From assembly GCA_903813345.2 (NCBI GenBank), contig CAIIXF020000006.1:37909936-37973935 (forward strand): DNA of 64,000 nucleotides, written 5' to 3'. This document shows positions 1-64,000 of the stretch, piece after piece. The notes under the pieces were generated by a model. The model saw nothing but the letters and a program-made list of their open reading frames with translations. It was not told the origin of the DNA and made no database searches. The position numbers and the translations under genes were made by a program. Positions within the stretch are counted from its first letter, which is position 1. The number at the start of each line of letters is the position of its first letter. Source of the DNA: Owenia fusiformis (Eukaryota; Annelida; Polychaeta; Sabellida; Oweniidae).

Positions 1-499
1 GTCTCGGCTGCATATTTCGTTCAGTACTACATTCGGTCAGTTTAACAAATTGAAAAATCGTAATAATGTACACGATATTTCTTTCAAGTCCAAATACAAC
101 ACAGATACGTCTGTTCTATAAAGTAATCTACATTTTGATAACAAATCTGCTGACGAAATCGTAATATTTGGAATGTATTGATTCCCGGGAAATGTATATT
201 CGTTCCATGAAAGTTAAAAAATTATCTTATCACACTTATGTTACGTCACATCACGTGACTTTATTCGGTGCGTAGAACTGACGAAAATATTGACGAAATG
301 TTGTGCCCATTTCAACATCAATATAACAAACAAAACACCACATTTACATGTAAGTTATATACTCTTTATTTCAAATAAATACTTGGGTTTACATGGAGCC
401 CGATGTTTTGGTTGAATGGCTAATAGGGAATGAATAATAAGTGATGATTCAGTGACATGTTTTTTCCGGAGTAAATCCCCCCTTTTTTGCATTGGACCT

Positions 500-547
500 C
501 GTCTGGCCCAGATCTACGACGTCGGGAGTGGATAACTGGGCCAGACG
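500..547. repeat. GC-rich 12-bp inverted repeat (hairpin)
   Basis: CGTCTGGCCCAG at 500-511 is the exact reverse complement of CTGGGCCAGACG at 536-547, with a 24-nt spacer. It stands out in AT-rich surroundings. It may be a small mobile-element core or a regulatory palindrome; nothing decides between these. Confidence 0.6.
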
Positions 548-613
548 GGTTTGGTTACATACACTCTAGATTCTAATTCATCTGAAATAATCAAATAGGC
601 CTACAAAAGTTTT

Positions 614-692
614 ATTTTAGAATTTGCATTTTTCCATGTAGCCTAATAGGCTATTTTAAAATTTGCATTTTTCCATGTAGCCTAATAGGCTA
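614..692. repeat. Tandem duplication, about 40 bp x2
   Basis: Two adjacent copies of a segment containing TTTGCATTTTTCCATGTAGC and an AATAGGCTA end lie upstream of the gene. No function is visible. Confidence 0.7.
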
Positions 693-2412
693 CTGGTAGT
701 GGCTTATTTCTGGGTTTGATAGACTAGAAGTAGTAAAAGGGTAATATCCATCAACTTTGATGCAGGAGGTCATTTCGTCCTGGGGCTATTTCGACTCTGG
801 GCTATTTCAACATTGGCTTATATTTTCACTTTACAAGGTCTGTCATGTTTGTTTTTTGAACATTTTAAAAATAAATCCAAATCTTAAATGGTCAAGGTTT
901 CTCAATGCCTTCTATATAAAGTAAAACTCTTAATTTACAACCAAATTATTTTGAGAACTACAGGACACCTTCTTTTTGAATGGATAATCAAGTGCATATT
1001 TCTAACAGTTTAGCCTGTGAAGTGGAACTCATTCATAAGACAGCATAAGAAGAAGAATTTTTCAATACCTATTACTCATTTCTTCAATAGTAAACCAAAA
1101 CCATCCATTTTTACAATATTCACTGTATTTGATATTCAATGTTTAATTTCAAGGAGAGAAATTATAGATCTTTAGTACACCTTTTCCAAAAAGATAGTTG
1201 AACATATTTACAAAACAAACTCTACAGAAGCTTTTGATACAAACTCCTCTACCAACCACTTAAAAGAGTTTTGACCATGGTAAGAACTGTTATCTATAGA
1301 TATAGAATGAAATATTTAATCAATTTGATATCAGCATTTTGATATCAGTATATAAACAGCTTGGTACTTAAATATTAGGATGATTCCTTAATAAATAAAT
1401 TAGCTAATGTTTGTTGATTTATAGTAATAAGTGATTGTATATTTACCCGTTTGTTTAGGTGCCATTTGATTTGTTTAGAATTAACAAAATGTGTAAACGA
1501 AAATAGTGATCAGCCTCTAAAAATGAATAAGTTAAAGCAAGAGTAAATGTGTCACTATATTTAATATTATTGGACCGAAAACGATCAAAAATAATCCAGT
1601 TGCATGTAAGACAGCCATGTGCTAAAAGTTTATATAAGTTTGATACAAATCCTTTTATTTAAAACAAAATTATCATGAAAATTATTATAAAAATATTTTT
1701 TCGATTGATAAAATCATCGATTATAAAACTGGAAGTGCGTTCTGTGACATCCGCATGTGAATATTTCAATTATTCAGATTTTGCCGTGGATTCGATTTTA
1801 AATGCTTCTAAATGATCTTCTAATGCTCACTGTGATTTCTATTAGTAATGTTTTGACTTCACTGCTTCAAAAAATGAACATTATCACTATTTACTCGACT
1901 CGAAAAGTCATTCCCGGTCTGTCGTAATAAAGATGAGCTGAAAGTTGTCGTGAATGCCTTTCAATCCTCAGTCTAAATATCGCTTTTCAAGGTTCAATAG
2001 GCGACTTTGAATGGACTTTCATGCATAGTTTGAAAATAGAATCACCAGAGAAGGTTTTAAATCATGAAATCGACTCTAAAGTCTGGAAAAATGTTTTTTA
2101 ACCAAAATGGGGGTCTAGTAAATTGAATTAAAAGGAATAAGACTTGTAAATCTAGTTCTATTGAAACACACTTGAATATTTATGAGAGATGAAACCTGTC
2201 TTAATGAACACTCATTCTCTAGTAAACACCTATATTAAACACCCCTTCTCAACACGCACTCCACTGATTTCTGTATAAGATCCCCTCTCGTAATGAACAC
2301 CTACCAACAGTGAACACATTTTGTTCCTTCATAGGTGTTTATTACAAACTGGTTCTACATTAGCAATATATTGATTTCACCTTACATGTAATTATTTCTG
2401 ATATTTCAGAAA

Positions 2413-2660
2413 ATGAATGTAAGAGACTCTCGTCCTAATAGTGCCAAAAGCAGCGCACGTCCTGGCAGCGCTAAAAGTACCAGTTCAAGTGTATCCAATG
2501 GACTACCACCACGACGAATCACACGATTTATGAATGGAGATGGTCTGCCATCTGGAGGGGGACTGGGCCAAGCTAAGTCAGACGCTGTCAGTTATGAAGA
2601 CCTTCTGATAGCCCAGTACCTAGATGAGTTGAAAAAAACACAACCCTACACAAAGAAAGA
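2413..2660 (+). CDS. DCDC1: Coding exon 1: start codon, RPxSA-rich N-terminus
   Basis: The exon begins at 2410 after the acceptor at 2408-2409, and the ATG at 2413 is the first in the frame. It encodes a Ser/Ala/Arg-rich tail (RPNSAK, RPGSAKS) typical of microtubule-associated proteins. It ends before gtaagt at 2661, with two bases of the next codon. Confidence 0.85.
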
Positions 2661-5600
2661 GTAAGTCAACAAGTTTACAACTTAAATATTCATTTTATTT
2701 TATATAATTGTTGTTATGTCATCACTAAAAGTGATGGCATATTTTTATTGTCTGCAACTTTTTTGTAACAGTGGCTGGCGTTCAGAGTTTGACGTCTGTA
2801 ACTTATGGCTACTGGTGAGATTTTATATGTCAACATGTTCGATGGTATATTGTGGGAATTAGGTGCTTATAAGGGCATATCAGTGTATATATTCAAAATA
2901 ATTAATAATTTCTACCAGACAATAATACAATATTTTGTTTAGGCACAAGAATCATATACCATGCATGGCATGCTTAATACATCCATTATTCATTCTGAAA
3001 ATTAAGCTTTGAAATTTGGAATCTCTTCTAAATCTTTGATTGTAACATCAACCATTTTCATAATTTTTTGCATCATTCAAAATATTTCAATTGTGCAAAG
3101 TGTGATTGCATTACCACCAGATCAGTACTCAGTACATCTACTGAATGATTGATAAATTTTTAGAATTTGAAAAAACAATATCATTCCTCCTTGTAAGTCT
3201 AGACGTTGAATAATTTATTAAGTTTTTGTTTTGTAGGAAACGAGCCCCACAGTCGCCGTACCTACAGCGTCTCCCCCACACAAACATTGTCCCAACCCCC
3301 GGGGGCATCATACGTATGGGCCGTTCTTCCCAGTTCCCCAGAAAACGTCCCCAGTCTGCCTCCACGACAAGCAGTAGCACCATGGGCCAACACTCAAAGC
3401 CAAAAATTGACGCAAAGTTTATTGCAGACCCCGATAAATGGGATCCATTAACTCCACGATCTGAGAAGTCTGATGTACGTAAAAGACGGCCTCGGCCTGC
3501 TAGTGCTCCTTCTTCTAAGTATAACAGGTAGGTCAATAGGAGAGATCCTTATTGGACAAAGAACCATGGCATGTGATTTCATTAACATGGCCCAGATAGA
3601 GAGGAGACTCAAAGGAAAGAACTATCGTGCCCGTAGCCTGGATTTGCCAAGGAGGGTTCACTTTTTGAAAAATTTCCAGGGGGCCGGGGAAATTTGACAA
3701 ATTTGGCCCAAAAATGGCCAAAATCACTTAAAATGTACTCAGAATGATGGAAAACTGCATGATTTTGAAAGAATTTTTGGAGGCTTCACTCGAACCCATC
3801 GAACCCCCCCCCACCCCTTGGCTACGGGCCTGACTATGTGCTCTGGTGAAAGAGATGGACAAGCTAGGATTCAAGTGCAAGCTATGATGATGGGGACTGT
3901 TTTTTGCTTGTTATTTAGACGTAAACACATCCCCCTTGAAAACTCCTTGCATAGTACAAGTTCACTCTTATATAGTTTCAGACTTGAGTCTCGTTTTTCT
4001 AGTGACAATATTGTATGGATCAAGCTGTCAATGTTGGTATCGGATTTTAACAACAATCAAGAGTCTGGTAAAGTGATAAGTAATTAAAATACTTACTTTT
4101 ATATATTATTATATCCATATGAACAGAATTAATTTTGCATGATATTTACGTGAATAAAGTCTCATTCACATTGTGTTGACATTGACAACTGTTTTTGTTG
4201 AGTCTTCGGAGACTTATGGAAACTTTCTCTGGTACTGAATTTTGTCTCATTGGAAAATATGATATCGCCCTTGCATGGTATGTATCATGTTCAATCATGG
4301 CCAATATATGATTTCTCAGCCAATATCATGTTACCCTGGTGAATAAAATCTATATCCTATCCCTCTCAGTAAATAATAAATATGGCATGTATATTTCTAG
4401 GCCTTATTCAGCCAGTAGCTACGGCTCACAGAGACCAAGTTCAGCCAAACCAAAGAAGATAAAGCCTCTCTATAAAAAACAGCCACATACAATCGTATGC
4501 ACTGCCTTCAAGAATGGATCTCGGGAAACATTCTACAAATTTGCAGCCCCTGATTTGAAACAAGTAAGACCCTTAGTTGCTATGGAAACATGCAACATCG
4601 CAAGCCTTGATACAAGTAAACTGATTGGTATATTTAACCCATATGGTTTGAGCCAAATATGCTATTTTCTTTTCTAGAATCCTTTTTGCTTTTGCTTTTA
4701 CATGCTATTTTTGTGTATTTAGTCAAGTTTAGACTACATGGAAACAATCATGATTAGCCATTAGGGTGTGGTGGGAGCTAAAAAGAGTGTGGTGCTGTGC
4801 CACAGTCTAAAAGCCTGGCGAGAGCCCAGATAACATTTTTTGAAATTGCCATGTATGAGCCCACTAAATGGTGCCATTTTGAACATTTTGGTTTACCTTA
4901 TCAACTAAAGATGGCAAAAGAGAGCTGAAATTCCTGTTTAAAAACCAGCATGTTGTAACTCATTTCTCATCCTGTTCTTAGCTCCTCGAGATGTGCACCG
5001 ACAAATTAGGCCTTGGTTCGGCAGCTAGGAGGTGTTTCCTTGATGATGGCAGTGAGGTGTTCCAAGGTGCAGATATTCCCCGGGAGGCAGATGTATACAT
5101 ATCTATGGGGGAGAATTTTAAGAATCCTTATCTTCCAGCAAAACGTAAGTTTGGAATTACTTTCAGATATTTTCAGACTTTTTTGTTCAAAATTTGTGAG
5201 ATCGAAGGTTGAAATACATTATGGTACTACTATATTCTACTTTTAAAATCTTAGAGATAATTGTAAATGTAAACATGGTCAATAGGCATTAATCCAAGTA
5301 TATGCTATAGGCCAGGTTGCTATCTGCTTTGTCACTGGCATCGATAGAAGCATCTCGGGGGTTTCATGAGCCGCAGGCAACAGGCGATTTTCACAAGTTG
5401 TTTTCACAATATCGCCTGTTGTTTTTAGGGACTTTTCAACTTTTCCATGTTAAATTTATGATTTCCATTAATAGTGCTAGTTGTTTTCATTTATTTAGCC
5501 TGTCGTGAGAAATTCTAGTGAAGCCCCTGCGATCTACTATCCCAGCTTGTCATACTTAGACCATCAACAGTCATTGATTTCAAGCATATTAACATGAACA

Positions 5601-8600
5601 GGATATTAATAAACAGGATATTTCAATATTAACATTACCCTTTGTGTCTTCGTATGCAAATTTCCTCATTGTAAACAACCATATATTATACCTTTATTTT
5701 ATGTATGCATGTTTCTTTATTGTAAATGACCAATACTCCAGAAGGAGATACGGAGCAATAAAGTACTATCTTATCTTATTAACCTATTGTCTGTCCCCCT
5801 CCCTTTACAGAACACTCTCAACTAAAGCATGGTGCCACATGGACATTGAATGGTCTAATTTTGCCTATTGTCTGTCCCCCTCCCTTTACAGAACACTCTC
5901 AACTAAAGCATGGTGCCACATGGACATTGAATGGTCTAATTTTGCCTATTGTCTGTCCCCCTCCCTTTACAGAACACTCTCAACTAAAGCATGGTGCCAC
6001 ATGGACAATGAATGGTCTAATTTTGCCTCCTGACCAAAGACGAGGGAAGAAAAAGTCCATCCTGTCAAAACGTTTCCGTAATCTCATAGATAAGAAGAAA
6101 CACAGGATCGTGATATTTAAGAATGGGACAGCTGGAGAAGGAGTGGAAATTGTGGCAGATTTGGATCGTGTTGATGAGGTAATATGACTTTTACATTTAA
6201 TTGGCTTAAAATATGTATACTAAATACATATTAGTCCCAAGTTATTTTTTTTATTTATTTCCAATAGTAAGATTAAAGGAATACATTTTCAAGTGGATGA
6301 GGACCTGCCCAAACTCACTGCCCGCTTGGCTCGCGTCTTTCACCATTCGATTTTCAGAAAATTTGAAAGTTGTTGCTTTAAGCCATGTATGTATAAGCAG
6401 TACCCGCCTTAACCATGGATCCTACAATATGTGTCCAGTGAGCAATCACACGAACTCTACTGAACTACTTTAATGTTTGAGTCCACCACAATATAATCCT
6501 GGAGAGCTGCTCTGAATAAATTGATGTACATAGTACAGTAATGTTTTTGACTAACCTTGCCCCCTGCCATTGTCCCCTTATTAGCTATGATGAGTACTGT
6601 ACATGTAAATTATTTATTTGTTTCAGTTCCTAGTTGCCTGTACAGCCAAGTTAGAGCTGACAAGTTATGCGCGACTCCTTTATGATTGGGAAGGAAATGA
6701 AATCTGGGATCTTCACCAAAGTAAGCTGCATTCTCTACTCATTCTTGATACATGTGTATTTATATGATATGTGTACTGATAAGATTCAATATGTGTACTG
6801 ATATTATGGGAACTGTTATCACATGGATTCTTAATGCGACTACTTATTGGCTTTATATAAGACTATAATTTGTGAATCAAATCAATGGGTGTTTCATATA
6901 TTTGCACCCCCCCCCCACCTTCAAACTCATACATATTATATATAATATGTATATGCAGGTGTCTCAGACATAAGTGTTATACATCAAAGATCATTCAAAG
7001 TTACATGTACTTGATATATATGTTTCAGCTCCAATCCTTGATGACTGTCTCCAGACTTGGACCACACCCATATTAGGTCCCCTGTGGGTCTCCAAAGGGG
7101 AGGGTTTTAGTCCCTCAGGGGTCAGACAGTTTCTCACAGGTCTCATTAACTTTACCAAAACAAGACTTCGAGAGACGAAACATTACAAAACACAGTTGCA
7201 ATACGCTGAAAGTAAAGATGAAGCGCAATTGGCTAAGATTGAAATTCCAGCAATTTTGTCAATGAGTGATGCTGAAGTCAAGGAGGCGCTTGAAATGGTT
7301 AGTAAAGCAAAAACAAAAAGTATTTTCCTGAAACTTTCTTAAGTCAGATTAATTTTCAGCACAAATTATATTGTAGATTATATCTCAGAACAGGGATATC
7401 TATAAAGAGCTTCAATGTCATTAAAGTTTCATAACAGATATTGCTCTGATTTTAAGCTTCTAACAATTTTATTAATAAACATACTCTCTGCAGAACATTG
7501 AATTATAATTCTGGCCATTATGCCCTAGTTTCATTGGGTTTATTGAAAATGTCTATTTGTGACATTACAGTTTAGGTACATATCATTAAGCAGGCTAGAA
7601 GCCAGCTTTTGCCAAGGGAGGTCACACTTTTCAAAAAATTACAGGAGGATCACACTTCTGTGGCCCAAAATTATTTGGAAAGTGCTCAGAATGGTGAAAA
7701 ACTGCATGATTTTGAAAGAAGTTTTGGCCAGGGGGAACCCCCAAACCTTCCCTCTGATTAAAGCCCTGTTAAATGTCGATGTGTTTGTTTAGGTGCAGAA
7801 AGACATTGATGACTTTACGGAAGCAAATCACAGACTAAAGGATCAACTCAAAAGGATAACAGACAAAGTTAATGAACAAGAGGTATGTCTCATTATTGTT
7901 GAAAATATAGCTAGGGTATCCCACAAAATCGTTGTTTTCATGATGTATAAACTATTGTTAAGAATACAGGGTGTTCAAAACTTGTGGACATATTTATACA
8001 TAAAGCATTAACTCTTTCTTAACTGACTCAGTACTCCTGTTTATTTATATATCATTAACTCTTTCAGGCCAAAGGTAATGATTACACCCAAACTCATATA
8101 CGTGAGATAGAGGCTAATGACAGGATTGTGGGCACAAAGGGGTTAAGGCTTAAAGTGTTTGAGAATGGACTTGATGAGGGAGAAACTGTAATATTCTTCA
8201 ATCTCAGAGATGCTGCGAGAGGGCTGGATGGAAACAGACCAAAAATGATGGAGAGGGTAAGTGATTTGGCGGACCATTTTGACGAGTGAAAAAGACTTTT
8301 TGATTACTCTTTTATTCTCAATAAATCTTATGGAGCAAGGTTGGGTTAGCCCGTGGTGTACGTTTAGAGTTCATTGCAAAATTTTCAAGATTTCCATTTA
8401 GCTTAAACCAGTTACCTGCTGAGCTGATCAATGTTAAGAATTCAATCCACAAAAAGTCAAAATTCATGAAGAAATGATTGCTTTGAATTCTTAGAACTTT
8501 CAATACTGATAAATAGAAATTTCTCTGCCTGTACAGGTCAAATAATTTCATTTGAACATTTGTGTGTTTAAACTTTTTCGATATCATTTCTGCATTTTCA

Positions 8601-11600
8601 TATTTTGCTCCTAATTTTTTAACTATTTTATAATATACAGGGAGACCATAAACTCTTTACATTGTACACAGACATTGAATTGTAATTGTAAAGACTTTAT
8701 GGACACCCTGTATAATTTTCTCCTTGTGTTCATTTTTCAGCTGCTTGATCAGCTTAGCAACAGAACCAAAAATTCTCCATTGAAGGCCTATGCAAGGAGA
8801 TTATTTGACAAATATGGTAAAGAAATCACGGACGTGTACCAACTAGAGTATGACCAGGACATCTATATATCACACGGGGAACCATTTAAGAACCCATACA
8901 GTGAGTATTTTGAGTGGGGTTTCAGGGTCAGATTGAAATACAGTAAGACTTGTCTAATCCAAATACAACAGCCAAAACCATTTAAGAACCCATACAGTGA
9001 GTATTTTGAGTGGGGTTTCAGGGTCAGATTGAAATACAGTAAGACTTGTCTAATCCAAATACAACAGCCAAAAGTGTTCAGATTGACAGGTGTTCTTATT
9101 TCAAGCACGATATTCTTGACAGAAAAAGCATTAACATTGAGGTGCTCCGATTTTTTTTTTATCATGTTTTATTCAAAACAATAATGTATATTATAAGAAA
9201 ATTTCCAAAGGCGACTTTGTTTAACATTATAAGTCGCAAGGTAGGTGCTCCGATAGAGAGGTGTTCAGATATACAGGTTTGCTGTCATGTCATGTCATAC
9301 TAGATTTAACTCAGTATTTTGCATCAATCCTACATGCACCTATAAAAACTACAATTACGGGGATTATAAATTCACTTAAATGAATCATGATTTGACTGTT
9401 TCAGCTTTCACCATGCAAGTGACATTTGATAAGACCAATGCTATTGAGATGGACAGTGAGGAAAGAGGCAACTACACAACAGTGTTTAGAGAACAGCTGA
9501 ACAAAGAAGATGTTGAGGGTGGAAGGGATAAGTAAGAGTTTACCTATATGTTTCCCAAACACAAAGCTAAGTTTGTCACGAATAATATCGTCCATAAATT
9601 TTAGATTATTCTCTTTCTATCAATTAGAGTACATGCATTTTACCCGTTAGGTATTTTTGGCACACGTGGTATGCCTATAGAGTATGGAATTGCCCATTTG
9701 TCCTTCTGTCCACCTGTCAGTCAGTCTGTTCGTCCTAGACTCTTTAAGACTCAAGTAAACAGGTCTTTTAGTGCTACATACCTCCCAACTACATATCCCA
9801 ACAAATGAAAATGTGTGTAGTCAAGTAGAGGGAGGGGGGTCACAGCGGCTTGAAGCAAGACTACTTGCCTTAATGTAGACCAGAGTTTCAAGATACATCA
9901 TATCAGTCTCTGAATAATAGACTTTTCCAATAAATCCTGACACCTTTTTGTGAACCAAGGAAATATTGGCTAGATTTATGATGTCATACTTTACAGGCAG
10001 AAATGTTAGTAAACAAAATTGAAAGAAGTTTTTGAAAATTAGCAATATTTTTATCCTATGTTTGCAATGAAATTGTTAAAATGACATCATAACCAATAGA
10101 TGGCATGATTTACTGGATCGGCCTATTGGTGCCATATAGATCTGCACAATAAAGGAGAGTCTGACTAAGCATATTTTATTTATATTTTGTTTTCAGACCC
10201 AACAAGTGGGAATGCACGGTTGGATTCCCCGCCTCCTTCCCCACACGTAATATGTCCGACATTAATGAAGTTGAGCAGGAACATTTCAAACATCTAATAG
10301 AAATGTCTGAAGTGGCACAATCAGCTCATTATCTACAGCTAAAGGTGAGAATATTAGAGAAGGGTCAGGTCCGGGGCTGGGTCGGTAAACCACGGTTATT
10401 TGCCCCACTGGTCAGGTCGACCCGTCATATCACCCTGACTCGAGTCATGAATGGGTCAGATTTCCCCTATACAATACAGTTATAAAAGCAAAAGTACTTG
10501 CTACATCTCTGTCAATTTATGAAACCCACCATTATTAGTATATGACCTGTGACCCAACTCGGGAGGACAAACCTGAAACCCGACCCAAACCAACTCGACC
10601 CGCAACCATTCCAACTCTAGAGAATATCCATCCAAAGACAAAGTGACATAAGTTACTTTTCATCAGGGTTGGGCAAACAATGTAAAAGCTTAAGTTTTCA
10701 AAGGACCCCTATGAAACTTGAAACAGTGTACAGTAGAACCTGTATATCTGAACACCTGGCTAATCCGCACACCACCCAATCTGAACACTTTTTTTCGGTC
10801 CCATTTTTTCCTCCCACTGACTCCCATGTTAAAAAAAACTTGAAATGTGAACACCTCCCAATTTGAACAGTGAACAGTCATATTTGAAATATTCACCTGT
10901 CTAATCTGAACACTTTTCATAAAATTTCTGATGTTTCATACAAAATTGCTCAAATATTGTCATGATATCAAAACTTTGGGAAATAATCTTGAATGGTCTC
11001 ATTCATAATGGGGCTTTCCAGCATGACTATAAATTTTAAAATTTCTGGAATGCCATAAAGCTATGTAAACAAACCATAAATATTAACTGAGAATGTGTTC
11101 ATATTTCTTCAGAATCCGGAATATTGCGAATGCAAAAACCTTGAAATGTGAACACCTCCTAATCTGAACGCTTTTGTCCGGTCCCAATGGCGTTCGGATT
11201 AGACAGGTTTTACTGTAGTTTATTTATCTTTATCTACTCATTTATTCATCTATCAATTCGAGAGGACTTTATCAATGGTACTTATTAAATATTTCATCAA
11301 ATAATCCTAGATTCTGCATGACATCTATTCGTAATTCGTTGACAACATATTTGAGTCCATTGTAACAATTTCATCAGTAATATATTGTTTTGAAATCTGT
11401 TGTTCTTTGTTGTTTGACATTTAAATTATTTACTAAATAGTTGTGTTTATTGTTTGAAAAATGAGTTTCAAGCTATATGTTGGTAAATTATTTATTATAT
11501 TAAGCTTGATGTTTTTAGTTGTCACTTTTTAACACGCATGTTTTGCAGGATGTATGTACTCACTACCCTAAGAAATCGCAATATACCTATGAAGAAATCG

Positions 11601-14600
11601 GAATTAAATTGTTTAGTTTTTGTATTATGAATCGTTAGTGGTATGCATATATTAGTTATCAATGAGTATTTATTGTTTCTTCAGCAGTTTTTTTTATATC
11701 AACAAGGAATTATATGAGCCCAAAATATTCTAAAATTGAAACAATTTTTGTCAAGATGGCACTCGCTAGAGAGCGCCCGATTTTGCTAGATCTAATTCTG
11801 CCTATAACATGTTATAATGCTGATTCCAGGAGGATAAAAGCCTCGTGATGTACCCAGAGATCTCAGTTGGTTACAAGCAGCCTGCCTTATCGACTGAAGT
11901 GTGGCCTCCAAATGCACAAGTCTGGTGCATAGGAAAGGTAAATTTTATTTACATGCAATACAAAAGTAAATCTAGAGGTTAAGATCATAGAGTGGAACAC
12001 CTCAATAAGTAGAAGTGAAATAAGTCCTGTGAATTGGTGTTAAGTGAACCTCTAATTTGAAAACCTCCCAAGTGTGACAACTCCCAAGTGTAACACCCCC
12101 CCAAGTGTAACACAGGCTTGCACAACTTAAGATAGTGAAAAAGTGGAACACCTCAATAAGTGGAACACTTTTCAAAGTCCTGTGAATTGATGTTAAATGA
12201 ACCTCTAATTTGAAAATTCCCAAGTGTAACACCCCCCAAGTGTGACACAGGTTTTCACAAGTTAAGATATGCATTGAGACATATAGTGAAAGTGGAGCAC
12301 CTCCATAAGTGGAACACTTTTCAAAGTCCTGTGAATTGGTGTTAAATGAACTGTAATTTGAAAACCTCCCAAGTGTAACAACTCTCAAGTGTAACACCCC
12401 CTCCCCCAAGTGAAACACAAGTTTGCAAAAGATGTGCACTGATACATATAGTGGAAGTGGAACACCTCCATAAGTGGAACACTTCAAAATCCTATTTCCT
12501 CTTATATTACTTAATGTAAGTGGACCTTTGTAAGTTGAACCCCTTCTGAGTGGAATATTTCAAAGTCTAGTGACCCATTACTTAATGTATATGAACTTCT
12601 GTATGTAAGTGGAACAAACACCTCCCAAGTGAAACACTACTTTAAAGTTCTTATGTGGTCACCAGAAGTGGTGACATATTGTTAACTTTTTTGTGGATGG
12701 TGTTTGGTAGTTGGTGTTTGGTGTAACAAATATCAGGTGTTGACATTTTGCATGTTAATGCCTTGTACTGTATATATCAATCCTTGTGGTATTTTCAGAG
12801 TGGCTACATCTATAGCAAGGCATTCCCTCAGTTGGTACTCTCTGTGTTAGACCAAGAGGTCAGAGTTCAACTGTCCAAGCGTCACAACCAATCAAATAAC
12901 CAGTATATGACACTAGAGACATATATGATATATATAAAGCCTGTGTTATTTTCAGAGTGGCTACATCTATAGCAAGGCATTCCCTCAGTTGGTTCTCTCA
13001 GTGTTAGACCAAGAGGTCAAAGTTCAACTGTCTAAGCGTCACAACCAATCAAACAACCAGTATATGACTCTCGAGCAGCAGATACAAGAGGAAAAACAAG
13101 CTAATGAAGGTACAGTTTTGAATTATGAATGTGAACCCAATATAAAGAGATGCATGATTGACAGATACAAGATAGCAAAACATTTTAATCAAAATTAGAT
13201 TCTGAATTTATTATCAGAATTGTAATCTTGGTAAATTGGAACATTCAGCTATTTCATTTGTGGAAAACATTTTAAGTTTATTCTTCTCAATTTTAAATAA
13301 TGAATTTTTTTAGAAAATATAGCCTAAAGATGGAATCATTTTCTACTTGTTATATGGTATTCACCCTAGTTGTTACTGCAATCCACATGTCTGTTGTCTC
13401 ATTTACAGTTTGTATTTTGCTTCCTAGCAAGAAATTACCAACTGTTGAAGAATTTAGTCTAGCTCAGAGTTTTAGTTCTGCACTATAATTTAGTCTAGCT
13501 CAGAGTTTTAGTTCTGCACTATAATTTAGTCTAGCTCAGAGTTTTAGTTCTGCACTATAATTGAGTCTAGCTCAGAGTTTTAGTTCTGCACTATAATTTA
13601 GTCTAGCTCAGAGTTTTAGTTCTGCACTATAATTAAGTCTAGCTCAGAGTTTAGTTCTGCACTATAATTTAGTCTAGCTCAGAGTTTTAGTTCTGCACTA
13701 TAATTTAGTCTAGCTCAGAGTTTTAGCTCTGCACTATAACCTATCACCCACCTTTCACATTTTCACATTTTCATATTTTAATCATCCTCAGTTTTGAAAC
13801 AATTCCAGGGGGATTTATATTTGTCAATTTTGGCCTAAAATCACTTGAGGAAAACCTGACCCCCCCACCTGACACCTGGGTCACCACTAGTGTGTTGCTA
13901 TATTGCTCACCTGAATAGTATAAGCACTTAAAATTGAATTCGCAAATTTTATACTACAAAAGGTTCTCAATTGTCGTGTAGAGTAATGCAGTATTGTTTA
14001 GTGGAGATTAATGTAGGTAACGTAGGTTAGGTTGATCTGTTTGACTAGAATATAGTGATGGTCTAGAAATTGCTCTTGAAACCTGCCAGTTTCTATTCCC
14101 GAACTAGGTATAGAACTTACAGCTCACTAATGCTCTATTTGTTTTTAGCTAGTTGTTATCCCTAGTGTAAGAATATTATATGAGATAGTTCTTCTATTCA
14201 GAAAAAACTGCTTTTGTCGTTCATATTGTTGCTACCTTTGCTTGCCTTACGACATAAGTTTCTTCTTGAGCTATATATACTTACTATACCTAGTACCTTT
14301 TGCCAAAGTACACCCTCAGACCCTAGTAACACGGGGTACCATCGAATAATTTTGGCAACGTACCGGAGAAAGACATTTTACTAAGAAATGGCAATAATTT
14401 AGCACAATATATTTTTTAACTAGAGTTCTACTTTGATTTTGACAAAAGTAAGTATTCCATGCAATGGCTATTTCATTCATGAGTTTGTAGGAATTCTGTT
14501 GGAACCCAGTTCTGATCAAGTACGAAGTTATTGAAATCGGCGCAGACGGACTTTACTCCGAAAGATGGTTTTTCGATTATAACTTTTCACAACATTTAAG

Positions 14601-17600
14601 TATAGACTTTTGAAAAAAGTACAGAATAGTCCTTATTCTTTTGAATAATTCTGTTATTTCTGATTCACACGACTCTGATTTGTTTAATTAAAAAAAAAGT
14701 TTTAAAAATATTACTTAGGAACGTAACCGGAGCAGATCAGATGAATTATTTAATCAAAAAAAATAAAATATATGATTTAAAGCACATATACTAATTTAAA
14801 AACATACGGGATTGTTCGAATGCGTATTTATTACATTTTATTTAAAGAAAAAAATTATCCATTGTGAAAAATTAAATTTGGTTTTTACCATGCATAAGTG
14901 CACTTACCTTAGAGAGGCTATCAAACATAGAACAATCATTTGGAGAATGAAGTGATTAAATGTAGTAAGCAAATAATTCCATTTGATTTCACCCATTGTA
15001 TTTGTTCAGCGAACTATTAGAACCCACCCTGTTATACTAATTTCGTATATATATACTGTTTATACATACATGTATTATACTTCTAAGACAACTTCTCTTT
15101 TTCAGGGGAAATAAAAGCATTTAAATGCTAGATTATTAAAAAAGTTAGGATACAACGAACTGTATATAGCGTAGGTGTGTTAAGTACTTGTCATGTGCTC
15201 GACCAAATCGAATCAACATATGCTTTCTGAAATTCTTCACCTAACCATATAAACCATATAAACGTTAGATGTTTGAGTGAGTGCCCGTTTATTGTTTTAT
15301 GCAAAACCAGTTGTTATCCATCTTTGATAGATGCATTGATTTTCCTGTAAGTTAAGGGTAATAAATGCTCATTTTAACATTCATATATGTTTGTAAATAA
15401 TATATATGCTTTAAATCATATATTTTATTTTTTTAAATTATATAATTCAACTGATCTGCTCCGGTTACGTTCCCAGCTCCGGTTACGTTCCTAAGTAATA
15501 TTTTTAAAACTCTTTTTTAAATTAAACAAATCAGAGTCGTGTGAATCAGAAATAACAGAATTATTCAATAGTATAAGGCCTATTCTGTACTTTTTTCAAA
15601 AGTCTATACTTAAATGTTGTAAAAAGTTATAATCGAAAAACCATCTTTCGGAGTAAAGTCCGACTGCGCCGATTTCAATAACTTCGTACTTGATCAGAAC
15701 TGGGTTCCAACAGAATTCCTACAAACTCATGAATGAAATAGCCATTGCATGGAATACTTACTTTTGTCAAAATCAAAGTAGAACTCTAGTTAAAAAATAT
15801 ATTGTGCTAAATTATTGCCATTTCTTAGTAAAATGTCGTTCTCCGGTACGTTGCCAAAATTATTCGATGGTACCCCGGAGTAAGCAGTATTTTGCTTTCT
15901 CAGTATAGTGAACAAGTTCAAAGGATACATTGAATGATAAGAATGATACATTTGAAGGTGAAGATGTTGATGATAAAGAAAGGAAGATGGCAATGATGGA
16001 GGGTGTTGTAGAACTTTGGAAAGAAGAGGCGGACAAAAATTGTGTTCAGGAAGATTCAGATGTCAATCTTGGTCAAGAAGATTCAGATAAAAATCGTGGT
16101 CAGTGACCAATTTTTGAGTTAAAGGTCGTCACTCTACTATACCTAACCCCTAGAAATGCATAAGATACTCTGTTTGTCTAATTGCATTGTTTAGTATATT
16201 TTTGAAAGTACCTTATTAACATCTAACTTTCAACCGATGAACCATTAATAAGGAACAGAAAAATAAAAACAAATAACATAATTATTACTAATAAGTCAAA
16301 TGGGTTGCTTATGAACACCAAATGCAAGGTATAGTAGAGTGTCATACCCTGTCCCCAATATTGCATTTTAACAATTTCACTTGAAGTGGCAATAAATAGC
16401 AGTGATTGTCAAAAGCATTTGAAAGATGTCAGTCAATACCATGAAAGAAGTCAGTCAATACCATGAAAGAAGTCAGTCAATACCATAGGCCAGGGTGACC
16501 TACTTTCCTAATTTTAGGTTTAAAATTGTATTTCCTCATAGTCATAACACATAATGTGGTATGTTAGCCAATAATGCGGCATGTTACAACATAATGCAGC
16601 ATGTTAGCACACAATGTGGCACATAATGTTAGCACATAATGCAGCATGTAAACACATAATACAGCATGTAAACACATAATACAGCGTGTTAGCACATAAT
16701 TCGGCATGTAAGCACATAATGCAGCATGTATGCACATAATGCAGCATGTTAGCACATAATGCATCGTGTTAGCCCATAAAGTACATAGGTGTATTGTCGG
16801 ACAAAGGGCATTGTTGAATGATCTTCAATATTGTTTTTGTTTTATTTGGTTTCTTTATTGAAACTTCTCGTTAAGACACATCGATTTATGGACACATTGA
16901 AATATGTTGTTAAAGGTCTAACAATGCCCCTGATTTTCACCTGATGCCAATGGTTTGTCCAGGAATGCCCCGTGGTCGAGAATGCCCCTATGTACTCTAA
17001 TAAATGTTTACCACAGTGGTTTTCCCAACATTACAACAATTTTTATTTATAAGTAGGAGATGATGAAGACGATGAAGAGAGAAAGAAGAATATGGTGGAG
17101 GGTTTTGCTGTTGGTGTGCAGAAGAAAATGGCTGGGGATCCTTGCCAAGAATGGGGTTTTACAGCTGAGGGCTACATATACTCCAAGGTACAGTTAAACT
17201 TAAATATTTGAGTGTATGGGATACATTTACTCCAAGGTACAGTTAAACTAAATATTTGAATGTACGGGATATATATACTCCAAGATACAGTTAAACTTAA
17301 ATATTTGAATATAGAGGATACATATACTCAAAGATACAGTTAAACTGAATATTTGAATATATGGGATACATAATACTTAAAGGTACAGTTAAACTGAATA
17401 TTTGAATATATTGGATACATATTCTCAAAGGTACAGTTAAACTAAATATTTGAATATATGGGATACATATACTCAAAGGTACAGTTAAACTAAATATTTG
17501 AATATATGGGATACATATACTCCAAAGTACAGCTAAACTTAAATATTTGAATGTATAGGCTACATACATACTCAAAGGTACAGCTAAACTTAAATATTTG

Positions 17601-20600
17601 AGTGTATGGGATACATATACTCCAAGATACAGTTAAACTTAAATATTTGAATGTATGGGATACATATACTCAAAGGTACAGTTAAACTTAAATATTTGAA
17701 TGTATGGGATACATATACTCCAAGGTACAGCTAAACTTAAATATTTGAATGTATAGGCTACATATACTCAAAGGTACGGCTAAACTTAAATATTTGAGTG
17801 TATGGGATACATATACTCCAAGGTACAGCTAAACTTAAATATTTGAATGTATAGGCTACATATACTCAAAGGTACAGCTAAACTTAAAAAGTTGAGTGTA
17901 TGGGATACATATACTCCAAGGTACAGCTAAACTTAAATATTTGAATGTATAGGCTAAATATACTCAAAGGTACAGCTAAACTTAAAAAGTTGAGTGTATG
18001 GGATACAGAAACATATACTCAAAGGTACAGTTAAACTGAATATTTGAATATATTGGATACATATACTCCAAGATACAGTTAAACTTAAATATTTGAATAT
18101 ATGGGATACATATACTCAAAGGTACAGTTAAACTGAATATTTGAATGTATAGGCTACATATACTCAAAGGTACAGCTAAACTTAAATATTTGAGTGTATG
18201 GGATACATATACTCCAAGGTACAGTTAAACTTAAATATTTTAATGTATGGGATACATATACTCCAAGGTACAGTTAAACTTAGATATTTGAATATATGGC
18301 ATACATATACTCCAAGGTACAGTTAAACTTAAGATATCTGAACAAATGAGTTGCATACCTTCTATTGTACAGTAAAACTTCCATGTTTGAACAGCTAAAT
18401 ACTAAATAGATACATAAAGTCAGTGTGAACAGCTAAAGGCTGTATGGTGTTTTTTTTATTATTTTTAATTCTATTATTCATCTATTTATAATATTTTTTA
18501 AGGGTCATCCAGAGTTGGTGTTTACATATCTCGGTGGTTGTTATGGTGATGATGAGTCAATAGCTAAAAATGAAATAGATGGCGTTCCATCAGGTCACAG
18601 ATATTTCATAGCAGTCTGTGACAAACTCTCTGGAAAACATGCCAAAAACCAAAGGTATGTGTATTATGTATCATTTTAAAGCTATAAATTCATATACGAG
18701 GGTCGTTCAATAAATACTGAGACAAATGCACTCAGTTTTAGGTTCTAGAGGAATCAGGGATTGTTGCAAATGTGTAGTATGTATTGAAGTTTATCTACGC
18801 AGTTTGGTAACAGTTGCATACATGCGTTTGAATATATATAATATGATTTATTTGTGCTGATGCCCTTTTAGGGCCAAACATACATCCAACATACAATTTT
18901 CATTAACAGTAAAAATAAATGAATAATGAATAATGAAAATGTTAAATGAGTCTGAATCCAGGGTTTTTGAGTTCATTATTGTGCAAAACATGAATGGTGT
19001 TCAATGATTTTGTCTCTTGTTTTAGATGGGCAATAAAGCAAGAAAGGATGGACAACATTGGCCAATGGAAGCATTCCCGGCATATGGTGGGTGCAGACTG
19101 GAATAAGAAAGCCTACTCTTGGCCTGTGAATGATGATGATACATGGATAGAGGTATGTTCTAGCATTGTTAAGCCAATATTTTGACATGATTAGAATAAA
19201 GTATTATAGTTAAGCCATAATTTATGATGGTACTTTTATTGTTAAGCCAATATTTTGACATGATTAGAATAAAGTATTATAGTTAAGCCATAATTTATGA
19301 TGGTACTTTTATTGTTAAGTCAATATTTTGACATGATTAGAATAAAGTATTATAGTTAAGCCATAATTTATGATGGTACATTTATTGTTAAGCCAATATT
19401 TTGATATGATTAGAATAAAGTATTATAGTTAAGCCATAATTTATGATGGTACATTATTGTTAAGCCATTATTTTGATATGATTAGAATAAAGTATTATAG
19501 TTAAGCCATAATTTATGATGGTACATTATTGTTAAGCCATTATTTTGACATGATTAGAATAAAGTATTATAGTTAAGCCATAATTTATGATGGTACATTT
19601 ATTGAGGGAGGCAATATGATAGTTAAAATATTATTTTTTTCACACTTTAACCTCCAAGTCACTTTTTCATTTTTTGTATTGTGCTGCTAGGTGGGTGTAT
19701 GAGTGGGATCTTGGGCATCACAAAAATTTTGTCATCAAAATTACAGAGAAACCTCTTATCTGTTCAACAACATTTTACAGATTAAAGTAAAGTCAAGCTA
19801 TCATATTTAAGTCATAATTTTTGATGACTCATTGATAGAGGTTTGTGCACTATTATAATTAAGCCATAGGCCTATATTTTTTCTAATAAGGCACTCGATA
19901 CTGAACCTACTAATGAAATAGAGGCATTCGATTATTGTTTTTGAGATTTTCTGTTTATATTTGTATTTTTATTTCCAGGGTTTTGATTGGCCAATGGAGG
20001 GATTTTTCATACCACAAGTTCCACTAATACGGAAAATGTCTGAAAAGAAAGGCCCAAATGGATGTAAGTCAAAAATCAATTATTTCTTAGCCATATTTTT
20101 AAATATAACTAATACGGAAAATGTCTGAAAAGAAAGGCCCAAATGGATGTAAGTCAAAAATCAATTATTTCTTAGCCATATTTTTAAATATAACTAATAC
20201 GGAAAATGTCTGAAAAGAAAGGCCCAAATGGATGTAAGTCAAAAATCGATTATTTCTAAGCCATATTTTAAAATATAACCTTGCTTGAAGAATTAGACTA
20301 TGTTATCGAAGTTTGTGTAATGTGATGATGAAAACCCAAATTATTTTTTCTCTAACCAGTAGTCTATTGCGTCAGGTTAATAAAATCTGACAGACAGGTC
20401 ATCCTATTCATATTAAATATAATTAAACATTTGTACTTAAATCACTATTTGGACTCTTAAAATGTTTGGATTCTCAGGTGTTCACTTATCAGGATTTCTT
20501 ACCCAATGAGAGATATTGAAATTTGGACCAAAAAGTGTTCACATTTCGAGATGTTCAGATCAAAGAGGTGTTCAGATATTCAGGTTTTACTCATGGCAGG

Positions 20601-23600
20601 GTTCCCACTAGGCTTTTAGACTCCACTGATTCTCCAGAGTCTAATGTCTTAAAACCCTCTTGCTCCAGAGTCTAATAGCTTTTCCGGGGTCTAAAGTGTT
20701 TTTTCGGGAGTCTAATTTTACATATTTGTCTCATTTTTTTGTGGTAAAACTCTTGAGAAAATACATAAAACTGAATACAAACGAGGAATAGGAAGTCAGA
20801 AACCTTAAAGTTTTAGAAATAAATATTGGGATTAAAATAGCAAGATAATCTTAAGAAGTATGTTGAAAAGTATACTGATATGATATCTCTGATCTTGCAT
20901 GGGGGAGAAGTAGTCGCTGTTGTATTATCTGATTGATCATATTTGATTGTGTTATTTCGTGATACTACTTGTGTTTATTTCGTGACATATGCACAAGCGC
21001 CATCTTTACTTATATAGTCAGCCATCTTGATGTACATGTATAAAATATTTCAAAGTATAATATAGACATAAAAATCAACATAAAACATTGTTATTGTCGT
21101 CATATTATAACAGAACAGTCGCGATATCGCGAAAAAATTAATCACAATACCGCTAAAAATCCGGGGTCTTAAAATTTCCTGTTGAGAACCCTGTATGGGT
21201 GTCGAGTATATGGTACTTATATTTCAGTGGTGCCCCTGAGGTTGGCAGTTGTGAAAAATGGCTCAAAAGATTACAGAAATATCACCCCAGTTGTGGGTCC
21301 TGACCTCACCAATGTGAGTATAAAGTCTGAATTTACACCTTGTAGTGTAGCATAAGTTGTTCTATATGATTATCACATCCTTTGAATGATCCTTTGAATG
21401 ACTGTTTCAAGTATGAAATTGATCCTTTTTGATCATTTAAAGGATTTGAAGATTGCTTTTGTTTTTTTGTAAGATTTAGTCTAACGGGACCTTAAATATA
21501 TCAGTTTATGTTTATTTGAAACTAGTTGCCATTGGCAATGCAGCTGTGAATTCTGAACACTTGTAAATGTCACAATCACCTCAGGCTAAAACTTTTTAAC
21601 TTCGGTGCAGCTTATTGCATTGTTGAGTTAGTTAAGATGTTGATCTGAAAGATATGCATTGTAGATGACCAAGCCGTTGGGTATTAAGGTATAATGATGC
21701 ACTGAAACTGAAAGCTTCTACTTTCACCCCATGCAGACTGAGTGTACAGAAAATGCTTGGTTCAAATATAATGAATTCAAAATAAAAAATGACTATTGAT
21801 TCCGCATGGTGCACTCATATCAACAATAAGTGTTTTTTGCACGCTTAGTTTGTATTAGGTGACTTAACTAACACACATCACTTTTGAGTGACATATTGTT
21901 ACAGCCATTGTTCACAATGGTGTTCAGTTTCTGTGACAAACTGTTACACTTTTGTAACCATTTACAATAACTTACCAGGTGGTGGCATTTTGTCATGTAA
22001 TGCAGTGCCCTCTATTTAGATAGTCAAAGTATCAACAACTTGTAAACATATCTGAGTCATTAAGGGTTGAAATTAACATAAATACCCCAAACATGGACTT
22101 GGTACTGATCAATATTCTGAAGTAAATGAATGAAATACTTGTAACAATACAAAAATGCAGGGCTGCCTGTTTTTCAAGTCATTTTTGAAATATTTTTGGG
22201 GAATGTTACACTTGACAGTTGATGCTTAGACGTATCTGTAAAATGTAATCTACTTTCAGAAATCTTTTCTTAAAACTATGGAATTTTGATGAATTTTATC
22301 ATCTTGAAATAATTTTAAAATGTTGATTTATTCAACTAATCTTATTTTCTATAAGCCACAGCTGTTAAACCCCTATTAAACATAGCAACCACTTATCTCT
22401 AACATCAGAGTGAAAAATATTTGATTTAATCTAATAAATACATTTGATTGATAGAAGTGTCAAAATTCCATGGATAAGAGATCAGATTGTTTATATGACT
22501 CGTATTTGCAAAAACATCCCTTTTCCTTGAAATTAACAAATTTAAGCACTCTAAATGAAAGTTCAAAAAATTGAAATTCACAATATTAGAACCGAAATAT
22601 TAGAACACATTATCCGACTTCCATCCAATTTTGACACATTCACAATAAATTAATCTACTTGCTACTTTATGACGTCTCTGTGTGTGTTTAATCACTACTT
22701 CAATTTCAAAATCCATCGTGATTGTAAATTGATGAGGGATATTTTTGTAATGTGAATTTTTTCATGAGGAAAATGTAGTTTTATGTGTCACCATCAATTT
22801 TTTCATATGCAGAACCAGTTTCACAATTTGTTCAAAGATAATGGAAAGAAAATTATGGAAGGCATCTGTCTGTGCCATTTGGGCTCCCAATAAATCTTGT
22901 CACTGAAATTCAAGGAAAATTTTTACATATTCAAGGGCAGACTAGTGCAGCGATCTGATTTTGGGCATGCTGGGTAAATAAGCAGCCATTTTGAATTTTT
23001 CAATAATGAAGCGTGAAAATTATCACAGTGTCTTGTTTAAACCATATTACTCCATTACAGATGATGAAGGACCTCAACAAGACAGCGCTGAATGGTAAAC
23101 ATCCTCATAAGCACAACCATAAAAGGACAAAGTCTAACGAGAATAGCGGGAAGTCGGGTGACGCCTCTGAGGCCCAGATGTGTCTCCACTGCAATGATAT
23201 GTCTCTACAGCAGCTAGAATTCATGCTGGTAAGGATCTTTTTATAGTTAAGACCTTTTATAGTACCCAGTCCATTTATTTCATGGTGGCAGTTGGCGAAT
23301 TTCATCAATTGTGGTAGCAAAATCTGCTTCCTTTTTTAGCAATTTTTGGTATATTTAACAGTAAATAATACACTTTTCGCCTCTTGCTGTTTCTAAAGAA
23401 GATATCTTGAATATCTTAGCAAGATTTTGGAATAAGCAAAAATTTAGAAACTGTCTAATTAATAATTATGTCTTTGAAACTTTCAGTTCCTGGAGAGATG
23501 TACATCTCTGCTTGATCTGTCATTTGCTGCTCGGAGGTTATTCGATGAAACTGGGAAAGAACATTTCACTCTCGGAGAACTACAGCGAGATCAGATTGTG

Positions 23601-26600
23601 TATGTATTAATTTTATTATTTTAAATTATGTGGTTTTTAAAGTTTCATAAAAATTCTCTCTCTGGAACATGAATTATGTAAGCTTGCATCATTTTTTGAA
23701 ATTCCAATTATAATTGTGAAATATCAAAAAAATGCATTTGAATAATTTTGATTCGTAGTTGTTTTCAAACATTATTCTGATATTTATTATGTGGCGACTC
23801 ATGGTTTACAGATATGTATCATGTGGTGAGCCATGGAGTGACCCAAGGATGACAAAGGCTGAGCAGCAACGGCGCTATCTATTGGCAAATTTAGCTGCTG
23901 ACATTGCGCAAATACGTCAGTTTACTGCATTACGAAACCCAGAGAGTAAGCAAAGATTTTTTACCTTTGTCATGTTATCAGTTTATTTCAAATATATACA
24001 GTAAGCTAACTGCAATTTTATGCCAGCATGAATAAAATCATTATATAGTAAATAATACATGTATAATATCATTTTTAAGACTCCTTCCTTCTCGATGGAC
24101 CCTGGAGAATTACAATGATATATACAGACTAGCTAGCTCCATCAAATCTACAATTTACTCTAATTATTCATACTAATTTCTACAGTTAAGCTAAAGTTTG
24201 TGTAATCTGACACTACTGGACTGGCCAGAAGTGTTCATATACCAGGTGTTCACATTGCAGTTTTTTTTACATGAGTCAATGGTAGAATACTTAATTGGAA
24301 CAGATAAAAAGTGTTCACATTAAGAGGTGTTCAGATTAGAGAGGTGTTTGGATATACAGGTTTTAATGTACACTTTTAATAATTTCTTTACTTTTAAAAA
24401 GAATAAATAAAAAAAACTGTATATAATATTTCTGGTTTTCTCAGATCTGGTGTTAGCCGTTGATGGTTCACCAGCTGTTGGGGCAAAGTTGGTTATTATG
24501 GAGAGTGTCATTGAAGAAGAAGAGTCAGAAGAGGAAGAAGAAGACCCCGAAGAGAAGAAGAGGGAGGAAGAGAGGAAGAGGCAAATGGAGGAACTCCTTG
24601 CAGAACAACAGTGAGTCGATTTAGCTCAAATTACACTATCTATACAGAATCAAACATTGTTTATCAACATATAAAAATCTAATACAGGCAGGCCAGATTG
24701 TAGCCAGGGGGTGCAGGGAGTTCGAGCGATCAAAACATTTTTCACCATTTTTGAGCACTTCATGTGAAAATTCAAGCAAAGTTGTCAAATGAGAACTCTG
24801 TTGGAATTTTTTGAAAAGTGACGAAAAGCTGGCTACGGGCCTGTGGTAAAAGAGACAAAATACCTTTGAACTTTTTTTCTCATTAAAATTGTCATGGAGA
24901 CAACACAAAATAGATGATTATATCATGTACTTTTATTATATGCAGTTTTATTTTATATAGAGTATATCATTTTACTTTTTTTTTCTTCATTCCATAATCA
25001 TCCGCCAAAGTCATTAATATAAGCATGAAACTCAGTCAGTTGATATTGAATTATTTAAGAAATATTAATTAAGATAATTGCAAAAAAGACATGAAAAATA
25101 CAATCATTTTATAAACATATTGGTAAAAATTTATGAAATTTTAGGACTTCCCATGAGAAAGCTCACCAGAAGTCTGAGCAGCGACTTGATGGCTTAAGGT
25201 GGCCATGGGAACGAATTGCAAATGCAAGTTTTGAAGAAAAAGATGAAGATGGTTGCTATACCAATAGGGAGCTTTATGAGAAGTATAAGTGAGTATAAAC
25301 CTAACAGTTTTGTTCTGATATTTTTCCGGAATTGCCAATTTTAATTTTAATTTATTTTTCCATTTTAGTCAAACAATTTACTTGAAGCAAATATGACAAA
25401 GAATGTATGAGTTCTTCTGTTCCTTCATTTTGTGTTACACTGGCCTTGGTGAGTGTTACACAGCAGTTTTAGATGCTTCAAAATGCTTTGTAACAAAGGA
25501 ATTTTAATGTGTCACACAGGGACAAAATTCCTTATTCCTTCATTTTGTGTTACACTGGCCTTGGTGAGTGTTACACAGCAGTTTTAGATGCTTCAAAATG
25601 CTTTGTAACAAAGGAATTTTAATGTGTCACACAGGCACAAAATTCCTTATTACAAAGCTTTCTGTCAAAATTCTTCGCAATAAAGCAACCTGCAGTGTAA
25701 CACTTGGTGCCCTTTTCATAGATTACCAATTACCAGTTACTAGGCTTAATCTTTCCAATTTATTCAAACTGTTAACTTTGAACAAGCATGACAAAGAATG
25801 AGCCAGTGTTCGAGACTAGTATTCAAAAAACAGGATTGCCAAAATTTACCATTTCATATTAATTGCTCAAAAGGCAATTTTTTCCTAATCCATTGCTGAG
25901 AATGAAAACTAATTGATGTTATCAACAGGGTTAAACAAAGATAAATTCGCCAACATAATTCTAAAATCTAAATAGAGAGAATTGTTTCATTATACTACCA
26001 ATAACAATAACTTCCAAAAGCTACCTGAGCAATCAGAAAGGCAGTTTGTAAAACGTGAATGCTGCTGGTTGTCGCAATGTTAGCCATGCTGAGCCCAGGT
26101 ATAGATGGCGTTGCATTTGCCGTACTGAGCTCAGATGTTGTTTCACCTTGCAATTCAGTTCCATTCAAGACTTTGATAAAAGTACAATGGCTTCTACTTG
26201 GATCAAATGTTCCTTTAGGTAATGTGTCCATTAGTTTTTTCTCGCTTTTTTCTAACACTGTCTCCCAGTCCAAAGTTTGGTTAATATAAGCAACATAGAA
26301 ATTGTTAATGCCGCACCAAAAACCTTTGCATTTACTCTGGACAATACCAAAGATATTGTCAAATGCCTTCCATATAAGATTGATAACATCATCGATACAG
26401 TCGCTGTTAATAAAACAGATAAGGCACATCACTTCAATCACCATGGTGTCCTTGAGAACACACGTGCCATTGTGGTACAAATATGGTGGCGAACATTTAG
26501 TGATACGTGTCTCTTTATTTTGTATATTGAAACTTGTTTGAATTCCAGCCAATCTGGCAACTGGGGCTATTTCAATATTTAGACTATCATCAGGCCCCTC

Positions 26601-29600
26601 TTTTAACAGGATTGAATATGTGAAGAAAGCGAGTACGTTACTGTTCTTTTCTACTGTTTTGCCAGTACAGTTTTTATTGTGTCCATTGCAATGTATGCAG
26701 TATGTATTTCTCACATAGAAAAAAGTGGCCAATTGGGGATCATATGCTCCTTTCATGCATTGTTGTTTCACCGCGTCATTTCTACACTTGGATTTGCAAC
26801 TGTTCAGAACATGCAAACATGGGCGAACATCTGTAGGCACAGTTGGCTGAAAAATGGTCATGCATTTACGTGGGTTAATTCCCAGCATTCTCGGCATGAA
26901 ATTTTCACTTGTTGGATCATAGAAATTCCTTCCAGAACAGTTTACAATGATCTTCCATTGTTGAATGTTTTTCACATCATTGCACAATGCACAGAAATGG
27001 CTAGCATAGATGATTCCTGACTCAGGATCAGTGGCAGGCGCTTCATCTATCAGCCCTTTTGGTTTTACACACTTCTGTACAACATCAATGTCTTTGTACC
27101 CTGACTTGCATGATTGCTTCACGTAAATGTTCATATTAAAATTAACTGACTTACATACAGAACGTTCATCTATCACCCTGGCTTCATCCATTGAGGCATT
27201 TTTCCCACATTCTGTATTGGACTTACACTGTTGCAGTGGACGTCCATCCTTCTCTCGGACTTCAACGATTGAGACATTTTTCTTGCATTCTGTATCGTAA
27301 TCGGGACAACAATCTTCATAAACATGGCAGGCATTATCGCAAAAACATAACCATAAAGGATCAGTAAATCTATTCATCTCTCCACATTTTCCACGGCAGC
27401 TATTCTTCATACAAGGTACATACCTGGATGGTGACGCACATATGTCATCAGATTCCTCTCGTGTTCTTTCTGATATCAACTCAACGTTAACTGATGCTGT
27501 GGTGTTCAGAGCATTTGTTGTGTTCTGATAAATGTTCTTGTAGCTTTTACCCACTGTGGCAGCACCATCTTCTATATCCTTCCTCAGTCCCTTAAATGCT
27601 GAAGTCTCCCCCATTTCGATCAGAACCCTAGCTGCCAACATCATCATCAATATTTCAGCTAGCATTTTTCTGTTTCGGCTTTCACTTACAGTTTTCAGGC
27701 AGTAATGTGATGTTTTTTAAAGGATTTTCTCCAAAGGCCCAGGAACATGTAGAGTATAATTAATGCACGCTCCTATTGGACAAATTTTGATTTTGCATTA
27801 ATTATACATGTTTCTGGAACTATGGTTCCCTCCTTATTAACGGGTGTGGCTCGTTGTATAATATCAACTTAGTTGAATCATATTTCACCTAAGACAAAGA
27901 TCAGATGATATCTCTTGTATGTACTTATCATATCAGTTTACTAATGGTATGTATATTACAAATGTTAGACACCAATTAGATGTTTATAAAATAAGGTTTC
28001 TATATCTAAGAAGTACAAATTTGTGTTGCGTTTGAACTACTTTTTATAAACAGTTTGACCTACTTTTGAAAAGTCTCCAGAATATGCTGAAAATGAAGTT
28101 TTCGAAAGAGTATATCTTCATGTGTGCCAACATTTTATATACTTTTATATGTGTCATTTCAAAGTTTTTGCGAGAACTCCAAATGTATAGCAATTTTTGG
28201 ATATTTCATATACTTAAAAATACATATAGGTATGATACACCCTTTCACAAATTGTCTATATCTTTGAAGATCTAATAGCAAAGGTATCGCCAAAATAATT
28301 CAATGTAGTATAAAACAAATGTATGAATAATGAAGAAATAAATATTTAATAAAAAAATAGATATGTGTTTTGAATATTGGTGGTAACTAAGATTAAAAAT
28401 TGTCACTATCACTTTCAATTTTCAACAAATAAAGGGTCACGTGACGCGGGGCAGTCAATTTTGATCCATCATAGACCATATCATCATCAAATTGCCGATA
28501 TTTCAACTTCGTCTTGCGAGGGAATTTGGTGTCAAAATAAAGCTGGTCATGCCCACTTTCTATATATATCAATGAACTATTTACTACGACTACTATATTC
28601 ATTGAGGAGCTTGTATAGTTAACCAATCAGAGAGACAAATGTTCCATATATGGCAGTTCATTAACATATACAGTGTTTACTACTGCCTTTCACATCATGG
28701 CAACACAAGTAGTAACCAATCAAAATGCTGTATTGCCGCGAGTTTTAAGAGTGACATACAAACAACATGGATAGTCTCTGATGATCTGATAGCGATGTCG
28801 AAAATAAGTTATTAGTCAAATCACCATTGAAAATGTGCAGATTTTATGTTTTGCTTTGTTTATCTTATGTGTATATAATTTTACAAAAAGTATAATGGTG
28901 ATGGTCGTCTGGAAAATTTTGAAAACTGAACCCCCCCTTGGCAAATCCTGTCAACGGGCCTGTAATCCATGGCTAAGAGTGAAAATTAATTGTTGTAAGG
29001 GTTGATTTAAACAAAGATATATCCGCCAAAAGAATTCTAAAATCCAATTACAGAGAATTGTTTCCTTATTATTACCATTAGTCATAACTTCTAAAAGCTG
29101 CCAATCAGCAAGGTAATCAGAAAGGCAGTTTTTAAACCATAAGCGCTGGTAGTTGTTGCCATGTTAGCAACACTGAGCCCATGTATAGATGGCGTTGCAT
29201 TTGCTGTACTAAGTTCGGGTGTTGTTGTTACAACTTGCAATTCAGTTCCATTCAAGACTTTGATAAAAGTACAATGGCTTCTACTCAGATTAAATGTTCC
29301 TTTAGGTAATGTGTCCATTAGTTTTTTCTCGCTTTTTTCTAAAACGGTCTCCCAGTCAAAAGTTTGGTTAATGTAGGCAACATAGAAATTGTTGATGGAG
29401 CACAACATACCTCTGCATCCACTCTGGACAATACCAAAGATATTGTCAAATGCCTTCCATATAAGATTGATAACATCATCGATACAATCGCCATTAATAA
29501 AACAGATACAGCACATCACTTCAATCACCATGGTTTCCTTGAAAACACACTTGCCATTGTGGTACGAATATGGTGGCGAACATTTGATGATACGTGTCTC

Positions 29601-32600
29601 TTTATTTTGCATATTGAAACTTGTTTGAATTCCAGCCAATCTGGCAACTGGGACAATTTCAACATTCAGACTCTCATCAGGCCCCTCTTCTAACAATATT
29701 GAATAAGAGAAGAAAGAGATAATGTTAATGTTCCTTTCTACTGTTTTGCCAGTGCAGTTTTTATTATGTCCATTGCAATGTATGCAGTATGTATTTCTCA
29801 TATAGAAAAAAGTGGCCAATTGGGGATCATATGCTCCTTTCATGCATTGTTGTTTCACCGTGTCATTTCTACACCTGGATCTACAACTGTTTAGAACATG
29901 CAAACATGGGCGAACATCTGTAGGCACAATTGGCTGAAAAATGGTCATGCATTTACGGGGGTTAATTCCGAGCATTCTGGGCATGAAATTGTCACTTGTT
30001 GGATCATAGAAATTCCTTCCAGAACAGTTTACAATGATTTTCCATTGTTGAATGTTTTTCACATCATTGCACAATGCACAGAAATGGTTAGCATAGATGA
30101 TTCCTGACTGAGGGTCAGTGGCAGGCGTTTCATCTATCAGCCCTTTTGGTTTTACGCACTTCTGTACAACATCAACGTCTTTGTACCCTGACTTGCATGA
30201 TTGCTTCACGTAAATGTTCATATTAAGATTAATTGACTTACATACAGAACGTTCATCTATCACCCTTGCTTCATCCATTGAGGCATTTTTCCCACATTCT
30301 GTATTGGACTTACACTGTTGCAGTGGACGTCCATCCTTCTCTCGGACTTCAACGATTGAGACATTTTTCTTGCATTCTGTATTGTAATCGGGACAACAAT
30401 CTTCATAAACATAGCAGGCATTATCGCAAAAACATAACCATAAAGGATCAGTAAATCTATTCATCTCTCCACATTTTCCACGGCAGCTATTCTTCATACA
30501 AGGTACATACCTGGATGGTAACGCACATATGTCATCAGATTCCTCTCGTGTTCTTTCTGATATCAACTCAACGTTAACTGATGCTGTGGTGTTCAGAGCA
30601 TTTGTTGTGTTCTGATAAATGTTCTTGTAGCTTTTACCCACTGTGGCAGCAGTATCTTCTATATCCTTCCTCAGTCCCTTAAATGCTGAAGTCTCCCCCA
30701 TTTCGATCAGAACCCAAGCAGCCAACATCATCATCAATATTTCAGCTAGCATTTTTCTATTTCTGCTTTCACTTGCAGCTTTCAGGCAGTTGTGATGTCT
30801 TTTAAAGGATTTTCTCCATAGGCCCAGGAACATGTAGAGTATAATTAATGCACACTCCTATTGGACAAAATTTGATTTTGCATTAATCATACATGTTTCT
30901 TGACCTATGGTTATCTCCGTATTAATGGGTGTGGCTCGTTGTATAATGTCAACTTAGTTGAATCATATTTCACCTAAGACAAAGATCAGATGAATATCTT
31001 TTGTATGTACTTATCACATCAGTTTACTAATGGTATGTATATTACAAATGTTAGATACCAATTAGATGTTTATAAAATAAGGTTTCCAAGAAATACAATT
31101 TTGAATATGAAAGGATATGTAAAGTGCTTTATGTTATGTTTGAACTACTTTTTATAAACAGGTTGACCTTTTTTGAAGTCTCCAAAATATGCTGAAAATG
31201 AAGAAATTTTCGAAAGAGTATATCTTCATGTGTGCCAACATTTTATATACTTTAATATGTGTCATTTCAAAGTTTTTGTGAGAACTCCAAATGTATAGCA
31301 ATTTTTGGATATTTCATATACTTAGAAATACATATAGGTATGATACACCCTTTCACAAATTGTCTATATCTTTGAAGATCTAATAGCAAAGGTATCACCC
31401 AAATAATTCAATGTAGTATAAAACAAATGTATGAATAATGAAGAAATAAATATTTAATAAAAAAATAGATATGTGTTTTGAATATTGGTGTTAACTAAGA
31501 TTAAAAATTGTCACTATCACTTTCATTTTTCAACAAATAAAGGGTCACGTGACGTGGGGCAGTCAATTTTGATCATCATAGACCATATCATCATCAAATT
31601 GACGATATTTCAACTTCGTCTTGTGAGGGAATTTGGTGTCAAAATAAAGCTGGTCACGCCCACTTTCTATATTTATCAATGAATTATTTACTACGACTAC
31701 TATATTCATTCAGGAGCTTGTATAGTTAACCAATCAGAGAGACAAATGTTCCATATATGGCAGTTCATTAACATATTTAGTGTTTACTACTGCCTTTCAC
31801 ATCATGGCAACACAAGTAGTAACCAATCAAAATGCCGTATTGCCGCGAGTTTTAAGAGTGACATACACACAACATGGATAGTCTCTGATGATCTGATCGC
31901 GATGTCGAACAATTTCTTCTCGGAATTTGTCCAGATAAATCAGCGATTCTAAATAAAGGTAGGATTTGCCATTTCTCCCTGTACAAGTTGAAACTTATCT
32001 TTATCGAATCCTTAAGTTTCGGAACCATATGAAGCTTATGAAGCATAGATCTTTGACGATCTGATTTGCAATTTGCAACTGCCAATTTATTGCAAGTCTG
32101 CATGTACTTGACGAGAGATAGCGCCAAGTGTTGTATCTAAATGCTTGTAAACTACTCGAAAACCAGATTCATATTTTCTTTGCATAAAACCTGTATATTA
32201 CTGTTTTCTACTTCTAATTCAAACTGAGTAATAGGATCGCTGGGATCCTCTGTCAATATCGCAATGGGTCTTCATTCCAGAACTCTCATTTTTAGCTGAT
32301 TTTCTGAGCCTTTTATAGTATATAAAGTTCTTATATCTCCTCTTACTGGAATACTTGGGCACCCTTTCCCCTCTTAAAACTGTTCTCAAATGACACCCTC
32401 TCCCCAATATAGCCATTAGCCACAACCCGGAAATCAGAATCGCTGATGTTTAGGGCTTTGTATAAAAAACCTCATACCCACCTACGTGGGACATGATACA
32501 GTCATTGAAGGGTTCAATTTTAAAGATTTTTAAATCTCGAAATAGCTCTAATTATTAACATTTCTACAATTCCAGTTTTATTTTATGACTAGACGGATGA

Positions 32601-35600
32601 CAGATTCATAAATAAAGGCATATATGGGTGCATTGTTATATGTAATAACCCGAGGGCGTCCCGGAGGAATAATTAACTAACGACCGCGAGCATTGGTCCA
32701 ACAAACCAGATAAAGAAATTGTGCTAAATTCAATGCCCCGGGTGGGAATCGAACCCAGCTGGGCTGTCGTAGCAACTTACTAGCAAGGGTCGTTACAAAT
32801 GCATCTATAATTCATCATAAACTAAGATTTTATAAACTAAGATCTTTAAAATTGAACCCTTCAAAGACTGTATCATGTCCAACGTACGTGGGTAGGTGGG
32901 TATGAGGTAGGAGGTTTTTTATACAAAGCCGATGTTTACGTTATTGAAATATGTACTGTAATATTTGTAATTATACTGTAGTCATTGACTGTTATGTGTA
33001 TATGGTCACGTGATTAGCGGGATACGGGAAAAATGGGAAATTTCGAATCAACAATTTTGGGGTACTTTTATTGCAAATTTCAGGTATTTATAAAGTGTTT
33101 GTGGTATAAAATGTAATCCACAGACATAAACGAACATTCAAGCTATATGTTTTATTAGGTTCTGGGGCTATTTTTGCTCTTAAATTTACAACATTGAAAT
33201 GGAGGGTAATTTTTTTTCGAAAAATAAGCTATCAGTCCAATCACCAGTGAAAATGTGCAGATTTTATGTTTTGCTTTGTTTATCTTGTGTGTATATAATT
33301 TTACAAAAAGTATAATGGTGATGGTGTTCTTGAGTTAGAAATTTATTGAAAAAAATTGTTTAAAATTCAAATAGATGGCGACCACTGGATTTAAGTTGGC
33401 CACCATTTTAATGTCAATTTTACAGTATTTAAGCTACAACATATCAATATAAAATTGTGATATTCGAATGTTTAAATTCAAAACATTATATAGGATATTG
33501 ATTATAGTTAAAAATCTGAGTATTTTAAAAAACATGGTAGCCATCTTGAAAAATGGTGGATGTTACACGCTATTTTAGTATTTTTACTGTAACTAGAAAA
33601 GTAGTGAAGGGATTTTGTTGATATTTGATATGTGAACACTTATGTGCATGGTACACTGTATTTTGACACTTTGGCAAGAAGGCAGCAATTTTGAAAAATG
33701 AAATAAGAACCTTTCTTAAAAGGAAGGTTTAATAACTTCAAAAGCTTTGTAATGAAGGATTTTTATCGCACCCTAAGGTGCTATATTGTAATCAGTTTGC
33801 CGGGCGGGTGGGCGTCCCAAATAATCTTGTCTACAGGTTTCCAGCCAAACCGTTTGAGGCATTCCTTTGAAATTCTCAGGGATGTTTCTACCTATGAAAG
33901 TTTAGAACTGATTAGTTTTCAGTCCTAAAATCTTGTCTGTCAAGGCTTGTCTACAGGTTTCCAGCCAAACCGTTAGAGGGATTCATTTGAAATTCTCAGG
34001 GATGTTTCTACCTATGAAAGTTTAGAACTGATTAGTTTTTTGGCATTCTGGGTAAATGTTAAGGCGGCCATTTTGGATTTTCCGTCCTAAAATCTTGTCT
34101 GTCAAGGCTTGTCTATAGGTTTCCAGCCAAATCGTTTGAGGGATTCATTTGAAATTCTCAGGGATGTTTCTACCTATAAAAGTTTAGAACTGATTAGTTT
34201 TTCGGCATTCTGGGTAAATGATAAGGCAGCCATTTTGGATTTTTCATCCTAAAATCTTGCCTGTCAAGTCTTGTCTACAGGTTTCCAGCCAAACCGTTTT
34301 AGAGATTCATTTGAAATTCTCAGGGATGTTTCTACCTATGAAAGGTTAAAACTGATTAGTTTTTCGGCATTCTGGATAAATGTTAAGGCGGCCATTTTGG
34401 ATTTTCCATCCTAAAATCTTGTCTGTCAAAGCTTGTCTACAGGTTTCCAGCCAAACAGTTTGAGGGATTCATTTGAAATTCTCAGGGATGTTTCTACCTA
34501 TAAAAGTTTAGAACTGATTAGTTTTTCGACAATCTGGGTAAATGATAAGGCAGCCATTTTGGATTTTTCATCCTAAAATCTTGCCTGTCAAGGCTTGTCT
34601 ACAGGTTTCCAGCCAAACAGTTTGAGGGATTCATTTGGAATTCTCAGGGATGTTTCTACCTATAAAAGTTTAGAACTGATTAGTTTTTCGGCATTCTTGG
34701 TAAATGTTTTGGTGGCCATTTTGAATTTTTCATCCTAAAATCGTGTCTGTGAAGGCTTGTTTTAAAAAATAAAAAAGAATTTCCCATTGAGAGCAATGTT
34801 GAATTAAAGCATTTTTTAAGAAATAACTAAACGCTCAATCTTTCCAATTTTCACATGTTTTGTAATACATCAGTATATCTTTTACCAGGATATTTTCAGG
34901 AAAATCTGAATTGTAGAAAAAAAGCTGATACACTGTGAAGTAATACCTTAAAACGTGTCTCTTGAGGGTTGTTTACAGGTTTCATGTATTCATCCTAAAA
35001 TTTTAGAGATGTTTCTATGGAACGTTTAGAACTGATTATATAGTTTTCAGGCAGTCTGGGTAAATGTTAAGGTGGCCATTTTGAATTTTCCATCCCAAAA
35101 AGTGTATTCTGTTGAAAGGTGCGATTCTGTTCACAGTGTGGCTTATTTAGATGTTATGCCGACAAATATTCTTTATTATGGAGCTTTCTGTCAAAAATCT
35201 TCGTAATGAAACAATTTAAACCTGCAGTGTAACACCTGGTACCATATTCTCAAATTACCAATTTTCAGTCACTGTAAGCTTAATCTTTCCAATTTATTCA
35301 AACAGTTTACTTTGAACAAGCATGACAAAGAATGGTATGAGTCCCCGCCAAAAAATCTTTCAAATTCATGCAGTTTGTCACCATTTTGAGCACTTCACAA
35401 GTGATTTTAGCCATATTTGGGCCAAAATTGTCAAATGTGAACCCTCTCTGGAAACTTTTGAAAACTTTCATAACTTCTAAAAGCTGCCAATCAGCAAGGT
35501 AATCAGAAAGGCAGTTTTTAAAACATAAGCGCTGGTAGTTGTTGTCATGTTAGCAACACTGAGCCCATGTATAGATGGCGTTGCATTTGCTGTACTAAGT

Positions 35601-38600
35601 TCGGGTGTTGTTGTTTCACCTTGCAATTCAGTTCCATTCAAGACTTTGGTAAAAGTACAATGGCTTCTACTCAGATTAAATGTTCCTTTAGGTAATGTGT
35701 CCATTAGTTTTTTCTCGCTTTTTTCTAAAACCGTCTCCCAGTCCAAAGTTTGGTTAATGTAGGCAACATAAAAATTGTTAATAGAGCGCAACTTATCTCT
35801 GCATTTACTCTGGACGATACCAAAGATATTGTCAAATGCCTTCCATATAAGATTGATAACATCAATGATACAGTTGCCGTTAATAAAACAGATACGGCAC
35901 ATTACTTCAATCACCATGGTTTCCTGGAGAACACACTTGCCATTTTGGTACGAGTATGGTGGTGAACATTTGATTATACGTGTCTCTTTATTTTGTATAT
36001 TGAAACTTGTTTGAATTCCAGCCAATCTGGCAACTGGGACAATTTCAACATTCAGACTCTCATCAGTCCCCTCTTCTAACAATATTGAATAAGAGAAGAA
36101 AGAGATAATGTTAATGTTCCTTTCTACTGTTTTGCCAGTACAGTTTTTATTGTGTCCGTTGCAATATATGCAGTATGTATTTCTCACATAGAAAAAAGTG
36201 GCCAATTGGGGATCATATGCTCCTTTCATGCATTGTTGTTTCACCGTGTCATTTCTACATCTGGATCTGCAACTGTTTAGAACATGCAAACATGGGCGAA
36301 CATCTGTAGGCACAATTGGCTGAAAAATGGTCATGCATTTATGGCGATTAATTCCCAGCATTCTTGGCATGAAATTTTCACTTGTTGGATCATAGAAATT
36401 CCTTCCAGAACAGTTTACAATGATCTTCCATTGTTGAATGTTTTTCACATCATTGCACAATGCACAGAAATGGTTAGCATAGATGATTCCTGACTGAGGG
36501 TCAGTGGCAGGGGCTTCATCTATCAGCCCTTTTGGTTTTACACACTTCTGTACAACATCAATGTCTTTGTACCCTGACTTGCATGATTGCTTCACGTAAA
36601 TGTTCATATTAAAATTAACTGACTTACATACAGAACGTTCATCTATCACCCTGGCTTCATCCATTGAGGCATTTTTCCCACATTCTGTATTGGACTTACA
36701 CTGTTGCACTGGACGTCCATCCTTCTCTCGGACTTCAACGATTGAGACATTTTTCTTGCATTCTGTATCGTAATCGGGACAACAATCTTCATAAACATGG
36801 CAGGCATTATCGCAAAAACATAACCATAAAGGATCAGTAAATCTATTCATCTCTCCACATTTTCCACGGCAGCTATTCTTCATACAAGGTACATACCTGG
36901 ATGGTAACGCACATATGTCATCAGATTCCATTCTCGTTCTTTCTGATATCAACTCAGCGTTAACTGATGTTGTGGTGTTCAGAGCGCTTGTTGTGTTCTG
37001 ATAAATGTTTGGGTTGCTTGTACCCACTGTAGCAGCACCATCTTCTATGCCCATCCTCATTTGCTTAAATGCCGAAGTCTCCCCCATTTCGATCAGAACC
37101 CTAGCAGTTAACATCATCAACAATATTTCAGCAAGCATTTTTCTGTTTCCGTTTTCTCTTGCGGTTTTCAGGCAGTTGCGATGTTTTTAAAGTATTCTCT
37201 CCATAGGCCCAGGAACATGTACAAGTAATGCAGGCTCACATTGGTCAAATTTCGATTTTGCATTAACCGTACACGTTCCTGACCTTATGGTTCTCTTTGA
37301 GACAAAGTTCACATCAGTGTTTCTTGTATCTACTTAGCTCATCAACTTACTAATGGTCTCTAAAAGCATTTTCTGTATCTAAAACTAACCATATGTATGT
37401 ATGTATGTATATTTGTTGATTAAAGTCTCACATGTCTCCTGGACATCAAGCCGTTGCCGGCTTAGGAGAGACTATAAAATTTAGTACATTAAAATTTATT
37501 TTTAAAATGTTGTATAAAATATAATCAGTTTATCCATATAGTCCATTTGTCACCCCTATACATACTATAGTGAACCTATGAATTGTTAAAAACACAATGT
37601 TTTATGGTTAATTTATAATAACAGGGGTTTTCTGAAGTGATTTAACTGGGTTGGACAAAAAGTTAGTTTGGGGAAAAAAGTATATCGGCTAATAAGGGAG
37701 GGGTGCATTGGCTTAACATGGTGTTGAATATTGACTTAGCGTCGGGATACCACCATGTACCTGGTATTTTACCATGGCGATAGATACAAAAATTTTCCCC
37801 AACGTTAATTTTTTGGCAACCCAGCTAAATCACTCCAATAAACCCTAATGATAGTATTTGCACAGAAAAACATCATGTTTTTAAATATTCGTACGTTAAG
37901 AAAATGACAAATGGACTAATATTAAAATATTAATGTTCTTCTGTGTTTCATTATATTAATCAATGTATCGGCTAATGTCCTTTGTAGGTTTGAGTTCATA
38001 ATGAGAGCATATTGAACTAGGTTATTGCATTGATTAAAGTCACTGTATAGAATATTCATTTTGTTTATAAGTGTCTTGCCTTTGTTGTACATACATATTG
38101 CAAGATAAAAGAATGTGTCTTTCATCTTCAATTGAGCCTGTTCCACATGTACAAAGTCTGTTCTCAATGGGAGTTGGTGGTCTACAGTATCTGCCAGTCT
38201 CTATATGGATTTTCAGTGTCCCTGATCTAAGCTGAGCTAATATTGTGCCTCCTCTGGTTCCTACTGAGCTGGTTTATGACATAACCCTCAGGTTCAACTG
38301 CATGTGTTTTGTGTAGCCTGTAGGTACGTAACTTGTTACCGTTAATTGGAGCTTTGCTGTCATCCCAAAGATTATGCACCCATGCGGTGTGATACGCCGA
38401 AATAAGCAGTTGCTTGAAGGCTTGAAGTTTTGTCTTTACATTAGATATATATGGTTCATTGAAGTATTCTGTTCCAGACGATTCAAATAACAAGGTAGTC
38501 TGCATTTCCCATGACTTTGATTGTCCTGGAAAAGTACATGATGATGACCATATAAAGACTTTCCTATTGAGACGATCATGGTCCATGTTAGTTAGCCTAC

Positions 38601-41600
38601 AGAACAGACGTGCAATTTCCACCCGCTGTTTAGTGTAAATTGAAGGCCATGCCATGTCTCCGGTGGTGGCTATGTTTGGTGCACATTTCCCAAGGCATAG
38701 AAAATAATGACATGCTCTGTTCTGTATGGCATTTATGCATGAATACTGTTGTGTACCCCATATTCCAGTCCCATATAGGAGAATTGGCTGAACCATAGTT
38801 TCAAAAAGTCTTGTGTATACTGTACTTTATATGGAAATCCTCCAAAGGATTTAAACTTGGCAATCACCGCTCCAAGAGCTTGGTTGGCAGATTTTGCGAG
38901 TATTTTTACTGATTCATTATAGTCCAGGTGCTCATTAAAATACAGTCCAAGATATTTATAATCATGTGTGTAATCAAGTGTTATTTCACCACATATAAAT
39001 TGTTTCTGGCATCGATTTACATTTTTGGGGCGGAAATGCATTATTTTGGTTTTGTCTTTATTAATCTGTACTCTCTACTTTTTGCACCATTCATTTAAAA
39101 TATTGAGTAGTTATCCCATCGAACGAAGTTCGGAGGGATATAGGGAACCCATCCGTCCGTCCGTCCGTCCGTACGTCCGGGCAATAATTCAAATACCGTT
39201 GGCCCGATTTTGTTTATATTTTGTACACATATACCCTATGGAGGTAGAAGTTCTGCTCGAAAGCCGATTTTCAAAATGGCCGCTCATTTCAAAATGGCGG
39301 CTATTTTAGTGCCGATTTTATAGTAATTTAGGTGCTATATGTAAAACTGTAATAGCAATATGTTTTAAATGTAAAAAAATTATAAGGGGCATTAATAATG
39401 CTACAAATGTAGATATTAAAGAAGCACATGGCAGCCATCTTGAAAAATGGTGGCCTTTACTCGTCATTTTACGATTTTTGCTGTAACTCAAAAAATAGTG
39501 GAGCGATTTTGTTCATATTTGGTATGTGAATACTATAAGCATTGCACACTGTCTAAAGACACTTTTGGTAGAAGGTGGCCATTTTGAAAAATGGCCGCCA
39601 TTTTAACGTACTATACTATAACTCGAAAAGTAGTGGAGCGATTTTGTTCATATTTGGTATGTGAATACTATAAGCATGGTACACTGTCCTATGACACTTT
39701 GGGTAGAAGGCGGCCATTTTGAAAAAAAAATTGAAAAATGGCTGCCATTTTAACGTCTTTTACTATAACTCGAAAAGTAGTGGAGCAATTTTGTTCATAT
39801 TTGGTATGTGAATACTATAAGCATGGCACACTGTCCTATGACACTTTTGGTAGAAGGCAGCCATTTTGAAAAAAAAAATTTGAAAAATGGCCGCCATTTT
39901 AACGTATTTTACTATAACTTGAAAAGTAGTGGAGCGATTTTGTTCATATTTGGTATGTGAATACTATAAGCATGGCACACTGTCTATTTCTAATGACATT
40001 TTTGGTAGAAGGTGGCCATTTTGAAAAATGGCCGCCATTTTAACGTATTTTACTATAACTCGAAAAGTAGTGGAGCGATTTTGTTCATATTTGATATGTG
40101 AATACTTTAAGCATGGCACATTGTCTAATAAAACTTTGGGGAGTAGTCGGCCATTTTGAAAAATGGCCACCATTTTTATGTGTGTTATTTTACAGTACAT
40201 GTTTGATTTTTCAAAAATTTTAGAGGTGGCTACTTAAAAGCATATTATTTCTTCTGATGACAACTTGGCAAGTGAGCAACCATTTTGAAAATGGTGGCCT
40301 TTCTGGTGTGTTGTTTTATGATATTTGCTATTCGTTTGTAAAAATGCCAGCCATTTCTGTTCGATGGGATTCGCTACGCTTTGGCGTTGCCGCTGTTCTG
40401 GTTGTTGTAGATTATCTGAGCTTGGGGCGATCAAAATAATATCATCTGCATATGCTAAAATACCTATGTTAGTCCCTCCAATGTCAATGCCATATCCAGT
40501 GGTATTGATTTCTGATATAAGGTCATTAATACATATCGAAAAAAGGGTGGGCAATAATTTGCACCCCTGTTTCAGACCACAGGTCACGTCAAACCATTCT
40601 GTAGTGCTGCCGTCACTCATCCTTACTGCACACTGAACATCCTTGTATATTGATGTAATAGCAGCATACATACGTCCTTTAACACCCATGTTTGCAAGTT
40701 TGAGCCACATGCAGTCTCTATTGATATTGTCAAACGCACGACGGGCATCCATAGGAGAAACGTAGGTAGATTGCTTCCGCAGTTTGCGATTGTTAACTAT
40801 ATCATGTAATGTGTGGATATGATCGATGCAGCTTCTCTTTTGACGAAACCCATTTTGACTATCACATAGTTTTTTGTTAAGTTCTATAGCCATTTAGTGA
40901 GTCTACAGTTTAAAATGTCACAGTATACTTTAGCTGGAACAGATATAAGTGATATTCCTCGATTGTTCATCGGTACTCTGCTATCTCCAGCTTTAGGTAT
41001 TGGCTTAATTACTCCACGGTTCCAAATTGATGGCACACATCCATTTTTAAAACATAGGGAAATTATTGTAAATAGAATTTCAATACATGTAGGGATTTTT
41101 AATACCTCCACTGGGATATTATCTATTCCAGTTGCTTTACGAATTTTAGCTCTTGTAATGCTGTCTATAACTTCCTGTTTTGTAATATCTGAGTTTAAAA
41201 TTGGTATAGTAGTTGAATTCTCATCGAGGGATTTTTAATACCTCCACTGGGATATTATCTATTCCAGTTGCTTTACGAATTTTAGCTCTTGTAATGCTGT
41301 CTATAACTTCCTGTAATATCTGAGTTTAAAATTGGTATAGTAGTTGAATTCTCATCGAGGTTCATATTGCTCAATTCTGTTTTCACATTGGTCAGGTGAG
41401 TTTCATCAAATGTTTGGTTATTAGCATCATTATACATATTGCTGAAGTCAGTTTGCCATTGTTGACGCACAGCCTCTGGGTCGGAACTTGTTACATCTCC
41501 ATTTTCATTGACTAATTCCATTGGTGTAAAATTAGGCCTATCAATTCAGCAATTCCCGTACTTCTATATAATTTCCAGAAAGAGGTCTGTTCATTTGAGT

Positions 41601-44600
41601 TACACATTTCCAAGAGGTGGGCCTGTTCATTTACTTGATGTTGACGTTTCGCTTTTCTAAGGGACTTGTCGAACCTACGTCTTGCTGCACAGAAATCTTG
41701 ACGCAATGTTTTCTTTTGTCGAGATTTGTCACTTAGCCAGATCTTCTCCCTTTCTTTAGCATAATCCCATTTTTGTTGTAGTTCATCAGACCAATATGGT
41801 TTGGCACGCTTTTTATGTTTAAATTTGACATTATTGTAATTACGTTTGTGGGGCAGTTTTAAGTCCATTTCAGAATGTACAAAGTTCATAAAATTGGAGA
41901 AAGCATCATCAATGCCTGAAATATCTTCATCAAGTGACTGTATTCTATCTAAGGTTGCTTGTAGCTGACGCTGTACATCGTCACCCATCATAAAATTGTC
42001 TAGTATCACATTAAGCTTAAATTGCCTATTTTTGTTTATTGCATTGTTTACAGCATATGGTGCAGAATTAATTGGTGGCAGGTTTATAGTACTATATATT
42101 AATGAGTGGTCAGGAATCTTCACTGGAACGTGTATATCATATTTTGAGATTGCCTCTGTCATTGTTAGTACACTGAAATCTGCCCAGCTATTTAGTTGCT
42201 ATTTAGACACGTCCATTTAGCATGCAGGTACTGGTGCTAGTTAGAAAATCAATCAGGATGTCTCCATATGCATTAGTTGTAAAATCAGAAATATGAGTAC
42301 GTAGTTGTATATGGTCCACCCCCTCAATGAAATCATTTGATTCACCACATCTGGAATTTAGGTCACCACATATGGCAAAGTATCCCAAGTTCTGATAAGC
42401 ATATATTTGATCTTGAAGACTTTGATAAAATAATTCTGCATCACTCTGCCTCAAGGAATCCATATATAATAATCTAAGATTTATCCCATACTTGAGATTT
42501 TAAGTACATACATAATACTCTAGATTTATCCCATACCTGAAATTTTAAGTACATATATAATACTCTAGATTTATCCCATGCCTGAGATTTTAAGTACATA
42601 TATAATACTCTAAGATTTATTCCATACCTGAGATTTTAAGTGCATATATAATACTCTAAGATTTATCCCATCCCTGAGATTTTAAGTACATATATAATAC
42701 TCTAAGATTTATCCCATACCTGAGATTTTAAGTGCATATATAATACTCTAAGATTTATCCTTTAACTGAAATTTTAAGTACAGAAATAATACTCTAGATT
42801 TATCCCATACCTAAGATTTTAAGTACATTCTACCTTCCAAAATTTAAAAAGTGAAGATTAACCTTAAAAATGATTTTTCAAAATCCCAAATATTCTGAAA
42901 ATACATGTACATGTATATACACATGTCAGATGCCACCTAGACGTTTATAATGGCAAGTTTGAAGAATATGTAAAGTGCTTTATGTTTAAACTGATTTTTA
43001 TAAAAAGTCACCTATTTTTGAAAAGACTGGAAAATATGCTGAAAAATGATGAAGTTTTCAATAAAGTATATCTTCATGTGTGCTAACATTTCATGTACTT
43101 TTATATGTGTCATTTTACAATTGTTGCAAGGCCTCCAAATGTATAGCAATTTTTTGATATATAAATATATGAAGGTATGTTATGATACATCCTTTCACAA
43201 TATGGCTATATCTTTAAAATTGAGGGTCATCATTTTTTGTTTTACTCGAAAAATAAGTTATCAGTGCAATCCATCCTCCGATCACAGGGCTTCAAAATCC
43301 AGAATATCTTCTTTCTTTTTACCCCCTGCGATAAGCAGTTAGCATTTCCCCAATTAAGAATTCGCAATTTGATTCGCTGTCGCAACATTGCGACAGCAAT
43401 CATGTATACATCATCGGTGCATAATTAGATCACATGATTCAGTTTTGTCGGGCGATTCCAAATTGGTTTTAGCAGGGGGAAAGAAGGAGGTACGGATCAT
43501 GGACACCAGCTTAGGAAGATGGTGCAATCATGAGTAAAAATGTGCAGATTTTATATTTTATTTTGTTTGTCTTATGTGTATATAATTTTTTTACAAAAAG
43601 TATAATGGTGATGGTGGTCTTGAGTTTGAAATTTATAAGAAATCTTTTAAAATTCAAATAGATGGCGAAAGTGGTCATGTTTCTTTATTTCAATAGCCTT
43701 TGTGTGCAAAAACATTTTTAATTAAAAAGTTGAGTTATAGAGCTATTCCCGTGGCATATGGGGTTAGGTACGAAAATCCTCGTTTTTTACGTAATTAATC
43801 CGAAGATTTCACCATTTTCCAATTAGATTGTATTTCGGCATGTTATCGGGGAATTGTCCCTCAGAAAGTCACTGAAGTTCTGACTGAATATACACTGCAC
43901 ATGCTCAGAAACTAAAGAATCTGGTTGGCTACTCAAAATATTGAAATTGCGATCCAGTGTATGCATAATTAATAGCAATTCTAAATAATTTTTGTGGAGG
44001 TTGGCTGGCATTAAAAAAGCGCACTAAAACATTACTGTATCATTTTACTTTAATGGATATCAATTAGGTTAATTAACACAACTTTTAACTTAAAATATCG
44101 TCTTGCCAGTTAACAATTTAAATAACATCACTCTAAAAGTAATCTGATCAAATCAAAGGTGGAACATTGACTGTAGTGGATGTCATCAGCTTTCATTACC
44201 TTTTATTCAGTATCAGATTTTCTTAAAATTAATCTTATCGAAGGGGCCAGCTCATTATTTCAATGTACATCATGTGATTAATTTAGTTAGGTCTTAGACC
44301 CCCCCCCCCCCTTCTAATGAAAGTCAAAATGTTGATTTGTGGACACAGTACAAGTACAACCCCTGTATAAAATATCTGCTACTGCTATAAACAACACATA
44401 TTGAATTCTCTTGCTGTGATTTTGGTTTATTTAATGATCATAGCATGGCTGTCATACCATTATAAACATTCTAAAGAACAGATTTAGTTGGGGTTTTTGG
44501 TGGGCACCGTCATTGTGAAAATGTCAGGATGCAACGAAGGAAAAGTGAATACAAAAACTGCAGAAGATGAAATCCCAGGAAACTAAAAATTAATGTCCTT

Positions 44601-47600
44601 CACCTGATTAAACCCCCTCCCAACATAATTAACTTCAGTTTTTTGACAGACATTGAAATATTGACACAGCCTGCAGCACCCATTTTATTCAAATATACAG
44701 AAACCGCTACATTATCTCTATAAGATACGTTAATGGATTTGGAAAAATGAGATCATTGATATTTCATTTTAATATCGGCATTTTGAAAGCTTTTTTTCCA
44801 AAAAAGAATTTATCTGATCTGAATATCTGATCAGATATGAATTTTAAGATGCAGAAATTTCCAAAATTATAATTGAAAAGGAGGAGTATACCCTTTTCAA
44901 TTTTTCAAGAGAAAACTTAAAAATGATTGTCTTCTATTGCTTGGTAGGTCCGAATCATTATAAACAATCATTTTATTTATTATTTTTTATTTATTTACAA
45001 TCATGTTTATTTATTATTGCAGACCTAAGCGACAGCTTTCTCCTAGATACCCAGGGCTCCATCTCCAAAAGTTCATATACGAGGAAGGTTTTATCATCTG
45101 TAAGGTGAAACCAGAGCTCGTATTGGGAGTTCTGGAGTCTGAATCCCGCGTGGCTGAAGTGGTCCTCGTCAAGAAACGTCCCGATGATATCTTCCAGAGA
45201 TGGATTGTGCATGATAATGGGTAAGTGGGTCAGAGGCTTGCTTTATTTTTTGGGTTTTTTATAGACTTTTTTTTGGTTTTTTTATAGACTTGATGGACTT
45301 GATAATTTGGCTTTCATCTGAGAAGTACATTGAAAAATACACTATATTTTAAGAATAAAAGTTTTTTTTCCAAAATATCTAAGATAACTTTTAAAGTCAT
45401 AAACATGGTAATTGAATGATAAAAACATATAATCAAACTTTGCAACTTTTGCAACTTTTTTCAAAATATCAAAAATGTATTTATTTTTCAGTATTATCCA
45501 GGCTAAACATAGTCCCCAGATGGTACTAACAGTAACCATGCCAACCAACACACGTCGTGAGGACGACTCTATGCCACTCAGTTATGTTGGGTCAACAGTA
45601 ATCCTCAGCAACAAAAAAACGACGCAATTTGGACGAAGTAACCAAATATGGCGTTATGATCCTGAAACTGGTTTTGTTCACTCGTTCTTCACAGATATCA
45701 CTGATAAAGGTGAATTTTAAGAATTTCACATATCTTAAATCCAAAATTCCTAAATCTTCGATCAAGTGCAATTTAAGTTATATCATCTAAAATTGAATAT
45801 TTATTTTGACAATCTAAAACGCTATGATAAAATTTTAATATAGATTCTCAATTTTATTTATTAAAAGTCATTCAAAGACTTCTGTTTTTAAATAAATAAA
45901 ATTCATATCACTATAAAATTGGATTGGATAAAACTGCAAAATCAGCTAAAGTGATATAAATTTTACATGGGGCCTTTAAACGGCTATTTCTTTAGGCGAT
46001 AAATAACATGTATCTCATCGTAAAACAAAAGTACAGGACTGAATTTTCAGTTTTTTCTTTCAGAGGTGACATCTGCCAACAAGGCCAATGTTTGTACATA
46101 TTCAGTAGCAGGAGCAGAGGAATTGGACCAACCTGTAAGTCAGCCATTCTTAACCCACCCACCATTTTATTGGATCTACTTATGCACTGGCGGATCGTGG
46201 GGGGGGAGGCTTGGGGGACCCAGAAAAAAAATTGGGTCCAAAAAAAATTTTGAGGCAAAAAAGGCCTTAAGGCCCCAAAAAGTGGGCCTTTTAAGGCCTT
46301 TTTTTTAATTTCAGGCCAAATTTTGAAGAAAATGGGCCCCAAAATTTCAAAATTTGGGCCCACTTTTGGGTTAAGTTTTTTCTCTGACCTGAAATTAGGG
46401 CCCCCCCCCTTGTTTGTTCCCAGATCCGCCCCTATTATGGGTTGTCATTTTCCAATCTCATTTGCACCTTGGCTTTGCGTAAAAACCTGTTTGAGACATT
46501 TCTTTGGCTATTCATTACACATGTCTCTTGCTAATTGCCATACATGCTTAGAGATATCTAACAGATATCTAATACCTAATCAAGGGGAAAGTTCAGCAGC
46601 TACAATTTTGGAAAGTTGATTGTCCTTTGCTAGCAACTGACATTGTGAAATATATATATTATTCACAATATTCAATATATAATATAACATATAATTCATA
46701 ATATACCTGAAATAATAGATAAATTACATCATTTTTCTTGTCTTTAGGGTTATATTGTCCAAATGGCTGACCAAAATAACAAAGTCCATGAGTTGATTGT
46801 TTGTTCCGCATGTGCTCGGGCCATGAGAGGGCGCCACAAGCTTGAGATGTTGCCTCATAGCGTCGACTTTGCCTGCGCTATGGGAACAGGTATGCCTAAA
46901 AAAAATATTTTAATTTAGAATTTATTTTTTAATTTAACAAAAAACAAGAATTCACCATCAACAATTAATTTTGATATAAGGGTAACTATGGTAACAATGA
47001 AATCAAATCCAAAATAAAAATAGCAATGAAAGCAATCAAAAATAAAGATACTTACACAGTAAATTAAAAAGACACAGACTGATTATTCATATATACATAA
47101 TTATTTTACAGCAAAATACATTTCTAACATTCAAAATTGAAACTGTGAATTAAAAAGCACATGATGATTATTTATCTTGTATATTTATTTATTTTACAGC
47201 AAAAGACAAAGGTTTCAAACAAATAGGTAGCTTCCAATGTTTAAATGGGAAAGTTGACCTTTCAACATTTGAGGCTGAGCACACTCTAGAAGAGTGGGAA
47301 CTACAGCTGGAAAACCTCCGCCAAGAGACCAGCGTACGTGCAATCGCCCAAGAAATATCCGCTGCCAGAGGTCCAAAGACTGTCAAAGTTTACGCCTATA
47401 AAAATGGCGAGGGCCGACTTAAAGAAGGGGAACTTCTATTTGGCTCCAGCATTTTGGGGGTAAGCTTGAACTATATATCGGATGAATATTTGATCTAACA
47501 AAATGAAGCAGAAAGATGTGACCAGTCCATCCTCCTAAGCAGGTGTCCAGAATCCGTACCTCCTTCTACCCCTGCTATAACCAATTTGGTAGTGCCCGAT

Positions 47601-50600
47601 TAAACTGATTCACGTGATCTAATTATGCGCAATGACCTGTACATGATTTCTGTCGCAGTGTTGCGACAGCCAATCAGATTGCGAGTTCTTAATTGGGGAA
47701 ATGCTAACTGCTTATCACAGGCGGTAAAAAGAAAGAATATATTCTGGATTTTGAAGCCCTGTGATTGGAGGATGTGACCAGTCACACATAACATTAAGTT
47801 GTAATCATCATCACCAAGATGATTCGTGTAAAATATTCAAAGATTAGAAATTTTACTGTTAGATTGCTGATCTGTTATCATTTTTACTTGTACAGGATAG
47901 CGCTATTGCCAGAATATGTATATTACACTTCAGTAGCTAGGACAACATTGTTGCTCAATTTGATATTATCCGATTGTAGATCCTAGACCAGTGCACCCAC
48001 AGGCTGCAGATGGCAAGTGCCGCACGTCGTATCTACACAAGTGACGGGATGATCATCCTTGACATTGATGACCTCATACAATGGGCCGTTAACAACTACA
48101 CGGAGATGATGCGGAGAGATCTCAGACGCACCAAAGAAGCAAATATGAAAAATAAAAAAGGAAAAGAAGATGGTGAGTCTTGAATGAAAAACTATGATAT
48201 AATTCAAGTTTTAACATTCATTGTGATCGATCATCAGTAATACCTAATTTGGTAATTTTTTGAATCCCGATTTCGATTGGAAAAGTAGGATGTTAGAAGA
48301 TGAAAATTCTTTTTTAATCCACACATCGAGCATATGGGATTGGGTCTGTGCCCATCTATTCACCTGTCAACACTGGTGGTACAATGTAAAACTCCCTATT
48401 TGTTGTTCCATATAAGGTCATATGCTATATTCATTTGATGTCTGTCCATAGTTACTCAGTATCTCCCGACCTGAGATCGTTCTCTTTTTCTCAAATCTTA
48501 GTTTTCAGTTTTTGAGAAATTGGCAAAAAGTAGACGACTTGGTCCTTTATTTTAACTGCTTGATTGTGTTTGTTACAGATGAAGTGTCTAAAGCATCATC
48601 GGACGAAGATGACGAGGGAGATGAAGAGAAAGATGAAATGACAGGGATGCTGGAAAAGATGAAGATGGATGCAAGAGAGGATGATGAGGCCTCAGTCACA
48701 AGTAAGATTTAAAAACAATGTAATCTTAACACTCCCAGGAGAATGTATTATAATTACAATGTAACACAATGGTCAGAAGCGTGCATTTTTTCTATATTTT
48801 GCTGTTGTTCATATTTTGTCATCCTTATATTTTCAGTGAAGTTTTGACATGATTTGAATAGTTTTGGCAAAATTTGTAAATTTTCCATGGCTATTTTGAT
48901 TTATCTCCTTGGAAATTCTTTTAATTCAAGTCTTCACTCATACGAAAATTACATGTCACTTTAAAAAGATCTTTACTACTTATCAACCAATGAAATCAAT
49001 TCTATGATTCACTTCCAGGTATGAAATCGGAGATGTCTATGGATGGACCAATGAAATCCAAGGAGAAAAAAGTCAAAACTGAGATTACATTTGTAAATAA
49101 ATCGGGAATAGATGCCAATATGTTCTGGGTGGACTATGACGGAAATCGTAAAAAGCACGGAATTTTACCAAATGGAAAAACTAAAAAGCAACGGACTTAT
49201 TTAACCCATGTGTGGGCATTTGAGGATGCAAATAACACAGATACAATATTCATTAATGGAGCCAAGTCACACAGAGTCATGGAGCAGAATCAAACAGTTC
49301 TCATACAAGGTGAGTAAAAATTGAAGTTTTATGTTTATCTTTGAAAGAATTTGTTTAATTATGAAGCGTGTAAGACTGAAAGACTGATCGATCACTGATC
49401 TATTTTTATTTAGCATTGTATAATTGCATTCTAAAGAATATAGGAACACACAACAAAACAGTTGGTTCAAAAAAGGGAACGCACCCCCCCTTCCCCCTTT
49501 GGAAGTCCATGTCCCCCTTTCCCCCTTTGAAGTCCATACCCCCCTTCCCCCTTTGGAAGTCCATGCCCCCCTTCCCCCTTTGGAAGTCCATGCCCCCCTT
49601 CCCCCTTTGGAAGTCCATACTCCCCCCTTCCCCCTTTGGAAGTCCATGCCCCCCCCTTCCCCCTTTGGAAGTCCATGAAATTAATATTTTTGCTATTCCA
49701 GGTAAGCAAAAGGCCTGGCCGTCACATCGTGGAATCATAGAAATCTACGTGACAAGTGTTGAGACGCCCAATAACTTTATATGCCAGTTAGCCAGTACAA
49801 AACAGCAACTTGAGATGTTAGTGGGGCAAATGACTCAACTGTATGAGGAGAAAAGGACAGCTGATCTTGAGGAGGCCAGTACAGATAGTGTTCGTGAAGA
49901 TGATATGACAGATGATGTAAGTCAACTGCTGTCAAATTGCATATTCAAATTTAATACATTTAAAGTTTAAAAACATTTTGTGGCATAAGTTTCAGCAGAC
50001 TTTCACAAGTGGTGACATATTGTTATAGTCTCCAGCTTTTTTGTGGATTGTGTTCAGCATTTGGTATTCAGTGTTTGGCATCTGGTAGTTTGTGTTTGAC
50101 ATCTGTAAAAAATGGCAGGTGGTGACATTTTGCATGTTAATTCATATCTATACTGACTTTGAATGCTGCATTTTTTTTATCAAAACACAATGCAATACAA
50201 TACAATAAAATACAATACAATACAGTCTAAGCTGACATGAAACAATTCATATAGAAGGTATTATCCTGCTCTCCTTCTATTTTTCATTAAATAACATAAA
50301 TTCTAAAATCTCAAATGTATTCTTGTTCTATTCTATTTCAGTTCTCTATTGTTGTTGATGATATGGTGGCAGCCAAGCATGAAGTTGGAGATGATGGTGT
50401 TGGACTCTATGATTCTATAATCTCAAATACATACTTGTTTTATTCTTTTGCAGTTCTCTATTGTTGTTGATGACATGGTGGCAGCGAAGCATGAAGTTGG
50501 AGATGATGGTGTTGGACTCTATGATTCTATAATCTCAAATGCATACTTGTTCTATTCTATTGCAGTTCTCTATTGTTGTTGATGACATGGTGGCAGCCAA

Positions 50601-53600
50601 GCATGAAGTTGGAGATGATGGTGTTGGACTCTATGATTCTATAATCTCAAATGCATATTGGTTCTATTCTATTGCAGTTCTCTATTGTTGTTGAAGACAT
50701 GGTGGCAGCCAAGCATGAAGTTGGAGATGATGTTGTTGGACTCTATGATTCTATAATCTCAAATGCATATTGGTTCTATTCTATTGCAGTTCTCTATTGT
50801 TGTTGATGACATGGTGGCAGCGAAGCATGAAGTTGGAGATGATGGTGTTGGACTCTATGATTCTATAATCTCAAATGCATACTTGTTCTATTCTATTGCA
50901 GTTCTCTATTGTTGTTGATGATATGGTGGCAGCCAAGCCTGAAGTTGGAGATGATGTTGTTGGACTCTATGATTCTATAATCTCAAATGCATACTTGTTC
51001 TATTCTATTGCAGTTCTCTATTGTTGTTGATGACATGGTGGCAGCCAAGCATGAAGTTGGAGATGATGTTGTTGGACTTTATGATTCTATAATCTCAAAT
51101 GCATACTTGTTCTATTCTATTGCAGTTCTCTATTGTTGTTGATGATATGGTGGCAGCCAAGCATGAAGTTGGAGATGATGTTGTTGGACTTTATGATTCT
51201 ATAATCTCAAATGCATATTGGTTCTATTCTTTTGCAGTTCTCTATTGTTGTTGATAATATGGTGGCAGCCAAGCATGAAGTTGGAGATGATGTTGTTGGA
51301 CTCTATGATTCTATAATCTCAAATGCATACTTGTTCTATTCTATTTCAGTTCTCTATTGTTGTTGATGATATGGTGGCAGCCAAGCATGAAGTTGGAGAT
51401 GATGTTGTTGGACTTTACGATTCTATAATCTCAAATGCATATTGGTTCTATTCTTTTGCAGTTCTCTATTGTTGTTGATAATATGGTGGCAGCCAAGCAT
51501 GAAGTTGGAGATGATGTTGTTGGACTCTATGATTCTATAATCTCAAATGCATACTTGTTCTATTCTATTGCAGTTCTCTATTGTTGTTGATGACATGGTG
51601 GCAGCCAAGCATAAAGTTGGAGATGATGTTGTTGGACTTTATGATTCTATAATCTCAAATGCATACTTGTTCTATTCTATTGCAGTTCTCTATTGTTGTT
51701 GATGACATAGTGGCAGCCAAGCATGAAGTTGGAGATGATGTTGTTGGACTTTATGATTCTATAATCTCAAATGCATACTTGTTCTATTCTATTGCAGTTC
51801 TCTATTGTTGTTGATGACATGGTGGCAGCCAAGCATAGAGTTAGAGATGATGGTGTTGGACTCTATGGTGCTATAATCTCAAATGCATACTTGTTTTATT
51901 CTATTGCAGTTCTCTATTGTTGTTGATGATATGGTGGCAGCCAAGCCTGAAGTTGGAGATGATGTTGTTGGACTCTATGATTCTATAATCTCAAATGCAT
52001 ACTTGTTTTATTCTATTGCAGTTCTCTATTGTTGTTGATGATATGGTGGCAGCCAAGCATGAAGTTGGAGATGATGGTGTTGGACTCTATGATTTTATAA
52101 TCTCAAATGCATACTTGTTCTATTCTATTGCAGTTCTCTATTGTTGTTGATGATATGGTGGCAGCCAAGCATGAAGTTGGAGATGATGGTGTTGGACTCT
52201 ATGATTCTATAATCTCAAATGCATACTTGTTCTATTCTATTGCAGTTCTCTATTGTTGTTGATGACATGGTGGCAGCCAAGCATGAAGTTGGAGATGATG
52301 GTGTTGGACTCTATGATTCTATAATCTCAAATGCATACTTGTTCTATTCTATTGCAGTTCTCTATTGTTGTTGATGACATGGTGGCAGCCAAGCATGAAG
52401 TTGGAGATGATGTTGTTGGACTCTATGATTCTATAATCTCAAATGCATATTGGTTCTATTCTATTGTAGTTCTCTATTGTTGTTGATGACATGGTGGCAG
52501 CCAAGCATGAAGTTGGAGATGATGTTGTTGGACTCTATGATTCTATAATCTCAAATGCATATTGGTTCTATTCTATTGCAGTTCTCTATTGTTGTTGATG
52601 ACATGGTGGCAGCGAAGCATGAAGTTGGAGATGATGGTGTTGGACTCTATGATTCTATAATCTCAAATGCATACTTGTTCTATTCTATTGCAGTTCTCTA
52701 TTGTTGTTGATGATATGGTGGCAGCCAAGCCTGAAGTTGGAGATGATGTTGTTGGACTCTATGATTCTATAATCTCAAATGCATACTTGTTCTATTCTAT
52801 TGCAGTTCTCTATTGTTGTTGATGACATGGTGGCAGCCAAGCATGAAGTTGGAGATGATGTTGTTGGACTCTATGATTCTATAATCTCAAATGCATACTT
52901 GTTCTATTCTATTGCAGTTCTCTATTGTTGTTGATGATATGGTGGCAGCCAAGCATGAAGTTGGAGATGATGTTGTTGGACTTTATGATTCTATAATCTC
53001 AAATGCATATTGGTTCTATTCTTTTGCAGTTCTCTATTGTTGTTGATGATATGGTGGCAGCCAAGCATGAAATTGGAGATGATGTTGTTGGACTCTATGA
53101 TTTTATAATCTGAAATGCATATTGGTTCTATTCTATTTCAGTTCTCTATTGTTGTTGATGACATTGTGGCAGCCAAGCATGAAGTTGGAGATGATGTTGT
53201 TGGACTCTATGATTCTATAATCTCAAATGCATACTTGTTCTATTCTATTGCAGTTCTATATTGTTGTTGATGACATGGTGGCAGCCAAGCCTGAAGTTGG
53301 AGATGATGTTGTTGGACTCTATGATTCTATAATCTCAAATGCATATTGGATCTATTCTATTTCAGTTCTCTATTGTTGTTGATGATATGGTGGCAGCCAA
53401 GCATGAAGTTGGAGATGATGTTGTTGGACTTTATGATTCTATAATCTCAAATGCATACTTGTTCTATTCTATTTTAGTTCTCTATTGTTGTTGATGATAT
53501 GGTGGCAGCCAAGCATGAAGTTGGAGATGATGTTGTTGGACTCTATGATTCTATAATCTCAAATGCATACTTGTTCTATTCTATTGCAGTTCTCTATTGT

Positions 53601-56600
53601 TGTTGATGATATGGTGGCAGCCAAGCATGAAGTTGGAGATGATGTTGTTAGACTCTATGATTCTATAATCTCAAATGCATACTTGTTCTATTCTATTGCA
53701 GTTCTCTATTGTTGTTGATGATATGGTGGCAGCCAAGCATGAAGTTGGAGATGATGTTGTTGGACTCTATGATTCTATAATCTCAAATGTATTCTTGTTC
53801 TATTCTATTTCAGTTCTCTATTGTTGTTGATGATATGGTGGCAACCAAGCATGAAGTTGGAGATGATGTTGTTGAACTCTATGATTCTATAATCTCAAAT
53901 GCATACTTGTTCTATTCTTTTGCAGTTCTCTATTGTTGTTGATGATATGGTGGCAGCCAAGCATGAAGTTGGAGATGATGGTGTTGGACTCTATGATTCT
54001 AAAATCTCAAATGTATTCTTGTTCTATTCTATTGCAGTTCTCTATTGTTGTTGATGACATGGTGGCAGCCAAGCATGAAGTTGGAGATGATGTTGTTGGA
54101 CTCTATGATTCTATAATCTCAAATGCATACTTGTTCTATTCTATTGCAGTTCTCTATTGTTGTTGATGACATGGTGGCAGCCAAGCATGAAGTTGGAGAT
54201 GATGGTGTTGGACTCTATGATTTTATAATCTCAAATGCATACTTGTTCTATTCTATTGCAGTTCTCTATTGTTGTTGATGATATGGTGGCAGCCAAGCAT
54301 GAAGTTGGAGATGATGTTGTTGGACTCTATGATTCTATAATCTCAAATGCATACTTGTTCTATTCTATTTCAGTTCTCTATTGTTGTTGATGATATGGTG
54401 GCAGCCAAGCATGAAGTTGGAGATGATGTTGTTGGACTCTATGATTCTATAATCTCAAATGCATACTTGTTCTATTCTATTTCAGTTCTCTATTGTTGTT
54501 GATGACATGGTGGCAGCCAAGCATGAAGTTGGAGATGATGTTGTTGGACTCTATGATTCTATAATCTCAAATGCATATTGGTTCTATTCTTTTGCAGTTC
54601 TCTATTGTTGTCGATGACATGGTGGCAGCCAAGCATGAAGTTGGAGATGATGTTGTTGGACTCTATGATTCTATAATCTCAAATGCATACTTGTTCTATT
54701 CTATTGCAGTTCTCTATTGTTGTTGATGATATGGTGGCAGCGAAGCATGAAATTGGAGATGATGGTGTTGGACTCTATGATTTTATAATCTCAAATGCAT
54801 ATTGGTTCTATTCTATTGCAGTTCTCTATTGTTGTTGATGACATGGTGGCAGCCAAGCATGAAGTTGGAGATGATGGTGTTGGACTCTATGATTCTATAA
54901 TCTCAAATGCATACTTGTTCTATTCTTTTGCAGTTCTCTATTGTTGTTGATGATATGGTGGCAGCCAAGCATGAAGTTGGAGATGATGTTGTTGGACTCT
55001 ATGATTCTATAATCTCAAATGCATACTTGTTCTATTCTATTTCAGTTCTCTATTGTTGTTGATGATATGGTGGCAGCCAAGCATGAAGTTGGAGATGATG
55101 TTGTTGGACTCTATGATTTTATAATCTCAAATGCATATTGGTTCTATTCTATTTCAGTTCTCTATTGTCGTTGATGACATGGTGGCAGCCAAGCATGAAG
55201 TTGGAGATGATGGTGTTGGACTCTATGATTTTATAATCTCAAATGCATATTGGTTCTATTCTATTGCAGTTCTCTATTGTTGTTGATGATATGGTGGCAG
55301 CCAAGCATGAAGTTGGAGATGATGTTGTTGGATTCTATGATTCTATAATCTCAAATGCATATTGGTTCTATTCTATTTCAGTTCTCTATTGTTGTTGATG
55401 ATATGGTGGCAGCCAAGCATGAAGTTGGAGATGATGGTGTTGGACTCTATGATTCTATAATCTCAAATGCATACTTGTTCTATTCTATTTCAGTTCTCTA
55501 TTGTTGTTGATGATATGGTGGCAGCCAAGCATGAAGTTGGAGATGATGGTGTTGGACTCTATGATTCTATAATCTCAAATGCATACTTGTTCTATTCTAT
55601 TGCAGTTCTCTATTGTTGTTGATGACATGGTGGCAGCCAAGCATAAAGTTGGAGATGATGTTGTTGGACTTTATGATTCTATAATCTCAAATGCATACTT
55701 GTTCTATTCTATTGCAGTTCTCTATTGTTGTTGATGATATGGTGGCAGCCAAGCATGAAGTTGGAGATGATGGTGTTGGACTCTATGATTCTATAATCTC
55801 AAATGCATACTTGTTTTATTCTTTTGCAGTTCTCTATTGTTGTTGATGACATGGTGGCAGCCAAGCATGAAGTTGGAGATGATGGTGTTGGACTCTATGA
55901 TTCTATAATCTCAAATGCATACTTGTTCTATTCTATTTCAGTTCTCTATTGTTGTTGATGATATGGTGGCAGCGAAGCATGAAGTTGGAGATGATGGTGT
56001 TGGGCTCTGGTTTCGGGCACATGTTCTCAGTTCTGATGATTACAGTGCTGTCGTTCGATATGTCGACTTTGGATATGTCGCTGAGGTGGAGAAGAAATTC
56101 ATTCAGCCATTAAAGTTAGTAAATCGTAAAATAGCTAATAATTTGATAGATTTTGATAGATTTTATGGAAGCCTCACACTAACATGTTCTCTTTACATTG
56201 AAAATTGTTACATCAATGTTAAACTTTCTGCCTACTGGACTACATGTTCAAATCCTACTTTCAGAACTGAATTCTTGGAGCTCCCCTTCCAAGCAATAAC
56301 ATGCAGTCTCGCCAAGGTTGGGCCGAAAGGAAAACGCTGGGAGGAAGATGCCATCAGCGAGTTCAGAGAGCTGACGTCATGTGATATGCCATGGCCCAAT
56401 GGGGTACAAGTCGTTGGGGCAAAGACATTGACGTATATGAATCCGGAAACAAAAGAAACTCCATCTATTTACATTTTACTCCCTGGGGAGGAAAGGGTGA
56501 GAAGTTTGATATATTTCTCTTTCCAAATATTGCACTATGTCTTTCCAGACATTGCACTAAGTCTTTAGAAACATTGCACTAAATCTTTCCAGACATTTGA

Positions 56601-59600
56601 CTAAGTCTTTGCAAGCATTGTACTAAATCTTTCCATTTAAACTCATTTAAGAAAACATGACCAGCAAAGGAATTACTTGTAGTTTATTGCTCTACCATTG
56701 CTCCCTCTAATATGTATTGAAATATTGAAAAAACATAACGGTTTAAAAACTGATCTTCTTTATCAGGAGATTAACATTGGAGAAGAGTTCCTGGCAAAGA
56801 ACTGGGCAGCTATTGCTAAAACTCCTAAAGCCAAACCAGCACGGCCTCATCGCAAGAATAGCATCTCTAATGTACAGCCACCACCCACAGAGGAAATTCT
56901 ACGATATCCCATTGAAGTGTGGGCCTCATCGGGAGAACCTTTCGTCAAACCAGAAGGTACATGCAGTAAAAACTGTCAAGTAGAACATCTCCGTCAATGA
57001 AATTCTTATGATAGTCAGGCCCGTAGCCAGGATTTGCCAAGAAGGGTTCTGTTTTTGAAAAATTCCAGGGGGGTTCACTTTTGACAAATTTGGCCCAAAA
57101 ATGGCCAAAATCACTTGAAAATGGCTCAGAATGGTGAAAAACTGCATGATTCTGAAAGAATGTTTGGCCAGGGGGTTCTCTCGCCCATTGCCCACTGACT
57201 AATTGTTAATTAATGAACCTCTGTTAGTAGAACACCTCCAAGTGAAACACTTTTAGGAACCAAAGGTGTTCCACTTACACAAGTTTTGCTATATTATGAA
57301 ATTTAAACTTTCTGCTAAATGTGCCTGACTTTATGGCTAAAGCTATTGTGGCATTCATCACATCTTTCTGTGCAATGCTCGAAGCACAGTCAATTACACA
57401 TCAGTGATCTCCCCAGCATTAAAGCAAGTGGACGCAGCACCCACCTGAGATTCTAAAAATAGGCTTGCACCCACTTGAAAATCCATTTGTTCCCACTTGA
57501 AAATGAGAAAAATCATGAAAAATTGGCACATTTTGATTTCAATTTTGGTCTGAATTGTGAAAATGAGAATTTTGCACCCACCGGAGAAAAAATCCTGGGG
57601 AGATCACAGCACATGTGTTGTAGTATTCTTTGTACAATGAATGAATGACTTAATAAAAAAACATCTTTCTGTTTCACTCTATACATGATTCTCATTGGAT
57701 TAGAAGAATGAGATGTCATGGGTCAAAAGCATTAGTTCATGCAAAGTTGACATTTTATATGGAAGTCACTGCAGCTTAGCAATGGCTGACTCTGATTGGC
57801 TAAATGAGATTTATCGCTTAATTTAAGAGGAACAGTTAATTATTCTAGCAAAGAGTAGTTTATTTTGTTTATAATAGCTTAAGGGAAAATGTGCAAAACA
57901 TCTATATTCCTATTTCAGCTGCTGAGGAACGTTACAACCGCAGTGTGCAAGAGAGAGAGGAGAGAGCCAAAGTGGGACGGGAATTAGACAAAGAAAAACA
58001 CGTCCTTAGGCAAATGCAAGGTAATTTTATCAGTTATTTCTCCACTCGGTTTTCATATCCATTCAGCTTTTATATTATAAATGCACGTTTGAATGATTTG
58101 ATATTTTGTGTAAGTGGCAAAATATTAGGTTTGATGAGGAGCATGTAGGAACCAATTACAACACTGGATATTATACCACTGTACGATAATATATCATATC
58201 ATACTTTACAGGTCGTAGGTTTGACGATTTGAATCCTGCAGAGTATGTAGGGCAAAGGAGTCCGAGGGATCCTGTTGCTATTGACCAATCACAATGCTGG
58301 ATATTATATCACTGTATGATAATAAACCATATCATACTTTACAGGTCGTAGGTTTGATGAGTTGAACCCCGGAGAGTATGTAGGGCAAAGGAGTCCGAGG
58401 GATCCTGTTGCTATTGAAGGGACATGGCAAGAGCCAAGCAATGAAGAGAAAATGAAACATGATAACATACATCAACTGGAGGTAATAAATACAGAATATC
58501 ACATCATTTTGAGTGATATCATTTTTATCGCCGAGTTGATATCAAATATCAACACGAGTGAGCGAAGCGAATGAGTGTTGATATTTGATATCTACGAGAC
58601 GATAAAATGATATCACGAGAAATTATGTGATATTGGGTTTATCCCATGATTTCAATCACCTTGTGATGTTCTGATCCAATTTCCAGGACATTGGCAGACA
58701 ATATAAACTAGAAATTCGCCAATTCTTCGTCAGACGAATTTGCACCGGCCACTGCGCAGTAATGCACTACTTTCTGTACATGATATAGTTCGTCATAAAT
58801 ACCATTTTTAATCGTTATTAAGCAGCCTTCTAATCAAATTATATACACAATCGTAATTCAATACACCAATGAAACTTAAAGAGAATAAATTAACGGACCT
58901 ATTTTCTCAAAAGAGAATAAATTATCTGACCTAATTTCCAACAATATTGTGGCGCGAAATGCAAATGTGATATCACACGGATATGCGTGAGATAAACGAT
59001 ATCACACGCATATGAGTTTGATAAACGATTTTCTGGAAAATATCACACGGATTTCAATAATATCAGAAATATCAATAGCTGTTATTGTACAGATAACACA
59101 TTAATCGTGGGATAAATACAGAATATCAGATCATTTTGAGTGATAAAACTTTTATCAATGAGTTGACGTTGTTTGATATCTACTAGGCAATAAAATTATA
59201 TCACTAGAAATGATTTGATATTGGGTTTATCCCATGATTATAATCAAGAATTTAAAGAAATCTAATTTGTTTATAAAACACATAAACGATATCAAGCATG
59301 TAAGGTTGATAAATAATTTTCTGAAAAGTATCACACAAATTTCAATTATATTAGAGAGGTCACTAGCTGTTATTGTTCATGGGATAAATGTATGATAAAA
59401 TCCCACTTTTGGTAAATGAAAAGCATCTGCAATGGCCTTGCTTAAATAGCAGGCCTTTCCGATGAACCCTATATAAACCCTGTATAATGAATAGGGGTGA
59501 GACGAGTCGAAAAAATCCGATTCGAGTCGAATCCGATTCGAGTCAGAAAATGACGATTCGAGTTTCGAATCCGTTTCGAGTCGCGCGAAGTGCGAACAAC

Positions 59601-61948: not shown

Positions 61949-62867
61949 AAATCCCAGTCCTTGCAGTTGAACTAACAAGTGTTCGTTAATATTAAAGGGG
62001 TGCGAATAAATATCTAGATGCAGTGTAGGAAAAACTGGAGGGAAATCACCATCCGTGCAGTGATGGTAAAATCAATGAAAACTGCCATCCATACAGTGTT
62101 TGTTAAAAAGACAATGTACATAATGAATCCTGTGATGGAAAAGACCAGTGGAAAGGAGCGTATACTGTACTTCGAGTTAATTTGGTGCCCATTTCGATTT
62201 TTCGAATGGGTTGTGAATTGTAGATTGGCCAGTTTGATGGTACAGATTCTTTGTTTATGGTACAGATACATTAACATTGGTGTTGCTTAGACTTTCATAT
62301 TTTCATTTCCCATGGTTCATTTTGAACTTGCGTGAACTGGGAGAGACATTCTGATATGTGTCTTTGATGAAAAGAGAGTCAAAAGTAAAAAAGGAAATGT
62401 ATGTACTCTGATATGTCGTTACTATATATTGTATATATACTTCTCTCGCAATTCTCAGCCATATTCTCTCAAATGCAATTTCAAAAGCACCAAAGTAAGT
62501 TGAAGTACAGTACTGTACTATAACAGCAGCAAAATGTGATAACGTTCAAGTCTATATAAAGACAAAATGTGATAAACTTCAAGTCTATATAGAGACAAAA
62601 AAATATTTATATTTATAAGGGAGGAAATAATTTTTGAGTTAATCAATTAGGGTTGTTATAGACCTGGTAAAATGAAAATTGTACATTTTCAAATGCGGAC
62701 GTCTTAAAACGGAATTCTTTGAGACTGACTTTTGTTTTACTTCATTTGAAAATAAGTAAAATTTTATGTTTTCTGATTTATTTTGCGTAGTTAGCCTATA
62801 CCATTTTGAGATTAGTGTGTTTAATATTTTTTTGTGCAATTATGATTTGTATTTTATTATATACATG

Positions 62868-62960
62868 ATAAAGTACAGGGTGTCCCATAAAAAGTAAAAT
62901 TCTAAATACCATTGATCTCATTCTCAACATTATGTGTTACAAGGATTTAAAGTCCAAAGA
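62868..62960. mobile_element. Possible mariner-type end in the 3' UTR
   Basis: TACAGGGTGTCCCATAAAAA is typical of mariner or Tc1 termini. A similar ACAGGGTGTTC occurs near 7968. No second end or transposase was found. Confidence 0.35.
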
Positions 62961-63357
62961 TGTGCTAAAATAAAAATTAATTAATTGTGACATACTTACA
63001 TATACGTATATATATATAGATCGTACCAATTATGTTGAAATCTTTCTAACTTACTGCATTGTGCAAAATAAAGATTGCAGCGTGTTTATTGTTTACATAT
63101 ACATATAACTGTACATATACACTGTACATGTTAGCTTTATATACACTTTATATAGAGAATATTTACAGTGTCTCTTGCACCGTCCAGCATTTATATCATT
63201 CCATTTTCACTATTTTATGATCATTTTGGAAAAATATCAAATAATGCTTGAATTTTATTTGGAAAATGTAATCATGCAAATTAGACTGATTTTTGATAAA
63301 GTATTATGTACAAAAATGTATCATTCTCTAAAAAAAATCAATCATGCTTACGCTGTA

Positions 63358-63363
63358 AATAAA
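63358..63363 (+). terminator. Candidate polyadenylation signal (proximal)
   Basis: AATAAA. An earlier one is at 63067-63072. Which is used cannot be told from sequence. Confidence 0.4.
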
Positions 63364-63426
63364 ATGTGATTGGAGCTTTATTTCATCTGTATAAATAATG
63401 TTTTAATAACTGTGAATTCCTCTTTT

Positions 63427-63597
63427 ACTTACCTTGAAAATTATATATTATATACCTTGAAAATTATGTATTATATACCTTAAAAATTATGTATTATATA
63501 CTTTAAAAATTATGTATTATCTACCTTAAAAATTATTTATTATATACCTTAAAAATTATGTATTATATACCTTAAAAATTACTTATTATATAAGGTT
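63427..63597. repeat. 23-bp minisatellite x7 in the 3' UTR
   Basis: The unit is ACCTTAAAAATTATGTATTATAT. It lies between two of the AATAAA signals. Confidence 0.85.
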
Positions 63598-63944
63598 AGT
63601 AAAAGAGGAATCCACAGTTATTATTAGATTAGAACGAACAGATGACCATATTTGGTATTATTTATGTATTCTGTCTTAAATAGTTATTATTTAGTTGCCA
63701 TTGTTACTATCTTTTTGTTTTACTTATCCGGGGTCTGTTATTCAGATTGAAAAACATTGTAAACTAACAAGGTCCTTTAAGTAGTGGCCCCTGAAATGGA
63801 AAAAATAGTAATATAGTCTCGTTGAATGCTCTTGTACATTCCACTGTTTTATTTTATGATCATATGCTTCAATGCATGCATAGATGTAATATAATACATA
63901 TGTATAGAACTGTTGTATATTGAATAGAGTTTAAACTTTCTAAG

Positions 63945-63950
63945 AATAAA
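63945..63950 (+). terminator. Candidate polyadenylation signal (distal)
   Basis: AATAAA about 2 kb past the stop codon, followed by T/G-rich sequence near 63970. Confidence 0.45.
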
Positions 63951-64000
63951 AGATGTATACATCCAGAAATATTGTATTGTTTAATGTCTGAGCAAATGAG

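Follow-up and report, generated by a model that had tools for sequence, protein, structure and literature searches.

The host gene and its Tudor exons

The window, a stretch of 64,000 nucleotides of Owenia fusiformis DNA, carries a gene model (Table 1) obtained by a small dynamic programming procedure based on codon usage and splice matrices, after which implausible exons were removed. Since Pfam recognized the DCX2_DCDC1, Ubiquitin_DCDC1, VHL, and TUDOR domains in its product, the host gene is DCDC1-like; between positions of about 49019 and 56496, it combines a VHL beta domain with a Tudor domain. When exons 33, 34, and 35 were joined, one continuous frame was obtained, which matched the TUDOR profile with 69.1 bits (cut-off, 23) over residues 12 to 145, crossing both junctions. 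This match supports the statement of an earlier note on this DNA that the segment repeated upstream of exon 34 consists of an acceptor and the first 66 nt of a Tudor exon. The introns flanking exon 34 measure 6025 nt upstream and 150 nt downstream.

Several other features of this gene were observed. Exon 32 ends with ACAAG/GTGAGT, and exon 33 begins with GTAAGC directly after its acceptor AG (49305-49310 and 49695-49710), so that joining both exons recreates a strong donor, AAG/GTAAGC, an arrangement resembling that of recursive-splice exons. Exon 33 could then be spliced out in turn, leaving the array acceptors to be joined directly. The 150-nt intron after exon 34 (56115-56264), which follows a weak donor, is in frame and stop-free, and its retention would put 50 extra residues inside the Tudor domain. 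At 49485-49677, a second minisatellite adjoins a splice region; its seven C-rich 27-bp repeats have no exon part and stop about 24 nt short of the exon 33 acceptor. Also, one of the host introns, 20 kb long, holds, on the minus strand and thus opposite to the host, three tandem copies of an intact, cysteine-rich, secreted-looking frame of about 570 codons (25995-27716, 29091-30857, and 35477-37186).

Table 1. Coordinates of the array, its host gene, and other repeats at exon edges
Feature	Location	Strand	Period and copies	Details or basis
Host gene, DCDC1-like (doublecortin-type, VHL, Tudor domains), ~34 exons	2413..61481	+		ab initio model, some exons uncertain
Exon 33, first Tudor part, donor GAT/GTAAGT	49702..49916	+		gene model, Tudor profile over junction
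Tandem array	50300..56008	+	112 bp x 51	TRF, unit dissection, genome matches
First acceptor of array	50342..50342	+		original intron still on its left
Units 5-8 (counted from exon start), equal to units 21-24 except one base	50790..51237	+		block exchange
Exon 34 from last acceptor, sole complete exon, 173 nt, weak donor AAA/GTTAGT	55942..56114	+		frame, Tudor profile, donor scoring
Exon 35, remainder of Tudor domain	56265..56496	+		frame, Tudor profile
Small mirage, host gene	5783-6028		81 x 3	acceptor
Small mirage, host gene	8880-9073		96 x 2	donor
Small mirage, host gene	12771-13075		offset 158, x 2	acceptor
Small mirage, host gene	20023-20279		85 x 3	donor
Small mirage, host gene	58151-58417		133 x 2	acceptor
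Second large acceptor array, another Tudor gene	C5:40857163-40860872 (exon starts; L101, L026)		105-106 bp x 36	acceptor
Repeat at Tudor exon	L033:1619-1745			donor
Repeat at fn3 exon	L100:746-891			donor
Repeats at kinase exon	L105:225-553 and 766-906			acceptor and donor
Repeat at MEK-like kinase exon	L110			donor

An array of 51 units over the exon 34 acceptor

At the acceptor of the Tudor exon, a segment comprising about 46 nt on the intron side and 66 nt on the exon side is present in 51 tandem copies. TRF reported a single array with a period of 112 and 51.0 copies (score, 10340), far above chance. Anchored on the exon start, the 51 exon starts run from 50342 to 55942, and all 50 intervals measure 112 bp, in agreement with the location and the 50-period spacing given earlier. 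The description of the array as fifty exact 112-bp copies holds for the period, with 51 units, but not for the sequences, since 43 of the 51 units are distinct and the pairwise identity over all 51 ranges from 87.5 to 100% (mean, 95.6%). Every unit spans the exon-intron boundary, with 46 nt of intron end, including a candidate branch site, a T-rich tract, and a YAG, followed by 66 nt of exon start. The YAG and the T-rich tract are found in 51 of 51 units, the acceptor reading CAG in 49 and TAG in 2, and the AG-free stretch ahead of the acceptor is 63 to 84 nt long in the units sampled.

The left flank gives way to the unit near 50300 (ATTCTAAAATC), the units follow each other within the array through the junction GGACTCTATGATTCTATAATC, and the last unit departs from the consensus at 56008. 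From exon position 67 onward, TGGTTTCGG (preceded by GGGCTC) follows the last acceptor, whereas the remaining 50 acceptors are followed by TATGATTC; the last copy alone leads on to the remaining part of the Tudor exon and to its donor. The spliced junction between exon 33 and an array acceptor would read ACAGATGAT + TTCTCTATT. Across the 498-Mb genome, a DNA search with the unit, in which very common words are skipped, returned 51 matches, all of them inside the array and none beyond it, and dispersed satellite DNA was rejected on these grounds.

Unit turnover and selection

The near identity of units 5 to 8 with units 21 to 24 indicates that blocks have been exchanged within the array, and neighboring units are slightly more similar than others (P = 0.026). 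The first unit is clearly the most divergent, with a mean of 101.4 matches of 112 to the other units, and the last is hardly so (106.3 of 112). Variation is spread evenly, with 36 variable columns of 112, of which 16 of 46 are intronic and 20 of 66 exonic (P = 0.68). The observation that every copy keeps its AG was correct for all 51 units, but it is not evidence of selection, since the chance probability that two given columns stay invariant is about 0.46. Because of this value and the even variation, we see no sign, in the column variation across the 51 units, of selection maintaining the AG of the acceptors, and the idea that selection kept it was rejected.

Upstream acceptors lead to stops and lack a donor

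Since unique intron lies to the left of the first copy and unique exon to the right of the last, each upstream unit offers an acceptor without a competent donor. As had been proposed, use of any upstream acceptor shifts the frame toward a TGA in the next unit; an in-frame TGA follows all 50 upstream acceptors within 129 nt, at +126 nt for 48 of them, at +129 for one, and at +81 for one. A competent donor was sought in every unit and none was found, the best donor-like site scoring -1.08, as it does in 48 of 50 units, versus 3.68 for the exon 33 donor on a generic matrix. The last copy alone reaches the exon 34 donor, as the earlier note had claimed, and this donor is itself weak (-0.42, generic matrix). 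Given units without a donor of their own and followed by stops, an array of cassette or mutually exclusive exons of the Dscam type was rejected. Recursive (ratchet) splice sites were also rejected, because every unit reads AG/TTCT, with no GT donor after the AG.

The acceptors themselves do not distinguish the last unit. In 39 of the 50 upstream acceptors, the score is at least as high as that of the last one, and 2 bases separate unit 47 from the last unit, so that use of 55942 would depend on information from beyond the unit. This information would be the rest of the exon with its donor, or position; pairing across the exon is the most likely source. RNA structure was considered as a mask of the decoys and rejected, since the fold of about two units of the RNA is less stable than that of shuffled sequences (z = +3.07), which makes such masking unlikely, and an Rfam search gave no match.

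Boundary repeats elsewhere in the gene and genome

Repeats crossing an exon boundary are not confined to exon 34, and five small ones were found in the host gene (Table 1). The 81-bp unit is in frame (27 codons) and open, so that its upstream acceptors would add protein rather than a stop. Tandem arrays lie at exon edges in the host gene in 6 of 12 cases, an enrichment that we do not claim, as it is weak and depends on the footprint (P = 0.11 with full lengths and 0.025 with two-unit footprints).

The second large acceptor array, located on C5, also precedes a Tudor exon and also has a period that is not a multiple of 3. Its units have a mean identity of 97.6%, carry CAG in 36 of 36 cases, and show the acceptor TTATTTCAG/GTACAAAAG, the unit also being given as TTATTTCAG/GTACAAAAGCAAGATGAA... 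Boundary-crossing repeats were present at 4 of 84 sampled exon matches, a rough sample in which some matches are neighboring. Locus L095 passed the boundary filter and was left out of this count, as it represents two neighboring fn3 domains, and L121, chosen for two close kinase matches, had no boundary repeat. Mirage-type repeats thus recur in this annelid genome beyond the host gene. In keeping with an annelid source, the genome also has three matches above the cut-off, within 15 kb, to Eryth_link_C, a domain found in the linker chains of annelid erythrocruorin. Separately, C458 (68 kb) contains an intronless open frame of 2258 codons with at least nine Tudor domains, which may represent either an unusual gene or contamination.

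Comparison with known repeats at splice sites

Minisatellites named "mirages" have been described in lancelets, in Adh3, troponin C, the globins BflGb6 and BflGb9, and PGBD5 (PMC3087553, PMC3902484), troponin C and PGBD5 being the further cases (PMC3902484). As in the Owenia array, they are tandem repeats over an exon-intron boundary, with splice signals in the units; their mosaic turnover has a probable counterpart in the block exchange seen among the Owenia units. The closest layout is that of BflGb6, in which an intron end plus an exon start is duplicated in 3 or 6 copies, with RT-PCR pointing to normal splicing (PMC3087553). However, the BflGb6 units measure 150 to 160 bp, against 51 x 112 bp here and 36 x 106 bp in the C5 gene, and those of Adh3 measure 10 to 72 bp. 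The Owenia array is far longer than the lancelet arrays described in these papers (PMC3087553, PMC3902484), for which splicing was checked by RT-PCR. In the literature searched, of which coverage was partial, no mirage outside lancelets was found. The Owenia array belongs to a kind already described and is unusual in scale.

Other systems share some of these properties. In human ABCA7, a long donor-side VNTR in intron 18 alters splicing with its length (PMC5954066). Like the array here, it is a minisatellite that starts at a splice site, reaches large copy numbers, and offers a natural test of length versus splicing, but its 25-bp units are intronic and begin with the donor GT, with no exon part or acceptor as described. 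Beta-globin substrates with duplicated 3' splice sites (PMC5389562; Reed and Maniatis, as cited in PMC9225289) place a complete acceptor with a truncated exon piece in competition with an identical downstream acceptor. These substrates are artificial, have two sites, and were spliced in vitro, while the array is natural and has 51. The minisatellite of IFI6 (6-16) likewise supplies several splice sites, although it repeats donor sites in a short unit.

How the array may be spliced

Taken together, we consider it probable that the array is a mirage-type minisatellite across which exon 33 is productively spliced from 49916 to the last acceptor, 55942, the rest acting as decoys in a tolerated by-product. 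The best sign that 55942 is the productive acceptor is the protein continuity of the Tudor domain. This acceptor alone would pair with the downstream donor across a distance normal for an exon (173 nt), which is why we infer that productive joining ends there, whereas the upstream acceptors would define exons of 285 to 5773 nt. Exon definition favors sites that lie close across the exon, and human data show such behavior for exons whose upstream intron is long and whose downstream intron is short (PMC9225289), a class into which exon 34 would fall by its flanking introns. Lancelet mirages, moreover, appear to leave splicing undisturbed (PMC3087553, PMC3902484). In experiments in vitro, splicing of duplicated acceptors with truncated exon pieces was inefficient and used the distal site only, two acceptors on one RNA could both carry U2AF35 and U2 snRNP, and multiple strong 3' sites lowered the splicing efficiency (PMC5389562). 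The upstream acceptors here would probably bind U2AF and U2 snRNP, acting as decoys that slow splicing, and their use probably yields some transcripts lost to nonsense-mediated decay. The last acceptor would then be used faithfully, perhaps slowly. Rather than a built regulator, the array is probably a by-product that is tolerated in a genome prone to small tandem duplications, and its length may nonetheless tune the output.

Some observations speak against use of the last site. Transcribing 5.6 kb takes minutes, and the early acceptors are transcribed that far ahead of the last one. This delay and the weak donor of exon 34, which weakens the exon-definition argument, cast doubt on use of the last acceptor, as does the ab initio origin of the gene model. 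In addition, upstream, intron-proximal 3' splice sites are generally preferred (PMC9225289). An unlikely alternative is that early acceptors win co-transcriptionally, that a stop is present in most transcripts, which are degraded, and that the array is a brake, with the Tudor part rarely made. The upstream acceptors equal the last in strength, and the low stability of the two-unit RNA makes the units look exposed, as this alternative would have it; the intact Tudor frame downstream, the apparently normal splicing of lancelet mirages of like layout (PMC3087553), and the distal-only splicing of truncated-exon duplicates in vitro (PMC5389562) argue against it.

Frequent skipping of exon 34, or a regulated switch in which length or bound factors set the amount of Tudor-containing protein, appears less probable still. 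Skipping of this exon, not a multiple of 3 in length, shifts the frame, the units carry no sign of selection, and comparable arrays occur at unrelated exons. Nevertheless, the ABCA7 array, with 12 to 427 units, causes more skipping of the next exon as it becomes longer (PMC5954066), and the loss of efficiency caused by several strong 3' sites in vitro points in the same direction (PMC5389562). Finally, it is very improbable that the array is an assembly artefact, far shorter or missing in the animal. Tandem arrays are hard to assemble; however, the units are mostly distinct and mosaic, and the genome contains the separate 36-unit array and many small ones. If the assembly is the published one for O. 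fusiformis (505.8 Mb haploid, 12 chromosome-scale scaffolds), its PacBio N50 of 25.75 to 30.75 kb is several times the 5.7-kb array (PMC9977687). The exact copy number, given here for one haplotype, may vary between alleles.

Implications

The array is a natural counterpart of the duplicated-acceptor experiments by which first-site models are told apart from those of exon definition, and it offers 51 sites where the experiments had two. Faithful use of the last site would mean that the choice is decided neither by local sequence nor by transcription order. A broader reading, which we put forward tentatively and hold to be rather doubtful as a whole, is that the spliceosome of this annelid reliably skips up to 50 acceptors by pairing across the exon, that mirages are widespread, some with dozens of acceptors, and that their length tunes the productive mRNA; ABCA7 provides a human, donor-side precedent for length-dependent splicing (PMC5954066). 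Overall, these results suggest that mirages, which the papers searched describe for lancelets, are also common in an animal group distant from them, with consequences for views on the origin of intron positions and on the repeat load that introns tolerate.
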